Source: Clostridia bacterium
Lineage (GTDB): Bacteria; Bacillota; Clostridia; Oscillospirales; Acutalibacteraceae
DNA length: 64,000 bases
Assembly (NCBI GenBank): GCA_017474045.1
Contig: JAFUHX010000018.1
Span: forward strand, 30,110 to 94,109
Direction of reading: 5' to 3'
The notes beneath the pieces were generated by a model. It had not been told where the DNA came from. It made no database searches and saw only the letters and a list, made by a program, of their open reading frames with translations. This document shows, one piece after another, positions 1-64,000 of the stretch. Position 1 is the first letter of the stretch, and each line of letters opens with the position of its first letter. The translations under genes were made by a program, and so were the position numbers.

Positions 1-221
1 TCATCGCTTTTAAGGAAGTTTTCCCACTCAGCAACTACGCTGTAGCGACCCTGACTGCTGTTTTCGGAAACGGGAGTAAAGTCAAACATTTTGTAGATTT
101 CGTAGGTAACACCCACTATAGCGTTGTCAATGGTAATTACGCCGTCTGAGGCGGCTAAAGCCATTGTTCCCATTGAAAGAACAAGGGCAAGGGTTAAAAG
201 AATTGCAAAAAGCTTTTTCAT
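1..221 (-). CDS. Pilin-type surface protein, N-terminal part (runs off the window)
   Basis: Start codon ATG at 221, preceded by an AAAGGA ribosome binding site. The 73 visible residues begin with a Sec signal peptide (MKKLFAILLTLALVLSMG, cut probably after ALA near residue 24). Mature sequence with VGVTYEIYKMFDFTP follows, which is the usual opening of a SpaA/FctA-type Gram-positive pilin subunit whose domains are locked by isopeptide bonds. The gene lies 67 bp downstream of the large LPETG adhesin on the same strand, so it probably encodes the backbone or a minor pilin of the same pilus. The LPXTG signal and a sortase would lie beyond the window edge and cannot be checked. Family call is fairly good; the exact subunit role is inference. 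Confidence 0.72.
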   Translation of the reverse strand, partial: MKKLFAILLTLALVLSMGTMALAASDGVITIDNAIVGVTYEIYKMFDFTPVSENSSQGRYSVVAEWENFLKSD

Positions 222-288
222 TTTTTAAAAGTCCTTTCGTTTTTTTATTGTGTAGTTTTTTCTTCGAGAAATCAAAATTTTCAAGGGA

Positions 289-3200
289 CTAACTGAACCC
301 CCTTTCTTTTTTGCGTCGAAGAATTATATACAAAATCGGATATAGCATCAATGAAATTCCGATTATTGCCAAAGGTAAAACGCCCGTTCCTCCCGTTTCA
401 GGAAGAATATATAGCTCCGGAGGATTAACAATTGCATTGTTTGAACCAGTCCACTCAATGCTTGTTCCGTCAGGGTGATGTTCCGTAACAGTTAATTCAT
501 CGTAAGAAACGACCACACTATAGGTGTTTTCGGAAGGAAGGAAACCATCGGGAATTTTTGTTTCATTAAGGATATAGGAATGACCGGAAGGAACATTGCT
601 GAAATTCACAGCACCGTCTTTCGCCGAAACAGCAATATGGGTTTCTACTCCTGAAACAGAGGTTCCGTCTCCTTTGCAAGCAGAACACTCTGAAGTGTTG
701 TGAATAAGAGAAAACTCTGCACCTTCAAGACCGTTACCCAGATCATCTGTTTTAACAAAACCGAACTCTGAAAGATAGCCAAAAACTGAAGGCTTAGGGA
801 AATAAACTGTTTTTTCTTCAGAAAATTCCTGAACACCGTTTTTAGTTACAATGGTTCTATACTCAAGAAAAGCATTTCCGTTAGTGTTATAAATGGTTTC
901 TTCTTTAACCGCACCGTTTTCGTTCTGAAGCCGGACTCTGTATTTAACCTCATAATAATAAAGAGTTTTGTTATCTTCAGTGGTTGTGGTGTAGCCCGAT
1001 TTTTTCAGATCCCAATATATAATGTGGTTTTCATGGTTCGCTGTGTTTTCGCCACCCTCAGCGAATTTTCCGCTGAGAGCTTCGCCTGCAAGAGCACCAT
1101 CTTTATTAAAAAACTGAATAAATTCAACTGCTTTTGCGTCCTCATCAAGAACAGGCAATGGGTCAGTCGCAGTCCAGATTGTTCTTATGTTTTCATCATT
1201 AAGCCTTCGCATCTCTTCAAAAATATTTTCGAAAGCATTGTTGATATCGTTTTTGTTGGTGCTGTCATAATAATATCCTGAGCCGATGCTGTTTTTCAGC
1301 CAGTTCTGATAAGCCGCTGTGCTGCTGGCATCACCAATTTCATAGGTAGTGCTTGTTCGGTCAATTACTGAAAGATTGTCGGTTCTTTCATAGCCGGCAA
1401 TTGTCTGTCCTCCCACGTCAATTCCGATTGAGAAGATTTTGGCTCCTTCGTTTTTTATAGCCGTTGCCATTTCTCTTGCCCTGATTGATGCCTTATCGCT
1501 GTAGCTGGTTCCGGCAGAGCAGTAATATTTCTTGACGAAATCATAAAAAACGCCGTCAGCGCCCTTGGTTCCGCTTGAAGTATAAGGATCATAACCCTCA
1601 TAGGTAGTGGTTCCGCTTTTAAGATAGGTGGTTGGAAAACCGTCTGAAAGGAAAACAATATATTTGTTTGCATTATCCGAAGAAGAAAGCATATCATATC
1701 CCATTTTCAAACCGGCTTCAACATTTGTAAAGCGGGTTCTGTCGCCCGAAACATAGTTATCAATAATATCGGCTGTTTCATCTTTCATTTCCTGAATCAG
1801 ACTATTGGAATTACCGGTTGTGCATGGCTGAAGCTCCAGAATTTCATGACCGCTGGTATTAAAAGCAACAAAGCCGAGCCGACTCAGACCTGCAGTATTG
1901 GCGGCAAACTGATTGATAAAGTTTTCTGCCGCTTCAACCGCCGCGTCATATCTTGAGGTTTTGGTTTGCCCTTTCGGATAAGCGTTGTTCATTGTGTTTG
2001 AAATATCCATTACAACAACAACTGCCATATCAGGCTCAGAAAGAAAGGTCTGAACGCTGGTTTCTGTTTGAACACTGAGAGTTATATCAAAAACATTTTC
2101 AAGCTCTGTTCCGTCAATGGTTTTTGTTACCACAACAGAACCGTCCTTCGCTTTCATGATTCCGCCTGCATCGCTGACCTGATAATCAGAAGGCTCATCA
2201 GGCGTTATTGTTACGTCTTCTTCGGTATCCACCGGTTCAGTATAGGTACTGAAAGTAACAACTCCGTAGCCACTTAGGTTTCTTCCTGCTGAAGTATTAA
2301 GATAATCAAAATTTACTGTTGCTTCGTTGCCAATTTCACAGCTGAAAGTATTATTATCGCCATGTGAAAGAAGAACAAAGCCTCTATCTGTTGTGGGTTT
2401 CAGATTGCTCTTGTCCTTGAGATTTGTGTCATATTTTGCTGTTACAATCAAGTCGCCATATTCATTTTCATCAACCACCACAGCGTACCAATACCAGAAG
2501 CCAAAATTGCTGTAGGTTCCGACGGAGTTTCCGTGAATCAAAACGGTTTTGTTTGCTGTTGCTTTGTCATAATAATTAACAAATTCAACGCTTCTTGTCT
2601 GAGTAACAGCCAAAGTCGAACGGCTTGAATAAAGCCATTCATAGTCGAGCAAACGATTTTTATTGGGAACCTTTTCTCTGAGCTTCGGTCCGAGATTTTC
2701 AAAATTTACCCATGCCTTTGAGGCAAGTGCATAAACTTCACCGTAATAAGCCTCATAAGCCTCTTCATTCTCTTCTGTTTCCAATTCACTAAGCTTGTTT
2801 TCAAAATCATTGGTTTTGGGAAGCCGGTTTATAAGATAAGAAACATAATTTATAGCTGTTTCTTCAAATTCTTCGCTTGATCTGTCAAGCTCCCAGGGAT
2901 CAAGCTTTTCCCAAAGAGTGCAGATTAAAAGATTATCTTCTGTGTAGCAAAGCTGAGAATGTTGATGAACAGTCTGAGAGGGCTCTACGGTTGTTTCTTC
3001 CGCCTTAGTTTCCGTATTTTCCTCAGCCGTTGTTTCTTCCTGAGTTGTTTCTTCGGTTGTTGTTTCCTCTGAAAATTCTTCTTTGACAGCAAGAAGCCGT
3101 GTCAGACCATAGGCAAAAATTGTTTCTTCATTTTCAACGGAAATTTCTTCAACACGGTTATTGAAATCGCCAAGAATAACCTTGATTTTTCCCTCGCTGA

Positions 3201-4029
3201 CTTCGCTGACAACAGAAAGACAGTCAACCTTTCCGTCGGAATTCATATCAAGAAAAAGAATTTCACCGGCTTTGGCTGAATGCTTCAAAGAAGCTTCAAC
3301 AAGCCCTTTCTCTTCCCAATTCAGAAAGAAGCTTTCAGCGTCAGAACTGATTAAATCTTCCGTTATCTGAATTTTTCCGTATTCAAGACAGAACGAAACA
3401 AAAATTGAATTCCAATCAGCGTAAGGCTCGCCGTACCATTCACCGTAGCGGGTATAGCCCTTTTTGTTTCCGTTTTCATCAATTTCAAAATTAAGCTCGC
3501 TCTCACAATAACCAAGCTGGGTTTTTGCAACTGCTAAAAGATTTTCACAGGTATTTTCACTAAAATTAATATTTTCAAAATCTTTTAGCCAATCGCTTTC
3601 TTTTTCAACATCAGCGCTGAAATCAGGGTAGCAATCTTGTGTATGTATATGCTCCGAAAGCTCACAGACCAAAGTTTTATTGTAACATTCTTCAACATGC
3701 ACGTGAGTTGATGTTTTCTCTGTTGTTTCTGAAAAAACAAAAGAGGTTTCTTCGTTTAAAGAAGTCTGAAAGCTTGTTGTTTCATAAACCGAGGTTGTTT
3801 CTTCACTAAAACCGCAAACAAGCTCTGAAAGATAACATTCTTCGCTGTGACTATGCTCCTGAAGACCGCAAAAAGCTTCTCCTGTTACGGTAATTCCGAC
3901 AAGCTTAAGCTGCCAGAAAACAATGGCGGCAACTATTAACGAAACACAAAAAAACAAAGCGGCAAGCTTTCGGCTTTTCAGCCTGAAGTTTTTATGGCGA
4001 CTTAAATATTCGCCATTCAGTTCATCCAC
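289..4029 (-). CDS. Large LPETG-anchored adhesin with CHAP-like, vWA and SpaA-like domains (probable pilus tip)
   Basis: 1246 residues. An upstream GTG at 4038 overlaps the AAGGAGG site, so the GTG at 4029, 8 nt from it, is preferred. Numbering here counts from 4038. Order: transmembrane/signal segment (about 25-46); His/Cys motifs of the form HxHxxxCY...C (57-75, 111-136, 358-373); a CHAP-like domain (about 165-315); Thr/Glu-rich linker (322-352); vWA domain (about 670-960) with MIDAS-like DISNT and SDGFPTT; SpaA/Cna-B-like domain (about 1085-1205); LPETG at about 1212, hydrophobic helix and RRKK tail for sortase. vWA plus Cna-B domains are typical of pilus-tip adhesins. In the CHAP-like part the usual WCA and HVG catalytic motifs read WNS and DCL, so it is probably not enzymatic. 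Lies between signal peptidase and pilin genes. Confidence 0.85.
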   Translation of the reverse strand: MDELNGEYLSRHKNFRLKSRKLAALFFCVSLIVAAIVFWQLKLVGITVTGEAFCGLQEHSHSEECYLSELVCGFSEETTSVYETTSFQTSLNEETSFVFSETTEKTSTHVHVEECYNKTLVCELSEHIHTQDCYPDFSADVEKESDWLKDFENINFSENTCENLLAVAKTQLGYCESELNFEIDENGNKKGYTRYGEWYGEPYADWNSIFVSFCLEYGKIQITEDLISSDAESFFLNWEEKGLVEASLKHSAKAGEILFLDMNSDGKVDCLSVVSEVSEGKIKVILGDFNNRVEEISVENEETIFAYGLTRLLAVKEEFSEETTTEETTQEETTAEENTETKAEETTVEPSQTVHQHSQLCYTEDNLLICTLWEKLDPWELDRSSEEFEETAINYVSYLINRLPKTNDFENKLSELETEENEEAYEAYYGEVYALASKAWVNFENLGPKLREKVPNKNRLLDYEWLYSSRSTLAVTQTRSVEFVNYYDKATANKTVLIHGNSVGTYSNFGFWYWYAVVVDENEYGDLIVTAKYDTNLKDKSNLKPTTDRGFVLLSHGDNNTFSCEIGNEATVNFDYLNTSAGRNLSGYGVVTFSTYTEPVDTEEDVTITPDEPSDYQVSDAGGIMKAKDGSVVVTKTIDGTELENVFDITLSVQTETSVQTFLSEPDMAVVVVMDISNTMNNAYPKGQTKTSRYDAAVEAAENFINQFAANTAGLSRLGFVAFNTSGHEILELQPCTTGNSNSLIQEMKDETADIIDNYVSGDRTRFTNVEAGLKMGYDMLSSSDNANKYIVFLSDGFPTTYLKSGTTTYEGYDPYTSSGTKGADGVFYDFVKKYYCSAGTSYSDKASIRAREMATAIKNEGAKIFSIGIDVGGQTIAGYERTDNLSVIDRTSTTYEIGDASSTAAYQNWLKNSIGSGYYYDSTNKNDINNAFENIFEEMRRLNDENIRTIWTATDPLPVLDEDAKAVEFIQFFNKDGALAGEALSGKFAEGGENTANHENHIIYWDLKKSGYTTTTEDNKTLYYYEVKYRVRLQNENGAVKEETIYNTNGNAFLEYRTIVTKNGVQEFSEEKTVYFPKPSVFGYLSEFGFVKTDDLGNGLEGAEFSLIHNTSECSACKGDGTSVSGVETHIAVSAKDGAVNFSNVPSGHSYILNETKIPDGFLPSENTYSVVVSYDELTVTEHHPDGTSIEWTGSNNAIVNPPELYILPETGGTGVLPLAIIGISLMLYPILYIILRRKKERGFS

Positions 4030-4053
4030 ACTTGCCACCTCCTTAATTTTTTA

Positions 4054-4647
4054 TTAAACAAAGCCTATTGCTTCAAAAGGCCATATTCTGAAAAATATTT
4101 TTCCCACCAACTGATCAGTACTGACCTGACCGATAACTTTATGGCGGCTGTCAACAGAAGTTGAACGGTGGTCTCCCAAAACAAAATAGTGGTTTTCTGT
4201 TACATGGCAGGGGAACTCAACATTTCCCGTTCCCAAGGCTCTGTCGAAAAGATAAGGCTCTTCAATTCTTTCACCGTTGACATAAACGTAGCCATTTTCA
4301 TCAATATCAACAACATCCCCCGGAATGCCGATAATTCGCTTTATCAAAAGCTTATTCTGATAAGAAAAGCAACAAAGCTCACCTCTTTTAAACTTTGTTG
4401 TTTTAATGAGAACAACGATTTCTTCGTCATTGAAGGTCGGTTCCATGCTTCCGCCCGAAATCTGAAGAACAGGAAAAACCAACGTTGCAATTAAAACAGC
4501 AACAGCCGCAACCACCACCAAAGAATAAAGGGTGCTTTTTAAAACTCTTTTGTAACGCTGATTATATTTTTCTCTGAGAATTTCCTGTTCCAGTTGTTTT
4601 ACTGTCGGAAAATCAAATTCCTTGCCTTTTTTGTTTTTAACCACCAA
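4054..4647 (-). CDS. lepB: Signal peptidase I
   Basis: 197 residues. Membrane serine protease that removes signal peptides from exported proteins. One membrane helix (about 38-60) is followed by the catalytic Ser in ISGGSMEP (Ser67) and the general-base Lys in LLIKRIIGIPGD (Lys103). The conserved LGDHR and DSR box follows. The start is TTG at 4647, 7 nt after an AGGAG site; GTG at 4644 is the next choice, and a stop lies just upstream. The gene sits 15 bp before the adhesin and 27 bp after the coiled-coil gene in one operon. Pilus operons often carry a dedicated signal peptidase, so processing of these pilins is a likely job, although a housekeeping role is not excluded. Confidence 0.93.
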   Translation of the reverse strand: MVVKNKKGKEFDFPTVKQLEQEILREKYNQRYKRVLKSTLYSLVVVAAVAVLIATLVFPVLQISGGSMEPTFNDEEIVVLIKTTKFKRGELCCFSYQNKLLIKRIIGIPGDVVDIDENGYVYVNGERIEEPYLFDRALGTGNVEFPCHVTENHYFVLGDHRSTSVDSRHKVIGQVSTDQLVGKIFFRIWPFEAIGFV

Positions 4648-4674
4648 GATTTACTCCTGACAATGCAAAATTTG

Positions 4675-5097
4675 TTATTCGCCACCTTCGCTGAGCTTTT
4701 TTATAAGCTCTTCGTAGCTCATGGGGCGCTTTTTCTTTTTTAAACTGCTTTCAACAACGATTTCTTCTTTTTTCGTCTTTTCAGAAGCAATCGGAGTATC
4801 TGCTTTCTTCTCTGAGTCAGTTTTTTCCTTTTCAGGACGGACTTCTGCCGCTTTTTTAACCGATTCAACATATTGCTCTGCCGCAGCCTCGGCCGCCTGA
4901 AAAATTCCGTTTAGCTTAAGTGCGGCTTCAGCAATTGAACCCGCTTTGTTAAGTTCTATATCACGGCTTTCAAGCTTTTGATTTGCTTCATCAAGAAGGC
5001 GCTGAAGCTCGTCAGCTCTCTTTGTTTGTTCAAGTAAAAGCTCAAGAAGCTCTCGCCTTGAAAGTTTTTTCAGCTCTTTATCTGTCAATTTATACAT
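4675..5097 (-). CDS. Coiled-coil/charged protein of the pilus operon, function unknown
   Basis: 140 residues. No signal peptide or membrane segment. Residues 1-50 are a predicted amphipathic coiled coil (LSRRELLELLLEQTKRADEL). An Ala-rich helix carrying KAGSIAEAALKLNGIFQAAE follows, then a Lys/Glu-rich disordered tail. From memory, similar small proteins sit beside SpaA/vWA pilin genes in other Clostridia, usually annotated only as hypothetical; I cannot confirm this here. It is first in the operon and has its own promoter. GGAG directly abuts the ATG at 5097, which is too close to use well. A TTG at codon 4 has the standard 9-nt spacing, so the start is uncertain. Confidence 0.7.
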   Translation of the reverse strand: MYKLTDKELKKLSRRELLELLLEQTKRADELQRLLDEANQKLESRDIELNKAGSIAEAALKLNGIFQAAEAAAEQYVESVKKAAEVRPEKEKTDSEKKADTPIASEKTKKEEIVVESSLKKKKRPMSYEELIKKLSEGGE

Positions 5098-5140
5098 CTC
5101 CGATAATATAAAAGAAATATCTCATTCTGGTTCATTTTAC

Positions 5141-5168
5141 ATTTTATCACATTTTATTAAAATGTAAA
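5141..5168 (-). promoter_or_regulatory. Sigma-A-type promoter of the pilus operon
   Basis: Minus strand TTTACA (5163-5168), 16-bp spacer, TAAAAT (5141-5146), about 44 bp upstream of the coiled-coil gene. It matches the housekeeping consensus with two mismatches; found by eye only. Confidence 0.5.
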
Positions 5169-5243
5169 GCTGTTTTTCTTTTTTATTTATGAAAAAACTA
5201 CAAAAAATTGCATTTCGACACTTCTTTTTTTCATTATTAAAAT

Positions 5244-5285
5244 AAAAAAAAGCAAGGCGAACGCAAAAAGAGCGCTTGCCTTGCA
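5244..5285 (-). terminator. Rho-independent terminator after araD
   Basis: GCAAGGC/GCCTTGC inverted repeat, extended by a less perfect GC-rich inner stem around a short A-rich loop, followed on the minus strand by a run of eight T. It lies 19 bp after the araD stop and closes the araBAD operon. Confidence 0.8.
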
Positions 5286-5303
5286 ATAAAAGACTGTTTC
5301 AGA

Positions 5304-6002
5304 TTATTTTTGCCCGTAATAAGCATTTGCACCATGCTTTCTCAAATAATGCTTATCAAGGAGCTCTTGCTGCATAGGTTCTGCCTTGCCTAAAACCATA
5401 TCATGCCAAGCCATAAAGGAGACCTCTTCCAAAACAACGGCATTATGAACCGCTTCCATGGGATTTTTTCCCCATGCAAAAGGACCGTGGCTATGAACTA
5501 ATGCTGCCGGAATATCAGCGGCATTTTTTCCTTCAAAAGCTTCTATAATAACAGTTCCGGTTTCTTTTTCGTAATGCCCCGGCTCACCGGCAATTTCCTC
5601 GGGAGTCATTTTTCTTGTGCAGGGAATTTCGCCATAAAAATAATCGCCGTGAGTAGTTCCCAAAGCAGGAACACCTAAGCCTGCCTGAGCCATTGTTGTT
5701 GCCCAACGGGAATGAGTGTGAACAATTCCGCCAATGGAAGAAAAGGCTTTATAAAGTTCAAGATGAGTGGGAGTATCGGAAGAAGGGTTAAGCTTGCCTT
5801 CAACGGTTTTTCCTGTTTCAAGGTCAACAACGACCATGTCTTCCGCCTTCATTTCGTCGTATTCAACGCCTGACGGCTTTATTACAACAAGACCCTTTTC
5901 TCTGTCTATTCCGCTGACATTTCCCCATGTGAAAGTTATAAGATTATACTTTGGGAGAAGAAGATTGGCTTTAAGTACCTCTTGTTTTAATTCTTCAAGC
6001 AT
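5304..6002 (-). CDS. araD: L-ribulose-5-phosphate 4-epimerase
   Basis: 232 residues, the normal length. Converts L-ribulose 5-phosphate to D-xylulose 5-phosphate, the last step of the arabinose pathway before the pentose phosphate route. Class II aldolase/epimerase fold with [21 protein letters not shown], the metal-binding HTHSRWAT pair (about His95/His97), the third ligand in HSHGPFAWG and a Tyr-rich C-terminus. ATG at 6002 is preceded by GGAAAGGAAA. It follows araA after 20 bp and ends at a strong terminator, so it is the last gene of araBAD. Confidence 0.96.
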
Positions 6003-6022
6003 AAAAATTTCCTTTCCTGTCT

Positions 6023-7498
6023 TTATTTAAGCTTCCATGCAAGATCATTGAGGAAAAGCTCTTTTTCAAGGCTTTCAACTGTGGTGTCTTTTGTAATATG
6101 AACAAACTCAATATCCATCATTGTTGCCCAGTCTTTCATCTGAGACGCGGAAACATCATAAGAAAGAACTGTGTGGTGGGCTCCACCGGCAGTAATCCAA
6201 CATTCAACACCTGTGGTTAAATTGGGCATTGCTCTCCACATTACTCTGGCAACAGGAAGATTGGGCATTTCCATAATCGGTTTTACACATTCAATATCCT
6301 GAACGATAAGGCGAAGTCTTCCGCCCATATCAACCAGACTTGCAACAATGGCCTTTCCTTCTCTTCCTTCAAAAACAAGCCTTGCAGGATCGCCTTTTCC
6401 GCCAATTCCCAAGGGATGAACTTCAATTTTGGGCTTATCAGCAGCAAGTGACGGGCAAACCTCAAGCATGTGAGCACCGAGAGAATATTCTTTTCCTTTT
6501 TCAAGGTGATATGTATAGTCCTCCATAAAGGCTGTTCCGCCGTTTTTGCCTTCGCCCATAGCCTTCATTATTGCGGTCATTGCGGCAACCTTCCAGTCGC
6601 CTTCACCGCCGTAGCCATAGCCCTGCTCCATAAGTCTTTGGCTTGCAAGACCGGGAAGCTGTTCCATTCCGTAAAGATCCTGGAAGGTGTTTGAGAAAGC
6701 AAGACAGCCCTCTTCGTCAAGCATTTTTTTCATTGCTATTTCTTCTTTAGCCTGATAGCGAACAGCAGATATATTGTCGGTATTCATAACATATTTTTCA
6801 GCGTATTCCTTCATCAAAGCGTCAACCTCTTCTTCAGAAACAGCTTCAATATATTCAACAAGTGTTCCAACAGGCCAAGTGTTAACCTGCCAGCCGAGTT
6901 TTGCCTGAACTTCAACCTTGTCTCCTTCTGTAACAGCAACTTCACGCATATTATCGCCAAAGCGCATTACCTTAAGGCTCTTGCTGACTGCAACACCAAC
7001 AGCGCTTCTCATCCAATCGCCGATTCTTTCAAGAACATCTTCATCCTGCCAATAGCCTGCAATAACCTTTCGGGGCATTCTGAGCCTTGCAGCAATAAAG
7101 CCATGCTCTCTGTCGCCGTGAGCAGCCTGATTGAGATTCATGAAATCCATATCAATTTCTTCATTGGGAATTTCGCGGTTATATTGAGTTGCAAAATGGC
7201 AATAGGGCTTCTGAAGGTCAACAAAGCCGTTTATCCACATTTTTGAAGGGCTGAAAGTGTGACACCAGGTTATAATACCTGCGCATTTGTCGTCATAGTT
7301 TGCCTCTTTAACAACGTCGGCAATTTCTTTGTTTGTCTTTGCTGTTACCTTATAAACCACCTTGCAGGGAAGAATACCGGAAGCGTTCATTTTTGCAGCC
7401 ATTTCTTCAGCGCGCTTGGCAACAGTTTCAAGAACCTCATCACCATAAAGGAACTGACTTCCGACAACAAACCAGAATTCATAGTTTTTCATTGACAT
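6023..7498 (-). CDS. araA: L-arabinose isomerase
   Basis: 491 residues, close to the usual 480-500. Interconverts L-arabinose and L-ribulose in the cytoplasm using Mn2+. Visible family regions are [17 protein letters not shown] at the N-terminus, [19 protein letters not shown] and [15 protein letters not shown], which carry the metal-binding Glu residues, and the C-terminal [14 protein letters not shown] with metal-binding His. Start ATG at 7498 has AAGGAG 9 nt upstream. A second in-frame ATG lies two codons later, but its spacing is poorer. It is 13 bp after araB and 20 bp before araD. Confidence 0.97.
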
Positions 7499-7511
7499 AA
7501 CAAAAATCTCC

Positions 7512-9113
7512 TTATTTTAAATTTTCAACCGCTGCTTTCTGAGAAGCTATAGCAGCCTTATATTTTTTCATGTATTCATTAAAGCCTCTAACATCTTCGG
7601 CGTCGGGTGTCATAACAACAGCATCGGAATTCCTAAACACCCTTTTATCAAGATAATCTTCAAGAGTCATTTCGAAGGAATCAGCGGCATAGTCAGCAAG
7701 AATAGCAGCACCCCAGGCTCCGCCTTCACCGGCTGTTTCCATAACGGCAACATCAGAGTTCATTGCTGCCGCCATGATGCTTTGTCCAACATCTTTCGTT
7801 TTAAAGAAGCCACCATGGCCAAACATTTTGTCAAGAGAAACATTCTCTTTTTCAAAAAGAATGTCCATTCCGATTTTAAGAGTAGCGCAAGCTGAATAAA
7901 GCTTGTCTCTCATAAAGTTTGAAAGAGAAAAATCTGAATCAGGCATTCTGACAAACATGGGTCTTCCCTCTTCAAGACCGGTTACCGGCTCGCCTGAAAG
8001 ATAGTTAAATGAAACCAAGCCGCCACAATCGCTGTTTCCTTCAAGAGCAACAGAATAAAGCTTGTTATAAAGCTCAGAGGTTTCAGCCTTATAGCCCATA
8101 AGAGAAGCAAACTGAGCAAAAAGCTTTACCCAGGCATCAATATCTGAACAGCAGTTGTTGCAATGAACCATGGCAACAGGCTTTCCTGTGGGGGTGGTTA
8201 CCATATCAATTTCGCTATAGACTCCTTTGAGAGCCTTTTCTAAAACAGCCATAGCAAAAACAGAGGTCCCGGCTGAAATGTTTCCTGTTTTTTCTCTGAC
8301 GCTGTTAGTGGCGGTCATTCCGGTTCCGGCGTCACCTTCAGGAGCGCAAAGAAGGGCACCGGGCTGAAGCGTTCCCGTCGGATCAAGGTAGAGCGCACCT
8401 TTTTTGGTTAAAACACCGCCCTTTTCTCCTGCAACAAGAACCTTTGGAAGAATATCTCTGAGCTTCCATGAAATTCCCTTTTCGGCAAGCTTTTCGTTGA
8501 AAAGATTAACCATTTTTTCATCGTAATCAAGCTTTTCGCTGTCTATGGGAAAAACACCCGAAGCTTCTCCCACGCCGAGAACCTTTTCGCCTGTCAGAAC
8601 AAAATGAACATAGCCGGCAAGAGTTGTTAAATGAGCAATTTCACTAACATGAGCTTCACCGTTTAAAATTGCCTGATAGAGATGTGCAATGCTCCAGCGC
8701 TGAGGAATATTAAAGCTGAAAAGATTTGTTAATTCTTCTGCCGCTTCAGCTGTAATTGTGTTTCGCCAGGTTCTGAAGCCGGTAAGCTGATTTTCGTCTT
8801 TATCAAAAACAAGATATCCATGCATCATTGCCGAAAAACACATTGCCTTGAACTTTTCAATTCTGACACCGTATTTTTCCTGAACATCTTCAAAAAGATT
8901 TTTATAGGCATCCTGAAGTCCGGTTTTAACATCAGAAAGATGATATGTCCAGATTCCGTTTTCAAGGCGGTTTTCCCATGTGTGACTGCCTGAAGCAATA
9001 ACAGAATAGTTTTCGTCAATCATAACAGCTTTGATTCTTGTTGAACCAAGCTCAATTCCCAGACACGCCTTTCCTTCGGATATAAAACTTGCAACCTGCT
9101 GTTTGTTTTTCAC
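7512..9113 (-). CDS. araB: FGGY-family carbohydrate kinase, L-ribulokinase by context
   Basis: 533 residues from the chosen start. It phosphorylates a ketopentose with ATP, and between araA and araD the substrate should be L-ribulose. Sugar-kinase/actin fold: phosphate-1 loop [15 protein letters not shown] at the N-terminus, [13 protein letters not shown] and SAGTSVFAM in the middle, and the adenosine motif [14 protein letters not shown] near the C-terminus. The AAAAAAGGA site touches the ATG at 9122, so the GTG three codons downstream (9113), spaced 9 nt, is the better start. The sequence differs from E. coli AraB and looks like the clostridial FGGY subtype, so xylulokinase-like activity cannot be excluded on sequence alone. 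Confidence 0.88.
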
Positions 9114-9157
9114 TTGCAACATTCCTTTTTTATTTATTTAAGCGAAACATACGCTAT

Positions 9158-9170
9158 TGTTATGATAACA
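9158..9170. promoter_or_regulatory. Candidate operator upstream of araBAD
   Basis: Perfect palindrome TGTTATGATAACA (6-bp arms, 1-bp centre) 45 bp upstream of the araB start. It lies in an AT-rich region where a weak minus-strand promoter (TTGAAA further upstream) could start. It could bind a GntR/LacI-type arabinose regulator; none is encoded in this window. Confidence 0.35.
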
Positions 9171-9213
9171 TATTAAAATTTCAAAAACAACAAAAAGAAA
9201 AATATTTTTAAAA

Positions 9214-10125
9214 TCAGTAGGCTATACCCTTGCTGTCCAGCCACTCTTCAAGACAAAGTCCGCTGTTTTTAATTTCTTCAGCATATTCAACACCCACAAA
9301 TCGCCAATGCCAAGGTTCCGGAACGATTCCCGTAATGCTTTGTTTTTCAGCTGTATAGCGAAGAATAAAGCCATATTTATGTGCATTTTTTGTCAGCCAC
9401 TCATATTCTTTGGTGTTTGCAAAGGAATCATAGGTGTTGCAGACATCCATGGCAAGTCCAAGATTGTGTTCGCTGGTACCCGGCGGAAGAATGACTGTTG
9501 CCGCCTTTTCAGCAGCTTCCTTTTTAGAAATATTATAGCGCGACATATAGGTATTGGTTAAATTTTCATAGTTAATTTTTTGTCTCTCATAGGAGCGATA
9601 GGCGGAATAGGGTGTCAGAATAATTCCGTCTTTCTTTGCGGCATAATACATTTTTTCATAATACGGAGCTACTCTTTCGTCAAGATATTTTCCGCAGCCG
9701 AGAATTTCTTTGAGCTTCGGAACAAAGCCTTCAGGAATTTCTCTTGAAGAGTTAACAACTATCAGATTCCAGTCTTCTCTTTCTGTGTTAACAATTATTC
9801 TTCCGCTGTCGCTGATTTTCGGCTCTGAGGTTTCATTCTGAGCCGGAAAGGCAGTTGTTGTTTCACCATCTGCCCAAGATGTTTCTTCCGCCTGAGTAAC
9901 ATTTTGAATAATCTGAGAAACAGTTTCATTTGTTGCTTCTGTTTCGGTTAACTGAGCAGGATTTTGGCTTGTTTCAGAAAAAGAATTGCCGGTTTCAACC
10001 TCTTCAACGGGGTTTTCCGGTCTTTCACTTTTTAAAACAACAAGCATTACCGAAATAACCGCCACCGCAACAAGAATTAAAACAACAAGCGTATTTATTA
10101 TGGTTTTATTTTTATCATTCTTCAT
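9214..10125 (-). CDS. D-alanyl-D-alanine carboxypeptidase, VanY/M15B family, membrane anchored
   Basis: 303 residues. Trims the terminal D-Ala from peptidoglycan stem peptides on the outside of the cell. A single N-terminal membrane helix (about 9-31) is followed by a Thr/Glu/Ser-rich linker (40-105), which fits spanning part of the wall. The M15 catalytic domain (about 120-300) shows SEHNLGLAMD (Zn ligands His220 and Asp227) and PEPWHWR (catalytic Glu270, Zn ligand His273), all intact. Start ATG has AGAGGTG upstream. It is transcribed alone, between araB and the M28 peptidase gene. Confidence 0.93.
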   Translation of the reverse strand: MKNDKNKTIINTLVVLILVAVAVISVMLVVLKSERPENPVEEVETGNSFSETSQNPAQLTETEATNETVSQIIQNVTQAEETSWADGETTTAFPAQNETSEPKISDSGRIIVNTEREDWNLIVVNSSREIPEGFVPKLKEILGCGKYLDERVAPYYEKMYYAAKKDGIILTPYSAYRSYERQKINYENLTNTYMSRYNISKKEAAEKAATVILPPGTSEHNLGLAMDVCNTYDSFANTKEYEWLTKNAHKYGFILRYTAEKQSITGIVPEPWHWRFVGVEYAEEIKNSGLCLEEWLDSKGIAY

Positions 10126-10199
10126 TTCTACACCTCTTTTTTATTATACGGCGGCAGTTTTAAAACTTCAAGAGATTTATAAAAATTAAAGATAATGTT

Positions 10200-10240
10200 A
10201 AAGAGCTTCTTCAGGTTTAATTACTCTGAAAAAGCTCTTT
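10200..10240. terminator. Terminator hairpin after the M28 peptidase gene
   Basis: AAAGAGCTT and AAGCTCTTT arms with an additional inner TTCAG/CTGAA stem, 103 bp downstream of the M28 gene on the minus strand. The T-tract is better on the plus strand, so direction is uncertain. It is followed directly by copy A of the TGCG repeat. Confidence 0.5.
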
Positions 10241-10245
10241 GTTTT

Positions 10246-10276
10246 GTTTAGGTTCATGCGGTCTGCGCTTTTTACC
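10246..10276 (+). repeat. TGCG-TCTGCGC short repeat, copy A
   Basis: GTTTAGGTTCATGCGG followed by TCTGCGCTTTTTACC. Copy B at 10301 is identical except for one substitution and a two-base longer T-run, and copies C-E occur elsewhere in the window. Noncoding; function unknown. Confidence 0.7.
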
Positions 10277-10300
10277 AGACCCGAGGGGCGAGGAAAAATT

Positions 10301-10333
10301 GTTTAGGTTCATGCGGTATGCGCTTTTTTTACC
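10301..10333 (+). repeat. TGCG-TCTGCGC short repeat, copy B
   Basis: Second tandem copy, separated from copy A by 24 bp containing CGAGGGGCGAGGAAAAA. A similar string (TCGGGGCGAGGAAAAAAA on the minus strand) recurs near 38470 beside copy D, so the two loci share more than the core motif. Confidence 0.7.
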
Positions 10334-10342
10334 GCCCCGCTT

Positions 10343-11629
10343 TTAGTTTTTTGATTTAGGGGATACTACCTCTGCATCAACTTCAACATCATCATAATTC
10401 TCTTTAAGACCGAACTCATCATAAATAAAGAGGGTCTGAAGACAAATATCAAGACATTTTTCAACAGTTTTCATTTCAAGCTCTTCAATAGTGTCGAGTC
10501 TTGTGTGGTAATATCTTGGAGGACCGGGATCCATAGCGGCAAGAGTTGCTGCAGGAACGCCCAATGTTGTTACTCTGGCTGCGTCTGAAGCTCCGAGATA
10601 AACAGATTCATAAGGAAGATCAAGACCTGCACGCTCAGCACCTTTTTTTATAAGAGCACATACTCTGGGGTCGTTTTTAACTGTACCGGTCATGTCTTTG
10701 TTATAAATTGCCATGCACTCATAGTCTTTCAGAGTATCTAAAGCAACAAAAGCGGTGGGAATGGCTTTAAGCTCATCAAGATGATTTTTAGTGTATGCCT
10801 TTGCGCCTCTGAGACCGGTTTCTTCGCAACCGGTTGTTACTGCAACAACCTCTGTGTTTTCAAAGCGGATTCCGTTATCTTCAAGATATTTCAAAACAGC
10901 AACTGAAGCAACTGCACCGGTGAGGTTATCGTTAGCACCCATAACAGGACGCTTAAAGTTTGTGAAAAACAAAGCCGCAATAAAAAATGGAACAAAAACG
11001 AACTGAGCGTACTGAACAATACTTAACCATAACGGTGTTTCTTCAGCTGAGCTCATAGCCACAGAAATAATTGAAACAACAAGAACATAAACAAGACCTA
11101 AAACAGCAGGAATAACAATTCCGAAAAGAAGGTTCTTTCCGCCGAGATATGTATAGGTCCATTCATAAGCTGAGTCTGCGTGACCTGAAAAAACAATTCT
11201 CTGTTTAACCTCGCCCTTTGGTGCTCTGACACCAACAGCGTTGCAAGAGGTGGATTTCGGAAAGATTGGTTCAAGGAATTCCCAATATTTAACAAATTCA
11301 GTAACCGTGCATAAAAAAGCAAGCAAGATTAAAACAAGAGAAACAACGGGAACAAAAAACGATGCAGCAATGGCTACAAGTCCAAAAACTGCAGCTATAA
11401 CAACCCATGCCATAAAGGCATATTTGCTCATTTTAAAATCTTCAATTTCAACCTTGTCGCAGCAGGTTTTCATCTCGTCGGCAAAATGCTCCTGAGCCTT
11501 GCGCTCACTTTCGCTGCCTGACTCACGAGGTCCTATGGTCTGACAAATTTTTTTAATTTCTCTGACGGTGTAGTTAGTGTACATTCTCAGAGAAGACGGA
11601 TAATTTTTTACGCTTTCGCTGGCTTTCAT
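10343..11629 (-). CDS. M28-family zinc aminopeptidase with membrane segments
   Basis: 428 residues. The co-catalytic two-zinc site is complete: SGHADSAYEW (His and Asp), GANDNLTGAV (Asp), CEETGLRGA (catalytic Glu and Zn Glu), LDTLKD (Asp) and YYHTRLDT (His). Unusually, two membrane helices lie before the catalytic core (about 70-115). A further hydrophobic stretch (about 165-225) is inserted between the first His-x-Asp motif and the second Asp. This suggests a membrane-embedded exopeptidase; which side the active site faces cannot be told. ATG with AAAGGAG upstream. A single gene with its own promoter. Confidence 0.87.
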   Translation of the reverse strand: MKASESVKNYPSSLRMYTNYTVREIKKICQTIGPRESGSESERKAQEHFADEMKTCCDKVEIEDFKMSKYAFMAWVVIAAVFGLVAIAASFFVPVVSLVLILLAFLCTVTEFVKYWEFLEPIFPKSTSCNAVGVRAPKGEVKQRIVFSGHADSAYEWTYTYLGGKNLLFGIVIPAVLGLVYVLVVSIISVAMSSAEETPLWLSIVQYAQFVFVPFFIAALFFTNFKRPVMGANDNLTGAVASVAVLKYLEDNGIRFENTEVVAVTTGCEETGLRGAKAYTKNHLDELKAIPTAFVALDTLKDYECMAIYNKDMTGTVKNDPRVCALIKKGAERAGLDLPYESVYLGASDAARVTTLGVPAATLAAMDPGPPRYYHTRLDTIEELEMKTVEKCLDICLQTLFIYDEFGLKENYDDVEVDAEVVSPKSKN

Positions 11630-11662
11630 TATTTAGCTCCTTTCAATTGCTGATGCTGATTT

Positions 11663-11691
11663 ATTTTATCATCTTAAATCATTATTGTCGA
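11663..11691 (-). promoter_or_regulatory. Promoter of the M28 peptidase gene
   Basis: Minus strand TCGACA (11686-11691), 17-bp spacer, TAAAAT (11663-11668), about 34 bp before the start codon. Confidence 0.4.
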
Positions 11692-11717
11692 GATTTCTTG
11701 GAATTTTTTAAATAATG

Positions 11718-12023
11718 TTAAGAAATTTCATAGTCAACACTTGCTCTGCTTTCGCGAACAAGGGCAACATAAGAAGCAACCGCCTTATGATCGGGATGCT
11801 CTCTGTATTTTTCAACATCTTCAAGGCTGTCAAAGGTACTGATTAAAACGGCGTCATACATTCCGTTTTTCATGTTAACATTAAAATGAATTTCCATTGA
11901 ACGAATAAAATCAATTTTCTCGGGAAGCTCTTCAAGCATTGACTTTATAAGCTCAGCATTTTCTTTTCCTGTTCTTCCCTGAGCAAACTCTTTGAACTTC
12001 CACATAACAATATGTTTAATCAT
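11718..12023 (-). CDS. Dabb-family (stress-responsive alpha/beta barrel) protein
   Basis: 101 residues, typical length for a single-domain Dabb protein. It begins MIKHIVMWKFKEFAQGRTG and contains the characteristic SMEIHFNVN..DAVLISTFDSLEDVEKYREHPDHKAVASYV pattern (shown in parts: VLISTFDSLED, YREHPDHKAV). These proteins form small ferredoxin-like dimers. Biochemical roles vary and are mostly unknown in bacteria. AAAGGAG precedes the ATG. It has its own promoter and no functional link to its neighbours is visible. Confidence 0.88.
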   Translation of the reverse strand: MIKHIVMWKFKEFAQGRTGKENAELIKSMLEELPEKIDFIRSMEIHFNVNMKNGMYDAVLISTFDSLEDVEKYREHPDHKAVASYVALVRESRASVDYEIS

Positions 12024-12053
12024 AACAGTCTCCTTTTGGTTTTCTTTTCAAAT

Positions 12054-12083
12054 ACTTTACCATTTAAAAGCATAATTTGTCAA
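12054..12083 (-). promoter_or_regulatory. Promoter of the Dabb gene
   Basis: Minus strand TTGACA (12078-12083), 18-bp spacer, TAAAGT (12054-12059), about 30 bp before the ATG. Confidence 0.4.
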
Positions 12084-12104
12084 GTATATTAAAGCTTCGC
12101 CGCG

Positions 12105-13334
12105 CTACATTCTGTTATGAAAAAAAGCAGGAGTTTCTTTCTGAGGAACAGGAATCAGCATTGTGCTTCCTCTGAAAACCGAATCTTTGCCATATTTTTT
12201 TCTGATTTTTTCAATCTGACTTTCAAGCCGCTCCAGCTTATCATATTTTTTTGAGTCGAAAAAAAGATTATATTGAAAATTACAGCTTTCGCCCACCAGT
12301 CCGCAAGCTCTTATTCCCACCGAGCGAACATTGCTTTCCCAGGTCCAGCTTTCTTTAAAAAGCTTCATTCCGGCGGAAAAAAGAACCTCAACAATTCTTG
12401 ACGGTTGAGGCAAAACCAGCTGTTTTTCTCTGGTTACAAGAATTTCATCTCTGACGCTGATTTGAACAACAGAAGCCAGACAGGCATTTTCTCTCAGACA
12501 GGTTGCCACTTTATCAGTAAGATAAAGCATTACGTTTCCAACGTCTTCATCTGAAATAAGGTCGCGGCAGCAGGTTACGCTTCTTCCAAAGCTCTTAGCC
12601 GGAGGAATCTGATTTTTAGAAAGAACAGGAGAAAAATCAAAGCCGCTTGCGTTTTTCCAGAGTTCTTCACCCATTTTTCCGAAAATTAAAGTTAAAAAGT
12701 TTTTATCACAGCTTGCAACATCTCCGAGAGTATATATTCCCACGCTGTTGAGCCTTCTTTTTGTCGAGGGACCCACGCCGATCATCTCTTCCGCCCGAAG
12801 CGGCCAAACAATTTTTTTAAACTCCGCTTTTGAAATAACAGTTACTGCGTCTGGCTTTTTCAGGTCTGAACCCAGCTTTGCAAAAACCTTGTTAAAGCTG
12901 ACTCCAACAGAAATGGTAAGACCGATTTCTTTTTTTATTCGTTCTTTGATTTCATAGGCAATTTTTTCGCCGCTTCCATATAAAAAAACGCTCCCCGTTA
13001 CATCTAGCCAACATTCGTCCATTCCAAAAGGTTCCACAAGGTCGGTATATTGCTCATAAATGGCTCTGACCTTTGAGGAATATTCCATATATCGACTGAA
13101 ATTCGGCTCAACCGTTATAAGCTCCGGACATTTCATCTGCGCCTGCCAGACTGCCTCTGCTGTTTTCACGCCGAATTTTTTTGCCTTTTCGTTTTTTGCC
13201 AAAACGATTCCGTGTCGCTCCTGCGTACTTCCGCAAACTGCCATGGGAACATTTTTAAGCTCCGGACGAAAAAGACATTCAACCGAAGCATAAAAATTAT
13301 TCAGGTCGCAATGAAGAATAACTCTTTCTGACAC
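12105..13334 (-). CDS. dinB: Y-family DNA polymerase (DinB/Pol IV-like)
   Basis: 409 residues. Translesion polymerase that copies past damaged bases. Family motifs are in place: ILHCDLNNFYASVE (first catalytic Asp), PFGMDECWLDVTGS (catalytic Asp-Glu pair), SVGVSFNKVFAKLGSDLKKP, and the thumb helix-hairpin-helix IGVGPSTKRRLNSVGIYTLG. No C-terminal clamp motif was confirmed. An in-frame GTG at 13346 would lie almost on the predicted transcription start and has no Shine-Dalgarno site. GTG at 13334, 8 nt after GGTGG, is preferred. Two SOS-box-like sites bracket its promoter, so LexA control is likely. Confidence 0.92.
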   Translation of the reverse strand: MSERVILHCDLNNFYASVECLFRPELKNVPMAVCGSTQERHGIVLAKNEKAKKFGVKTAEAVWQAQMKCPELITVEPNFSRYMEYSSKVRAIYEQYTDLVEPFGMDECWLDVTGSVFLYGSGEKIAYEIKERIKKEIGLTISVGVSFNKVFAKLGSDLKKPDAVTVISKAEFKKIVWPLRAEEMIGVGPSTKRRLNSVGIYTLGDVASCDKNFLTLIFGKMGEELWKNASGFDFSPVLSKNQIPPAKSFGRSVTCCRDLISDEDVGNVMLYLTDKVATCLRENACLASVVQISVRDEILVTREKQLVLPQPSRIVEVLFSAGMKLFKESWTWESNVRSVGIRACGLVGESCNFQYNLFFDSKKYDKLERLESQIEKIRKKYGKDSVFRGSTMLIPVPQKETPAFFHNRM

Positions 13335-13346
13335 AAAAAACACCAC

Positions 13347-13360
13347 CGAACATTTGTTTG
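13347..13360. promoter_or_regulatory. SOS (LexA) box, downstream copy
   Basis: CGAACATTTGTTTG matches the Gram-positive LexA/DinR site CGAACnnnnGTTCG at 9 of the 10 defined bases. It sits on the predicted transcription start of the Y-family polymerase gene. Confidence 0.75.
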
Positions 13361-13364
13361 TTAG

Positions 13365-13393
13365 ATTGTATCACAAAGAAGAGAATTTGTAAA
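13365..13393 (-). promoter_or_regulatory. Promoter of the Y-family polymerase gene
   Basis: Minus strand TTTACA (13388-13393), exact 17-bp spacer, TACAAT (13365-13370). It lies between two identical SOS-box sequences. Confidence 0.7.
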
Positions 13394-13401
13394 GGATTTT
13401 T

Positions 13402-13415
13402 CGAACATTTGTTTG
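13402..13415. promoter_or_regulatory. SOS (LexA) box, upstream copy
   Basis: Second CGAACATTTGTTTG. It is part of a 16-bp direct repeat (CGAACATTTGTTTGTT at 13347 and 13402) with 55-bp spacing and lies just upstream of the -35 element. Confidence 0.75.
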
Positions 13416-13519
13416 TTTTGGCGAAAATTTCTTTTTCAACGCAAAGGCAGAAATCTTTTTTCTTGTTATACGCAGACAACAAGAGAATCTAAAAAAACTC
13501 GTTTTTTCAAAAAACATAA

Positions 13520-13548
13520 GCGACTGCTCCTTAAACAGAAGCAGCCGC
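13520..13548 (-). terminator. Terminator after the Fn3 remnant
   Basis: GCGGCTGCT/AGCAGTCGC arms with one G-T wobble, 7 bp beyond the Fn3 remnant stop on the minus strand and followed by TTATGTTTTTTG. Confidence 0.6.
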
Positions 13549-13554
13549 ATAAGC

Positions 13555-13839
13555 TTATTTAATTTTCACGCTCTTGACTGAGCTCCAGGAAGAATAAATT
13601 TTATCCGATGCAGTCACTTTATAAGCTCTGACCTTGAAATAGTACTTCTTGCCACTCACAAGCTTTGTCTTTGAACCCACAGTCATGTTTTTGTCATAGG
13701 ATGCTACCTTTTTATAGGTTCCGTTCTTACTTGTTGAATAGTAAAGCTGATAACCGCTTTCATCTGCAACATTTGACCATGTAATGTTTGCCTTGCCCTT
13801 GGTTGTTGTAAGCTTTGTTTTTTTCTGTACAAAAGCCAA
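13555..13839 (-). pseudogene. Fibronectin type III-like C-terminal fragment, probable remnant of a large exported protein
   Basis: The open frame can be read as 94 residues from a TTG. The sequence is one complete Fn3-like module: KLTTTKGKANITWSNV, YQLYYSTSKNGTYKKVASY, KYYFKVRAYKV and SSWSSVKSVKIK to the stop. Such modules normally end long secreted or wall proteins, but no signal peptide, start with usable Shine-Dalgarno site or upstream domain is present. An in-frame stop lies ten codons before the TTG, and the next gene upstream ends only 37 bp away. The final residues are the same as in the partial gene at the right end of the window (63802-64000). I read it as a truncated 3' end rather than a functional gene. 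Confidence 0.6.
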
Positions 13840-13875
13840 TAAAAATGGTAATCGTTCCTTAAGGTATTAGGTCAG

Positions 13876-14379
13876 TTACATTCCAATGTCAACCATCTTC
13901 ATTTTTGATGCCTTTTCACCCCAGCTGTTTGCCCAACTCTCGCAATAAAGCTTATAATAAGAAACATTTTTCTTTTTTCTGTAGCCGGCAAAGCAGTTGC
14001 ACCAGATAGCTGAAGGAAGAGCAATAACAAGATAATAAAGCGGTCCTAAAAGAAGGCATTGCCATGTGTGGCCGTATTCGTGAATACGAGTGTTATAAGT
14101 CCACTTTTTGTTGGGGTGCTGATCTCTCATGAAAATGAAAAGACCCATTGAAAGTCCGCCCGCATTCCACGGTACATAAACAATATAGGCATAGCCGAAA
14201 TGCTGCCAACGCCAACCGATAATCCTGGTGCAGATTAAATAGGCAATTCCTCCAACAAGGTTAACCGGCAAACCCCATGTCCATTGAACAAGATAAAAAA
14301 GAAATTCACACAAATCTCTTTTCCATGTTTTTTTCGCTCTGACGGGTTCTTTTTGTGTTATATCAATTCTTTCTGACAT
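13876..14379 (-). CDS. Small membrane protein with zinc-protease-like HEYGH motif, uncharacterised
   Basis: 167 residues. Hydrophobic segments near 25-55, 60-95 and 120-145 suggest three or four membrane passes. Between them is RIHEYGHTWQ, an HExxH zinc-protease signature, followed by LLGPLYYLVIALPSAIW and a possible third ligand Glu in CESWANSWGE. The layout HExxH, hydrophobic helix, acidic residue is seen in integral-membrane metallopeptidases, but I do not recognise a named family. The ATG has AAAGGAG upstream. It lies 12 bp after the GPH transporter gene and is almost certainly cotranscribed with it, so it may act in the same uptake process. Function is unproven. Confidence 0.7.
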   Translation of the reverse strand: MSERIDITQKEPVRAKKTWKRDLCEFLFYLVQWTWGLPVNLVGGIAYLICTRIIGWRWQHFGYAYIVYVPWNAGGLSMGLFIFMRDQHPNKKWTYNTRIHEYGHTWQCLLLGPLYYLVIALPSAIWCNCFAGYRKKKNVSYYKLYCESWANSWGEKASKMKMVDIGM

Positions 14380-14391
14380 AGCTTTTCTCCT

Positions 14392-16104
14392 TTAAATAGT
14401 TTTATTCTGAAGTTTCTTTTGTTCTTCAAGCTCAAGAATAATCAAATATTCTCCGTTTTCGTTTTTATCAAGGGTATGACCCTGAGTTTCGTCGTTATCT
14501 TCGCCAAGCCAGGTTTCTGAAAGCTTCTGACCGGTAACGATTTCAATTCTTTCTTTTTCATAATCTGAAAGAGTAACACTTCCGAATTTTCTTTTGGTTG
14601 CAATTGCTGCTCTTATCATTGTGTGGTCATCTTTTGTCATCTGGAATTTTTTAAGAAGATACCATGAAGCAATGGCTGAAATAATCGGAATAAACGCAAT
14701 GCAAAGTCTGATTCCCGTCATGGCGCTTTCAGGCTGAGGATAAATAGCTTTATTGACTTTTTCATAAAGTTCAACCTCACTTCCGGTCACAAGACCGAAA
14801 AAGCCTAAAATCAAACCAACAACAGAAATCATTGCGCTGTTAACGCTTTTTTTGATAAAGGTGCTGAAGGTTGAAATTACGCCCTCTCTTCTTCTTCCCG
14901 TAATAAGCTCATCAACGTCGGTCAGGTCGGGAAAAACATTGTTTGAAACAAACCCTAAACCACTCATTCCGAAGGGATAAAAAACCTGACTGAGAATAAG
15001 AAGAATAAACATTACCTTGCTAAGCGCTGTGTTTTCCTGACTGGTCTTCATGAAAAGACCTATGGCAAGGCCTATAATCATAAACGGCGTTACAATCGTT
15101 CCGCATTTCTTTTTTCCGAATTTCATTGTCAGCGCATAATTCAAAGGAAATGCCGCTGTTTCAAAAACACCCGCAACTGTGTTTAAAATTGCATATTTTG
15201 CAACGCTATATTGATTTGCAAGATATTTTATGTAGTAGATTTTTGTTGTTGAGAAAAATCCCGTTGAAATCTGCCAGAAAAAATTCATAAAGAAATATTG
15301 TCTGAAAGCCCTGCTTTTTAAAACGAGTCTGTATTCACTAATAAAGAGCTTCAAATCAAAGGGCTCATTCTTGTTATCAAGTGAGCTGGGCTCCCTGACT
15401 GTTTTATAGGTGGCAAAAACAGCCACAGAATAGAACACCGAAAGAATGATTCCGGACCACAAAAACGGTTGCTTTGAGCTGGAATCAAGCTCTTGAGAAG
15501 CACCGAAAACAGAGCAAAGAATCAGGAAAACGATATATGAAGGAATCATTCCGCAAGAATTAAAAATATAGCTGACGGAGGTGTATTGGGTTCTTTGGTT
15601 ATATTCGGGTGCAAGCTCGGGAAGCATTGCCGTATGAGGAATACTGATTATGGTATATGCCGTTTTATAGAGCATATAGGAAAAGGTATAGTAAACAAAG
15701 CATTTTATCGGTGCCTGCTCAGCGTCCATTCCCGCCGAATTCCAGAGCATTGAATATGAAATCAGCAAAAAGGGAATTCCCCACAGAAGATAGCGCCTGT
15801 GTTTTCCGGTTTTTGAACGGGTTCGGTCTGAAATAATTCCCATTACCGGGTCTGTTATGGCGTCCCAAAAAACAGCGATTGTTGAAATTGCTGTTGCCAC
15901 CTTAATATCAAAATGAACAACGTCAGTTAAAAACGCAAGAAAATATTGAGAAATCAGATATCCTCCGCCGCCAAGGAATATGTTAACATAGCAATAATTC
16001 ATCATGGGAACAACCGACTCTTTAAATGTTCCCTTAACGCCGATTACATTCAAAGCCCTTTGACCTATGGTTATTCTGTTTTCGGCTTCGTTGTTTTTTG
16101 GCAT
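14392..16104 (-). CDS. GPH-family (glycoside-pentoside-hexuronide:cation) MFS symporter
   Basis: 570 residues with about 12 membrane helices. Sodium- or proton-driven importer for sugars or glycosides across the cytoplasmic membrane. GPH features: FLTDVVHFDIKVATAIS near helix 1, and the cytoplasmic loop DAITDPVMGIISDRTRSKTG, the family signature. Also RYLLWGIPFL and HTAMLPELAPEYNQRTQY. The hydrophilic C-terminal tail of about 70 residues is longer than in simple GPH carriers but lacks the phosphotransferase IIA domain of LacS. Substrate cannot be predicted. The downstream partner is the HEYGH membrane protein. A perfect 7+7 inverted repeat lies within its promoter. Confidence 0.9.
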   Translation of the reverse strand: MPKNNEAENRITIGQRALNVIGVKGTFKESVVPMMNYCYVNIFLGGGGYLISQYFLAFLTDVVHFDIKVATAISTIAVFWDAITDPVMGIISDRTRSKTGKHRRYLLWGIPFLLISYSMLWNSAGMDAEQAPIKCFVYYTFSYMLYKTAYTIISIPHTAMLPELAPEYNQRTQYTSVSYIFNSCGMIPSYIVFLILCSVFGASQELDSSSKQPFLWSGIILSVFYSVAVFATYKTVREPSSLDNKNEPFDLKLFISEYRLVLKSRAFRQYFFMNFFWQISTGFFSTTKIYYIKYLANQYSVAKYAILNTVAGVFETAAFPLNYALTMKFGKKKCGTIVTPFMIIGLAIGLFMKTSQENTALSKVMFILLILSQVFYPFGMSGLGFVSNNVFPDLTDVDELITGRRREGVISTFSTFIKKSVNSAMISVVGLILGFFGLVTGSEVELYEKVNKAIYPQPESAMTGIRLCIAFIPIISAIASWYLLKKFQMTKDDHTMIRAAIATKRKFGSVTLSDYEKERIEIVTGQKLSETWLGEDNDETQGHTLDKNENGEYLIILELEEQKKLQNKTI

Positions 16105-16135
16105 TGCATCACTTCCTATTGATGTCTTTTGAATA

Positions 16136-16164
16136 ATTTTATCACTTCAACAAATTGAAGTCAA
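16136..16164 (-). promoter_or_regulatory. Promoter of the GPH transporter gene with embedded operator
   Basis: Minus strand TTGACT (16159-16164), 17-bp spacer, TAAAAT (16136-16141). The perfect inverted repeat ACTTCAA-tttg-TTGAAGT (16144-16161) fills the spacer and touches the -35 box. A repressor bound there would exclude polymerase. Confidence 0.6.
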
Positions 16165-16180
16165 GGAAAGAAGTACTAAG

Positions 16181-16208
16181 AGGCTGTAAAAACGAGTTTT
16201 ACAGCCCC
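16181..16208 (-). terminator. Terminator after the unknown membrane protein gene
   Basis: GGCTGTAAAA/TTTTACAGCC arms around a 5-base loop, starting 14 bp past the stop on the minus strand. Confidence 0.65.
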
Positions 16209-16221
16209 TTATAATTTGATT

Positions 16222-17250
16222 TTATTCGCTTTTTTCAGTTTGATAGCTTTCTTCCGGTTGGGCCTCTTGTGACACAACCTCTTTTGAAAAGAAAAATTTC
16301 ATAAAATATAAAGCCACCAGAAATGAAACCGCAACCGAAAACGGCGACGACATCAAAGTAGCGATATCTGATGAAAAATACTTATTAAAAGCATTGCCTA
16401 AAACGCTGTTCAATACTTCATTATAAAACATTTTGTTTATGAGAGAAGAAAGAGGTATAATAACAAGAGAAGAAGCAGACATCAAAATACTTGTGCATAT
16501 ATTACCAACAGCCGATGCAGAATAAAACGCCATTGCTTCAACATGGTTTTTTCCGGGTATGTAGCCGGCAAAATATATAAAAGCAAAAGGAATTACTACT
16601 GAGACCCAGGAAGCAAGGTTACTCAAAGCTATCTCGAATGTACCGGCAAAGCTATTTTCTGAAAAAGCCATTATCATTGAAGGAATCGACAAAAGACACA
16701 CCGATGCAATACTGCTGACAAGAGAAGCAACAAAAAAGAGTATTCTCGCTTTTGAAAGATTCATCTTAAAACTTGAAAAACCTTTTCCAAGAAATTTTTT
16801 GTTAATATTGTCAAAAGCGGTAAATGCCTGACAAGCAACAAAAACATTAAAAGGAATAAGAGCTAAATTCACAACAAGAATAACTATCGAAATTGTTTCG
16901 GCACGCAAGCTTCCGAAATCAACCGCAAGCTGACCAAAGCAAGTGAAAAAGCTGCTGAAAAGGTTACCCACACTTTTTCCAAAAAATGCAGCACCGGCAA
17001 AACGCACTGTTTTAACCTTATCTTTTGTCAAAAGCCAACCCAAAGCAAAGGTTATCAGCGCAACCAGCAGATTGGAAGCGCAAGTAACAGAGCTTAAAAT
17101 CCAATTGACTTTCTGAGAGTTAATAATTTCACCCGAACCGATTATTTTCAGCAAAACAGAATTGCTGACCATTGAAAAAACAGTGAACGCCGTCAACGCA
17201 ACGGTCATATACGCCGTTATTCTTTTTTTATAAGAAACTTTTCCTTCCAT
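16222..17250 (-). CDS. Multi-pass membrane protein, function unknown
   Basis: 342 residues with about eight hydrophobic segments (near 14-36, 50-72, 80-105, 118-140, 168-190, 210-235, 240-270 and 305-325). Short Lys-rich ends suggest a cytoplasmic N-terminus. I recognise no family motif; the layout resembles small integral membrane proteins of the ECF-S or folding-factor type only in general terms. The AAGGGG site and ATG at 17250 are convincing. It stands alone with a consensus promoter and its own terminator, so it is a real expressed gene. Confidence 0.75.
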   Translation of the reverse strand: MEGKVSYKKRITAYMTVALTAFTVFSMVSNSVLLKIIGSGEIINSQKVNWILSSVTCASNLLVALITFALGWLLTKDKVKTVRFAGAAFFGKSVGNLFSSFFTCFGQLAVDFGSLRAETISIVILVVNLALIPFNVFVACQAFTAFDNINKKFLGKGFSSFKMNLSKARILFFVASLVSSIASVCLLSIPSMIMAFSENSFAGTFEIALSNLASWVSVVIPFAFIYFAGYIPGKNHVEAMAFYSASAVGNICTSILMSASSLVIIPLSSLINKMFYNEVLNSVLGNAFNKYFSSDIATLMSSPFSVAVSFLVALYFMKFFFSKEVVSQEAQPEESYQTEKSE

Positions 17251-17281
17251 TTTTATTTTTCCCCTTTATATTATTACTTTG

Positions 17282-17310
17282 ATTATATAAATTTTTAGTG
17301 TATTTGTCAA
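17282..17310 (-). promoter_or_regulatory. Consensus promoter of the unknown membrane protein gene
   Basis: Minus strand TTGACA (17305-17310), 17-bp spacer, TATAAT (17282-17287): a full match to the sigma-A consensus, 31 bp before the ATG. Confidence 0.8.
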
Positions 17311-17400
17311 ATTTTCACTTTAAAATATGGATTATTTCCGGGCAAAATATAATTGCCGAATACTCGGCTAAAACAACTTTTATTAAAGGAGAAAAATTCA

Positions 17401-17538
17401 ATGTCTAAGCAGAATAAGAATAAGAATCAGAACCAGAATCAGAATCTCAACAACGAAAACAAAAATCAGAAAAACGCAAAAAATCTTAACAAAGAAAACA
17501 AAAACAACAATCAAAACGAAAACCAGCAGCAGTATTAA
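17401..17538 (+). CDS. 45-residue Asn/Gln/Lys-rich low-complexity peptide
   Basis: The ATG at 17401 lies 9 nt after AAAGGAG, and a strong terminator follows the stop, so this is a complete monocistronic small gene. The 45 residues comprise 19 Asn with Lys, Gln and Glu. The only hydrophobic residues are two Leu, an Ala and the terminal Tyr. There is no signal peptide and no predicted fold. Overall hydrophilic richness recalls small acid-soluble spore proteins (especially gamma type), but it lacks their sequence motifs. A longer frame opens at 17353 but has no ribosome binding site. Function unknown; it is likely disordered and cytoplasmic. Confidence 0.7.
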   Translation: MSKQNKNKNQNQNQNLNNENKNQKNAKNLNKENKNNNQNENQQQY

Positions 17539-17558
17539 TCATCGGTTAACTGTTTTGA

Positions 17559-17595
17559 GCAATGCCTGATTTCAAGGCATTGCTTTTTGTTTTTC
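17559..17595 (+). terminator. Terminator after the Asn-rich peptide gene
   Basis: GCAATGCC/GGCATTGC stem, 9-base loop, then TTTTTGTTTTT. It starts 20 bp after the stop codon. Confidence 0.88.
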
Positions 17596-17609
17596 GTCTA
17601 TGATATAAT
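17580..17609 (+). promoter_or_regulatory. Promoter of the AlkD-like gene
   Basis: TTGCTT (17580-17585), 18-bp spacer, TATAAT (17604-17609), 29 bp before the ATG. The -35 box overlaps the foot of the preceding terminator. Confidence 0.5.
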
Positions 17610-17637
17610 TAAAAAAACTTATCAGGGAGAAAATCTT

Positions 17638-18318
17638 ATGACAGAAAAAATTATTTCCCAGCTATTTAAACTTCAGGAAGAAAAATATAAAAGTTTTACC
17701 TCCGCTTTAATTCCAACTGTTGACAAAAATAAAATTATCGGTGTCAGAATTCCGCTTCTTCGTTCACTCGCCAAAAAATTCATCAGAAGCGAAGATGTTT
17801 CTTTCTTTTTGTCAGACCTTCCCCATCGCTATCACGAAGAAAACCTCTTTCATGCTCTTCTTATCAACGAAAACAAAAATTTTGAAAGTTGCATTTCTCA
17901 GCTTAACAGCTTTTTGCCCCATGTTGACAACTGGGCTGTTTGCGACAGCATCAGACCAAAGGTTTTTTCAAAAAACAAAAAAGCTCTTCTTTCAGAAATT
18001 GAAAAATGGCTCAGATCCGATAGCACCTATACAGTTCGTTTTGCCGCTGAAATGCTTATGCTCCACTTTCTTGACGAAGATTTTGAAGAAAACTATCTTG
18101 AAGCTGTTTCAAAAATTCAAAGCGAAGAATATTACATAAACATGATGATAGCCTGGTATTTTGCAACCGCCTTGGCAAAGCAATGGAAATTCGCCATTGT
18201 TTATCTTGAAGAAAAAAGACTTGACCCTTCGGTTCACAACAAAACGATTCAAAAAGCAACAGAAAGCTACCGGATAACAGATGAACAAAAACAATATCTG
18301 AAAACCCTGAGGATATAA
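17638..18318 (+). CDS. AlkD-like DNA alkylation repair protein (HEAT-repeat fold)
   Basis: 226 residues. AlkD proteins are HEAT-repeat DNA glycosylases that remove N3- or N7-alkylated purines. Matching features are VRIPLLRSLAKKFI near the N-terminus, HEENLFHALLINENKNFE and VDNWAVCDSIRP (the conserved Trp-Asp region that lines the DNA groove). IEKWLRSDSTYTVRFAAEMLM and YYINMMIAWYFATALAKQW follow. Start ATG at 17638 has AGGGAG 8 nt upstream; the frame is open from 17587 but only with a TTG lacking a site. Single gene facing a bidirectional terminator. The family is clear; whether it is a glycosylase or one of the non-enzymatic paralogues is not. Confidence 0.87.
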   Translation: MTEKIISQLFKLQEEKYKSFTSALIPTVDKNKIIGVRIPLLRSLAKKFIRSEDVSFFLSDLPHRYHEENLFHALLINENKNFESCISQLNSFLPHVDNWAVCDSIRPKVFSKNKKALLSEIEKWLRSDSTYTVRFAAEMLMLHFLDEDFEENYLEAVSKIQSEEYYINMMIAWYFATALAKQWKFAIVYLEEKRLDPSVHNKTIQKATESYRITDEQKQYLKTLRI

Positions 18319-18334
18319 TAAACAATCTAAAAAA

Positions 18335-18359
18335 AGAGGATGTAAAAATTACATCCTCT
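18335..18359. terminator. Bidirectional terminator between the AlkD-like and GH43 genes
   Basis: AGAGGATGTAA/TTACATCCTCT perfect 11-bp arms with A-run on one side and T-run on the other, between convergent stops at 18318 and 18365. Confidence 0.88.
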
Positions 18360-18364
18360 GATTT

Positions 18365-20584
18365 TTATTTTTCAAGAACCTTTTTCACCAGCTCTTTTGT
18401 CATTTCATCTATCGCAACCTGAGAAGGATTAGCGCTGATTTCTGACATTCGGGCATTATAGACCTGCTGAGTTTCGTCATCAGCCTGAGACAAAGCATAG
18501 TAATATGCATCGGTATAAATTCCCATGTATGGCGAATAGTTTTTCTTTCCCCAAACGGTTGTTCCGTCGTCTCCTATTCCGCTGAAAATATAGGCAGGCT
18601 CTGAAAGCTCCCAGTCCCAAGCTATTGTGGGATAGATTTTATAGATAACACCGTCTAAAAGAAGGTTATAGCTATAGTCATCTGCCTTTTCAAATTTCAG
18701 CTTTGAAAGTCTGGTTTTTTTATCAATATTATTTCGGCTGATTGCAACGGAATCAATAATGGTAAGGGGCTGAGAAACGCTTCTTTCTATTGCAAGATGA
18801 TCTGTTTCACTTGCGCTTCTTTCTAAAACAACAACATCCCAGTTTCCGTTCATTTTGCTTTCTTTAATTTTTCTTTTTGCGCTCTCGCCTGTGTAGCTTT
18901 CTGCCACGGCAAGAGGCCAACCGTCGCTGTTGAAGAAAATCTGGCGGATTTCAAGGAAAGGCGCTGTGTTTGCCGAAACATCATAAAGCTCAGCGGCTTT
19001 ATCGCCGGCATAGATATTGTTTTCAGCCTTATAATAAAGTCTGGACTGAAGAGCCATTATCCATTGACCGCCTGCAATTTTGATTATGCAGGGACTTCCT
19101 GTTGAAGCCTTTCCGACATCAACATAAGAAACGCCGCCGTTACTGCTCATTGCGAAATTATAGCCGCCAATCAAAGAAAGACCTTTTGTGTATTGATTAT
19201 TTCTCTTTGAAGAAGAGAATTCCGACATATTTTCGCCGTTCCAGTCCTCATAAGGACCGCCAACAGATTTTGATCTGGCAACGCGAATGTTATAGTTTGT
19301 TTGTTCATTACCGTAGGTAACAAACAAATAATAATAGCCTGTGTTTTTGTTGAAAACAATGTCTGCCGCCGTAACAAGACTTCCCTGATTTTTATCAAGA
19401 GCAGGGATGCTTCCCGGCTTTGAAACAAGAGTTCCTGATTTGAAGCGGGTTTCTCCGTGAACGGTTGAAATATCAGAGCCGTTTTGGTTATAGGCGCTGT
19501 CTTTTTTCAAAAGTCCGTTTTTGCTGTTTAACTCAACCAGGTTAATGCTTCCGTTTATTTTGTCTTTTCCGCAATATGAACCATAGGTCATAAAGAGATT
19601 TCCGTTTTCATCTTCAAAAACACCGGGATGAACAGCAACAGCCTCTTCATAAAAAGATTTATTTGGCTTTTCGTTGTTGCTTCCTTTGTTATAGCCGCAA
19701 GAGGAAATTACCAGACCTCCGTCTTGCCAATCATTGTTGTCAACAGCATACTCAAGATCGGTGGTCTTCACACAGAAAATTGCCGCCTCACTTGAGTTTT
19801 CTTCTTTACAAAGAGAGAAATAAAGAAAATAGGTTGAACCGATTTTAATAATATCAGGAGCTAAAGGCTCAGCGTTATTGGTTGATGCTGTTAAAGATTT
19901 TCCGCTGTTATAGCCATGTGCCTTTGCCCATTTTCTGACGCTGGGAAAGGTGTCTAGCGACATCGCTGTATTTCCTGATTCGCCGCTTGGAGAGGGGAAA
20001 TATGTAGTTCTGTGTTCCCAGTTGAGAAGGTCTTTTGAACGCATGACCTTGTTTTTGGAGCCGAAGCAATAATAATAGCCTGACTTTTCATCAAAAATTA
20101 TTGACGGATCAGAAAAATCATAAGCATCATCACTGCCGATATATTCACTTTCAGCCGGATATTCTATAATCGGCTCATGATCATAGGACAGCTTTTTAAT
20201 CTCTTCTTCAGAAGAAGGTCTTTTCCCTTTCTTGAAATAGGCAAGAATGGTCAGCTTGCTGTCAACCTTCACTCTGTATTGAAGCATATTGACCTCATCA
20301 GTAACATCAATGCCGTTAACAGTCAGCTTCGAAAGATTATAATATTTGTTTTCTGTTCGCTCGGGATTGATGTTGATTGTTAATGTCTGGCCTTTTTTGC
20401 AGTTTATATAAAACTTGCTGTCTTCTCCGTTGGTGTCGCCCCTGTCAACAGTCAGCATTCCGTGGGGAAAGCTTTCAATAAAAACAGGATAAGACGTTTG
20501 GGCAATGAATTTGAAATACATCATTCCCACAGCACCAAAAAGAACTATTGTTGCCAGGAAAAACGCCAAAAATTTTTTAAACAT
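18365..20584 (-). CDS. GH43 arabinanase-like glycoside hydrolase, membrane anchored
   Basis: 739 residues. Probable extracellular endo-alpha-1,5-L-arabinanase, which would supply arabinose to araBAD. An N-terminal membrane helix (about 5-25) and a small beta domain with VNGIDVTDEVN (to about 125) come first. The five-bladed GH43 propeller begins at YDFSDPSIIFDEKSGYYYCF (catalytic-base Asp) and contains EAVAVHPGVFEDENGNLFMTYGS (conserved acidic region). The C-terminal part (about 600-700, GNWDVVVLERS to SGIGDDGTTVWGKKN) resembles the lipocalin-like domain found after some arabinanases. ATG with AAAGGA upstream; it follows the DUF4364 gene after 23 bp. Substrate is inferred from subfamily resemblance. 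Confidence 0.85.
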   Translation of the reverse strand: MFKKFLAFFLATIVLFGAVGMMYFKFIAQTSYPVFIESFPHGMLTVDRGDTNGEDSKFYINCKKGQTLTININPERTENKYYNLSKLTVNGIDVTDEVNMLQYRVKVDSKLTILAYFKKGKRPSSEEEIKKLSYDHEPIIEYPAESEYIGSDDAYDFSDPSIIFDEKSGYYYCFGSKNKVMRSKDLLNWEHRTTYFPSPSGESGNTAMSLDTFPSVRKWAKAHGYNSGKSLTASTNNAEPLAPDIIKIGSTYFLYFSLCKEENSSEAAIFCVKTTDLEYAVDNNDWQDGGLVISSCGYNKGSNNEKPNKSFYEEAVAVHPGVFEDENGNLFMTYGSYCGKDKINGSINLVELNSKNGLLKKDSAYNQNGSDISTVHGETRFKSGTLVSKPGSIPALDKNQGSLVTAADIVFNKNTGYYYLFVTYGNEQTNYNIRVARSKSVGGPYEDWNGENMSEFSSSKRNNQYTKGLSLIGGYNFAMSSNGGVSYVDVGKASTGSPCIIKIAGGQWIMALQSRLYYKAENNIYAGDKAAELYDVSANTAPFLEIRQIFFNSDGWPLAVAESYTGESAKRKIKESKMNGNWDVVVLERSASETDHLAIERSVSQPLTIIDSVAISRNNIDKKTRLSKLKFEKADDYSYNLLLDGVIYKIYPTIAWDWELSEPAYIFSGIGDDGTTVWGKKNYSPYMGIYTDAYYYALSQADDETQQVYNARMSEISANPSQVAIDEMTKELVKKVLEK

Positions 20585-20607
20585 AAAAGAAATATCCTTT
20601 CAATTTT

Positions 20608-21165
20608 TCATTCAACCGTTAAAGAAGAAATTATATCTGAATAAATGGCGATTGCGTTGTTATAAAAATTTCGCTTAACAAGCTCAATCTGCTGTCTGTC
20701 GCTGACATAAACGGTGAGCTTAAGAAGCTCCGTTCCAACATCTTCAATGGTAAAAGTCACGTGATAGCCCTTTTCAAGCTCAGTTACCTCAACCTTGCTT
20801 TCGCTTTTAACCTTGTCTCTGGCAATTATTCTTAAAGCGGCACTTACTGACTTTTCTCTGACAGTTCGCGGAAGAAATTTTTCAATTTCGCCGATATCAT
20901 AATATGCTCTTGGAGTGAGATACAAAATCTCGTCTGAATCTTCAGAAATTTCACACACAAGATTTCCGTTTTTAACAAGGTCGCTGATTGCCTGATTTAT
21001 TTCAAAATAATTAGCAATGCTGTCTTCCTGAAGAATTTCGTTTATTTTAGTTCTTGACAGAGGCATATTCATCTTTTTAAGAAGATAGCAGACAAGAAGC
21101 TTGATTTCTGATTTTCGCCTGAGACCGTCGGGAGCAGTTCCTTCGCCAAAAGTGTTTTGTTCCAT
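20608..21165 (-). CDS. DUF4364 family protein (winged-helix-like)
   Basis: 185 residues. The N-terminal half reads RRKSEIKLLVCYLLKKMNMP, then LSRTKINEILQED and YFEINQAISDLVKNG. This is the DUF4364 pattern, with a predicted winged-helix DNA-binding fold. The C-terminal half (about 90-185) is a mixed alpha/beta domain with RTVREKSVSAALRI and ending in SDIISSLTVE. The family is common in Clostridia and suspected of transcription control, but no target is established to my knowledge. It lies 23 bp upstream of the GH43 gene, in one transcript. AAGGAG precedes the ATG. Confidence 0.88.
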   Translation of the reverse strand: MEQNTFGEGTAPDGLRRKSEIKLLVCYLLKKMNMPLSRTKINEILQEDSIANYFEINQAISDLVKNGNLVCEISEDSDEILYLTPRAYYDIGEIEKFLPRTVREKSVSAALRIIARDKVKSESKVEVTELEKGYHVTFTIEDVGTELLKLTVYVSDRQQIELVKRNFYNNAIAIYSDIISSLTVE

Positions 21166-21338
21166 AATTTAATTCTCCTTTTAATAAAACGAAAAAGCCG
21201 TTTTTTCAAGTTAAAACACATTAAGCATATTTGTCATAATTAACATAAACATACATATTTTAGTTTAGCACACAAATTGAAAAAAATAAATAGATATTTC
21301 AAAAAATAATAAATTTATAACAATTATGTAAGCCTCAA

Positions 21339-21367
21339 TTGACTTTTCTTTTTTTCTGTTATAAAAT
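21339..21367 (+). promoter_or_regulatory. Promoter of the HAD nucleotidase gene
   Basis: TTGACT (21339-21344), 17-bp spacer, TAAAAT (21362-21367), 31 bp before the ATG. Confidence 0.7.
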
Positions 21368-21398
21368 CCAATAAAACAGTTTGTTTCTGAGGTTTGAA

Positions 21399-22091
21399 AT
21401 GAGAAAATATTCTACTTTGCTTATGGATGTTGACAACACTCTTTTAGACTTTACCGAGGACGAAAGAGTTGCTGTTATCAAAACGCTTAAAGAGTGTGGC
21501 CTTCCCCACGACGACATTACAGTTAAAACCTATTCAAAAATCAATGAAGATTTGTGGCATGATTTTGAAAAAGGGATTGTTACAAAAGAAGAGCTCAAAA
21601 TTCTTCGCTTTAAAAGACTTATTGAAAGATTTTCTCTCAAGAGCGAAAAATTGCCTTCTGAAATCAATGAGCTTTATGCCTTCAATCTCGGCGAGGGCGG
21701 AATTCTTTTTGAAGGCGCTCTTGAAGTTTGTTTGAAGCTTGTTTCAGACGGCTATAAGATTTATGGCGTTACCAACGGACTTGAAACCACTCAGAAAAAA
21801 AGACTCAGAAACAGCGGTCTTGATAAAATTTTCAAAGAGGTTTTTGTTTCAGAAAAAATAGGATTTCAAAAGCCCACAAAAGAATATTTCAACTATGTTT
21901 TCTCTCATATTGAAGAAAAAGACAAGAAAAAAATTCTTCTCGTCGGCGACTCACTTTCTTCAGATATAAAAGGTGCTGTTGACTCGGGAATTGATTGTCT
22001 CTGGATAAATCCTCAAAAAAAGAAAGCAGACAAAAATTGCATTCCCACTTATGAAGCTGATTTTATCGGTGAAATTGAAAAGTTTTTATAA
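21399..22091 (+). CDS. yjjG: HAD-family phosphatase, YjjG-like (5'-nucleotidase type)
   Basis: 230 residues. HAD motifs are complete: I, LMDVDNTLLDF (nucleophile Asp and acid/base Asp); II, GVTNGLETTQ (Thr-Asn-Gly); III, GFQKPTKEYF (Lys); IV, LLVGDSLSSDIKGAVDSG (metal-binding Asp). The cap insertion and the motif I sequence match YjjG, which dephosphorylates noncanonical pyrimidine nucleotides as a house-cleaning enzyme. The ATG at 21399 is 6 nt after GAGG; the frame extends to a TTG at 21381 with no site. A single gene followed by terminators. Confidence 0.87.
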   Translation: MRKYSTLLMDVDNTLLDFTEDERVAVIKTLKECGLPHDDITVKTYSKINEDLWHDFEKGIVTKEELKILRFKRLIERFSLKSEKLPSEINELYAFNLGEGGILFEGALEVCLKLVSDGYKIYGVTNGLETTQKKRLRNSGLDKIFKEVFVSEKIGFQKPTKEYFNYVFSHIEEKDKKKILLVGDSLSSDIKGAVDSGIDCLWINPQKKKADKNCIPTYEADFIGEIEKFL

Positions 22092-22156
22092 AAGCTTGCA
22101 GCTTTTCATAGCATAAAACACTAATTTTGTGTGCTTTTATTAATTTTTATAGTTTT

Positions 22157-22199
22157 AAAGGGTTTCTTTGTTAAGTTTAAACTACCAAAGAAACCCTTT
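22157..22199. terminator. Bidirectional terminator hairpin
   Basis: AAAGGGTTTCTTTG/CAAAGAAACCCTTT, 14-bp perfect arms with a 15-base loop, between convergent stops at 22091 and 22246. It is followed by repeat copy C. A smaller AAAAGCT/AGCTTTT hairpin lies at about 22090-22106. Confidence 0.8.
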
Positions 22200-22206
22200 A
22201 TTTATA

Positions 22207-22233
22207 TTGTTTTATGCGTCTGCGCTTTTTTAC
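22207..22233 (+). repeat. TGCG-TCTGCGC short repeat, copy C
   Basis: TTGTTTTATGCG then TCTGCGCTTTTTTAC, 8 bp beyond a terminator hairpin: the same arrangement as copy A. Confidence 0.65.
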
Positions 22234-22245
22234 TGCATACAAGTT

Positions 22246-22707
22246 TTATTCCATGTCATATATATGCTTAAATTTATGATAGTTGATTTCTCTTATAATA
22301 ACCGAAACAAGAATTATTCCCACACCAAGCCCTCCGGCTATTCTCAGAGTTTCTAAGAAATATTCCTTAAAAGCAAGGTCGTTATCGGTTATTAAATAAT
22401 ACATTGTGTAATAAAGCTTGCTTCCGGGAACAAGAGGAATTATTGAAATTGCAATATATGGCGTTGAGGGACTTTTAGTCAGTCGGGCAAGAATTTCAGA
22501 ATAAGCCGTTGCAAAAAGGGCAGGAAACAGATTTTGAAAAAAAGATTTTTCAGAAAAATTGAAGGCGACTACATAAACAAGGCAGGTCAGTCCACCGCCT
22601 ATTGCCGCAAAAATAATTTTTTGCTTATTCATTCTGAAAAGAAGCGAAAATCCGATACTTCCCACAAAGCCCGATAAAACAATTATTATCGCTTGTTTAA
22701 TATCCAT
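22246..22707 (-). CDS. Threonine/serine exporter, small subunit (ThrE_2/YjjB-like)
   Basis: 153 residues, all membrane: five hydrophobic segments. It carries the family pattern MNKQKIIFAAIGGGLT, FFQNLFPALFATAYSEILAR and the loop PSTPYIAISIIPLVPGSKLY. In Actinobacteria one ThrE protein exports threonine and serine. In Firmicutes it is split into this half and the DUF1212 half encoded just upstream. Three bp separate the two genes, so they are cotranslated and likely form one complex. In other bacteria the same pair has been linked to dicarboxylate export, so the substrate is uncertain. Confidence 0.87.
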   Translation of the reverse strand: MDIKQAIIIVLSGFVGSIGFSLLFRMNKQKIIFAAIGGGLTCLVYVVAFNFSEKSFFQNLFPALFATAYSEILARLTKSPSTPYIAISIIPLVPGSKLYYTMYYLITDNDLAFKEYFLETLRIAGGLGVGIILVSVIIREINYHKFKHIYDME

Positions 22708-22710
22708 AAC

Positions 22711-23490
22711 TTACCACCCCAACCTTCCGAAAAACAAAATGGGAACAGCAAAGCCGCAGGCGATTGAAGCCGCAATAATTATTGCCTCAAGAAGACGAAG
22801 CAACCCCGACATAACGTCGCCACAAAGCATTTCTCTGACAGAATTTATCAGCATAAGACCCGGAATTATCAGCATTATGTCGCCAATCATTATTAAATCA
22901 GGATTGTTGCCAAAGCCAATTTTAACAAAAACAAAAGCAAGCGTTCCGGCAACAGCCGAGCTTAAGGCGGTATAAAAAAGCTTGTTCATTCCTCTGGCCT
23001 TTATCATGGTATTCATCAGATAAACAACCACAGCAATAAGAAATGAAGCCGCGCTATCAAGAATTGTTCCGCCGAAAAAGATTGCAAAAGCTCCGGCGGC
23101 AATCATGTTTCCCAAAAGGGCGGTTACATGAAAAGGCGTTTTTTCATAGTTGATTTCATCAAGCTCTTTTCTCGCTTCTTCAATATCACAAGGTGAGGCG
23201 CAAATTTTTCGAGAAAGGGAATTGAGCTTTTCAAGCCTTGCAAGGTTATTTGAATAAGACATTACTCTTCTGGTCTGAGTATAGGTTTTTCCGTTTTCGT
23301 CAACGGTAGTTGCAAACATCATGGAAATAACAGAAAAAATATCGGTTTGTTTCATTCCGTATGCGTAGCATATTCTGATTACGGTTTCTTCAACCCTGTT
23401 GATTTCTGCTCCGCATTTTATCATGCTTTTTCCGATATCCATGGCCAGCGACAGCATTTCTTCGTTATCAATTTTTGTTTCAGTATTCAT
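22711..23490 (-). CDS. Threonine/serine exporter, large subunit (ThrE/YjjP-like, DUF1212)
   Basis: 259 residues. The soluble N-terminal part (about 1-115) contains DIGKSMIKCGAEINRVEETV, the conserved start of the DUF1212 domain, and IRICYAYG. Five membrane helices follow, with ALLGNMIAAGAFAIFFGG, IGDIMLIIPGLMLINSVRE and ICGDVMSG-like MLCGDVMSGLLRLLEA. It is partnered with the small subunit 3 bp downstream. Confidence 0.88.
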   Translation of the reverse strand: MNTETKIDNEEMLSLAMDIGKSMIKCGAEINRVEETVIRICYAYGMKQTDIFSVISMMFATTVDENGKTYTQTRRVMSYSNNLARLEKLNSLSRKICASPCDIEEARKELDEINYEKTPFHVTALLGNMIAAGAFAIFFGGTILDSAASFLIAVVVYLMNTMIKARGMNKLFYTALSSAVAGTLAFVFVKIGFGNNPDLIMIGDIMLIIPGLMLINSVREMLCGDVMSGLLRLLEAIIIAASIACGFAVPILFFGRLGW

Positions 23491-23546
23491 AACATCTCTG
23501 CCTTTTTATTAATCTAAGGCTATTATATATATCATGAAGTTTAAAA

Positions 23547-24596
23547 TCAAGACAAATATTTTTTCTCATCAAAGTATTTTTTCAGCTCCAAGGGGTAATT
23601 TTCGGAAATTATGTCATATTTTCTGTAGTATTCTTTTGTTTTTTCATTTTTTACCACGGTTGCCCGATTTTTATAAAGAAGCTTTACAAGATTATAAACA
23701 TCAAGCCAGATCTGGTTTTCTCCTTCCTTCTGACTCTCATCAAAAATCAGCTGAAGTCCAAAATGAAGATGAGGAACACTCATGGCGTTAACATTTTCCT
23801 TTTCACAATAGCCGGTCATTCCCATATAGCCTATTACCTGCCCTGCTTTAACCTTTGTTCCCAACTCAATTTTTTCAGCGTAGGGTCTGTCTTTTCTCAG
23901 ATGAGCATAGTAGTATGATCTTTTTCCGTCAAAAGAGCGAATTCCCAGCCTCCAGCCGCCATAGCGATTCCAGCCTATTGCTTCAACAGTTCCGCCTTCC
24001 ACAGAAACAATCGGTGTTCCCACAGAGCCAAGAAGATCATTGCCCAGATGAAGCCTTTTATAGCCATAGCTTCGGCTGTTTCCGAAGTCATCATAGTGAC
24101 TATAGGAAAAGCCTTCAGCCACAGGGCTATAGGCAATCATTCCATAGCCCTTAACAATTTTTTCGCCGCCATTTCCGTCAGGCGCTTCTTTTTCAAATTC
24201 ACCGAGAATTCCTCCCAGGGCGGCAGAAAAAGCTTTTTTGTAGTAGCTGTAATACTTGTTGTTTTTCATTAAATCTTCAATAGTGTTGCTGTCGCCCAGC
24301 TTTTCTTTCAGCTTTTCAAGCTCAGCTGTTTTATAGGAAGAAAAATCATTGCCGTTTTGGCAGGCAAGATAAGAAAGCGACTCTATCCAACTTATATGAT
24401 AAAGCTCATCATAGGTTTCAATATCAAGCTTCATGGTGTCTTCAAGAGCTTTATAGGAAACATTCATTTCTACCCATTTAATATAATTTTTGCTTTCCTC
24501 AGCTGAAACATTGCTGTAAAGAAGAAAACAAGCCACAACACAAAGAATAACTGCCGCTGCGCCCATTATTCCTGCTTTGTTTAAACGAATTACCAT
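23547..24596 (-). CDS. M23 (LytM-type) zinc peptidase, membrane anchored
   Basis: 349 residues. One N-terminal helix (about 8-28) anchors an extracellular protein. The M23 domain (about 185-315) has all zinc ligands and catalytic residues: HLGNDLLG (His, Asp), YYYAHLRK (His) and PHLHFGLQ (His-x-His). The N-terminal region (30-180) is helical and not a known domain. Such proteins cut peptidoglycan cross-bridges, and in spore formers similar ones work at the forespore septum. Which applies here is unknown. AGGGGG precedes the ATG; single gene. Confidence 0.88.
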   Translation of the reverse strand: MVIRLNKAGIMGAAAVILCVVACFLLYSNVSAEESKNYIKWVEMNVSYKALEDTMKLDIETYDELYHISWIESLSYLACQNGNDFSSYKTAELEKLKEKLGDSNTIEDLMKNNKYYSYYKKAFSAALGGILGEFEKEAPDGNGGEKIVKGYGMIAYSPVAEGFSYSHYDDFGNSRSYGYKRLHLGNDLLGSVGTPIVSVEGGTVEAIGWNRYGGWRLGIRSFDGKRSYYYAHLRKDRPYAEKIELGTKVKAGQVIGYMGMTGYCEKENVNAMSVPHLHFGLQLIFDESQKEGENQIWLDVYNLVKLLYKNRATVVKNEKTKEYYRKYDIISENYPLELKKYFDEKKYLS

Positions 24597-24681
24597 TCAG
24601 ACACCCCCTTCTTTATATTTATGACAGTGACTTTTTCTTTATTAAAAGGAATGCCTGTTATTTTTTTGCACTAAAAAAAGC

Positions 24682-24709
24682 GGATGTAAAAAAACAAGTT
24701 TTTACACCC
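24682..24709 (-). terminator. Terminator after the AGCS symporter gene
   Basis: GGGTGTAAAAA/TTTTTACATCC arms with one wobble and a short loop, 17 bp beyond the stop on the minus strand. Confidence 0.6.
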
Positions 24710-24725
24710 ACTCCCGTGTGTTATT

Positions 24726-26117
24726 TTATTTTTTTGATTTTTGTTTCAGTTTTTTGATTTTTGCCTGGTCGGCAACGGTTTTTGAAAGAACAGCCAACGC
24801 AAGAACGTTGGGAATTACCATAAGCTGATTAAACATATCTGTCAGCTCCCAGACAAGATCGTTTGAAAGACATGAGCCGAGGAAGGTAAACACCACCGCA
24901 ATAAACGCATATATTTTTTCAACTCTTTTTCCAAACAAATAAACAGCGTTAACCTTTCCGAAAAGATTCCAGCCGATAATTGTTGAAAAGGCAAAGAACA
25001 AAAGACAAACAGCAACAAAAATGCTTCCCGCTTTTTCACCGAAAACACTTCCGAAGGCAAGCTGAGCCATATTGGCTTTTTTAACAGAAGTTGAAGCACC
25101 TGAAGAAAGAATTCCGTTTCCGGCGTAAAGGGTTGAGATTACAACAAGAGCTGTCATTGTCAAAACAATAAATGTGTCTATAAAAACACCTGCCATGGCG
25201 AGAACGCCTTGGTCATGGGGCTTTTCAACCTTTGCAAGAGCATGAGCATGAGGAGTTGAGCCCATTCCTGCCTCGTTTGAAAAAAGGCCTCGTTTTACAC
25301 CCTGGCTGATTGTTTTTTTCAGTGCGGAACCGATTCCGCCACCCAAGAGAGCCTGAGGAACAAAAGCATATTTAAGAATCATTGCGAAAGCTTCAGGAAC
25401 ATTTTTGATTTTTACGACAAGAATAATCAGTCCGCCGGTTATATAGAGAAGAGCCATAATGGGAACTATTTTTTCTGTTACAGATGCAATTCTGTCTGCG
25501 CCGCCGATAAAGATAAAGCCGGCTGTAACAGCAATGAATATTCCAACTATCCAAGGAGGAATTCCAAAGGCTTCGCTGCAGGTTTCACCTATTGAATTGG
25601 ACTGAACCATGCTTCCCATAAAACCAAGAGCCAATGTGCTTGCAACGGCAAAGAAATGGGCAAGAAACTTTCCGAATTTTCCTTTGAACGCCTTCGTTAT
25701 ATAATACACCGGACCGCCTTCAACGCTTCCGTCTTCATTAACCACCCTTGTTTCCTGAGCAAGAACAGCTTCAGCATAGATTGTTGCCATTCCGAAAAAG
25801 GCAATTATCCACATCCAAAAAATTGCTCCCGGGCCGCCAATTAATATTGCACCGCAGGTACCAACAATGTTACCCGTTCCCACTTGGGCTGCAATTGCTG
25901 TTGCCAAAGACTGAAAAGAACTCATTCCGCCATGCTGTTTTCCGCCGCGAAAAGAGATTCCGCCAAAAGCCTTTTTCATTGCTTCGCCAAAACAGCGCAC
26001 CTGAACAAATCTGGTTTTTACAGAGTAAAAAAGTCCGATTCCCACAAGCAGAAAAATTAAAATGTAGTCTGAAAGGTAAAGATTGATTTTTTGAACAATT
26101 TCTAAAATAATATCCAT
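24726..26117 (-). CDS. Alanine or glycine:cation (Na+) symporter, AGCS family
   Basis: 463 residues, about 11 membrane helices. Imports alanine or glycine with sodium. Family regions: FSVKTR-like GLFYSVKTRFVQVR, GGMSSFQSLATAIAAQVGTG (substrate-binding loop), NIVGTCGAILIGGPGAIFWM and GVKRGLFSNEAGMGSTPHAHA (the AGCS signature). A glycine riboswitch and terminator lie in the leader, so glycine is the likely substrate here. AGAGGG precedes the ATG. Confidence 0.95.
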   Translation of the reverse strand: MDIILEIVQKINLYLSDYILIFLLVGIGLFYSVKTRFVQVRCFGEAMKKAFGGISFRGGKQHGGMSSFQSLATAIAAQVGTGNIVGTCGAILIGGPGAIFWMWIIAFFGMATIYAEAVLAQETRVVNEDGSVEGGPVYYITKAFKGKFGKFLAHFFAVASTLALGFMGSMVQSNSIGETCSEAFGIPPWIVGIFIAVTAGFIFIGGADRIASVTEKIVPIMALLYITGGLIILVVKIKNVPEAFAMILKYAFVPQALLGGGIGSALKKTISQGVKRGLFSNEAGMGSTPHAHALAKVEKPHDQGVLAMAGVFIDTFIVLTMTALVVISTLYAGNGILSSGASTSVKKANMAQLAFGSVFGEKAGSIFVAVCLLFFAFSTIIGWNLFGKVNAVYLFGKRVEKIYAFIAVVFTFLGSCLSNDLVWELTDMFNQLMVIPNVLALAVLSKTVADQAKIKKLKQKSKK

Positions 26118-26129
26118 AATTTCCCTCTT

Positions 26130-26160
26130 AAAAAAAATTTAACCGCCTTTGTTGAGGCGG
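26130..26160 (-). terminator. Expression-platform terminator of the glycine riboswitch
   Basis: CCGCCT/AGGCGG stem (26143-26160) followed on the minus strand by TTAAATTTTTTTT. It lies between aptamer and symporter start, so it can serve as the switchable attenuator. Confidence 0.75.
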
Positions 26161-26179
26161 CCGGAAAACAAAAGAAAAA

Positions 26180-26300
26180 CACAGATCAAACTCAGAAATT
26201 GTTTATCTGCTCTGTCCTTTTGCCTGAGAGATTCAGCGAAAAACGCCTTGCACCTTGGGCATCCAACTTAATGGAGTTCTCCAGAGCCTCCTCCACTTCC
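26180..26300 (-). ncRNA. Glycine riboswitch, single aptamer with 3' ghost stem
   Basis: On the minus strand the conserved glycine-aptamer core is readable: GGAGAACTCC hairpin, GCCCAAGGTGCAAGGC, then CTCTCAGGCAAAAGGACAGAG. Only one full aptamer is present. Immediately 3' is a short stem, CAGAT (26205-26209 side) with ATCTG (26182-26186 side), as in singlet glycine riboswitches that keep a degenerate partner. It is followed by a terminator and an AGCS symporter. Glycine binding would be expected to change readthrough; glycine switches are usually ON switches, but direction is not determined here. Confidence 0.9.
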
Positions 26301-26345
26301 GGTTTCTTTTCAGATTCCGAAAGTTTCACAGGGTCATTTTTCCTG

Positions 26346-26374
26346 AGTATAGCACAAGTGCTCTTTTCTGTCAA
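26346..26374 (-). promoter_or_regulatory. Promoter of the riboswitch-symporter transcript
   Basis: Minus strand TTGACA (26369-26374), 17-bp spacer, TATACT (26346-26351), placed correctly upstream of the aptamer. Confidence 0.8.
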
Positions 26375-26388
26375 GCAAAATAAAGCAA

Positions 26389-26412
26389 GGAGCTGCGTTT
26401 TATTGCAGCCCC
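26389..26412 (-). terminator. Terminator of the hydCBA operon
   Basis: GGGGCTGC/GCAGCTCC stem with an 8-base loop, followed on the minus strand by TTGCTTTATTTT, starting 10 bp after the hydA stop. Confidence 0.75.
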
Positions 26413-26422
26413 TTATCATATT

Positions 26423-28156
26423 TTATTTTCTTGATTGATATGTTGTGTGAAGAAGAGCGTGAGCCTTAGCTTTTCCGGGAGCCTCAAAATATTCATCATA
26501 AAGGGTTTTTATAATGGGATTTTCATGAGACTTCCTGAGCTCGCCCTCGCTGTCGGCATTATAAAGAACGCCTGCTCTTGTTGCCTTAAGCTCAGTATAG
26601 TTTCTTACGCTGTCGCTCTGAACGGGCTGTCCGCCACCGTTTACACAGCCACCGGGACAAGCCATAATTTCAACAAAGAGATATTTCTTCTGGCCACTCT
26701 TTATCATTTCAATAACTTTTCTTGCGTTACCGAGACCGCTTGCAACACAAACGTCAACATCGGTTCCATTGATTCTGTAGGTTGCCTCTTTGATTCCTGA
26801 AGTACCTCTGACATCCATAAACTCAACCTTTTCGTTGGTTCCGTCGAGAAGGTTTGCGGCTGTTCTGAGAGCAGCCTCCATAACGCCGCCGGTTGCACCG
26901 AAAATAGCAGCAGCACCTGAAGCCAAAGCAAAGGGAGAATCAAACTCTGTGTCGGGAAGGCTTGTGAAGGTTATTCCGGCACCCTTTATCATTCTTGAAA
27001 GCTCTCTTGTGGTAATTGCAACATCAACATCTGCAATACCCTGGTTATACATTTCATCTCTTGCAGTTTCAAATTTCTTTGCGGTGCAAGGAATTACGCT
27101 GACAACATAGAGATCTTTGGGGTCGATATTGTTCTTCTGACAATAATAGCTTTTAAGAACAGCGCCAAACATCTGCTGCGGTGACTTACAGCTTGAAAGA
27201 TTGGGAATAAGCTCAGGGTAATTATGCTCAACAAACTGAATCCAACCGGGACAGCAGGAAGTAAACATGGGAAGAGGCTTAGCAGTTGAAACGCGCTGAA
27301 TAAGCTCATTAGCTTCTTCAACAATTGTTAAGTCCGCTGTTAAATTCATGTTGAAAACTTCAACATCGCCAAGCATTTTAATGGCTGTTACCATTTTTCC
27401 TTCAACATTTGTTCCTACAGGCATTGAGAAACATTCGCCCAAGGTTGCGGCAATTGAAGGAGCAGTAAAGAAGATAACCTTCTTGTTGGGGTCAGAAATA
27501 GCATCCCAAACTTCGTCGATATTGCTTTTTTCATAAAGTGCACCAACAGGGCAGGCAACAATACACTGACCGCAACCAACACAGTCAGTTGTTCCGAGGC
27601 CGGTTTCAAAGGGACTTCCGATGTGAACATCAAAGCCGCGGCGGATCTGACCTATTGCGCCGATTGTTTGAATATTGTTGCAGGTTGCAACACAGCGAAG
27701 GCAGTTTATACATTTGTTGTTATCGCGAACAACACAGGGAGTTGACTTGTCAATTTCATAAATAGGCTCTTCACCCTTGAAACGATCTTCATCAATACCA
27801 TAGTCATAAGAAAGCTTCTGAAGCTCACAGTTGTTGCCTCTGACGCATGAGAGACATTTCTTGTGGTGAGTTGAGAGGATAAGCTCAATTGTTGTTTTTC
27901 TTGATTTTCTGACTGCAGGTGTGTTTGTGAGAACCTTCATTCCCTCTTCAACGGGATATACGCAAGAAGCAACAAGGCCTCTTCTTCCCACAACTTCAAC
28001 AACGCAAACACGGCAGGAACCGATACAGTTTACATCCTTAAGATAGCAAAGAGAGGGAATTTCAATGTTTGCCTGTTTTGCTGCTTGAAGAATAGTTGTT
28101 CCTTCGGGAACACAAACGGGAATATTGTTAATTGTTAAATTAATCATTTTCTTCAT
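26423..28156 (-). CDS. hydA: [FeFe] hydrogenase catalytic subunit of a bifurcating HydABC complex
   Basis: 577 residues (also called HndD). Makes H2 at the H-cluster. N-terminal 2Fe-2S domain (CYLKDVNCIGSCRVCVVEV), then a His-Cys3 4Fe-4S site (THHKKCLSCVRGNNC) and two 4Fe-4S clusters (CINCLRCVATC, CVGCGQCIVACP). The H-domain has all three signatures: TSCCPGW; IPCTAKKFE, with Ile where Met is usual; and EIMACPGGCVNGGGQP. The C-terminal small-subunit-like part follows. ATG at 28156 is 8 nt after AGGAGG. It is the last gene of hydCBA. Together the subunits couple NADH and reduced ferredoxin oxidation to H2 formation (family knowledge). Confidence 0.96.
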   Translation of the reverse strand: MKKMINLTINNIPVCVPEGTTILQAAKQANIEIPSLCYLKDVNCIGSCRVCVVEVVGRRGLVASCVYPVEEGMKVLTNTPAVRKSRKTTIELILSTHHKKCLSCVRGNNCELQKLSYDYGIDEDRFKGEEPIYEIDKSTPCVVRDNNKCINCLRCVATCNNIQTIGAIGQIRRGFDVHIGSPFETGLGTTDCVGCGQCIVACPVGALYEKSNIDEVWDAISDPNKKVIFFTAPSIAATLGECFSMPVGTNVEGKMVTAIKMLGDVEVFNMNLTADLTIVEEANELIQRVSTAKPLPMFTSCCPGWIQFVEHNYPELIPNLSSCKSPQQMFGAVLKSYYCQKNNIDPKDLYVVSVIPCTAKKFETARDEMYNQGIADVDVAITTRELSRMIKGAGITFTSLPDTEFDSPFALASGAAAIFGATGGVMEAALRTAANLLDGTNEKVEFMDVRGTSGIKEATYRINGTDVDVCVASGLGNARKVIEMIKSGQKKYLFVEIMACPGGCVNGGGQPVQSDSVRNYTELKATRAGVLYNADSEGELRKSHENPIIKTLYDEYFEAPGKAKAHALLHTTYQSRK

Positions 28157-28169
28157 TTTTCCGCCCTCC

Positions 28170-30065
28170 TTAATCTTTAATAATTGCGCCGAACTTACAG
28201 TTATTCAGGCAAAGACCGCATTTTATGCACTTTTCATGGTCAATAACGTGAGCTTGTTTGATTGCTCCGTTGATTGCCCCTGCAGGACAGTTTCTGGCGC
28301 AAAGAGTACAGCCTCTGCATTTAATGGGATCAACATTATAGCGAACAAGGTCTTTACATTTTTTAGCAGCACATTTCTTTTCGAGAATATGCTCAACATA
28401 TTCTTCTCTGAAATAGCGAAGAGTTGAAACAACGGGGTTTGAGGCTGTCTGACCAAGAGCGCAAAGGCAGGAAACGCCCATGTGTGAAGAAAGGTCTTCA
28501 ATTTTTTCAAGGTCTTCCATTTCTCCGTGACCCGATGTAATTTTATCAAGAAGCTGAAGAAGTCTTCTTGTTCCGATTCGGCAGGGAGAACATTTTCCGC
28601 AAGATTCGTCGCAGGTAAATTCAAGATAGAATTTTGCAATATCAACCATGCAGGTGTCTTCGTCCATGATAATAAGACCGCCTGAGCCCATCATAGATCC
28701 GATTTGTGAAAGACCCTCATAGTCAATCGGAATATCAATATGGCAAGCAGGAATACAGCCGCCTGAGGGGCCGCCGGTCTGAGCAGCTTTGAATTTTTTG
28801 CCGCCGGGGATTCCGCCGCCGATTTCTTCAATAATTTCGCGAAGAGTTGTTCCCATAGGAACCTCAACAAGACCAACGTTTGTTATTTTTCCGCCGAGAG
28901 CAAAAACCTTTGTTCCCTTAGATGTGGCTGTTCCGATTGAAGAATACCACTCGGCACCGTTGAGAATAATCTGAGCAATATTTGCATAGGTTTCAACGTT
29001 GTTAAGAACAGTCGGCTTGCCGAAAAGGCCCTTGACTGCAGGGAAAGGAGGACGGGGACGCGGCTCGCCTCTTTTTCCTTCGATAGAAGTCATAAGTGCA
29101 GTTTCTTCGCCGCAAACGAAGGCACCGGCACCAAGGCGGATTTCAACATCAAACTCAAAACCGGTTCCAAAAATATTTCTTCCCAAGAAGCCATATTTTC
29201 TTGCCTGAGCAATAGCAATTTTAAGTCTTTCAACAGCAATGGGATATTCGGCACGAACATAGATAAAGCCTTGTTTTGCGCCGATTGTGTAGCCTGCAAT
29301 AGCCATAGCCTCCAAGAGCGCATGAGGGTCACCTTCAAGAATTGAACGGTCCATGAATGCACCGGGGTCACCTTCGTCGGCATTACAGCAAACATATTTG
29401 ATTTCATCTTTTGAAGCTTTGGCAAAAGCCCATTTTTTTCCGGTGGGGAAACCTGCGCCGCCTCTTCCTCTCAAGCCGGAAGCAAGCATTAAGTCAATAA
29501 CATCGTCCTGACTCATTGATGTTACAACCTTATAAAGAGCGCGGTAACCGTCAAGAGCAATATATTCTTCAATATTTTCAGGATTGATTACGCCGCAGTT
29601 TTTAAGGGCGATTCTCATTTGTTTCTTATAGAACTTTGTTTCGCTCAAGGGAAGGATTTCGCCGTCTTCATGAACTGTTTCGGGATAGAGAAGATCTTTA
29701 CAGATTTTTCCGCCGAGAATATGTTCGTCAATAATGCGCTTTGCTCCCTCGGGAGTTGCCTGGCTATAGAATGCACCTTCAGGATAAACAATTACAATGG
29801 GACCCAAGGCACAAAGACCAAAGCATCCGGTTTTAACGATGAGAACATCGTTTATTTTCTTTTCTTTGATTTCAGCTTCAAAAGCCGCAGCTACCTTCTG
29901 GCAGCCCGAAGAAGTGCAGCCCGTTCCGCCGCAGACAAGAATTTGTTTTCTGTATTTGCTGTGGGCAGCCATTTCTTCGCTCTTTTCAGCAATAAGCTTT
30001 CTGACCATCACAAGCTCGCGGTTTTTAGCCTGAATTTCATTAAGCTTTTCAATCGTCATTCCCAT
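28170..30065 (-). CDS. hydB: HydB/NuoF-like flavoprotein subunit of the bifurcating hydrogenase
   Basis: 631 residues (HndC/NuoF type). The N-terminal thioredoxin-like 2Fe-2S domain carries CGGTGCTSSGCQ and KTGCFGLCALGP. The NuoF core has the FMN/NADH loop GLRGRGGAGFPTGKKW, RAEYPIAVERL and GAGAFVCGEETALM. An SLBB domain and the 4Fe-4S site ESCGKCSPCRIGTRR follow. The extra C-terminal ferredoxin-like domain has two clusters (CRGCTLCARNCP, CIKCGLCLNNC). The flavin is where electrons from NADH and ferredoxin meet. It sits 13 bp upstream of hydA and 4 bp after hydC. Confidence 0.96.
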   Translation of the reverse strand: MGMTIEKLNEIQAKNRELVMVRKLIAEKSEEMAAHSKYRKQILVCGGTGCTSSGCQKVAAAFEAEIKEKKINDVLIVKTGCFGLCALGPIVIVYPEGAFYSQATPEGAKRIIDEHILGGKICKDLLYPETVHEDGEILPLSETKFYKKQMRIALKNCGVINPENIEEYIALDGYRALYKVVTSMSQDDVIDLMLASGLRGRGGAGFPTGKKWAFAKASKDEIKYVCCNADEGDPGAFMDRSILEGDPHALLEAMAIAGYTIGAKQGFIYVRAEYPIAVERLKIAIAQARKYGFLGRNIFGTGFEFDVEIRLGAGAFVCGEETALMTSIEGKRGEPRPRPPFPAVKGLFGKPTVLNNVETYANIAQIILNGAEWYSSIGTATSKGTKVFALGGKITNVGLVEVPMGTTLREIIEEIGGGIPGGKKFKAAQTGGPSGGCIPACHIDIPIDYEGLSQIGSMMGSGGLIIMDEDTCMVDIAKFYLEFTCDESCGKCSPCRIGTRRLLQLLDKITSGHGEMEDLEKIEDLSSHMGVSCLCALGQTASNPVVSTLRYFREEYVEHILEKKCAAKKCKDLVRYNVDPIKCRGCTLCARNCPAGAINGAIKQAHVIDHEKCIKCGLCLNNCKFGAIIKD

Positions 30066-30069
30066 AAAC

Positions 30070-30573
30070 TCAATCCTCCTTGTCCATATATGATCTGATT
30101 ATTTCAACAGCACTTTCGGGAGTGCATTTTCCATAAACTTCGCCGTCAACAGTCATAACCGGAGCCAGACCGCAAGCACCTAAGCAGCGGCAAGCTTCAA
30201 TTGAAAACATTCCGTCAGCTGTGCACTCACCGCTTTTAATTCCAAGCTCTTCTTCAATAGCTTCAAGAATTTTGTCTGCGCCTTTAACATAGCAGGCAGT
30301 TCCGAGACAAACACTTATAATGTGTTCACCCTTTGGTGTAAGTGAAAACTGAGAATAAAAGGTTGCTACGCCATAAACTTCGCTAAGGTGAATTCCCATT
30401 CCGTCAGCAATAATTTTCTGAACTTCAACAGGAAGATAGCCGTAAATCGCCTGAGCTTCCTGCAAAACGGGCATTAATCCTCCGGGAATTTTTTTATACT
30501 TTTCAATAACTTTTTTCAGCTCTCGCTCTTGTTTGGGAGTTCCCCTGAATGTGCTTTTTGTTTCAGTAGCCAT
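30070..30573 (-). CDS. hydC: HydC/NuoE-like 2Fe-2S subunit of the bifurcating hydrogenase
   Basis: 167 residues, usual length. Thioredoxin-like ferredoxin domain with one 2Fe-2S cluster held by four Cys: SVCLGTACYVKGA and EACRCLGACGLAPV. An N-terminal helical bundle (GGLMPVLQEAQAIYGYLP) precedes it. It passes electrons within HydABC. First gene of the operon, ATG with GGAGG upstream, divergent from a TetR-type regulator. Confidence 0.95.
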   Translation of the reverse strand: MATETKSTFRGTPKQERELKKVIEKYKKIPGGLMPVLQEAQAIYGYLPVEVQKIIADGMGIHLSEVYGVATFYSQFSLTPKGEHIISVCLGTACYVKGADKILEAIEEELGIKSGECTADGMFSIEACRCLGACGLAPVMTVDGEVYGKCTPESAVEIIRSYMDKED

Positions 30574-30638
30574 TGTTTTCCTCCGTCAATTATTATAATA
30601 ATCAAAATTAATAAAATTGGAAAAAATATCTTCCAATG

Positions 30639-30670
30639 TTGAATTATATCATAATTTGTGATAATATAAA
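30639..30670. promoter_or_regulatory. Divergent promoters for hydCBA (minus) and the TetR gene (plus)
   Basis: Plus strand: TTGAAT (30639-30644), 17 bp, TAATAT (30662-30667). Minus strand: TTTATA (30665-30670), 16 bp, TATAAT (30643-30648). The two promoters are interleaved, so activity of one can affect the other. Confidence 0.5.
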
Positions 30671-30699
30671 GTTGACATTTTCGATAAAGTGTCAACTTT
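30668..30699. promoter_or_regulatory. Candidate TetR operator between hydCBA and the regulator gene
   Basis: AAAGTTGACA and TGTCAACTTT, perfect 10-bp arms with a 12-bp spacer. It covers the -35 of the hydCBA promoter and the start point of the regulator promoter, so one bound dimer (or two) could repress both. Confidence 0.6.
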
Positions 30700-30731
30700 T
30701 ATGTTTTTAAGCATCAAAAAGGGTGGTTATA

Positions 30732-31331
30732 ATGCCAAAAGAGAACAAAACTCTTATTAAAACGCTGAACGCTTTTCTGAAACTCCTTGAAAAAAAAGAT
30801 TTTGACTCAATAAGTGTTACAGAAATTGTTAATGAATGTGGATTTTCAAGGCAAAACTTCTATAAAAATTTTGCAAGCAAACAGGTTTTTATCAGAGAGA
30901 TTTTTCTTTATGATTTTAAAAGAGGAATTGAAGAGGAATATGTTTTTCGTTTCAGATATTCTTCAAAAATCATAATGAGCTGTCTGGAAGAGCATAAGAG
31001 CTTTTACAAAGCTGTTTTGAAATCTGAAAACGACGAATTTCTTTTCAGACTTATCAGAGAATATTCCTTTGTTATTTTAAACAGCTTCGTTGAATACTCA
31101 GCTTTTAAGGCAAACGAAGAGCAAATTCGGGCTATTGAGTTTTTTGTCAACGGCCTTACAGCAACAGTTTTGATGTGGCTCAGCGAAAAAACAACCTATT
31201 CACCTGACGATGTTTCCGTAATTCTTTCAGCTAATATTCCGCCATGCCTTAGCTTTTTTATTACAGAAGAGGAAGAAATTACCTCAGACTATCTTCTTTA
31301 TAAAATAAGAAAAAGAGGCGATGTATGGTAA
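30732..31331 (+). CDS. TetR/AcrR-family transcription regulator
   Basis: 199 residues. The N-terminal helix-turn-helix (about 10-55) reads FDSISVTEIVNECGFSRQNF then YKNFASKQVFIREIF, the TetR pattern. The C-terminal ligand/dimer domain (60-199) resembles the DhaS-like TetR_C group, with YSSKIIMSCLEEHKSFYKAV and FVNGLTATVLMWL. ATG at 30732 follows GGGTGG by 5 nt; the frame starts earlier at a GTG without a site. It is divergent from hydCBA with a large palindrome between, so control of the hydrogenase operon and of itself is the simplest reading; the ligand is unknown. Confidence 0.88.
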   Translation: MPKENKTLIKTLNAFLKLLEKKDFDSISVTEIVNECGFSRQNFYKNFASKQVFIREIFLYDFKRGIEEEYVFRFRYSSKIIMSCLEEHKSFYKAVLKSENDEFLFRLIREYSFVILNSFVEYSAFKANEEQIRAIEFFVNGLTATVLMWLSEKTTYSPDDVSVILSANIPPCLSFFITEEEEITSDYLLYKIRKRGDVW

Positions 31332-31515
31332 AAATTTTGACTGATGTTTTTTGTAAAAGCTTATTCCGCTGAAATCAATTTTCCCATTCGTCTGAAAACA
31401 CTTGATGACTTTATTCAAAACATCATTTATCTCAACTAAAGCATAAAATTCCACAAATATGAGGTCAGCTTCAAGCTTTATGGTTCAGAGCAGAAAAAAC
31501 TATAAATTCGAACAT

Positions 31516-31540
31516 AAAAAGCGCAGAACGAAAAAAACAA
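31516..31540 (-). repeat. TGCG-TCTGCGC short repeat, copy E (diverged)
   Basis: Read on the minus strand: TTGTTTTTTTCG then TTCTGCGCTTTTT. The right half of the core is intact; the left half is altered. It lies 12 bp from a terminator hairpin, as with copies A, C and D. Confidence 0.5.
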
Positions 31541-31552
31541 TATAAAGAAACT

Positions 31553-31591
31553 AAGGGGTTCCTGCAGGACTGATACCTGCAAGAACCCCTT
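31553..31591. terminator. Hairpin between convergent TetR and cysK genes
   Basis: AAGGGGTTC-TGCAGG paired with CCTGCA-GAACCCCTT, about 15 bp of stem with one bulge. It serves cysK on the minus strand and possibly tetR on the plus strand. The remaining sequence from 31332 to 31510 shows nothing recognisable. Confidence 0.7.
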
Positions 31592-31614
31592 AAACTGTGA
31601 TTCTTTCTGTCGGC

Positions 31615-32544
31615 TCAAACGCCGAACATTTCTGTTGAAAGATATCTGTCTCCGGTGTCGGGAAGAAGAGCAACAATCACCTTTCCTTCGTTTTCTTCTC
31701 TTCGGGCAAGCTCACCCGCCGCCCACAAGGCAGCTCCGGAAGAAATTCCAACAAGAATTCCCTCTTTTTCTGCCATTGCTCTTCCGGCTTTAAAGGCATC
31801 TTCAGCCTTGACAGTTAAAACTTCGTCAACAACATTTTTATCAAAATTTTCAGGAACAAAATTGGCTCCTATCCCCTGAATTTTATGCGGACCGGCAATG
31901 CCCTTTGAAAGAAGCGGAGAGCTTTCAGGCTCAAGGGCAACAATTTTAATGTCTTTGTTTTTTTCTTTTAAATATTTCCCGATTCCGCTTATGGTTCCGC
32001 CTGTTCCTACTCCTGCAACGAAAATGTCGATTTTTCCCTCTGTATCGTTCCAGATTTCAGGACCGGTAGAGCAATAGTGAGCTTTGGGGTTTGAAGGGTT
32101 ATAAAACTGACCCGCAATAAAGCTGTTTGGAATTTCTTTTGCAAGCTCCTCAGCCTTTTCAACAGCACCCTTCATGCCCTTTGAACCCTCTGTTAAAACA
32201 ATTTCGGCTCCATAGGCTTTGAGAAGGCTCCTTCTTTCAACGCTCATTGTTTCGGGCATTGTTAAAATTACTCTGTAGCCTCTTGCTCCGCCGATGGCAG
32301 CAAGACCGATTCCGGTGTTTCCGCTTGTGGGTTCAATTATTACAGAACCGCTTTTGATAAGTCCCTCTTTCTCGGCATCATCAAGCATCATTTTTGCCGC
32401 GCGGTCTTTAACGCTGCCCGCCGGGTTTAAATATTCAAGCTTGCAAAGAATGTCTGCCTTTGCAGAGCAATCTTTTATATAAGATGAAGGTCTGAAAAGC
32501 GGCGTTGAACCAACCAACTCAGAAATACAATTAAAAACTTTCAA
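31615..32544 (-). CDS. cysK: Cysteine synthase (O-acetylserine sulfhydrylase)
   Basis: 309 residues, normal length. PLP enzyme that makes cysteine from O-acetylserine and sulfide. The PLP Lys lies in PAGSVKDRAAKMM (Lys46), the substrate loop is EPTSGNTGIGLA, the phosphate loop GVGTGGTISGIG, and the C-terminal Ser motif GISSGAALWAA. The start codon is TTG at 32544, 9 nt after AAGGAG, and no better start exists. It is 25 bp downstream of the M20 peptidase gene's stop in the same direction and could be part of that transcript. Confidence 0.95.
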   Translation of the reverse strand: MKVFNCISELVGSTPLFRPSSYIKDCSAKADILCKLEYLNPAGSVKDRAAKMMLDDAEKEGLIKSGSVIIEPTSGNTGIGLAAIGGARGYRVILTMPETMSVERRSLLKAYGAEIVLTEGSKGMKGAVEKAEELAKEIPNSFIAGQFYNPSNPKAHYCSTGPEIWNDTEGKIDIFVAGVGTGGTISGIGKYLKEKNKDIKIVALEPESSPLLSKGIAGPHKIQGIGANFVPENFDKNVVDEVLTVKAEDAFKAGRAMAEKEGILVGISSGAALWAAGELARREENEGKVIVALLPDTGDRYLSTEMFGV

Positions 32545-32569
32545 AGAGAAACACTCCTTTTAAACAGGT

Positions 32570-34009
32570 TTATACTTTATAGTTTTTGACAAAATGCTTA
32601 TAAAACTTAACGCAGTTTGCAACAGCATCAAGATCAATGTTTTCGTTTTCAGCATGAACGGAAGCAAGCTGTTGAGCTGAAAGTCTTATTGGTGCAAAAC
32701 GCAGAACACAAGGACAAACATCAGTTAAGGTTCTTGCATCTGTTCCTGCAGGAAGAATAAAGGGCGAAACGGGATATTGAGGGAAAATTTCGTTAACACA
32801 CTTTTTAAGATAATCAAACTGAGGCTTTGACATATCTGCCGGAGCATGATATTCGCTGCTTTCGTCAACTTCAACCTCAATGGCATATTTCTTGGCAACC
32901 TCTATGAATTTCTGAAGATCTTTTTCAAAATCTTTTTCATCCACAGGACGAAGAAAAGCCCTGGCAGAGCAAACCTTGTCTTCGCTGCTTCCTTCAATTT
33001 TATTAAAACTGCATGTGGTTCCGATAAGACCTCCTGCCTGAGCATTTATTTTTGGCATTACCTTTTTAAGAAGTCCACCGAAAACCTCTAAATTTGTAAA
33101 AAGAAGCTTCATCGGAAAACTGCAATATGGAGCAAGATGACTAAACATCGCTCTGACCTGAGGATTGAGCCTTCTTATAAAAAGATCTTTTTTTGTAACC
33201 TCATCAATAAAGGCGCTCATTCTTTCAACAACTGTTGCACCACCGGCAGCAGTCAGGCTTGCATGAGCATTAGCAGCCGTAGCCTTGCAGTTCAAGTAAT
33301 ATCTTCCCTTTTCGTGAACGGCAATCATTGCGCATTTTTCAGCCTTGATTCCGGCTATGGGCGGTTCAATGAGTGCGCCGCCTTCATCTAAAATTACATC
33401 GAAGGTAATTTGGTTTTCTTTAAAATATTTGTTTGCCTCAGGGATTCCGTTGCCACCCAATTCCTCATTATGAGAGGAGCCGATATAAACATTGCAGGGA
33501 AACTCAAAACCTTCTTCAAGAAGCTCTTCCAAGGCTGAAAACTCTGCAAAAAGCGGTGTTTTTGTGTCAACCGTTCCCCTGCCCCAGATTTTTCCGTCAG
33601 CAATTTCACCTGAAAAGCCGTCATGCTCCCATTCACCGCTGACATCAACAACATCATGATGAGACATAAGCATAATATTATGATTTTTGTTTTTGCCTTC
33701 TATTTTATAGATCCAGCAGTCTTCAGAAAAAGTGAGCTTCTCTGCCCTCTTATGAAAAAGAGGAAAAAGCTCTTCAACTGTTTCTCTCAGCTTTTTAAAT
33801 TCGCTGTCTTCATAGCTGTCTTTAACCGAAACAGTCTTGCAACGAATCATTTTTCCAAGATCCTGAGCGTATTTATTGATTTCTTCTTCGCTGTAGTAGT
33901 TTTTTCCTTCTTGAAGTTTTGGTGCTTTTGAAGCAGCTATATTCATTTTTATAAAAAGATAAAGCAAAAAAGCCAGAACAACAAAAAGAATAATTATAAA
34001 AGCAATCAT
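32570..34009 (-). CDS. M20-family metallopeptidase, PM20D1-like, membrane anchored
   Basis: 479 residues. An N-terminal membrane helix (about 1-20) precedes an M20 catalytic domain with LMSHHDVVDV (Zn His and Asp), WGRGTVDTKTPLF (bridging Asp), HNEELGGNG (catalytic Glu, Zn Glu) and a C-terminal Zn His. The form matches PM20D1/carboxypeptidase S-like proteins, which hydrolyse N-acyl amino acids or small peptides. Its ATG overlaps the stop of the GPH transporter gene (ATGA), so the two are translationally coupled and probably handle the same compound. Confidence 0.88.
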   Translation of the reverse strand: MIAFIIILFVVLAFLLYLFIKMNIAASKAPKLQEGKNYYSEEEINKYAQDLGKMIRCKTVSVKDSYEDSEFKKLRETVEELFPLFHKRAEKLTFSEDCWIYKIEGKNKNHNIMLMSHHDVVDVSGEWEHDGFSGEIADGKIWGRGTVDTKTPLFAEFSALEELLEEGFEFPCNVYIGSSHNEELGGNGIPEANKYFKENQITFDVILDEGGALIEPPIAGIKAEKCAMIAVHEKGRYYLNCKATAANAHASLTAAGGATVVERMSAFIDEVTKKDLFIRRLNPQVRAMFSHLAPYCSFPMKLLFTNLEVFGGLLKKVMPKINAQAGGLIGTTCSFNKIEGSSEDKVCSARAFLRPVDEKDFEKDLQKFIEVAKKYAIEVEVDESSEYHAPADMSKPQFDYLKKCVNEIFPQYPVSPFILPAGTDARTLTDVCPCVLRFAPIRLSAQQLASVHAENENIDLDAVANCVKFYKHFVKNYKV

Positions 34010-35385
34010 TTGGTTTTCTCCTTTTTCTGACGAATAACTGAAAGAACCTCTTTTTCTTTATAAAGGCTGAAAAGAACAACGCTGACAACAGTAAACAAGC
34101 CGCCAACAATTGCAGTCAGCAAAAGTCCCTTCTGACCAACACTTTTTCCTTCAACAGCACCCACAACAACAAGCGAAGGAACAATCATTGTTGCAATTGA
34201 GGTTCCCATTTTTGTAACAAAGCTTTTTGCTGCAGCAAAGGTTCCTTCCTGGTTAACACCTGTTACTGCAGTGTCATATTTTATAACATCAGCCATCATA
34301 GATGAAGGAAGAATATTAAGCACCGCAAAGGGAAGAGAAACAAAAAGGGCAAAGACTATTGCAACAGCCATTTTGTGATCTTTCGGGAAATAATCAACAA
34401 AACAAATCACAAATTCTGCAACAGCAAAAATGACACAGCCCACAATAAGCGGAATCTTTTTTCCTTTAGCTTTTGACCACTTGTTAATTACAGGATAGAG
34501 AACAAGAGAACCAACTATTGAAGTTGCCATTATAACAATTGAATTTTCTTCGGGAATTCCCATAAGCTCGGTGATATAATACATTATGCAAGCCTGGAAA
34601 AAGCTCATTCCGGTTCCCTCAAAGAGCTGACCCAGAGTAACAATTACAAAATGCTTGTTAGAAAAGGCATGCTTCAAAGAAGCCATAAGAGGTGTGGTCG
34701 GACGAACTGAATCAACATAGTCTTTTTCCTTAATCGTAAGAGCAGGAATGAGAAGAAGAATCGCTCCCACAACTGTGAAAACAAGAAAAGTCATTCTCCA
34801 CGCCATAACCGGCTCAAGACCGAAGGCTTTTTTCATTAAAGCAACAAACGCTGTTGTTGCGTAGCCAACCATACTTCCCACAACAAAGAAAAGAGAATTC
34901 CATGTGTAAGCATCCACAAGCTTTCCCTCGTTATTGATCATTTCAGGAAGAAGAGCGTTGTGAGGTATCATGTAGAGGGTATAGAAAATATAATAAGCCC
35001 AGATGAAAACTGCAAGCCAGATATTATTGAAAACAAGATTTTCAGAAGGTGACCAGAAAATGAGCAGTGCGCTGACTGCAAAGGGTATTGCAAACCACTT
35101 CATAAAAGGAATTCTTCTTCCTTCTTTATGACTGAATTTGTCGCTGATTGAAGCAACAACCGGGTCTGAAACAGCGTCAATAACATGGCCGATTGCTTTA
35201 ATAAGACCAATTACCGTCAGAATTCCGAAAACAACATAGCCCTGGGTAATCAAGGTCGGAAGGCCTGATTTTTCTGTCGGCTGATAAAAATAAATCAGAT
35301 AGTTATTGAGCATGGTAGTGAAAAGACCCACCGCAAACTGCGGAAGGCAAAACCTGATGATTGTTGACTTTGAAATTTCTTTCAT
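34006..35385 (-). CDS. GPH-family MFS transporter coupled to an M20 peptidase
   Basis: 459 residues with 12 predicted membrane helices. It has the GPH signature loop HVIDAVSDPVVASISDKFSH and the second conserved loop PHNALLPEMI, with EGRRIPFMKWFAIP after helix 3. GPH carriers usually import sugars with Na+ or H+. Coupling to a peptidase suggests a glycoconjugate, N-acyl amino acid or peptide-like substrate instead, which is inference. ATG with AGAGGAG upstream. AzlD is 18 bp further upstream on the same strand, so azlCD may be in the transcript too. Confidence 0.9.
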   Translation of the reverse strand: MKEISKSTIIRFCLPQFAVGLFTTMLNNYLIYFYQPTEKSGLPTLITQGYVVFGILTVIGLIKAIGHVIDAVSDPVVASISDKFSHKEGRRIPFMKWFAIPFAVSALLIFWSPSENLVFNNIWLAVFIWAYYIFYTLYMIPHNALLPEMINNEGKLVDAYTWNSLFFVVGSMVGYATTAFVALMKKAFGLEPVMAWRMTFLVFTVVGAILLLIPALTIKEKDYVDSVRPTTPLMASLKHAFSNKHFVIVTLGQLFEGTGMSFFQACIMYYITELMGIPEENSIVIMATSIVGSLVLYPVINKWSKAKGKKIPLIVGCVIFAVAEFVICFVDYFPKDHKMAVAIVFALFVSLPFAVLNILPSSMMADVIKYDTAVTGVNQEGTFAAAKSFVTKMGTSIATMIVPSLVVVGAVEGKSVGQKGLLLTAIVGGLFTVVSVVLFSLYKEKEVLSVIRQKKEKTK

Positions 35386-35403
35386 TTTAATCTCCTCTTT
35401 CTT

Positions 35404-35736
35404 TTAAATAAAAACAAACTGAACCAAAACCATATAACAAACCGTTCCCGAAATAATGCTTAAAAGGGTATTGCGTTTCCAAAGATGAAGAACCACAACC
35501 AAAACGCAGGAAATGATTTCAGGAAGACCATGGGGCGAAGAACCAAGGCTGATTCCTCTTAAGCAATAAACAACCAACATTCCCATTATTGCAAAGGGAA
35601 GAACCTTCCCAAGATAAAGAATAAAGGGCGGAGTTTTTCCTTTTCCGGAAAAAACAGCAAAGGGAAAAAATCTTAAAGCCGCTGTAACTGCCGCAATTAT
35701 CAAAACAGCAGCAGGCATATAAAGCTCATTTTTCAT
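35404..35736 (-). CDS. azlD: AzlD-family branched-chain amino acid export subunit
   Basis: 110 residues, four membrane helices; typical AzlD length and start (a membrane helix, then ALRFFPFAVF). It forms an exporter with AzlC for branched-chain amino acids or analogues. Its ATG lies inside the end of azlC (11-bp overlap), so translation is coupled. GGAGGG precedes the start. Confidence 0.92.
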   Translation of the reverse strand: MKNELYMPAAVLIIAAVTAALRFFPFAVFSGKGKTPPFILYLGKVLPFAIMGMLVVYCLRGISLGSSPHGLPEIISCVLVVVLHLWKRNTLLSIISGTVCYMVLVQFVFI

Positions 35737-36430
35737 CCGCTTCCCTCCTCAGCTTTTTCAGCGCAGCCAACGCAAAAGTTATTAAAACCATGGTGGGAAT
35801 CAAAAAGCTTTCAGCACCAAAAATCAAAAGACAGATTGTTGAAACCAAAACGCCCGTAATTGCAGGAAGATGGTCCTTTGTGCTTTTCCATTGTTCAACA
35901 AAAACAGTTACAAAAAGCGCCGTTAAGGCAAAGTCTATCCCCTTGGTGTTGAAGGTTATAACCGATCCCAAAAGAGAACCTGCTACGCTTCCTGTTATCC
36001 AATAGCAATGATTAAACAGAGAAACAAGAAAAAAATATTTTTTCTTTCCTTTTTCATTCTCATCTTCGCTGCAAACAAGGCTGTAGGTTTCATCTGTCAG
36101 GGCAAAAATAAGATATGGCTTGGCTTTCCCCGTATTTTTATATTTCTCAACCATAGAAATTCCATAAAACAAATGGCGGGCGTTAACCATAAGTGTAGTC
36201 AGCGCCATTGCCGCAAACGAAGCTCCCCCGGAAATTAAATCAACGGCAACATATTGCATTGAGCCGGCATAAATTAAAAGGCTCATTAAGAAAGCCCACA
36301 AAACACCGTATCCCTTTGTTTCAAGCAGAATTCCAAAGCCCATTCCCAAAACTATATAGCCGGTCATAACCGGAACAGAGGCCTTAAAGGCTTTTTTAAT
36401 TATTTTTGAACTGATCTTTTCTTTTTCCAT
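35726..36430 (-). CDS. azlC: AzlC-family branched-chain amino acid permease
   Basis: 234 residues, seven to eight membrane helices. Family regions: ASVPVMTGYIVLGMGFGILL, YAGSMQYVAVDLISGGASF and ALTTLMVNARHLFYGISM. AzlC carries substrate with AzlD; in Bacillus the pair confers azaleucine resistance. The Shine-Dalgarno site is weak (GGTG). Start of a likely azlC-azlD unit. Confidence 0.93.
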   Translation of the reverse strand: MEKEKISSKIIKKAFKASVPVMTGYIVLGMGFGILLETKGYGVLWAFLMSLLIYAGSMQYVAVDLISGGASFAAMALTTLMVNARHLFYGISMVEKYKNTGKAKPYLIFALTDETYSLVCSEDENEKGKKKYFFLVSLFNHCYWITGSVAGSLLGSVITFNTKGIDFALTALFVTVFVEQWKSTKDHLPAITGVLVSTICLLIFGAESFLIPTMVLITFALAALKKLRREADEK

Positions 36431-36493
36431 TTAAACACCGCTTGAAGTTTTTAATTAATTATATGCTTTTGGTGTTTCGCTGTCAATAAACAG

Positions 36494-36521
36494 TTGAAAG
36501 CTTTTATTATTGTATTATAAT
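36494..36521 (+). promoter_or_regulatory. Promoter of the sigma/anti-sigma operon
   Basis: TTGAAA (36494-36499), 16-bp spacer, TATAAT (36516-36521): a sigma-A-type promoter 53 bp before the start. ECF autoregulated promoters look different, so a separate self-activated promoter was not identified. Confidence 0.6.
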
Positions 36522-36574
36522 ATAGGCAGAAATCTTTCTTTTTTGGTAGATAATAGATGAAAGGATGTGTTGCA

Positions 36575-37126
36575 ATGGAAGACAGAAACATTATTTCTTT
36601 GTTTTTTGAAAGAGATGAACAGGCAATTAGCGAAACCCAGCTGAAATACGGAAAGCTGATTTTGAAGATTTCTCAAAACATTCTTTTAAACAGCGAGGAT
36701 TCTTTCGAGTGCGTTAATGATACATATCTCGCCTTGTGGAACACAATTCCGCCAAACAGACCTGATCCATTTATTTCCTTTGTCTGTAAAATTGCCCGAA
36801 ATCTTTCTCTAAAAAAGAAAAGAGACAAAAACGCTATGAAACGAAATGCCTGCATTTTACCCATTGAAGAGCTTGAAAATGCACTTTTTTCCGGCGATGT
36901 CTATGAATCTTACAGTGAAAAGGAGCTTGGAAAGAAAATTGACAATTTTCTAAGCAACATTTCCAAAGAAGACCGAGTGGTTTTTATAAGACGCTATTGG
37001 CTTGGGGAAGAAATTTCAGAAATTTCTGATGAAACGGGACTTAGCGCAAACAGCGTTTATAAAAGGCTCTCAAAAACCCGTCATAAGCTCAGGCTTCATC
37101 TTGAAGAGGAGGGATTTTATTTATGA
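36575..37126 (+). CDS. ECF-type RNA polymerase sigma factor
   Basis: 183 residues. Sigma region 2 (about 15-85) includes KYGKLILKISQNILLNSEDS, CVNDTYLALWNTIPPNRPDP and KIARNLSLKKKRD. Region 4 (about 125-180) includes IFL-free FIRRYWLGEEISEISDETGL and SANSVYKRLSKTRHKLR, the DNA-contacting helix-turn-helix. The ATG at 36575 is 9 nt after AAAGGA; ATG at 36557 lacks a site. The stop overlaps the next ATG (ATGA), pairing it with a membrane protein that is probably its anti-sigma factor. Confidence 0.9.
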   Translation: MEDRNIISLFFERDEQAISETQLKYGKLILKISQNILLNSEDSFECVNDTYLALWNTIPPNRPDPFISFVCKIARNLSLKKKRDKNAMKRNACILPIEELENALFSGDVYESYSEKELGKKIDNFLSNISKEDRVVFIRRYWLGEEISEISDETGLSANSVYKRLSKTRHKLRLHLEEEGFYL

Positions 37127-38181
37127 AAAAAGAGTTTCTTGAAAATGCGCTTAATGAAATCAGCGACGAACACCTTGCAGAAGCTCTCAGCTTCAAAAAA
37201 AGAAGTGCTTCTTTTTATTTTAAGCTGACTCTCAGCGGCGCGGCATGCTTTTTGATTGTTGCCATTGCCGCCATAGCTTCAAAAAGCTTTTCGTCCAATC
37301 CTGTGAAAGCCACCACAGAAAATCAAACCTACCCTGCTGTCAATGCCGTTACGGAAAATTTTTCCGTAACTCAACAAACAGAAATAGCCATTGAAACCAG
37401 CAATGATATTGGTTGTCCTACAGCTGCCGATTGGGAAAACACCTCTCTTTTCAACAAATTTTCAAAGGCAGCTTATCAGGGAAACGAATACATCTATTGC
37501 TCTCGTCTTATGTACTCTGAAAGCGAAATTTTAAAAAGCCTTTGCGCATGTGAACTTGAAGGGAAAGATATTTCAACCGGAAAGATTTATAAAACCAAAG
37601 CAGAGCTTTTTAAAATTATTTCGCTGAATTTAAGCTTTGCTGTTGCGGTAAAATTTGAAGAAAGTCATAATTATTATATCTATTCAAACCCTGAATATCT
37701 TCCGGAAAGTATTGATTCACTTCTTTCAGACCTTAGCTTAAAAAATAATGTTTCTTCTTCAAATGGTATTGTTTATCATGAGAAAACAGACAATGTTTTG
37801 GCAACAATGACCCGTCTTGAAAAAGGCGAAGAGGCAGTTTCACTACTTCTTTCTCTTCTGGAAACAAACAAAAACCTTAAACCACAAAAGAAAGCCTTTG
37901 AACCGTCAGAGGAAAACATTTCTTTTAATATCAACATTCTCAATATACCGGCAAATATCAAATTTTCAAAAAGCGGATTGCTTGCTTTTGATTTTTCCGG
38001 CAACAGCTTTGTCTTTGAGCTTACCGAAGAGGATTTTTCGTTTTTTCTTTCATCTGTTAAGGGTGAAGATTCAACAGAAGCAACTACTCTTTACGGTGCA
38101 ATAACAATTCCCGAAAGTGAAAGCATTGAGGCAAAATCAGTAACCTCTCCGGCATATAATCCCGGTCTTCCCACAGAATAA
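37123..38181 (+). CDS. Single-pass membrane protein, putative anti-sigma factor/sensor
   Basis: 352 residues. The cytoplasmic N-terminus (1-30) is short and charged with LNEISDEHLAEAL, like the start of small anti-sigma domains. One membrane helix (31-52) follows, then an extracellular domain of 300 residues with a Thr-rich stretch and two similar halves of unknown fold. It is translationally coupled to the sigma factor by an ATGA overlap, and this arrangement is why I suggest an anti-sigma role. No zinc HxxxCxxC anti-sigma motif is present. The stimulus is unknown. Confidence 0.7.
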   Translation: MKKEFLENALNEISDEHLAEALSFKKRSASFYFKLTLSGAACFLIVAIAAIASKSFSSNPVKATTENQTYPAVNAVTENFSVTQQTEIAIETSNDIGCPTAADWENTSLFNKFSKAAYQGNEYIYCSRLMYSESEILKSLCACELEGKDISTGKIYKTKAELFKIISLNLSFAVAVKFEESHNYYIYSNPEYLPESIDSLLSDLSLKNNVSSSNGIVYHEKTDNVLATMTRLEKGEEAVSLLLSLLETNKNLKPQKKAFEPSEENISFNINILNIPANIKFSKSGLLAFDFSGNSFVFELTEEDFSFFLSSVKGEDSTEATTLYGAITIPESESIEAKSVTSPAYNPGLPTE

Positions 38182-38238
38182 AAAAAGAGAGTATAAAAAA
38201 TTCATTCTGCGCATTTTTCATAACAACTAAAAAGGGTC

Positions 38239-38270
38239 GGTAAAAAAGCGCAGATCGCATAAACCAAAAC
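38239..38270 (-). repeat. TGCG-TCTGCGC short repeat, copy D
   Basis: Minus strand: GTTTTGGTTTATGCGA followed by TCTGCGCTTTTTTACC. The best-preserved copy together with A. Orientation is such that the adjacent hairpin (38276-38312) lies on the same side as in copies A and C. Confidence 0.7.
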
Positions 38271-38275
38271 AACAT

Positions 38276-38312
38276 AAAGGTTTCTATAGATGCAAAATCT
38301 GTAGAAACCTTT
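38276..38312. terminator. Terminator-like hairpin beside repeat copy D
   Basis: AAAGGTTTCTA/TAGAAACCTTT arms, 11 bp, with an inner AGAT/ATCT pair; T-run on the plus strand. Probably ends the sigma/anti-sigma transcript. Confidence 0.65.
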
Positions 38313-38520
38313 TTAAATTTATAAATCTAAAACTTTCAGAAAGCAAAAAAGACCATGGTTCATGCTATAAGCCAACTTCGCCTCTCGGCGTACCTTTGTA
38401 CGCCTTCGGGTAGCCAAAAACGAAGCTAAAGCTTCATTTTTGCTCAGTTTGCTTATTCTGCATCTTTTTTTCCTCGCCCCGAGGAGCGTTAAAAAAAGCA
38501 AATTTTTTCTCGATGCAACG

Positions 38521-38538
38521 GACACGGCAAGCCGTGTC
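38521..38538. repeat. Perfect 8+8 bp GC-rich palindrome
   Basis: GACACGGC-aa-GCCGTGTC in otherwise AT-rich intergenic DNA. It resembles repetitive extragenic palindromes; only one copy is in this window. Confidence 0.5.
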
Positions 38539-38569
38539 CCTACTAAAAATAAAAACACAAAACAGCAAA

Positions 38570-38610
38570 AACCATTGTATCAGCTGAAAAACCCGGCTTT
38601 TACAATGGTT
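38570..38610 (-). terminator. Terminator after the acyltransferase gene
   Basis: AACCATTGTA/TACAATGGTT arms with a GGGTTTTTC-containing loop, 71 bp after the stop on the minus strand and followed by TTTTTGCTGTTTTG. Confidence 0.6.
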
Positions 38611-38680
38611 CTTTTTATATTGATTTGCCTGTTTTAATGGCTTTGTAACACTTTTAGTTTTTTTACAGCGCCTTAATAAT

Positions 38681-39679
38681 TTAGTTTTCAGTTTTTTGTT
38701 CCCGACAAGCCTTGATAATCTGTTTGCAGGGAAACTCAAAAATTTTAAAGCAAAGAAGGAAGGAAACCAGAACTCCCAGAAGAAGCCACACTAAAACTCC
38801 GGCAAAGCTTTCAGAAAGAAAAGACGAAAGACCTATTCTGACAAAAAGCTTTATAAAAACATATTGCCAGAAATAAATATTCAGTGTTCTGGAGCCGAAG
38901 GAAGTCAGACCGGGAAGCTTTTTATTGGGCATAAGACTCAAAAAAGAAAAGCCGGAAATAAAGGCAACTGCATAAAACACAGCTCTGTATAAACAGCCAA
39001 AAGTATTAAATTGCTCTTTTACAGAAAAAGGATTTCTTCCGGTAAAAAGAGGTCTTAAGAAATAGAGCTTTTCTATTTGTGTAAAGCATAAAACAGCCAG
39101 AACTGAAAGTATTATAACCGCTGAAAGTTTTGCCCACTTTGACTCTGTTATTTTTATAACACTTTCTTTATCTGAAATTTCGCCTAAAAGATAGAATGGG
39201 TAAAAAACAATTATTCTCGAAAGATAAAGATAATCTTTCACGCTTGAGTCGTATCCTGCAAAGCAGGCAAGCAAAATAAAAACAACAATAAGAAACCTTT
39301 TGTCTATATTTCTTAAAACATAAGAAAAAAGAATAAAAGCAGCCATGGCAAACATATACCATGAAATTCCCAAATCAGAAAGAAGTGAAAATTTTGGAGC
39401 TGTTGATTTCATTATAGCATCGGTTATACTTAAAATAATTTTCAGAGCAAAACCGATAATAGTGTATGACAACACTTTTTGAAGAATGTTTTTGTTTTTA
39501 TGAAACTGACCTGAAATAAAAATAAAAAGGGGCATGTGAAAAGTATATATGAATAAATATACGCTTTTGCAAAAATCCGACTCCTTTACCAGTATATCGG
39601 CAAAATGGCCGACAACAACAAGAATCATTAAAAAGATTTTTGCATTATCATAAAGAAAAATTCTTTTCTCCTGAGCCAC
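38681..39679 (-). CDS. Acyltransferase family 3 membrane protein
   Basis: 332 residues, about ten membrane helices. The family signature is at the N-terminus: RIFLYDNAKIFLMILVVVGH (catalytic His) and TFHMPLFIFISGQFHKN. Members move acetyl or other acyl groups onto extracellular sugars or peptidoglycan (OatA/WecH-like). This one lacks the SGNH domain of OatA, so it is a WecH-type small form. The start is GTG at 39679 after AAGGGGG. It lies 35 bp after the acetyl-CoA-synthase-like gene and might be read through from that operon. Confidence 0.87.
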   Translation of the reverse strand: MAQEKRIFLYDNAKIFLMILVVVGHFADILVKESDFCKSVYLFIYTFHMPLFIFISGQFHKNKNILQKVLSYTIIGFALKIILSITDAIMKSTAPKFSLLSDLGISWYMFAMAAFILFSYVLRNIDKRFLIVVFILLACFAGYDSSVKDYLYLSRIIVFYPFYLLGEISDKESVIKITESKWAKLSAVIILSVLAVLCFTQIEKLYFLRPLFTGRNPFSVKEQFNTFGCLYRAVFYAVAFISGFSFLSLMPNKKLPGLTSFGSRTLNIYFWQYVFIKLFVRIGLSSFLSESFAGVLVWLLLGVLVSFLLCFKIFEFPCKQIIKACREQKTEN

Positions 39680-39714
39680 CTTTTCACCCCCTTTATTTTT
39701 ATTTTTTCTTTAGC

Positions 39715-40410
39715 TTATTGTTTTCCCATTTTGGTTTTAAAATGCAGCTCTTTCATTCCCTCAACCTCGTCGCACACCGGCTTGAGCTTACAGGTGTTGC
39801 AATCGAAGTTGAGGTTATTTATTGCGTGATTTAATGTTTCGGTTATATCGTGATTTTTTTCTGCTGCTTTTTCAAAATAACCAAAATCTGCCTTTGGGTC
39901 AGTTATGAAAATAATGTTCACACCTTTAACAGCGGGATTTTCTTTATATTTTTTTATAAAAAGACTGCCCACCTTTTGAAAGCTGATTTTGTTTTTGCAG
40001 GCACTTTTTGCAACGCGAACAACCTCTTTGCTTCCTTTGGAGGAGGTTCTTATCATATAACCTTCGGGAAACGTGTGATATTTTGTGTATTCTATTTTTC
40101 TGATCAGATTATAAGCTGCCTGCTCATCTTCTTCGCTGTCTATTTCAATAACAGAAACTCTGGCAAATGAACAGTTGCTTTTTATCTTCTGAAGATCGGG
40201 ACCTATTACGGTTATTTTATCTTTAACCGGCTTTGACGTGACAAGATTGAAGCCAACACCGTCAAGCTCACAAAGAGTGTCTCTTTGAAGAATGACCTGA
40301 TTAACGCCAATATCCTGCCATGAATCTTTTTCGCTGTAGGCATATTCTTCCGAAGAAAAATCAGAAATTTCTTTAAGCGTTTTTTCAATTAGCGAATCAA
40401 AAAAATCCAT
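39715..40410 (-). CDS. Small protein resembling part of acetyl-CoA synthase beta subunit (CdhC/AcsB-like), uncharacterised
   Basis: 231 residues. The pattern DTLCELDGVGFNLVTSKPV (about 44-62), DKITVIGPDLQKI, then KISFQKVGSLFIKKY and GVNIIFITDPKADF resembles the non-catalytic middle region of acetyl-CoA synthase/decarbonylase beta subunits. That comparison is from memory and tentative. The A-cluster motif of true ACS is absent. Instead the C-terminus has CNTCKLKPVC (Cys204, Cys207, Cys213), able to hold a metal or Fe-S cluster. Its ATG overlaps the stop of the 51-residue peptide (TAATG). It is the last clear member of the CooC-HgdB-HgdB-HgdC operon. A scaffold or metal-carrying role is possible; function unknown. 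Confidence 0.55.
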   Translation of the reverse strand: MDFFDSLIEKTLKEISDFSSEEYAYSEKDSWQDIGVNQVILQRDTLCELDGVGFNLVTSKPVKDKITVIGPDLQKIKSNCSFARVSVIEIDSEEDEQAAYNLIRKIEYTKYHTFPEGYMIRTSSKGSKEVVRVAKSACKNKISFQKVGSLFIKKYKENPAVKGVNIIFITDPKADFGYFEKAAEKNHDITETLNHAINNLNFDCNTCKLKPVCDEVEGMKELHFKTKMGKQ

Positions 40411-40565
40411 TATAGCTTCTTATCCCTTTTCATGTTGTCATAATGCTTTTGCAGAAGATCATAGACAAATCTTATAAGCTTCATATCAAGATTAAACCAA
40501 TAAATCAAAAAGGTTAAAACAAAGAAGCCGAGAATTATTCCTAAAATTATGTAAACAGCAGTCAT
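40410..40565 (-). CDS. 51-residue single-pass membrane peptide
   Basis: Start ATG at 40565, 7 nt after AAGGAG, gives MTAVYIILGIILGFFVLTFL, one membrane helix (about 4-26). A short amphipathic, Lys-rich cytoplasmic tail ending KRDKKL follows. A longer frame opens further upstream, inside the activase gene, but without a site. It is translationally coupled to both neighbours (2-bp gap before, one-base overlap after). It may tether the soluble dehydratase-like complex to the membrane; that is inference. Confidence 0.7.
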   Translation of the reverse strand: MTAVYIILGIILGFFVLTFLIYWFNLDMKLIRFVYDLLQKHYDNMKRDKKL

Positions 40566-40566
40566 A

Positions 40567-41367
40567 TCAGTTCTCCTTCGCAAGACCCTTCTGGCGAGCA
40601 TATTCTGCAGCGCCCAAAGCACCCATCAGCTGAGGGTCAACAGCAAGTTCAACAACCTTGATTTTCAAAACCTTTTCAATGGCCTTTTTTAGACCGTCGT
40701 TTTTAGCGCAGCCGCCTGTTAAAGTAATGCTATCGGTTGCGCCGGCCTTTTTAGCCATTACAAAACATCTTTTTGCAACAGCGAGCTGAATTCCTGCTGC
40801 AATTTCATCCATTGGCTTTCCCTCACCTACTAATGAAATTACCTCACTCTCAGCGAAAACTGTGCATTGAGCCGTTATGGGAATAGTATTTTTGGCAGTT
40901 AAGCTCAACTTTGAAAACTCGGGAAGACTCATTTCAAAAGCGCTTGCCATTGCTTCATAAAATCTTCCTGTTCCGGCAGCACACTTGTCATTCATGGCGA
41001 AATTCTTAACGGTTCCGTCAGTATCAATAGAAATACCTTTAACGTCCTGACCGCCGATGTCAATAATAGCCTTAACCTCCGGGTTGGTCACGTGAACACC
41101 CATTGCGTGACAGCTGATTTCTGAAATATTTTCATCGGCAAAGGGAACCTTGTTTCTTCCGTATCCCGTTCCGATGAGATAAGAAAGCTCCTTCGCTGAA
41201 CTCAGGCCTTCAACCTGAGCAATTGCATCACCAAGAGCAATTTCTGCGCTGGCAACGGGATTGATTTTGCTTCTGTTTGTAACATTAGCAACCATTTTTC
41301 CGTTTTCATCAAGAATAACACATTTTGTGTAGGTTGAACCTACATCGCATCCACCAAAATATTTCAT
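40567..41367 (-). CDS. 2-hydroxyacyl-CoA dehydratase activase-like ATPase (HgdC/BcrA-D family)
   Basis: 266 residues, usual length. ASKHA-fold ATPase that injects one electron into a partner 4Fe-4S protein at the cost of ATP. Motifs: GCDVGSTYTKCVILD (phosphate 1), IDIGGQDVKGI (phosphate 2), and the two Cys that share a single 4Fe-4S cluster across the dimer, in NDKCAAGTGRF (Cys129) and TAQCTVFAESEVISL (Cys168). GGCAKNDGL follows. ATG at 41367 is 9 nt after AAAGGAG; an ATG seven codons upstream has no site. It is directly after the two HgdB-like genes that it presumably activates. Confidence 0.92.
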   Translation of the reverse strand: MKYFGGCDVGSTYTKCVILDENGKMVANVTNRSKINPVASAEIALGDAIAQVEGLSSAKELSYLIGTGYGRNKVPFADENISEISCHAMGVHVTNPEVKAIIDIGGQDVKGISIDTDGTVKNFAMNDKCAAGTGRFYEAMASAFEMSLPEFSKLSLTAKNTIPITAQCTVFAESEVISLVGEGKPMDEIAAGIQLAVAKRCFVMAKKAGATDSITLTGGCAKNDGLKKAIEKVLKIKVVELAVDPQLMGALGAAEYARQKGLAKEN

Positions 41368-41381
41368 TTTTTCTTTCTCCT

Positions 41382-42911
41382 TTACCATGCCAAATCGTCT
41401 TCGAAATCAAGAAGTGACGGATCAACCGGCTCCTCCTGAAGAACTGTTTGCATATATTTATTAACCTGTTCACGCATATCTCTTCTTGAAATAGTGCGCG
41501 GATCCATAAGGTCTTGTTTGACCCAGATGAAGTTTATGTTTCTCTCTCTTGCCTGGTCATCAAAAATACCGGTAAGACCGTCCATACCCTTGCATGAGAT
41601 CTGATCATACATAATAACAGTATCAGCATTATACTCTTCAACAATTCGCCAGAGCTCATCAACAACATTTGCATATCCGCCTTTTGTGTGAGTTCTCATA
41701 ATTGAACGCTGATAGGTTTTTGCCAGATCTTTAAGTGCCTGCTCTTTGTCTTCCGTGTCGATTTTAAGATAGGAAATCATGGTTTCCATATCCATAACTA
41801 CATTCATGCCCCAGCAATTTTCAAGCCAGTTGGCAAAGCTTGTGTAATAGTTTGCAGGACAGGACCAGACAACTGTTCTGTGACGCATTTCCTTAGAAAC
41901 AGGTGTTTTTTTCTCATAAGCCTTCATCATAATTTTATTGACTTTTTCATCAACCTTCAAAAAGCGCTTGTCAACACCGCCTGAGAGATTGAAATAATAA
42001 ATTCTGTAAAGCCAGAAGGCTGCACCCGTCATCTGAGGATAGGGTGTTTTATTAACGTCCCATTTCTGAAGCTCGTAATCAAGCTGTTTGTTATAGTTTT
42101 TCATTGCGGCGAAAAATGCATCCCAATCAAATTTTTCTCCCGTTTGTTTTTCAAGGAACTCAATGAGCGATTTGATTTCATCAACAGCATATTCCTGAAC
42201 GTCTTCACCCTTATATCTCAAAGGAATATTGAAAAGGTGAACAGGAAGCTGAAGTCTTCTGTCTAAGAATGAGGAATTCATTATTGAACCGTCGCAGGGC
42301 ATATTTGAAGCAACAATGCAGCAGCCCATTTTGGGATAATCGTCTTCAATGGCAACGCCAACCTCTGCGCTGGGAAGAGGACAAACATCAGCAGGAACGC
42401 CAAAGCTTTCAGTAACCTCAAGGTAAGGCGGAGTTATTTGCTGGTCAACCATTGAAGTCAGAAAGATGGGTATTGTCTGAAGGGGAATCGGAATTATATT
42501 CGGAAAGCCCGAAAAAACTTCATTAGGAACAATTTCATCCATAAGAACGATTTTTTTTGAAATTTTGTTTCCGGGATTGATTTTCTCGTCTGCCACAAAA
42601 GATGTATGAATCAGACCCGTTGCGTGCTTAACGATCATATTATAGTGAAGGTGAGCCATTCTCAGATGTGGTCCCCTCAGCCCTGCAACATGGCGATCAA
42701 CAAAGGCAGGCGTTGAAAGATAGGAACACATCCAGCGATATTTCCACAAGCCCTTTACTGTTGAAACCGGAGCTTTAAGCACCATTTTAATCATATCTTT
42801 CCATGTAACAAGCCAACGGTAATAGTCATAAGCTGTGTCTTTAAATCCGCGCCATTCTCTGTGTTTCAATATTGCGGTATGCTCTTTATATAACTTTCCG
42901 TATTCAGCCAT
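41382..42911 (-). CDS. 2-hydroxyacyl-CoA dehydratase family protein (HgdA/B-like), large subunit
   Basis: 509 residues, longer than typical HgdA/HgdB subunits (about 370-480). HgdB-fold features include VPADVCPLPSAEVGV, GCCIVASNMPCDGS (Cys likely holding a cluster), TVVWSCPANYYTSF and the C-terminal VIMYDQISCKGMDGL. Start ATG at 42911 is 9 nt after AGGAGG and overlaps the stop of the preceding gene by 8 nt; the frame opens further upstream but is not used. True dehydratases, benzoyl-CoA reductases and double-cubane reductases share this fold. No nearby CoA-transferase or acyl-CoA dehydrogenase gene points to fermentation of a 2-hydroxy acid, so the substrate is open. Confidence 0.88.
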   Translation of the reverse strand: MAEYGKLYKEHTAILKHREWRGFKDTAYDYYRWLVTWKDMIKMVLKAPVSTVKGLWKYRWMCSYLSTPAFVDRHVAGLRGPHLRMAHLHYNMIVKHATGLIHTSFVADEKINPGNKISKKIVLMDEIVPNEVFSGFPNIIPIPLQTIPIFLTSMVDQQITPPYLEVTESFGVPADVCPLPSAEVGVAIEDDYPKMGCCIVASNMPCDGSIMNSSFLDRRLQLPVHLFNIPLRYKGEDVQEYAVDEIKSLIEFLEKQTGEKFDWDAFFAAMKNYNKQLDYELQKWDVNKTPYPQMTGAAFWLYRIYYFNLSGGVDKRFLKVDEKVNKIMMKAYEKKTPVSKEMRHRTVVWSCPANYYTSFANWLENCWGMNVVMDMETMISYLKIDTEDKEQALKDLAKTYQRSIMRTHTKGGYANVVDELWRIVEEYNADTVIMYDQISCKGMDGLTGIFDDQARERNINFIWVKQDLMDPRTISRRDMREQVNKYMQTVLQEEPVDPSLLDFEDDLAW

Positions 42912-44109
42912 TTTTCTTCGCCTCCTTTTCTTTTGCAATCTTTTTGATTTCAAGGCTTTCAACAAAAGCCTGAACTCTTGTTCTCAGCTGACCCGAAGCC
43001 GAAGCGGTGTACTGTCGGTCAACAGCCGCTGTAGGAACGCCGTAGTCACCGTTCATAACATAAGAAGCCAAAGCTCTTTCATAGCCCCAATATTCACAGA
43101 ACTTCAGCTGTTCATACATAACGCCGTCTGCACCATATTCATCAACTAAAGACTTAACATAATCTCTTCTCTCCTGAACCTTTTCATGACTCATAAAGCG
43201 TGGACACTGGCTGGTTCTGAGATAATGAGTGCATATCTGAGTGAGAACATCTTCTCCTTCAACAAGCTTTATTTCCTGCCTTCCCGGAAGAGCTCCGAAG
43301 CAATATCTGTCTGCGACAACCAAAGCTCCGCTGTCTTCAATAAGCGAAGTGAATTCAGGGTCATCCATTTCGCTACCCACAACAACAATTTTTGCTCTGA
43401 ATTTTTTCTTCAGGTCCGGCTCGCGTGTTTTAAGCTCCTCTGCCGTTTCTCTGAGAATGGGAAGAATAAGGCTCTTTGGGCAACAATATGTTGCAAGGTT
43501 TAAAATATGATATTCATATCCCGTTATTCTGGGATTATCTTCTTTTCTGTAGTCACCGATTTCTGTCATCAGTCTGCAGACCTCATTATGCTCTTCAACA
43601 GCCTTTTTTAGTGCCTCATCAGAAGTATCCACACCATAGACCGATGTGAGCATATCAAGAATTTTAAGCCTCGTCTGCTTAACATAATGCTTTATTGTGT
43701 GAGGCTCAATTTTAAAGGGTGCGTCAAGAAAAGTCAAAAAGAATTTTTCGTTGGGAACAAGATCAAGAAGCTCAAAATGCTCTAAGGTTCTGTTGATTTC
43801 AGAGCAGGTTTCAGAGGCAAGAACAGCGTTTAAAAAGTTATAGCCTCCTTCAATTGCTCTTTCAAGAATTGCCTTTGAATAGCCGCAAAGGAAATTGCTC
43901 ATATAATAAGTTGCAATATCCATTGAGCCGGTTCTCGGAGCACGAAGCCTGACAGAAAAACAATTTCCGCAATTGAGCAAAACCTCAGGAATATGATAGC
44001 AGGTATAGCCCAAAGCAATTCCGCCCTCATTCTTGGCTTTCTGAACAAGCTCGTTGTTTGCTTCCTGAAGAAGATTTTCAAGATAATAAAGATGTTTTAA
44101 GTCTCTCAT
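42904..44109 (-). CDS. 2-hydroxyacyl-CoA dehydratase family protein (HgdB-like), small subunit
   Basis: 401 residues. HgdB-type protein with IALGYTCYHIPEVLLNCGNC near the N-terminus (where the family has its PEEL-type motif and first Cys). FLCGYSKAILERAI, ASETCSEINRTLEHF and EQLKFCEYWGYER supply further conserved Cys for a 4Fe-4S cluster. It pairs with the 509-residue protein to form a heterodimer. RBS AGAGGAG and ATG at 44109. It is 22 bp after the CooC-like gene. Confidence 0.88.
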   Translation of the reverse strand: MRDLKHLYYLENLLQEANNELVQKAKNEGGIALGYTCYHIPEVLLNCGNCFSVRLRAPRTGSMDIATYYMSNFLCGYSKAILERAIEGGYNFLNAVLASETCSEINRTLEHFELLDLVPNEKFFLTFLDAPFKIEPHTIKHYVKQTRLKILDMLTSVYGVDTSDEALKKAVEEHNEVCRLMTEIGDYRKEDNPRITGYEYHILNLATYCCPKSLILPILRETAEELKTREPDLKKKFRAKIVVVGSEMDDPEFTSLIEDSGALVVADRYCFGALPGRQEIKLVEGEDVLTQICTHYLRTSQCPRFMSHEKVQERRDYVKSLVDEYGADGVMYEQLKFCEYWGYERALASYVMNGDYGVPTAAVDRQYTASASGQLRTRVQAFVESLEIKKIAKEKEAKKNG

Positions 44110-44131
44110 TTTTTCTCCTCTCTTTTAAAGC

Positions 44132-44893
44132 TTAAAGAATTTCCATTTTTTCAAGAGCTTCTTTAACGCCCTTAACAATGTTTGAATTATCCGGAAGATT
44201 AATTATGTTTTTTCCCTCAATATCATAAATAGCAAGGTTTGAATCAGTTATGATATAAGACAAAACGGGAATATTTCCGGTGTCAATATATTTTATTACG
44301 TTTTTATCGGGAATTCTGTTAACAATGGCGCCGATTTGTTGATACATAACCAATTCGTCGGCAACGCTTTTTATTGTTGAAATTACCTGAGTTCCTTTTT
44401 TTGAAGCGTCAGTTATAAGAAGAAGGTGCGATACCTTTTCCATAACGCGACGATTGATTTGTTCAATTCCCGCTTCACCGTCAACAACAACAAAGTCAAA
44501 GTCCTGAGAAAGAAGGCTGATTACCTCTTTAAGATAGGCGTTTATTTTGCAATAGCAGCCTGCACTTTCAGGTCTTCCCACAGCAATAAAAGCAAAACCG
44601 TCGGTTTCAACCAAGGCGTCAAATATTTTATATCTTGCGTCACCCAGAAGCTCAATGGCAGCCTTTGTCTGACCGTCTTCCACAGTGGCAACAATTTCTT
44701 TTCTGATGTCATCAATAGTAGTTTTCACTTCGATACCAAGAGCCGTTGAAAGTCCAACAGCCGGGTCAGCATCAATGGCAAGGATTTTTTTGTCGGGATA
44801 TTTTTGAACCAACAATTTAACTATGGAAGCCGAAATCGAGGTTTTTCCCACTCCGCCCTTGCCTGCAACTGCAATAATTTTTGTGTTCTGCAT
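44132..44893 (-). CDS. CooC-type P-loop ATPase (metal-cofactor maturation factor)
   Basis: 253 residues. SIMIBI-class ATPase with the deviant Walker A AVAGKGGVGKTSISAS and AIDADPAVGLSTALG. Also VVVDGEAGIEQINRRVMEK and a final region like CooC/AcsF (CO dehydrogenase and acetyl-CoA synthase nickel insertion). RPESAGCYCKINAYLKEVI matches the CooC Cys-x-Cys dimer site that binds Ni. No carbon monoxide dehydrogenase is encoded nearby, so it probably serves the acetyl-CoA-synthase-like or dehydratase-like proteins of this operon. Start ATG overlaps nothing; AGGAGA lies in the 17-bp gap after the TIR-like gene. Confidence 0.9.
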   Translation of the reverse strand: MQNTKIIAVAGKGGVGKTSISASIVKLLVQKYPDKKILAIDADPAVGLSTALGIEVKTTIDDIRKEIVATVEDGQTKAAIELLGDARYKIFDALVETDGFAFIAVGRPESAGCYCKINAYLKEVISLLSQDFDFVVVDGEAGIEQINRRVMEKVSHLLLITDASKKGTQVISTIKSVADELVMYQQIGAIVNRIPDKNVIKYIDTGNIPVLSYIITDSNLAIYDIEGKNIINLPDNSNIVKGVKEALEKMEIL

Positions 44894-44910
44894 AATAAGT
44901 CTCCTATGCT

Positions 44911-46779
44911 TTATAAAATAGAAAAAATATTTTCAAAGGAGTCTATGACATAATCTGCTCCTCTGTTTTTAAGGTCATACATTGAATATTTTCCTGAGGC
45001 AACACCAACAGAAACTATTCCGCAAGCTTTAGCCGAATCCACATCAACAACATCATCGCCAACATACCAGACTTCATCATTTGTCGCTGCAGTTTTTGAT
45101 AAAGCCTTTCTTATAGGCTCCGGACTTGGTTTAATCAAATCGGGATCAAACGGTATCGGTCGTCCAAAAACATTACTGAAAAGTGACTCCATATTTTCTC
45201 TTTTAAGAGCACTTTTTATAACTTTAGTTGAATTGCTCGACACAATCATCAAGTCAATTTTATTTTCTTTCAATTTCAGAAGTGTTTCTGAAATATTTTC
45301 AAAAAACTCTGTTTTTTTCATAACCTCCATTTCGAATTCCGTAACTTTTTTCTCTGCATCATTATTTATTTCAAAAGCCTCTTCATAATCAAATTTTCTG
45401 TTAACTAATCGATGCAGCTTATACCATGCATGGTATCCGTCGATTGTGTAGTATTCAGGATCTATTTCAACGAAATCATCATAATAATCACAGATTTTCT
45501 TCGCCAACTGCAACAGAAGTGAGGTGTCTTTATATAAATAAATCAAAGTTCTGTCAAAATCAATTATAATAACCTTTGGTGTTTTTTTTCGTTTCTCTGT
45601 GGAATCATTGAGCCTGTATTCTTTCATTTCTGTTGAAGAAAGACTGTTTTTCCATTCATATTCAAACTGAGAATTCAACCTTTCCAACAAAACTTCACAA
45701 TGCACATTTTCTTCCGGATTAATCATTATCATGTCGCTGGGAACACTTTTAAAAACTGATCCTCCCGCTGATGGTAATTCTTCCCATTTTTGAAAATTGA
45801 TAAAGCCAATAACTGCCCTTCCCGCAGAGTTACAAAACAAACAGCCTTTTAAAATCGGCTGGTGGGAATAATACCTGATTGTTCTTTTCAGAGAATACGG
45901 CCATTCTTCATTGCACATTCTTTTTATTGATTCCGCTTTCTTCCATGGACGAATTCCTTCAGGAAGCTTTGAATTATGTTCAGCTTCATCTCTTTCTTCA
46001 ATAACATAATTTCTTTGAAGAATACGCATTTCAACGTTTAAAGAATACCGCGAGATATAAGTCAACAAATCAGATGACAACACTTCGCCTGTGTATCCGA
46101 AAAATTTTATTATTGGATATTTAGCCTGCTTCATTAAGCTTTGAAAATAGTTTCTGTATTCAGGTTCTTCAACAATGGAAAGTCCTTTACTGTTCTGAGG
46201 AATTTCAACTTCATTTTCACTGAACAATATGGAATTTTCCTCAAGTCCGTTCATAAGCCTGTTTGAAAATACTGACAAATCTGTCTGTCTTCTCAAATAA
46301 ACATTTCTGTTAAGGCTCTTATAAAAAGATTCAGAATCCTCTCTCCATATTCCAACTTCTTTAAATATGGTTTTAAACACATTCAAATCATCTTGCGTGA
46401 GACTATATCCATCGATGTTAACGGTTAAAACAGTTATGTTTCTTATTTGCCGTTGTTTCTCAATTTCTATAATTTCCTTTGCAGTAACACAAGGGCTGTT
46501 TTTTCCTTTTGCAACAATATTGGCTTTGTTTTCTTCATTCAAAAAATAATCCGTAAACCCTTTTGCCAAAAAGAGAACAAAAATTTCAGCCTGACCTATT
46601 AAAACAGGAACATCAAGCTCATAGTTTCCCACATTTTCTTCGTCGGAATACCATATTCTTCCATAATTCTTATCTTTAACAGATTTAAGGCTGTTTTTTA
46701 AATGCTTGGCTGTTTCGGAGCCTTCTCCTCGATAGCAAAAAAATATCCGGCACTTACTGTCTTTATGCTCATCAATCAT
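44911..46779 (-). CDS. TIR-like / unknown / HAD-phosphatase fusion protein
   Basis: 622 residues. Residues 11-175 look like a TIR domain: RIFFCYRGEGSETAKHL, then RIWYSDEENVG, AEIFVLFLAKGFTDYF and TAKEIIEIEKQRQ, in which Glu102 could be the catalytic NADase Glu. Residues 205-385 are a domain I cannot name (IIKFFGYTGEVLSSDLL, LKRTIRYYSHQPIL, RAVIGFINF). Residues 402-622 are a full HAD hydrolase: VIIIDFDRTLIYL (Asp407, Asp409), MIVSSNSTKV, KPSPEPIRKA and VGDDVVDVDSAKA. It has its own promoter and AAGGAG site and lies 17 bp before the CooC-like gene. TIR domains usually signal or deplete NAD in phage defence. Role here is open. Confidence 0.75.
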   Translation of the reverse strand: MIDEHKDSKCRIFFCYRGEGSETAKHLKNSLKSVKDKNYGRIWYSDEENVGNYELDVPVLIGQAEIFVLFLAKGFTDYFLNEENKANIVAKGKNSPCVTAKEIIEIEKQRQIRNITVLTVNIDGYSLTQDDLNVFKTIFKEVGIWREDSESFYKSLNRNVYLRRQTDLSVFSNRLMNGLEENSILFSENEVEIPQNSKGLSIVEEPEYRNYFQSLMKQAKYPIIKFFGYTGEVLSSDLLTYISRYSLNVEMRILQRNYVIEERDEAEHNSKLPEGIRPWKKAESIKRMCNEEWPYSLKRTIRYYSHQPILKGCLFCNSAGRAVIGFINFQKWEELPSAGGSVFKSVPSDMIMINPEENVHCEVLLERLNSQFEYEWKNSLSSTEMKEYRLNDSTEKRKKTPKVIIIDFDRTLIYLYKDTSLLLQLAKKICDYYDDFVEIDPEYYTIDGYHAWYKLHRLVNRKFDYEEAFEINNDAEKKVTEFEMEVMKKTEFFENISETLLKLKENKIDLMIVSSNSTKVIKSALKRENMESLFSNVFGRPIPFDPDLIKPSPEPIRKALSKTAATNDEVWYVGDDVVDVDSAKACGIVSVGVASGKYSMYDLKNRGADYVIDSFENIFSIL

Positions 46780-46807
46780 TATTTCTGTCTCCTTAATTAT
46801 TTAATTC

Positions 46808-46836
46808 ATTATACCAAACTGCAACTGTCAATTCAA
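46808..46836 (-). promoter_or_regulatory. Promoter of the TIR-HAD/CooC/dehydratase operon
   Basis: Minus strand TTGAAT (46831-46836), 17-bp spacer, TATAAT (46808-46813), 29 bp before the ATG. A nearby TTGACA is only 12 bp from the -10 and does not fit. Confidence 0.65.
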
Positions 46837-46862
46837 TGAATAACCGGCGAAAAGATTAACAA

Positions 46863-46908
46863 AAAAACCTCCTTCGTGTTGTGTAAGATTAACACGAAGG
46901 AGGTTTTT
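46863..46908 (-). terminator. Strong terminator closing the tubulin/vWA operon
   Basis: AAAAACCTCCTTCGTGTT paired with its exact complement, an 18-bp stem with a 10-base loop; T-run on both strands. It isolates the operon at 47-59.8 kb from the TIR-HAD operon. Confidence 0.92.
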
Positions 46909-46960
46909 GCTCGCTATTAAGTCCGTAGTAAAATTTTTAAAGTTTTATAACTGAAATATT

Positions 46961-47986
46961 TTATGCGGCGTAGGGCTTTGAGGGTGTTGCAGGATAATCG
47001 GCCTCTTCCCACGATCTGCTCTTTTTCATGTATTCATCGGTAACCAGCAGATAGTCAGTTATATTTCTTGATCCGTCATTCCAGGTAATGTCCATCTGAT
47101 ACCAATTATTTTCTAACTGAACCAGATTCCATGCGTGGCCTTCACCATTTGTGCAAACACCGGTCTGAATGTCGCACTTTATGGAAAACTTATTGAGAAT
47201 AAGCTTAGCAGCGCAAGTATAGCCCTCACAAACAGCCAAACCGTTTTTCAAGGCTCCGTAGGCTGTGTGTGTAATAGGTTCATAAGGCTTCGAATCGGGA
47301 TATACAACCGTTTCGCAAAGATATTTGTTAACAGCGCAAATAATTTCATAATCGCTTTTTCCGAAAGCGTTTATTTTATTAACCGCCTCATCAACAAGCT
47401 TAACCGTTTCTTCTTTTATTTTAACAAGCTCTTTTTTCTTGAAGAAATAGTTGATTTTAACAATATAATCTACTCCGCGATTTCCCCATTGCCAGCTTTC
47501 AACACCGCAGGCAGCGATAGGATCTTTTCGCTGAATATTTCTGTAAATTTTTTCAATAACATCTAAAAGATTTACGCTGTATCCGTTAACAAAAACAAAC
47601 TCAAACTGCGTTTTCGTGTCGTTATAAACCTCATAGAAGGCTTTTTCAAGGTCTTCATAGCTGCCGATTTTATAAACCTTTGAATCAGAGGCTCCCTCTT
47701 CTTCTGAAGAGTCCTCTATCTGATCTTTAACATCGTCATATTCATCATCGGTCATTGACTGACCCGTGGGTTGATAATATGAGCCGGAAAAATCATCTAT
47801 GAGACTGTCAAGAAGAGTTCCGGAGTTAATTAAGGAATAATCATCTTCTGTTTTTCCCACGGCAAAGGCATCGGCGCCAATATCGAGAATATTATCCGGC
47901 GAACCGGCAGAACATCCAGAAAGCATTGTTATTGCTGCCAGCAACAATGAAATCAAGCAAAAGATAAACCTGTTTTTTCTAATCAT
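46961..47986 (-). CDS. Transglutaminase-like lipoprotein
   Basis: 341 residues. Lipoprotein signal MIRKNRFIFCLISLLLAAIT then LSGC (lipidated Cys about 25). The C-terminal half (about 195-341) is a transglutaminase/papain-like fold with AVCEGYTCAAKLIL (catalytic Cys), GEGHAWNLV (His) and DITWNDG (Asp). The N-terminal half is acidic and unassigned. Bacterial secreted members of this family act as proteases or cross-linkers. Its ATG overlaps the stop of the 1316-residue gene (ATGA), so it is made with that protein and likely acts outside the cell on or with the same complex. Confidence 0.85.
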   Translation of the reverse strand: MIRKNRFIFCLISLLLAAITMLSGCSAGSPDNILDIGADAFAVGKTEDDYSLINSGTLLDSLIDDFSGSYYQPTGQSMTDDEYDDVKDQIEDSSEEEGASDSKVYKIGSYEDLEKAFYEVYNDTKTQFEFVFVNGYSVNLLDVIEKIYRNIQRKDPIAACGVESWQWGNRGVDYIVKINYFFKKKELVKIKEETVKLVDEAVNKINAFGKSDYEIICAVNKYLCETVVYPDSKPYEPITHTAYGALKNGLAVCEGYTCAAKLILNKFSIKCDIQTGVCTNGEGHAWNLVQLENNWYQMDITWNDGSRNITDYLLVTDEYMKKSRSWEEADYPATPSKPYAA

Positions 47987-50900
47987 TTAACACTTACCTC
48001 ACCGGAAATTATTTCTGAAATCAGGCGTTCCATGGTTGAAAACGGATTCATGTGGCTGCCTTCGCCCTGAGCTTTTTCAAAATAGTCATATATCAGTCTG
48101 TAACCGATACCGTATTCGTCAACAGCAGCCAACATACTTTCATGCATTCGCTCGGCAAACTTTGAATTGTTAAACTCTCTCATGGTTTTTATTTCAGTAT
48201 AAACTGCGTGACCTTCCAGAAGAATTTTAACAATTTCATCCTTTGTTTTTCCCGGAACAAGCTTTTTAAGATTTTTGGATCTTTTAAGCTTCTTAATGGG
48301 AAGATAATCATATTGCCAGGCGTGTGTCAGCTCATGAGCAGCCGTGCTTTGCATGGCAATTCTCGGGCCGCCTGCCTCAAGCCAAAGAATTCTTCCTGCA
48401 GGAGCATAGAAACCTAAAACCCTTGAATTGAAATCATTTCCGACCACACTTCTGATTTCATCGGCATCTTTAAAGCCGATTTTAATTCTTCGTTTGAACT
48501 TGATCTTATATGCTTCTTCAAAATGTCTGATGAGATCTTCACAAAGATGTTCAACCTGATCCTGCTCACTGATCTGATGCTCCGCGCATTGAGTACACAT
48601 TTTTCTTCCGTCGCCGAGCTTCTTAACAACCATTGTGTTTCTTCCGCAGAAAGAACAAGTGTTGGGAAGCTCAACTTCAACAGCCTCAACTGATTCGGCT
48701 TTTTCGCAGGAAAACTCACCGGTTATTTTAACAAGAACATCATGAAGCTCTTTCAGGTCAAAAATTTCAGGAATTTTATCTGAGCCAAAATGAAGATATG
48801 TTCCCTTTATTTTTTCCTGATCGCCGTTTTCTTCTCCGACAGCTTTTGAATCTGATGATTCGTCTTTTTTCAAATACCATTGAAGATATTCGCGAATCAT
48901 CATAAGAATCGTTTCTCTGTTGTTATAAAGAAGATTAACCATTCCGTATTCAACGCAGCTGAACTCAACAATATAGAAAGACTCATAGTTTTCTTTGGCT
49001 GAAGGTGTTTTTTGAGTAAAGGGAATCATGCTTCTGACGATGTTTTCAAAAACGCCTTCTGAGCCGTTAGCGATAACATTTTCAATATCAATGCTGTTGT
49101 TTCCTGTGGAAACTGCATATAAATTCTGCCATGTATCAGGGAAAAGAGTTTTGAATATTTCATTGAGAATATAGCAAAGTGCCAAAACCGCTTTGTCGGA
49201 ATTTTTTCCGAATGAGCTTTTTGAGAAGTTTACTTCAAGAATATTAGCTTCTTTTTCTTCTTCAATGCAGTTATCTCCAAGATCGTTTATAACAAACAAA
49301 CCATCGTTTAAAACATTGTTTCCGTTGTTACTTCTCCAATATGCAGGAACTTTTCTTTTAACCGTAGCTGTTGCAATATTAAAATCAATATATGTAACAT
49401 CAACACAAGGGTCAATAACCTTATAATCGCTGAATGAAAATTCTGAAATAGGATAGTAACTATAAACATAGTGATCATTGCATTGAGACGCATAGATTAT
49501 TCCGTCGGAAACAGAGTTAATGCGATATAAGTTTGCTCCGAAAACTATGTGTTGATCTCTGAGATAATAGTTGTTTAAGTTGCCCTTGAGAACGGGAATT
49601 TCATAATGCTGATTATTATTAATGCATAAAACTGCTTTTTTGTTTTTGGAAACTATCCGTTTATAAATGCTTTCTTCTTTCAACGTTACAAAGGCTTCTC
49701 TTATGAGAACATCCTCTTCTTTTGAATAGGTCTTTCTGGGCTTGAAATCAAAAGCATCAAAAATTCCGTAGTTTTCTTCTTTTTTCAAAACAGAAGACAA
49801 ACAAGCTTCAAGAACCTCTTCAGGTGTTTTAAAGCTCCAGCCGTACTCTCGGCTTTTCTTCATAATCTCGGTTTCAGTCATGCCTTTATCGTGAAGATCA
49901 ACCAGCATCACTGAAATATGGCTGGATTTCATGGCAAGACCTACCGGAACCAAAGCATCAAACTCGTTGTTTTTAAACAAAAAGCTTTCTTTTCTGATGT
50001 TATCAGCAAAATACTCTCTTAAAATATAGCTTGGTGAAACAACATGCATAATTGTTCCTTTTTTTCCGCCGTATTTCATCCAGCGCCATATAGCATTATA
50101 GAAATTATAGTCTGTGTCGTAAATGACAACAATTTTTATGTCGTCTTTTAAATAAATATCTGAATCGCCTTTTCTTATTACGCTGTTGATATCGGCATTT
50201 TTCTGCAGATATTTATTGACCTCCTGGGCATTCATTATCATTGCCTGATAATATGTTTCATAAGGTCTTGAATCTGAAGGCACAAGAACCACGCCAAAAA
50301 AGTCATATTTTGCGGCAACAAGAGCCAACGGCATGGCTACACCCATATAGGGCGTTCTTTCTTTGCCGATTCCCAGACGATATTGCATTTTGTGGTAGCT
50401 TTCTTCTTTCCACAGCATCAGGCTGGTTTCTTTGCAGCAATAGTCATTTTTAAACAGCTTCAGCTCTTTTTTTGTTGCGTTTTCCATTGCTGTTCTTACG
50501 CTGTCGTTATCAACATCGGTAACAAGAATATATTGAAGATTTTTTTCATTGGAATTTATTCCGTTGAAAAGTCTTTCAATACGAATCTCGTCCTGAGAGA
50601 ACAAAAACATTCCCGATGTTACAATTATACAGCTGAGGGTTTTTACAAATCCCCTTCGTTTTTCAAGAATCCGATATGAAACAAGGTCATCAAAGGAACA
50701 GATCAGTAAATTCATCGGACGGTCTTTATCTGCATCTTCAATAGTGCAAATATTCCAGATTGAGCCTATGCTGTTCAAGCGTTTCATGCTTTCATCAAAA
50801 GCGCCTTTAATTTTTTCAGCTTCGACGCTATCTTTACACAGCAACAAAACGGTTTTTCCCTGAGACATTATATAATTGAGGTATGCAGTAATATAAATTA

Positions 50901-51933
50901 ATATTTCGCCCTCAATTCTGTCACGGACGTTGATTGAATTACCGTTGAGAAGAGTGGCAACAGCGTCCTGATAGTTAATGGAATGTTCTGCCTTACATTC
51001 ATTAAGCTGATTGATTATTATTTTCAAAACATCGCTTTGAACACATTCGTCAATCTGTCTGTTTGAAAGGTCATTATAAAGATTATCTTCATTGTTAAAA
51101 ATGCCATCCACTTTTTCACAGGCGATAAGAACATCTGACTTTTCAAAAGTCTTTTCATAAATTTTAACAACCTGCTCTGTGTCAACTTCAAGCTCTCCGT
51201 TAATTCCGGTTGACGAATAGCTTCCTGCGCCATATTTAATTTCGCTGTCAAAGAAAAACTGAAGCTGCTGAACCAGAATAAAGCCCGCCATGGGAACCCA
51301 ATAAACCGCTTTTGAAAGCTGTCTGAGATTAAGATTCCACTGTTCTGAGCCCCAGCAAACAGAAACACTCAAAACGGCTATAACAGCAAAAAACAAAATT
51401 GCAAAAGTCCATTTTATTCCGTTTGACCAAAGACCTAATGAAAAGCCCTCGGGAGCTAAAGCTATTTTTTCTTCGTCTTCATCATATTTATAGAACTTTG
51501 AAACGATTTTATGAGGGATATAAAGGAGTATTTTTAAACCGAAATATTCCTCATCCTGAAGAAAATATGCCTGCTTATCTTTGAAAATTCCTTTGATAAG
51601 TCCCATGAGGAAGTTAACCAAAAGCAAAAAAGCCAAGTTGAGCCCAATTATTACTAAAAGCATATAAATTATTTCATAAGCTCTGTTTGGCAAAATATAG
51701 TTTAAAATATTAGCAACAAAAGGAATTTTGATTATTCTGTCAATAAGATTAAGTATTCCTGATGTTGTGTAATAATTAAACACAATCAGCTCAGCAGCAA
51801 TTACAGCCACAATATATCTGAAATGAAGATATCTTTGACTTTTTTCAAAAGCAAGCTTGCAAATCAGGCCGTCTAATATGAAAAATACAACACCGACAGC
51901 TATAAGAAATACTGCAAATAAAAGTAGTTTCAT
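47983..51933 (-). CDS. Membrane protein with degenerate helicase-like region, zinc finger and DA1-like metallopeptidase
   Basis: 1316 residues. Start ATG at 51933, 5 nt after GGAGG. About four to five membrane helices lie in the first 235 residues. Residues about 250-720 contain blocks in helicase-like order (GKTVLLLCKDSVEAEKIKGA, NLLICSFDDLVSYRI, LSCIIVTSGMFLFSQDEIRI, LQYILVTDVDNDSV) but no Walker A, so it is probably not an active helicase. Residues 1093-1116 form a CxxC-CxxC zinc finger (CSFCGRN, CTQCAEH). Residues 1125-1316 are a peptidase domain with HELTHAW (His1200, Glu1201, His1204) and EGHAVYTE (Glu1240). Zinc finger followed by HExxHAW and EG is the order in DA1-type peptidases. Coupled to the transglutaminase-like lipoprotein. 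Confidence 0.75.
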   Translation of the reverse strand: MKLLLFAVFLIAVGVVFFILDGLICKLAFEKSQRYLHFRYIVAVIAAELIVFNYYTTSGILNLIDRIIKIPFVANILNYILPNRAYEIIYMLLVIIGLNLAFLLLVNFLMGLIKGIFKDKQAYFLQDEEYFGLKILLYIPHKIVSKFYKYDEDEEKIALAPEGFSLGLWSNGIKWTFAILFFAVIAVLSVSVCWGSEQWNLNLRQLSKAVYWVPMAGFILVQQLQFFFDSEIKYGAGSYSSTGINGELEVDTEQVVKIYEKTFEKSDVLIACEKVDGIFNNEDNLYNDLSNRQIDECVQSDVLKIIINQLNECKAEHSINYQDAVATLLNGNSINVRDRIEGEILIYITAYLNYIMSQGKTVLLLCKDSVEAEKIKGAFDESMKRLNSIGSIWNICTIEDADKDRPMNLLICSFDDLVSYRILEKRRGFVKTLSCIIVTSGMFLFSQDEIRIERLFNGINSNEKNLQYILVTDVDNDSVRTAMENATKKELKLFKNDYCCKETSLMLWKEESYHKMQYRLGIGKERTPYMGVAMPLALVAAKYDFFGVVLVPSDSRPYETYYQAMIMNAQEVNKYLQKNADINSVIRKGDSDIYLKDDIKIVVIYDTDYNFYNAIWRWMKYGGKKGTIMHVVSPSYILREYFADNIRKESFLFKNNEFDALVPVGLAMKSSHISVMLVDLHDKGMTETEIMKKSREYGWSFKTPEEVLEACLSSVLKKEENYGIFDAFDFKPRKTYSKEEDVLIREAFVTLKEESIYKRIVSKNKKAVLCINNNQHYEIPVLKGNLNNYYLRDQHIVFGANLYRINSVSDGIIYASQCNDHYVYSYYPISEFSFSDYKVIDPCVDVTYIDFNIATATVKRKVPAYWRSNNGNNVLNDGLFVINDLGDNCIEEEKEANILEVNFSKSSFGKNSDKAVLALCYILNEIFKTLFPDTWQNLYAVSTGNNSIDIENVIANGSEGVFENIVRSMIPFTQKTPSAKENYESFYIVEFSCVEYGMVNLLYNNRETILMMIREYLQWYLKKDESSDSKAVGEENGDQEKIKGTYLHFGSDKIPEIFDLKELHDVLVKITGEFSCEKAESVEAVEVELPNTCSFCGRNTMVVKKLGDGRKMCTQCAEHQISEQDQVEHLCEDLIRHFEEAYKIKFKRRIKIGFKDADEIRSVVGNDFNSRVLGFYAPAGRILWLEAGGPRIAMQSTAAHELTHAWQYDYLPIKKLKRSKNLKKLVPGKTKDEIVKILLEGHAVYTEIKTMREFNNSKFAERMHESMLAAVDEYGIGYRLIYDYFEKAQGEGSHMNPFSTMERLISEIISGEVSVK

Positions 51934-51970
51934 TTTTTCCTCCAAACAGGATCTCTGTTAAAATAAAGAT

Positions 51971-53998
51971 TTAGCCTTGCGGCCAATATATATTGTAATC
52001 TGAAGGCTCTTTTGCATTGTTTTCGTCTAAAGAAAACAATGTTCCGATATTGATTTTTTTGACTCCGCCGGAAACACAGTCACAACAATATTTGATCAAT
52101 CCGTCAAAAGAGTCAACCTTTGATAACAAATCTTTAACAGCAATTTTATGCCACAAACGCTCTTGGGAAAGCATTGCGCTTTTTTCGTCTGCCTGATCAT
52201 ATAAATTATAATAAGTAGTGTAGCAATCTAAAAGATTGAGCGCGTTTATGTATGCGTTAAAATTCTTGGCTTTAAGCTTATATGAGATCATATATTTTTC
52301 TGTTCCTTCAGATATTTCCTCAACACATCTTTTGATTTTTTTCAAAAAGACCTGCCTCGGAATTATCCAGAACAATCCCGCCATGAAAAACGTTACCAAA
52401 ATATATGAAGCATACATAAGCAAGGACTTTCCGTCGTTAAAAACAAAAGGCTGCAAAGCTGTGTAGTGAACGGTTAAGCATATAACAACAAACAAAACCA
52501 AAGACATAAACCTTCCGAACTTAACAAAGGAAAGACATTTGATATATTTGCAAATTTCAGAATTCTTTTCTTCAATAATTTTTGCAAGATTAAGCTGATC
52601 CTGAAATCTCAAGGAAGGATTCATCTGAGGTCTTTTAAGTTCATCAAGATAAAAATCTTTTTTTCTTTTTAACTCAAGCTTTTCTTCCTTTTCTTTTTTA
52701 CCTGCAAAGAAAATCTCTTTTTCCAGGCTCATCATTTCTTTTTTTCGCTGTTCAACCCTTTGAGAATATTGCTGACTGAGTCTTCCTGCAAATTCTTCCA
52801 GAGAAAACTCAAGGTTTTTGATTAAGTTTTTAATATCGCCATAGGCCTTTTTCCAGCCTTCAGCTGCTTTTTCAACAGACAAAGAATTTTCAAGAAAATC
52901 ATTGAGAACCTTTTTAAGTTCATCCTTTTCTTCTTTCCTCTCTTCGCCTTCCTGCTCGTTGCCAACATTAAAAAACGCAAATTTTTCTTCTTCGTCTTTT
53001 ATTATTTCATCGCTTTCCTTTGGCGGAGAAGGCATTTCTGAGCTTGAGGGAACAGGAGCATCGGTTGTTTCAAGAGTCAGCGCAAGATTATTAAGCTTTT
53101 CTCTGAATTCAAAAAGCATGGTTGCATATTTGCGCTCAATTTCTTTTTCAGAAACAACACCTTTCCAGTTCTTAACACAACGCTGAGAAAGAGAAAGCTT
53201 GGCTCCTGAACCGCCATCATATTCAAAGCTGCTGTTTATATATTCAACAATGCGAAGCAAAGCCTCTGTGTTTCCGCGAGGATCATCCTGAAGATCTCTT
53301 TGAACAAATATTTCAAAAACCTGATAGTTTGAAAGAAGCTGTCCTAAAAAATTTGAAAATGCGGCAATAATATTCAGGTCACAAGACGCGTTATCCTGAA
53401 CATGTTCACGAATTTTATTTTGTTCAGCAATAAAACTGCGGATTAAATATTGAGTTGTTTCCTTCATCTGCGATTGCTTTTCGTTGAAAGCTTCTTCAAT
53501 TGCAGCAAGACAAGTCTTGCTGCAATTGATTCCCATGCTGCTAAAAAACAATTCAATATCTTTTTTCAGTCTCTCGCTGGAAAGATAGTCGTCAACCGCT
53601 TCCTCCTGGTGTGGCATATCTGTTTCATAAAGCATTATTAAGTTGAGCGCGCGGTCAGTTCTTCCGCTGACATCCATGCATATATTTTCATTTCTGAGCT
53701 CATAGCTGATCTGAACCAAGCGATAAAGAAGAGAATTCTCCCATGTTTCCTCTTGTCTCCATGCCTTTCTCATAGCAAAAACGAACTGATACTCTTTAAC
53801 ATGATAAGGAAATTTGTTAAGATACATCCTTATGTCTGAAACAGCATAGTTCAGGCTGTTTTCGCCGCAAGAAGCAGACGACTGAACATGATTGATTTTT
53901 ATCTTATCTTTATTATGGAGCTTGTAAAAAAACATATCATAGATATACATATTAAAGCACTGGTCAACATTAACCAGAAAGCGAAAACAGTTGTCCAT
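51971..53998 (-). CDS. Coiled-coil membrane protein of the tubulin/vWA operon, function unknown
   Basis: 675 residues, no recognised family. The first 280 residues are helical and soluble-looking. Acidic, Ser/Pro-rich linker (about 310-350). A long charged coiled coil (about 360-490, e.g. RVEQRKKEMMSLEKEIFFAG) follows. Two membrane helices (about 500-555) come next, then a helical C-terminal domain ending in YNIYWPQG. No signal peptide, so both large parts may be cytoplasmic around a hairpin anchor. It lies 20 bp after the tubulin-like gene and 37 bp before the DA1-like gene. It could link the tubulin-like polymer to the membrane, which is inference from position and layout. Confidence 0.7.
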   Translation of the reverse strand: MDNCFRFLVNVDQCFNMYIYDMFFYKLHNKDKIKINHVQSSASCGENSLNYAVSDIRMYLNKFPYHVKEYQFVFAMRKAWRQEETWENSLLYRLVQISYELRNENICMDVSGRTDRALNLIMLYETDMPHQEEAVDDYLSSERLKKDIELFFSSMGINCSKTCLAAIEEAFNEKQSQMKETTQYLIRSFIAEQNKIREHVQDNASCDLNIIAAFSNFLGQLLSNYQVFEIFVQRDLQDDPRGNTEALLRIVEYINSSFEYDGGSGAKLSLSQRCVKNWKGVVSEKEIERKYATMLFEFREKLNNLALTLETTDAPVPSSSEMPSPPKESDEIIKDEEEKFAFFNVGNEQEGEERKEEKDELKKVLNDFLENSLSVEKAAEGWKKAYGDIKNLIKNLEFSLEEFAGRLSQQYSQRVEQRKKEMMSLEKEIFFAGKKEKEEKLELKRKKDFYLDELKRPQMNPSLRFQDQLNLAKIIEEKNSEICKYIKCLSFVKFGRFMSLVLFVVICLTVHYTALQPFVFNDGKSLLMYASYILVTFFMAGLFWIIPRQVFLKKIKRCVEEISEGTEKYMISYKLKAKNFNAYINALNLLDCYTTYYNLYDQADEKSAMLSQERLWHKIAVKDLLSKVDSFDGLIKYCCDCVSGGVKKINIGTLFSLDENNAKEPSDYNIYWPQG

Positions 53999-54018
53999 GA
54001 ACCTTTAGTCCCCTTTGA

Positions 54019-57000
54019 TTAGTGATATCTTTGTTCAATAAGAGTTTCGTGAATTCTTCTGAGTTTTTCTTCACCTGCATCAAGGTCCTTGCCTTCTTTA
54101 ACCTTTTTGCCAACGCTGCTGTTTTCATAAATAGCATTAAGAATATCAACAGTTGCTTTGTTAACAAGGTTTGCGTGTCTGTCAAAGAGAATTGAAGTAA
54201 ATTCCCAGATTGCATAAATCAGACCTTCAAAGAGATGAGTATATTTTTCTTCTTTCATATAAACGCGCATTGAAAGAAGAATATCGTAAATATTCTTATC
54301 TCCCTCATCGACTCTTGACTGAGGCTGAATGAGGTCAACAACAAAATCCATTGACATAACTCTTGCAAACAATTCTTCGCCTGAAAGATAACCCTTTTCT
54401 TTTCTGAAATAAGACTGGGCATTTTCAAGAATTCGTTTCTTCATTCCGCGGTTGTAGTCGAGAGAATTGAAGAAATCAATATATCTTCCGCCGATTCGGT
54501 TTCCGCAAATCTTAACCGGCTTTGCCATTCCGCCGGTAATTTCATGCCATACCATAACTTCTTCACTTTCGCGAAGAGCAAAAGCATCATCATCTTTAAT
54601 GCAGAAAGCAAGGTCAAGTCCCATTGCATAAATAAAGGCCTTAAGCTTATTTTCAAGACTGAGCTTTCTTTCCTTCTCGGTAAGCTCGGGAATAAAGCCT
54701 TCTTCATGCCAGTTTCTGTTAAGATGGGGGTTAATTACGGTTTTAACTGCGTCTTCATCAAACATATCAGCTATAACACCATCAATATTTGAAATTCTTT
54801 CGCGATAATCTTCGGCATTTTGTGAATCAGGTCTGTATTTAATAAGATCATCAACTTCCAACAGATATTCTGTTTTCAAACAGATTATTTCGTTGGGTGA
54901 GAATTCCTCATTCATAAGAATCGTGGGTTTTTGGCTATCAACAGATTCGCCCACAACCGGGAAATATCTCTCAAGTGTCAGACCCACATCTGCCTTGCCG
55001 GCAGACTGCTCTGCACAGTCGGGATGAAGTGCAAGGAAAACGAGCTGTGCGCGGTTTTTAACTGCAGCTTCATCAATTGCAAGAAGGGGTGCAGCCATTA
55101 CCATAGCTTCATTAACCTTTTGGCTTGCATAAGCAGCGGCTTCTTTTGCAAATTCTTCAGGCATTGCCGTTGTTTCAGCAGTAATGCCTTTGACAAGCTC
55201 GAATTCTTTAATAAGAGCCTGCTTCGCAGTCAACTCAACAATACCGTCGCCATTTTTTGAAACATTGGTGTAAAGAGGCTCAAGAATTGCTGTGTTAAAA
55301 ATAGCCGAGAGAACCTTTTTGTTTTCTTCCTTCTTCATTCGTCTTTGCTGTTCGCTGGTTTCAAAGCCTGAAGAAGCATTGAGATCGCCAACCACAACAC
55401 CAAAAATCTTTTTGAAAATTTCGGTTTTAACTTCATCGGGAATTTTTTGCTCGTTTCTGTTGCTATATTCCATTGCCATTTTTCTGAAGGCAGTACTGGA
55501 GCAATAAACGCCGATCTGACCTAAGGGCGAAGTATAGTTTTCAAGGTTCTGAAGTCTCTTTTCGTTGGCTTCAATAGCTGAACTGAGAGTAGAAAAGAAG
55601 AGCTTATAGTTTTCAGCAAGAGCTTTAAATCTCTTGAGAAGAGTGGTGCAGATATTAATATATAAGCTTTCTCTCAGCCAATCTTCAATGTTATTAGACT
55701 GATTGTTAGCGGCATTGCTGAGAACACCGGCAAACTTTTTAATTTTTCCGGCATCAAGAGAAAGAAGCTTTGTGAAGGTTCCGCTTTTTTCTTTGAGCTT
55801 CTGAACAACCTGCATTGCAGAATCTCTTCCTGCTGTTGACTTATCAAAATCTTCATTGCGATATGTTGAAAGGTCAATACCTGAAAGCTCCTCCTGAGCA
55901 GTCTTGATTCGTTGGTTAAGAAGTCTGATAACATCATAACACAGGAAACGGGCTGTTACCGGATGAACCTTTGTTATCCATTTGAAAATGCAGTTTTCTG
56001 ACTCTGTTCGGCTGCCCATGCTTTCCCAGCTGACAGGGAAAACCTCATTGGCAACATAAGCTGACTTCGTTTTAACAAGATTCTTTGCAAGCTTTTCATA
56101 TTCAATCAAAGCATTTTCAATTCTTGTTACCTCAGTAGAAGCGTTTTCAAATTTTTCCATTTTCTTGAGATCAAGATTGCAGCTCTTTTTCTTCTCTTCG
56201 ACCTCGTCTGATTCGATTATTGCATTAATCTGTTCTTCAATTTTTTTGAAAAATCTCTTACCGATAGTCACTTCTTCGTGTTCTTCGGTTTTGAAGAAAG
56301 ATTCAGAATAAAGCTTGCCTAAGGTTCCGTTGTCGCCGCTGACTTCAATTCTGAAAATATCGCAGTAATTTTCAGCGTCAGAAGGAACAACAACAGTTCC
56401 GTCTGACTTCTGTCTTGATTGAGCGTCTGAAACAATAAGCTCACACTTTTTATCAATAAGAGTCCATTCTTTTTGAACAAGATCTTTTGCTGTTGAAAGA
56501 ACAACATATTCTTTAGCTGCTTCTTCAGGGAAAACAAGACTGCAAAGACCTGCGCTTGCATATCTGTTCATTCCGTTTCTCTTGATCTGGTCAAGAGTGA
56601 AATTATCTTCAACAGAAAGAGACTGGTTAACAACAGGAGTGAACAAAAGGGTGAAAAGTATTCTCGAGGCAAGGTTTTCAACAGTAGTAACATCTACATT
56701 GCCTAAGCCGCCGTTGGCGTTATTGCTTTCAATAAGATAAACATAGTTATAAGGAATCTCAGCGCTTGCAGTTTCAAGAACTCTTGCGTCAATTGCATCT
56801 TGCTCTGTTCTGATTGTCCAGTTTACTCTGTTTACAGTTCCGGTGGTATTTCCATAATAATCAAGCTTAAGCTTTTCTTTCAGCTCGCTATCCATCTGGG
56901 TCAAATAGAAAGCATTGAGCTCCTTAAGACAGGCATAGGCATTAACACCGACTGCTTTTCTGTTAGTATCTGAGCTCTGATGAGGTCTGGTGATGTCAGG

Positions 57001-57549
57001 GCCGAAAAACAATCCTCTTATAATGATGTTTTCAAGACCTGCAGTATTCTTCAGAAGATTTCTGATATAGAAGGGAATCTGAAGGAACATTCCGGCACCG
57101 GTTCCGCCGGTTATTGAGCCGCAAACAACAACAGCAAGAGTTTTGTTGTTTCCGTCGGGTCTGTAAGCTCTGATTCTGTTAATTTCGCTTTCAATGGGAG
57201 CAAAAAGATTTCTTTCTTCAGCCGCCAGAGCTGCGAGACGAGATAAGGTTCTGATCTGACCGGCACCTGTGCTCATACCTCTTTCGATCAGGAAGGGATG
57301 AACGGGGAACCATTCACGGAAATGAGGATAATTGCTGAGATAATCATGAACTTTTCTGTCGTCGCTGATTTTGATTGTCTGAAGACCGCGCGCCTTCATA
57401 ATGTTGATATCATTTGAATTGGTATCAACACCAATTGCTCCGACATAAGCTTTGTCTTCTTCGCTGAGAAGATCGTTTACACCGGCTGCAATAGCGCTTC
57501 CGATACCTCCGAGACCGATTAATAATGTGGGAATTCGATTCATAGCCAT
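54019..57549 (-). CDS. Large tubulin/FtsZ-like GTPase (Tubulin_2 type)
   Basis: 1176 residues. Start ATG at 57549 is 9 nt after AAAGGA. The N-terminal third is a tubulin-type GTPase: TLLIGLGGIGSAIAAG (11-26, nucleotide loop), AIGVDTNSND (38-47), GAGQIRTLSRLAALA, and VVVCGSITGGTGAGMFLQIP (141-160), the tubulin signature in the SGGTGAG variant. The remaining 800 residues are helical with coiled-coil stretches and unassigned. It resembles the large FtsZ/tubulin-like proteins found next to vWA proteins in bacterial operons and proposed to remodel membranes. It is second in a five-gene operon with 40 bp to the vWA gene. Polymerisation and cargo are unknown. Confidence 0.85.
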   Translation of the reverse strand: MAMNRIPTLLIGLGGIGSAIAAGVNDLLSEEDKAYVGAIGVDTNSNDINIMKARGLQTIKISDDRKVHDYLSNYPHFREWFPVHPFLIERGMSTGAGQIRTLSRLAALAAEERNLFAPIESEINRIRAYRPDGNNKTLAVVVCGSITGGTGAGMFLQIPFYIRNLLKNTAGLENIIIRGLFFGPDITRPHQSSDTNRKAVGVNAYACLKELNAFYLTQMDSELKEKLKLDYYGNTTGTVNRVNWTIRTEQDAIDARVLETASAEIPYNYVYLIESNNANGGLGNVDVTTVENLASRILFTLLFTPVVNQSLSVEDNFTLDQIKRNGMNRYASAGLCSLVFPEEAAKEYVVLSTAKDLVQKEWTLIDKKCELIVSDAQSRQKSDGTVVVPSDAENYCDIFRIEVSGDNGTLGKLYSESFFKTEEHEEVTIGKRFFKKIEEQINAIIESDEVEEKKKSCNLDLKKMEKFENASTEVTRIENALIEYEKLAKNLVKTKSAYVANEVFPVSWESMGSRTESENCIFKWITKVHPVTARFLCYDVIRLLNQRIKTAQEELSGIDLSTYRNEDFDKSTAGRDSAMQVVQKLKEKSGTFTKLLSLDAGKIKKFAGVLSNAANNQSNNIEDWLRESLYINICTTLLKRFKALAENYKLFFSTLSSAIEANEKRLQNLENYTSPLGQIGVYCSSTAFRKMAMEYSNRNEQKIPDEVKTEIFKKIFGVVVGDLNASSGFETSEQQRRMKKEENKKVLSAIFNTAILEPLYTNVSKNGDGIVELTAKQALIKEFELVKGITAETTAMPEEFAKEAAAYASQKVNEAMVMAAPLLAIDEAAVKNRAQLVFLALHPDCAEQSAGKADVGLTLERYFPVVGESVDSQKPTILMNEEFSPNEIICLKTEYLLEVDDLIKYRPDSQNAEDYRERISNIDGVIADMFDEDAVKTVINPHLNRNWHEEGFIPELTEKERKLSLENKLKAFIYAMGLDLAFCIKDDDAFALRESEEVMVWHEITGGMAKPVKICGNRIGGRYIDFFNSLDYNRGMKKRILENAQSYFRKEKGYLSGEELFARVMSMDFVVDLIQPQSRVDEGDKNIYDILLSMRVYMKEEKYTHLFEGLIYAIWEFTSILFDRHANLVNKATVDILNAIYENSSVGKKVKEGKDLDAGEEKLRRIHETLIEQRYH

Positions 57550-57589
57550 AACTGAAAATCCTTTCTTTTTCAATCTGATTATTTTTTAT

Positions 57590-59779
57590 TTATTCAACCC
57601 AGATACAAGTTATGTATGGGTCGCCTTTTGATGCCCTTAAATAAAGCTTCTGTCCCTCGCCAAGTGAAATATCCTGGGCTGTTTTTGAACCGTCGGGCTG
57701 TTCTGTTTTGAAAAGTCCTCGGGCAATTGACGCCAGACGATTGGCAGGATTTGCCGCGGAAGTTCCGTAGCTGTAGCAATTTTTCGCAATAGATCTTTCA
57801 GAAACAAAAATTGTTTTTCCGGGACCTGCAACAATTTCGTAGCCATAGAATTTCATTTTGCTTTTTGAAAGACGGAAAAGCCCTTTTGTAATATTAAGCG
57901 TTTTGCAGTCAAAAAGTCTTTGAGGAACTCCGTGGCCTTCGCTGTTTATTTTGTAAAGCTCATAGTTTATTGCTTCTCCGTGAAACTTTGGCTTAGTGAT
58001 GATTCTTAAAACATATAAGATAGCAAGAATTGAAAGAATCAACCACAGCAAGTCTAATATATCGCTGTTTTTGGCAACAATTTCAAAGAAGCCCTGAGCG
58101 TTTATACTGTTATCTGAAGAAAGCGCAACATCAACGGTATATTTTCCTGCACGAAGAAGAAACGACGTAAAAGCAAACTTCTTTTTAGGAATAATTTCAA
58201 ATTTTCCGTCATCGGCTAACTCAAGAACACATTCAGGCTGCAAGGTACCCATTCGCTTTAAAAAGCCTGAAACCATGCTGTTATCGCAGGAAACACCGTT
58301 TAAATCAAGGGTAACTCCCAAAGCGCTGAGTTGATTTTTAGTCAGTCTGACACCGTCGTTCGCAACATAAAAACCAAGATTCTGACCTTGTTCGCTGCCT
58401 TTATTAAGATTTTTTCTGTAATATTTTAAAGGATCGGGCTGAACGGTTTCGATTGAAAAATTATAAACGATTTTTTCAAGATCAAAATCCTCTTCAAAAA
58501 CAATCGGAGCATAACCGGGAATAAGCATTGATGCTCTAATAATGTTTTCGCCCTCTTTAATTTCGCTGACGGCAAGCTTTGTGCTGTCTGTGGAAGCTTG
58601 TTCCTTCTGATTGACTATGTATTCAATTTTCCAGGATAAGCCTTCAGGAAGGTCACCTGAGGAAAGAGCTGTTTTTGTTCCGGGAACAACCGGTGTAACC
58701 GCAACCTCAACGCTGTCGCCGATGATTATTTTAGACAAATCTTCAATTTCAATTCCGTTGCTTGAAATCGAAACATTTATTCCTATAGCCGGCTCATATT
58801 GAATTAAAAGGTCGTCAACATCAACTTTTTTTGAAAACTTAAGTGTATAGGTTTCAGCAGGAACAACCTGAGCGCTGCCTGATGAATCCATTTTATTGAT
58901 TACGCTTGCGTTACCGAAAAGTCTTAGCTGACTTGATTTGGCAATATCCGTTGCATCGAGAAGAATGTTTCTGTTGATATCAAGCTGTGCTTCTGTTGTG
59001 TACGCTTTTTCAACGACTGCATCGCTGCTCTGAGACAAAACAGAAATGCTGTAAAGCGGCAAAGGTGAAGAAAACTGAATAGTTTTGCTGTCAATCTGTT
59101 TTATACCGGTTGCTGAGAATCGACCTGAAATAAGGTTTGCCACTTCAAACATTGCCGAAAAAATTTCCTGATCGGTTTTGGAACGGTAGGAATATAAGCC
59201 TCCCGCCTTATCTTCTGAAATTTTTTCTGCTTTGCTTCCCATTCCGAGATAAACCACATTAAGAGCACTGGAGTTTGACATGGTTTTTCCTTTATAGGAA
59301 TTCAGGGTTTTCTGAAGGCTCTTTGAAAGACCGGAGATTTTTCCGTCTGTCATAACAACAAGCCAGAACTGAGTGCTTGCGTCTTTTTCAGAAATGCTCT
59401 GAAGCTTCTTTGCCGCAGTTTTAATGGTTTTTCCCGGAGTAGTTCCGCTTTCAGACCACTCACGAATATTGCTGACAACTTTTCCCACATCGCTGAGATC
59501 TGTTTCAACAACGGTTTCAGGTGAACTCATATAGGTAATATAAAGTTCATCTTTTTCGTTTAGCAACGCTGCCAGAGACTGCATTGCATAGTTGGCATAG
59601 ACCCAGCTGTTGCCAAACATACTTCCGGAGTCATCGTAAACAACCGAAATAATTTTTTTAGCCGCTTTTACCTCGTCGCCGACCTTGGCTTCACCTGAAA
59701 AGGCAAAAAAAGGAACAAAGATTAAGCAGACCAAAACCAGCGAAAAAAATTTTTTAACGATTTTATTTTTTAAAAGCAT
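57590..59779 (-). CDS. Secreted/membrane vWA-domain protein, first gene of the tubulin operon
   Basis: 729 residues. Signal peptide (about 8-28, ending AFSGEA). vWA domain (about 42-230) with an intact MIDAS, VVYDDSGSM (Asp49, Ser51, Ser53), and LVVMTDGK. Several beta-sandwich segments follow, then a membrane helix (about 595-618, LLWLILSILAILYVLRII). A cytoplasmic beta-rich C-terminus (about 620-729) ends PYITCIWVE and could be FHA-like, though it has no clear FHA motif. The vWA domain would face outside and bind metal and a protein partner. RBS GGAAGGGA, ATG at 59779. Confidence 0.87.
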   Translation of the reverse strand: MLLKNKIVKKFFSLVLVCLIFVPFFAFSGEAKVGDEVKAAKKIISVVYDDSGSMFGNSWVYANYAMQSLAALLNEKDELYITYMSSPETVVETDLSDVGKVVSNIREWSESGTTPGKTIKTAAKKLQSISEKDASTQFWLVVMTDGKISGLSKSLQKTLNSYKGKTMSNSSALNVVYLGMGSKAEKISEDKAGGLYSYRSKTDQEIFSAMFEVANLISGRFSATGIKQIDSKTIQFSSPLPLYSISVLSQSSDAVVEKAYTTEAQLDINRNILLDATDIAKSSQLRLFGNASVINKMDSSGSAQVVPAETYTLKFSKKVDVDDLLIQYEPAIGINVSISSNGIEIEDLSKIIIGDSVEVAVTPVVPGTKTALSSGDLPEGLSWKIEYIVNQKEQASTDSTKLAVSEIKEGENIIRASMLIPGYAPIVFEEDFDLEKIVYNFSIETVQPDPLKYYRKNLNKGSEQGQNLGFYVANDGVRLTKNQLSALGVTLDLNGVSCDNSMVSGFLKRMGTLQPECVLELADDGKFEIIPKKKFAFTSFLLRAGKYTVDVALSSDNSINAQGFFEIVAKNSDILDLLWLILSILAILYVLRIITKPKFHGEAINYELYKINSEGHGVPQRLFDCKTLNITKGLFRLSKSKMKFYGYEIVAGPGKTIFVSERSIAKNCYSYGTSAANPANRLASIARGLFKTEQPDGSKTAQDISLGEGQKLYLRASKGDPYITCIWVE

Positions 59780-59822
59780 TTGAAATCCCTTCCAAAAAAA
59801 TTATATTGCCCTATTCTGAAAA

Positions 59823-59851
59823 ATTATCTCATATTTTTAATCAAAATGCAA
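59823..59851 (-). promoter_or_regulatory. Candidate promoter of the tubulin/vWA operon
   Basis: Minus strand TTGCAT (59846-59851), 17-bp spacer, GATAAT (59823-59828), about 44 bp before the ATG. Confidence 0.4.
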
Positions 59852-60134
59852 CACAAAACTAAACAAATTCTACATTTTTATCATCTCTTTCTTCTGTTTT
59901 TTTGTAAAAAAACGAAAATGAATATTAAAAATCCGATTATAAGCCATTTTTAACAAATCTTAATTTCAGATGTTAATTTTTAGAGAATAAGCTTTGAAAA
60001 TTGCAACTTCTTTTTCTATGGTTAAATACTATATGACAAAAAGAGAACTGAAAAAAGGGGGATAATTGATATTTTTGAGTTTTCAAACAAAACTTCACCT
60101 AAATACAATCAAAAGCCCGGTTCATAAACTTAAC

Positions 60135-60163
60135 TTGTATTGCGTTATAAATGATGATATAAT
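60135..60163 (+). promoter_or_regulatory. Promoter of the metallophosphoesterase/alpha-galactosidase operon
   Basis: TTGTAT (60135-60140), 17-bp spacer, TATAAT (60158-60163), about 90 bp before the ATG. Confidence 0.6.
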
Positions 60164-60253
60164 GCTTTTTGTGATTGATTTTTTTTCATATCAGAATTAT
60201 GCTTGTGAAAGCAAAAAAGCAAACACCACTCAAAACAGAAAGGATTCTTCAAA

Positions 60254-61585
60254 ATGAAACCCATCAGTTTTTATCTTATAACCGACACGCATTATTTTGA
60301 GCCCTCTTTAGGTGCCGAGGGAAAGGCATATGAGGAATATATGAAAGGTGAGCAGTTCTTTCTTAAAGAAAGCAGCGCCATTATTAAATCAACCTTTGAG
60401 CGCATCTCTGAAGACAAAGAAACAGACCTTGTAATTATTCCTGGCGACCTTTCAAAAAACGGTGAAAAAGAAAGCCACAAGAGCTTTGTTAAAGAACTCA
60501 ACAAGCTCAAAGAAAACGGAAAAAAGGTTTTCGTAATAACCGCCGCGCACGACTATAACGAATGGTCAAACGGATATAAAAATGATGAGCGAATTCAGGT
60601 TGAAGGAACAACAAACGAAGAGCTTTATGAAATGTATTACGACTTTGGTTATGCTCAGGCGCTTTCCACAGATAAACAGACTCTTTCTTATGTCGCCGAG
60701 GTTTCTGAAAAAACAAGAATGCTTGCCTTTAACTGCGACAGCACCGATGACACAAAGGGTGTTATTGACGACAGAATGCTCGCTTGGGCAAAAGAGCAGA
60801 TAGAAAAAGCCAAGGAAGACGGCTGCTATATGTTTGCAATATGCCACTACCCCATAATTCCGTCTGTTCCTGTTTTTGATTTAGTAGGCGACGCAAAGGT
60901 AAAACAGTGGCGAAAGGTTGCCTCCTTCCTTGCAGACAACGGCGTTGAACTTGTTTTAACAGGTCACATGCACATTCAGAGTATCAACGAATTTTATTCC
61001 GAAAAAGGCAATCGACTTATTGATATCTGCACTTCCTGCCTGGTGGGAAGTCCTGCAAAATACAGAAAAATATCTATAAACGAAGATGCAGTTATGAAAG
61101 TTGAGTCCATTGATGTTGAAGATTTCGGCTGGGATATGAACGGACTTAGAGTAAAAGAATATTTCGATAAACAGTTTGCCATGGCAATTGTTCACAAAGT
61201 CAACCGCGCACTCAGCGGCGGAAAAGGGGCTGCAAAGTTTCTTAAAGGTTTTGGAAGAAAAGTTCTCAACTCCATGTCTGTGGGTACTCTTTCGCACCTT
61301 CTTTTCATCAGAGTTGATAAATCTCTTAGAAAAAGAAAGCTTACAGACCTGGTTTCTGAAGTCGGACTTTCTATTTTTGCAGGCGATCAGCCTTATACTG
61401 AAAACACAGCCTTTTATAACGCCCTGATCAAAGTTTTGAAAAGATTCAGCTTTGTTATCAACAAGGTTCAGCCTAAGCTCAGCAAAGACGGCGTCAAAAT
61501 CGATCTTAACGAAATGCTCATAAACACAGTCGGAAACAACAAAGGCTTTTCAGACAACAACGCTGAGTTTAAGCTCAAAAATTAA
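60254..61585 (+). CDS. Calcineurin-like metallophosphoesterase
   Basis: 443 residues, no signal peptide. Two-metal phosphoesterase fold: LITDTHYFEP (Asp, His), IIPGDLSKNG (bridging Asp), ITAAHDYNEW (where GNHD/E is usual), CHYPIIP (His) and LTGHMHIQS (two His). The Asn of the GNH motif is replaced by Ala, an unusual change at a metal ligand. The C-terminal 150 residues are helical and unassigned. ATG with AAAGGA 9 nt upstream. It lies 18 bp before the alpha-galactosidase gene; the link between them is not obvious. Confidence 0.85.
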   Translation: MKPISFYLITDTHYFEPSLGAEGKAYEEYMKGEQFFLKESSAIIKSTFERISEDKETDLVIIPGDLSKNGEKESHKSFVKELNKLKENGKKVFVITAAHDYNEWSNGYKNDERIQVEGTTNEELYEMYYDFGYAQALSTDKQTLSYVAEVSEKTRMLAFNCDSTDDTKGVIDDRMLAWAKEQIEKAKEDGCYMFAICHYPIIPSVPVFDLVGDAKVKQWRKVASFLADNGVELVLTGHMHIQSINEFYSEKGNRLIDICTSCLVGSPAKYRKISINEDAVMKVESIDVEDFGWDMNGLRVKEYFDKQFAMAIVHKVNRALSGGKGAAKFLKGFGRKVLNSMSVGTLSHLLFIRVDKSLRKRKLTDLVSEVGLSIFAGDQPYTENTAFYNALIKVLKRFSFVINKVQPKLSKDGVKIDLNEMLINTVGNNKGFSDNNAEFKLKN

Positions 61586-61603
61586 AAAAAGGGAGAAGAT
61601 CTT

Positions 61604-63700
61604 ATGAAAATTCTTGAAAACGGCGGCGTATTTATTCTCGAAACGGAAAACACGCATTACATAATGGCTGTTGACAGCGAAGGTGTTCTGAATCATCTTC
61701 ACTGGGGCGGAAAATGCCCCGAGGAAGACTATTTTTCAACCTACAAACCATGGGAAAGAAATTCTAACCATTCCGCAAGAGACCTTTCAAAAACTGAATT
61801 CATACCTTACGGCGGAACTGTTTACAGACCCGTATGCTTTATGGCAACCTATCCTGACGGATGCAGAGAAGCCGTACTTACATATAAGGATTTTAATATA
61901 AGTGAAGACGGTGACAATTTCCTTCTCGAAATTATCCTTGAAGATAAGCCTTATAATCTTGATGTTACCCTTTGCTATAAACTCCGTGAAAATACAGACA
62001 TAATAGAAAGATTCGTCAAAGTAAATAACAATTCCTACTCCCTTGTGGTACTTAATAAAATTTCATCAGGTGAGTTTAATCTTCCTTCACTTCGCCCCTA
62101 TACTTCAACAAATTTCAACGGCGCATGGGCGGCAGAATTCAGAATGGAAAGCACAGTTATTAAAAACGGCGTTCTTTCCTATGACAGCAGAAAGGGCGGC
62201 AGTAATCACACCGTAAATCCTGTGTTTATCCTTTCGCAGAATGCCGACGAAAAACAAGGTGATGTTTTCTTCGGCGCACTTGCATGGACAGGTAACTTCA
62301 AAACAGAAATTTCAAGAGATTTCGCAGGCAGAACAAGAGCCGTTATAGGTATCAATGACTTTGACTTTTCCTATAATCTTCACCCGGGCGAAGAATTCAT
62401 AACACCTTCTGTTTTCTGCGGATATGCAAAGGGCTTCAGCTCAATGAGCAATCAGATGAACTCTTTTGCAACGGAATATATTCTTCCCGAAAGATACAGA
62501 AAAGAGCCTCTTCCCGTTCTTTATAACAGTTGGGAAGCCACTTGGTTCAACGTTAGCTCGGAAGGTCAGCAGAAACTTGCCGAACTTGCAGCGGATATCG
62601 GCTGTGAGCTTTTCGTAATGGACGACGGTTGGTTCGGTCAGAGAAAGGACGACCACGCAGGTCTCGGAGACTGGTATGTAAACAAAAAAAAGTTTCCCGA
62701 AGGACTTAAACCTCTTATCGACAAAGTAAAGGCCCTTGGTATGCGTTTTGGTCTTTGGTTTGAGCCTGAAATGGTAAATCCCGACTCCGATTTATTCCGC
62801 GCTCATCCTGAATGGGCATATCACTACAAAACAAGAAAGGCTTCTCTTCTTCGCAATCAGCTTGTTCTCAACCTCACAAGAGAAGATGTTAAAGAATATG
62901 TTTTCAAGGTTATGGATGATATGCTCTCTGAATACGACATCAGCTACATCAAATGGGACATGAACAGAGCCTATTCTGAAACGGGCGCAGAAAACCTTGA
63001 AAACCCGCAGGAGCTTTGGTACCGTCATGTCAAGGCAGTTTATGAAATTGCAGACAGACTCAAGAAAAAACACGCCGATTTGCAAATTGAATGTTGCGCT
63101 TCAGGCGGCGGCAGAGTTGATTTCGGCTCACTCTCCCACTTTGACATGGTGTGGACGAGTGACAACACAGACCCTCTCGACAGACTGGAAATTCAGCACG
63201 GCTTTTCATTGCTTTACCCAATCAAGTGTATGCGCGCCTGGGTAACAGACACCAACAGAGGCTCAAGACCCAATGACTGGGATTTCCGCTTCAATGTTAC
63301 AATGCAGGGTTCACTTTCAATCGGCGGCAACCTTCTCAAATATAGTGAGGAGGAACTTGAAATTCACAGAAAATATATTGCGATGTATAAAGAGATAAGA
63401 AACACCGTTCAGTTTGGCTCTTTCTATCGCCTTGCAAACTTTAAAGAGGACAGCATTTATGCAACTGAGTATGTTGACGAAAATCAGAGTGTTCTTTTCC
63501 TTTGCAGAGGAGCAAACACCTTCTTTAACAGCAAGTTCTATCATATTAATCTTGACGGACTCGACAAAGATTCACAGTATAAATTTGAATACGAGGGAAA
63601 AGAAGCTGTTTTCAGCGGTGCATACCTTATGAATGTTGGTCTTGATTTTGATATGGGCGGCACTCTTCAATCAAAAATTATTGTTTTAAAGAAAGCTTAA
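61604..63700 (+). CDS. GH36 alpha-galactosidase
   Basis: 698 residues, no signal peptide, so it acts on imported oligosaccharides such as raffinose or melibiose. N-terminal beta-supersandwich (to about 300), then a TIM barrel with NSWEATWFNVS, FVMDDGWFGQR and LGDWYVNKKKFPEG. IKWDMNRAYSE carries the nucleophile Asp, ECCASGGGRVDFG lines the substrate site, and WTSDNTDPLDRL carries the acid/base Asp. A short C-terminal beta domain closes the protein. All catalytic residues are intact. RBS AAAGGGAG, ATG at 61604. Second gene of the operon; it ends at a hairpin terminator. Confidence 0.95.
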   Translation: MKILENGGVFILETENTHYIMAVDSEGVLNHLHWGGKCPEEDYFSTYKPWERNSNHSARDLSKTEFIPYGGTVYRPVCFMATYPDGCREAVLTYKDFNISEDGDNFLLEIILEDKPYNLDVTLCYKLRENTDIIERFVKVNNNSYSLVVLNKISSGEFNLPSLRPYTSTNFNGAWAAEFRMESTVIKNGVLSYDSRKGGSNHTVNPVFILSQNADEKQGDVFFGALAWTGNFKTEISRDFAGRTRAVIGINDFDFSYNLHPGEEFITPSVFCGYAKGFSSMSNQMNSFATEYILPERYRKEPLPVLYNSWEATWFNVSSEGQQKLAELAADIGCELFVMDDGWFGQRKDDHAGLGDWYVNKKKFPEGLKPLIDKVKALGMRFGLWFEPEMVNPDSDLFRAHPEWAYHYKTRKASLLRNQLVLNLTREDVKEYVFKVMDDMLSEYDISYIKWDMNRAYSETGAENLENPQELWYRHVKAVYEIADRLKKKHADLQIECCASGGGRVDFGSLSHFDMVWTSDNTDPLDRLEIQHGFSLLYPIKCMRAWVTDTNRGSRPNDWDFRFNVTMQGSLSIGGNLLKYSEEELEIHRKYIAMYKEIRNTVQFGSFYRLANFKEDSIYATEYVDENQSVLFLCRGANTFFNSKFYHINLDGLDKDSQYKFEYEGKEAVFSGAYLMNVGLDFDMGGTLQSKIIVLKKA

Positions 63701-63760
63701 AAAGCAAATTAAGCTAAGCTGTAGTTTTAAGCCCCAGAATTTAACACAACTAAAAAAAGA

Positions 63761-63791
63761 AAAATCGCCGGGATTTTTACCCGACGATTTT
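63761..63791. terminator. Bidirectional terminator after the alpha-galactosidase gene
   Basis: AAAATCG-CCGGG paired with CCCG-CGATTTT around a T-rich loop; A-run and T-run on either side, between convergent stops at 63700 and 63802. Confidence 0.85.
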
Positions 63792-63801
63792 TTCTTTTCG
63801 C

Positions 63802-64000
63802 TTATTTAATTTTTACGCTCTTGACTGAGCTCCAGGAAGAATAAACCGTACCGCTTGCAGTTTTCTTATAGGCTCTGACCTTGAAATAATAGGTCTTTCC
63901 GCTTTTCAGCTTGCTCTTTGAGCCTTTGGTAACATTTGTTTTATAAGATGCAACCTTCTTGAAGCCGCTGCTCTTCTTGGTTGAGTAATATACCTGATAG
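63802..64000 (-). CDS. C-terminal end of a protein with Fn3-like repeats (runs off the window)
   Basis: Only the last 65 residues are visible: YQVYYSTKKSSGFKKVASYK, KSGKTYYFKVRAYKK and SSWSSVKSVKIK to the TAA at 63802. This is the same Fn3-like closing module as the remnant at 13555-13839. The last 40 or so nucleotides of the two are almost identical. Proteins ending this way are usually long, secreted and built from many such repeats. Nothing can be said about the rest from this window. Confidence 0.7.
   Translation of the reverse strand, partial: YQVYYSTKKSSGFKKVASYKTNVTKGSKSKLKSGKTYYFKVRAYKKTASGTVYSSWSSVKSVKIK

Follow-up and report, generated by a model that had tools for sequence, protein, structure and literature searches.

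A conserved vWA, Tubulin_2 and membrane-metallopeptidase gene cassette of Clostridia as a candidate envelope-spanning signalling system

The window, which is the whole 64,000-nucleotide stretch of Clostridia DNA analyzed here, carries five consecutive genes on its minus strand between positions 46961 and 59779 (Table 1). They encode a vWA surface protein (VWA), a tubulin-like GTPase (TUB), a membrane protein with a charged helical region (CC), a putative membrane metallopeptidase (MP), and a transglutaminase-like lipoprotein (TGl). The initial annotation had described five minus-strand genes separated by gaps of 40, 20, and 37 bp, with a final 4-bp overlap and an 18-bp-stem terminator, and this layout was recovered. 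All five ORFs are present in the window ORF list, where TUB and MP carry TTG starts, and the spacing is reproduced when the next ATG codons (probably 57549 for TUB and 51933 for MP) are taken as starts. The terminator folds with the 18-bp stem and a 10-nt loop, and the segment 46850–46925 has a folding energy of −29.5 kcal/mol (z −7.2) that was equaled in 0 of 200 shuffles; it was missing from our consensus scan, which permits loops of 3–8 nt only. Promoter-like sites numbered 58 in the scanned region versus 42.3 expected. A TIR-HAD gene was considered as a further operon member and rejected, since the terminator and a promoter-like site of its own intervene and since other cassette loci have no homologue of it. 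Orthologues of the flanking phosphatase in two genomes (66 and 64% identical, in G003 and G015) lie in different surroundings, and neither provided a clean empty site. Known defence models run against the five window proteins returned nothing above noise.

Table 1. Features of the locus, in window coordinates.
Feature	Positions	Strand	Basis
VWA (gene 1): signal peptide, vWA domain, further extracellular region, one TM helix, cytoplasmic tail (predicted)	57590..59779	-	
TUB (gene 2): Tubulin_2/FtsZl1 GTPase with ~820-aa tail	54019..57573	-	Tubulin_2 profile
Tubulin_2 domain, TUB residues 17-366	56476..57525	-	profile match
CC (gene 3): charged helical region, two predicted TM helices, conserved C-terminal tail	51971..53998	-	
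MP (gene 4; 1320 aa): N-terminal TM helices, degenerate core, C4 zinc finger, HExTH metallopeptidase	47983..51945	-	
MP core, ~residues 300-1040, weak SF2-helicase-like similarity	48826..51048	-	
MP zinc finger, C1097-x2-C1100 ... C1117-x2-C1120	48586..48657	-	invariant in 28 rows
MP peptidase motif, H1204-E-L-T-H1208 ... E1244	48214..48336	-	invariant in 28 rows
TGl (gene 5): lipoprotein, transglutaminase-like domain	46961..47986	-	Transglut_core
Intrinsic terminator, 18-bp stem and 10-nt loop	46863..46908	-	fold; T-run closes 3' strand
Promoter-like TTAAGA-16-TATAAT upstream of gene 1	59936..59963	-	consensus match only

For four of the proteins, the proposed identities agree with what the sequences contain. 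VWA had been called a receptor with an outward MIDAS. Its N-terminal signal and the basic residues past its TM helix, both read off the sequence, place the vWA domain outside the cell, with the single TM helix close to the C-terminal end and a predicted cytoplasmic tail of ~110–130 residues. The MIDAS residues (D49-x-S51-x-S53, T114, D145) are invariant across a 33-row alignment; among 49 long VWA proteins, DxSxS is seen in 47 and missing only from two that are N-terminally cut. The window VWA protein alone gave no match to the Pfam VWA profile; VWA or VWA_2 was matched by 10 of the 33 family members at E ≤ 1 (best 1.2e-6). VWA is the least conserved part of the cassette, with a median identity of 0.28 versus 0.31 for CC, 0.39 for TUB, and 0.47 for MP.

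TUB contains the proposed tubulin signature GSITGGTGAG and passed the profile check for the tubulin superfamily, matching Tubulin_2 well over the cut-off of 27 (151.8 bits, E 3.8e-44); as had also been stated, the long tail beyond this domain has no domain assignment. Its glycine loops are GLGGIGS (T1) and GGTGAG (T4). Glycines 20, 22, 23, and 25 and glycines 156, 157, 159, and 161 are invariant in a 20-row alignment, which has conserved residues in the long tail as well. All 53 long TUB proteins have GGTG[AS]G at T4; the initial T1 pattern matched 46 of them, and the other seven show GxGGxGS by inspection. Elsewhere, Tubulin_2-type matches occurred on four plasmid records, all below 80% query coverage, and on one unverified 9.8-kb 'phage' record. 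CC, proposed as a coiled-coil membrane protein, fits that description in its membrane part and has a helical region that may form a coil. Pfam searches with 53 CC members found no known domain, only scattered TM- or coil-type matches. When the profiles of CC, MP, and VWA were run against PDB sequences, no match was judged meaningful; the best (mL105 with CC, 0.0026) covers a 50-residue piece of the helical region. TGl matched Transglut_core (E 9e-8, 32.8 bits, cut-off 23), and its lipobox LSGC and Cys-His-Asp motifs, again read from the protein itself, suit a lipid-anchored transglutaminase outside the cell.

The description of gene 4 as a DA1-like peptidase stood in part. Plant DA1 peptidases have a zinc finger, then an HExxH peptidase with a downstream EG motif, and MP shares the order of zinc finger, HExxH, and downstream Glu. 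In contrast to these enzymes, a membrane-anchored core precedes the peptidase, and the window MP did not match the DA1-like profile PF12315 at E 1 (2 of 28 members match, best E 0.15); it did not match the LIM profile either. At E ≤ 1, DUF6782 was matched by 24 of the 28 aligned MP proteins, the strongest at 1.1e-4, with the window MP below cut-off. We know of no ubiquitin link for MP. Of 60 loci, 48 have HExTH and 12 stop at a contig edge. HExxH is absent from two relatives outside the 28-row alignment (G139 and G176), and a distant relative, G464, lacks the whole peptidase and is adjoined by an L,D-transpeptidase gene (YkuD, PF03734, 9.6e-11). Given these losses, proteolysis is not a universal output of the cassette.

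MP is mainly a membrane protein, with ~5 predicted N-terminal TM helices (4 under a strict threshold) and a degenerate core that the initial annotation had overlooked. When this core was compared with 12 proteins bearing MZB (PF09369), which were obtained through a search of 61 phylum genomes and which we take to be MrfA/YprA-type SF2 helicases, it scored 35.4 with an hhalign probability of 7% (17% in the initial comparison). None of 120 decoys reached this score (best 30.9), and six unrelated families gave at most 23.2. This weak likeness spans the motif II–III region. Most of 17 aligned MP proteins have GKS or GKN/GRS at motif I, with the full P-loop absent, and EPS or similar in place of DExH at motif II; the window MP has GNS and TSG at these sites. 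DEAD/helicase Pfam searches of the 28 members found none but WH_Lhr, in one member at 0.22. Close relatives encode two PF09369 proteins of another MZB type, presumably DrmB-like. The core is possibly SF2-helicase-like and degenerate, with the canonical motifs I and II lost; it would differ from MrfA/YprA-type helicases in this loss, in its membrane anchoring, and in its fusion to a peptidase.

A search with MP gathered 60 loci across Clostridia. The order VWA–TUB–CC–MP is complete in 53 of them and the other seven end at a contig edge, so the expectation that four or more of the genes would co-occur was borne out. A CC homologue is present in all 60 loci. If each gene is taken from its longest-ORF start, every one of the 60 relatives shows an overlap between CC and MP, which is absent in the window. 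Among 300 genomes of the bacterial family, strong MP matches occur in 14 of 20 genomes with Tubulin_2 and 0 of 280 others (Fisher 1e-19); the sole MP match outside Tubulin_2 genomes is a 75-position fragment in G150. This profile was built from Tubulin_2-adjacent copies, and distant free-standing copies could escape it. In 39 complete loci the TUB, CC, and MP clusters match except in L096, L110, and L117, and the correlation of pairwise identities between TUB and MP is weak (0.20). The idea that unrelated genes have come together here by chance is refuted by this survey, given the conserved order and the single MP fragment found apart from Tubulin_2, and we give it almost no weight. VWA, TUB, CC, and MP form a real, conserved system. 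The fifth gene of the proposed operon does not share this constancy: in 15 of 60 loci MP itself carries a fused transglutaminase-like domain, and no transglutaminase was matched in 31 of 60 despite the contig continuing. The transglutaminase is an optional or fused fifth part. Judged from their N-termini, peptidase halves encoded alone (G018, G221/L099, L104, L118) have no signal peptide.

These observations bear on whether the cassette is a machine for surface adhesion or wall work, in which the vWA domain would bind host or bacterial surfaces, a GTPase polymer would anchor it inside, and a transglutaminase or YkuD enzyme would rework the wall. Such a machine would account for the adhesin-type MIDAS motif, for separately encoded transglutaminases that, from their N-termini, are lipoproteins or TM-anchored, for the YkuD gene beside the distant G464 cassette, and for the gut or faecal site named in 23 of 60 record titles. 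It is at odds with the frequent lack or fusion of the transglutaminase and with the presence of YkuD in a single locus, and we consider it quite unlikely.

The cassette is patchy, being found in 6 of 34 genomes within the genus. In a survey of the class, the MP profile matched 6 of 391 genomes, G464 weakly. In a survey of the phylum, for which genomes other than G464 were listed, a broadened core profile matched 3 of 398, namely the window's own genome, a carrier from the same order, and a 59-position fragment. By these profiles the cassette looks lineage-limited, although more distant cores could have escaped them. Two of the 60 records, Flavonifractor sp. An112 and Pseudoflavonifractor sp. 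An44, have no MAG or 'uncultured' label and are presumably cultured chicken isolates; function should therefore be testable in these carriers.

Profile matches identified two further families that track the cassette through genomes, often from other contigs: F1, a TrkA_N and RyR membrane protein, and F2, a Castor/Pollux-like channel. The close F1 family is present in 13 of 17 carriers versus 0 of 58 non-carriers, by a profile whose rows came partly from 3 of those 13 genomes; F1-type matches at E ≤ 1e-3 occur in 8 of the 58 non-carriers as well. Genus g15 is discordant, with carrier G176 matching at just 1.1e-8 and non-carrier G047 at 8e-31. F2 is found in 6 of 14 carriers versus 3 of 286 non-carriers (Fisher 2.4e-7), and it occurs without MP in G069, G105, and G215. 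Of the 44 loci whose downstream sequence extends for 2 kb or more, 27 have F1, F2, or TIR genes by raw count, and G265 has F1, F2, and TIR-LRR together. The window's own genome gave no F2 match and a distant F1 relative only (E 9.7e-44), so the effector link is drawn from relatives. A literature search joining RyR, TrkA, tubulin, and vWA met unrelated work only. With TrkA/RyR, Castor/Pollux-like, and TIR-LRR genes as companions, the cassette looks more like a device for sensing and for releasing effectors than like a cytoskeleton-to-wall machine. The initial annotation's trans-envelope machine is partly supported, with a conserved gene order and a topology that fits the sequence.

Membrane remodelling or vesicle formation, in which polymers of TUB, held in place by CC and MP and controlled by VWA, would deform the membrane, should be weighed against the same data. 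The pairing of vWA with FtsZl1 and the membrane-rich context agree with a proposal made in the available part of a 2010 study (PMC2875224), and TM helices are predicted in three of the four core proteins. However, no recognized division or vesicle family is among the 25 largest flank families listed, the cassette is patchy inside its genus, and remodelling does not predict a genome-wide link to channel-type genes. This explanation is unlikely.

We favor the reading that the cassette is one envelope-spanning sensor-to-effector signalling system of conflict or immune type, to which we assign a probability of roughly 0.4. Its purpose would most likely be defence or conflict, on contact with phage or a competitor, housekeeping being less likely. 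The surface VWA protein would use its metal-dependent MIDAS to bind a ligand or contact partner, and would relay its state via the single TM helix to its own cytoplasmic tail. On this cue TUB might assemble or switch below the membrane, with polymerization purely conjectural. CC, through its TM hairpin and helical region, would hold TUB at the membrane and link it to MP. The degenerate MP core could act as a scaffold of the complex and, in a step we postulate outright, keep the cytosolic metallopeptidase inactive until assembly. Cleavage of a target by MP would then release the output, which could be a change in ion flow (TrkA/RyR or Castor/Pollux-type), TIR-LRR effectors, or action of the exported transglutaminase on the wall. 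An inflammasome-like immune system, in which an integrin-type MIDAS receptor at the cell surface sets off TUB assembly below the membrane, TUB then recruits the pseudo-helicase scaffold and turns on its metallopeptidase, and ion channels open while TIR effectors act as a further output, is rather unlikely.

The signalling reading is favored by the conserved order, the co-occurrence of MP with Tubulin_2, the matching clusters, and the invariant MIDAS and HExTH residues, as well as by the lack of a signal peptide in separately encoded peptidase halves, the F1/F2/TIR link, the patchiness, the low conservation of VWA, and the conflict role argued for related tubulin/vWA systems. It is weakened by the lack of any defence-model match for the five window proteins, the missing F2 and distant F1 in the window's own genome, the F1 and F2 exceptions, the weak helicase-like relation, the lost peptidases, and the phenotype of a Synechocystis homologue: mutants of Sll0445 (Tubulin_2) are affected in phototaxis and photosystem function and not in defence, according to the portion of that study available to us (PMC9880817). 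Sll0445, the one Tubulin_2 protein for which the accessible literature described a mutant, shares the Tubulin_2 domain and differs in being clustered with FtsA-domain and DivIC-domain proteins (PMC9880817). If the sensor-to-channel reading is true, a bacterial signalling polymer would be built from tubulin and not from STAND or death-fold proteins. In one Tubulin_2 lineage, the GTPase now belongs to a compact, conserved set of four genes for which a topology can be predicted, a candidate enzyme named, and a pair of partner families listed.

The initial annotation offered the system as a candidate for an undescribed one, which holds for part of it. Tubulin_2/FtsZl1 proteins and adjoining vWA genes have been in print since 2010 (PMC2875224), a 2020 study (Kaur et al., PMC7159879) made the case that tubulin and vWA systems serve in conflict, and a 2023 survey set Tubulin_2/FtsZl1 apart as divergent FtsZ-like proteins (PMC9871819); in the accessible parts of this literature we met no mechanism for them. 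The FtsZl1 operons of Makarova and Koonin (2010) resemble the cassette in their long-tailed Tubulin_2 protein beside a vWA gene, membrane-rich composition, and patchy spread. Their partners are given as P-loop GTPases, kinases, OmpA proteins, and unnamed lineage-specific families, and the sections available to us describe no CC- or MP-type partner (PMC2875224).

The GAP1-N2 DO-GTPase/tubulin systems of Firmicutes and Actinobacteria likewise share a tubulin, membrane proteins with extracellular vWA domains, and a conflict logic; as far as the available text goes, they have a DO-GTPase, GAP1, and an FNIII protein, and the Firmicutes versions carry two tubulin and two vWA genes (PMC7159879). In contrast, the cassette has one tubulin together with CC and MP, and DO-GTPase and GAP1 were not found. 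It could still be an ordinary subtype of these systems that has lost the GTPase and GAP1 or exchanged them for MP: the tubulin family and outward vWA are common to both, and G133, from the same bacterial family, has a DO-GTPase2 and GAP1-M locus with two Tubulin_2 genes. As a positive control, this locus was matched by PF19993 at 1.3e-9 and by GAP1-M at 2.2e-4, just under cut-off. However, the eight window proteins scanned gave no DO-GTPase or GAP1 match (nor an fn3 Pfam match), and no CC or MP homologue lies within 40 kb around the G133 locus, which makes the subtype improbable. CC itself was considered as a GAP1 protein and rejected, since no Pfam GAP1 is among the families listed and the CC profile misses the G133 locus. 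On the best reading, the cassette is related to the vWA–FtsZl1 and DO-GTPase/tubulin systems yet distinct from both.

The source assembly comprises 2.5 Mb in 105 contigs, of which the window is G000:C20:30110-94109. ORF reading with ATG starts assumed reproduced the arrangement in the initial annotation: five genes on the minus strand (VWA, TUB, CC, MP and TGl, in order), with intergenic gaps of 40, 20 and 37 bp and a 4-bp overlap between the last two. The 18-bp-stem terminator was likewise recovered by folding as a strong hairpin after the operon (10-nt loop, z -7.2 against shuffles). Promoter-like sites numbered 58 in the scanned region, with 42.3 (sd 6.7) expected. The 622-aa protein listed in the table has its own promoter-like site, a TIR-like N-terminus (profile score 29.1; best of 60 shuffles, 18.8) and a HAD_2 C-terminus (6e-23); no homologue was found in other loci with the VWA-TUB-CC-MP cassette.

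Features read in the operon region of the window
Feature	Position	Strand	Basis
Five-gene set	46961-59779	minus	ORF reading
Promoter-like site	upstream of gene 1	minus	consensus match only
Second promoter-like site	between terminator and next gene		consensus match only
TIR-HAD protein	44911-46779	minus	profile matches

VWA, TUB, CC and MP form a conserved four-gene unit with invariant metal-site motifs. Scanning contigs with a six-row MP alignment yielded 60 loci, selected by MP and all from Clostridia-type records, some of which duplicate loci of the surveyed genomes (e.g., L077 = G214); a gut or faecal site is named in 23 of the 60 record titles. The initial annotation had regarded conserved co-occurrence of at least four genes as support for a system, and the four lie in order on one strand in 53/60 loci; in the remaining seven the contig starts within TUB or CC or shortly ahead of one of them. 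Measured from longest-ORF starts, the gaps had medians of 29, 41 and -8 bp. MP was detected in 5/34 genomes of the genus, all within the six that carry Tubulin_2. Among 300 family genomes, 20 had Tubulin_2 above the cut-off and 14 a strong MP match, every one among the 20; a fifteenth match, in G150, was a 75-position fragment (8.6e-5). The MP profile itself derives from copies beside Tubulin_2. In the 39 complete loci, TUB, CC and MP clusters match except in L096, L110 and L117, and VWA clusters are uninformative. Pairwise-identity correlation was 0.71 for CC-MP and low (0.20) for TUB-MP, with clusters mostly matching.

Several loci depart from this arrangement. A distant cassette in another family of the class (G464; L160/L180) contains VWA, a second vWA gene with a degenerate MIDAS, TUB, CC and an MP core lacking both peptidase and zinc finger; a gene for an L,D-transpeptidase comes next. 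L056 (G270, 10770-18581) has three tandem VWA genes of differing lengths with one TUB-CC-MP set, as if sensors were being multiplied. At L051 (G249), a Tubulin_2 gene is broken by an in-frame TAG; its neighbours are a VWA gene and genes of TIR/LRR type, and the 16-kb contig gave no CC or MP match. L045 (G021), from the window's genus, combines Tubulin_2 and vWA with a nearby HerA/FtsK-like ATPase gene (DUF87, 2.4e-13); neither CC nor MP was matched within 34 kb. L213 (MT836542.1), an unverified human-faecal record of 9.8 kb labelled "Bacteriophage sp.", contains VWA- and TUB-like genes; its phage label is doubtful.

TUB matches the Tubulin_2/FtsZl1 Pfam profile at 3.8e-44, placing the GTPase in the tubulin superfamily, and TGl is a lipoprotein by its lipobox-like N-terminus, with a transglutaminase-like domain matched at 9e-8. 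The window's VWA alone gave no Pfam vWA match; 10/33 aligned relatives did, and the MIDAS residues are unchanged across all 33 rows. Of the 49 long VWA proteins encoded in the 60 loci, 47 show DxSxS, and the other two begin at a contig edge. CC has two predicted TM helices and no known domain in Pfam searches of family members.

MP opens with about five TM helices at its N-terminus, continues in a ~740-residue core and also carries a zinc finger of C4 type and the motif HExTH...E. HExTH was found in 48/60 loci, a contig edge ending the remaining 12; HExxH is absent from MP in two relatives outside the 60 (G139, G176). The proposed likeness to DA1 holds by architecture only, the peptidase part matching DUF6782 weakly (24/28 members). 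By eye, core motifs follow the SF2-helicase order, and in hhalign comparison with 12 MZB-bearing MrfA-like proteins the "EPS" block aligns with the DExH block and the region after it. The control comparison scored 35.4 (probability 7%), with 30.9 for the best of 120 column-shuffled decoys and at most 23.2 for six unrelated families, which is suggestive, though no proof, of kinship with SF2 helicases. Because the catalytic motifs are non-canonical (the main clade has EPS in place of DExH, and the window has GNS and TSG), a scaffold role is probable for the core. Basic residues behind TM1, TM3 and TM5, as read from the sequences, place it on the predicted inner side of the membrane.

The fifth gene proved optional, so that of the proposed five-gene set the four-gene core is conserved. 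Of the 60 loci, 31 whose contig continues gave no transglutaminase match, and 13 that are cut are not scorable; the domain is fused to MP in 15/60 and separate and adjacent in 2/60 (one also fused). L118 has both forms. Separate transglutaminases beside MP have a lipobox-like N-terminus in the window and G027 and an N-terminal TM helix in L099 and L118. No signal peptide was found on separately encoded peptidase halves in G018, G221 (the place of L099), L104 or L118. Given exported-type separate versus peptidase-fused transglutaminases, this domain apparently operates at both faces of the membrane.

Flank clustering revealed three recurring neighbour groups: F1, a TM protein (TrkA_N in 5/11 members, RyR in 7/11, best 1.3e-5); F2, Castor/Pollux-like at 1e-4, below the cut-off; and TIR+LRR proteins (TIR_2, 9.8e-20) with a TIR portion similar to the ThsB and SAVED-TIR models. 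As raw counts, F1 occurs in 13, F2 in 15 and TIR in 10 of the 60 loci, and at least one in 27 of the 44 loci that have 2 kb or more of downstream sequence. Genome-wide, strong F2 matches occur in 6/14 MP carriers versus 3/286 others (G069, G105, G215; Fisher 2.4e-7, ignoring genome relatedness). Close F1 (E < 1e-100) occurs in 13/17 carriers versus 0/58 non-carriers (Fisher 1.9e-11, likewise ignoring relatedness), or 10/14 carriers on leaving out G001, G031 and G214, which gave rows to the profile. At E <= 1e-3 the counts are 15/17 versus 8/58, the eight being more distant or RyR-only matches. F1 lies on a contig other than the cassette's in 8/13 carriers and F2 in 5/6, in fragmentary assemblies that give no true distance. 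Within genera, cassette and F1 occur together in G255 and G319 and are both absent from G036 (g4), as with G179 and G050 (g18) and G265 and G059 (g27); g15 is discordant, carrier G176 reaching just 1.1e-8 and non-carrier G047 8e-31. F1 adjoins F2 in G255 and G265, with a TIR-LRR gene next in G265. In the genome that the window comes from, F2 has no match and F1 just a distant relative (G000:C35, 9.7e-44). An AAA-type family lies near four cassette loci (downstream in L125 and L126, upstream in L127 and G139), the L125 member resembling SpoVK/CbbX/EccA.

These partner families, the patchy spread and a fast-changing outward protein lead us to prefer signalling of a conflict or immune type as the explanation. 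Median identity is 0.37 in the vWA domain and 0.25 in the remainder of VWA (39 complete loci); this argument is weak since fast change is common among surface proteins. Membrane remodelling by the cassette, or a part in surface or wall work, is a less probable alternative. In the preferred reading, signalling would run from the surface sensor to effectors, with TUB polymerising and MP becoming activated, and channels and TIR proteins could serve as outputs.

The VWA-TUB-CC-MP system is real and conserved, lends itself to testing and, within the scope of the literature searches, is unstudied: no description of the unit was found among the matches listed in the open-access literature, although an earlier sighting is possible. 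To this extent the initial annotation's candidate for an undescribed system stands; its Tubulin_2/vWA kind is already known, vWA-FtsZl1 operons being on record in PMC2875224. Tubulin_2 proteins appear as divergent FtsZ-like proteins in portions of PMC9871819, and excerpts of PMC9880817 report impaired phototaxis in a Synechocystis Tubulin_2 mutant. Conflict systems combining Tubulin, vWA, DO-GTPase and GAP1 are described in sections of PMC7159879. The window's bacterial family also includes a locus of that type (DO-GTPase2, GAP1-M and vWA, with two copies of Tubulin_2; G133, L061/L062), so the two kinds exist side by side and are distinguishable. The unusual feature of the present system is MP, a membrane protein joining a degenerate core to a metallopeptidase.
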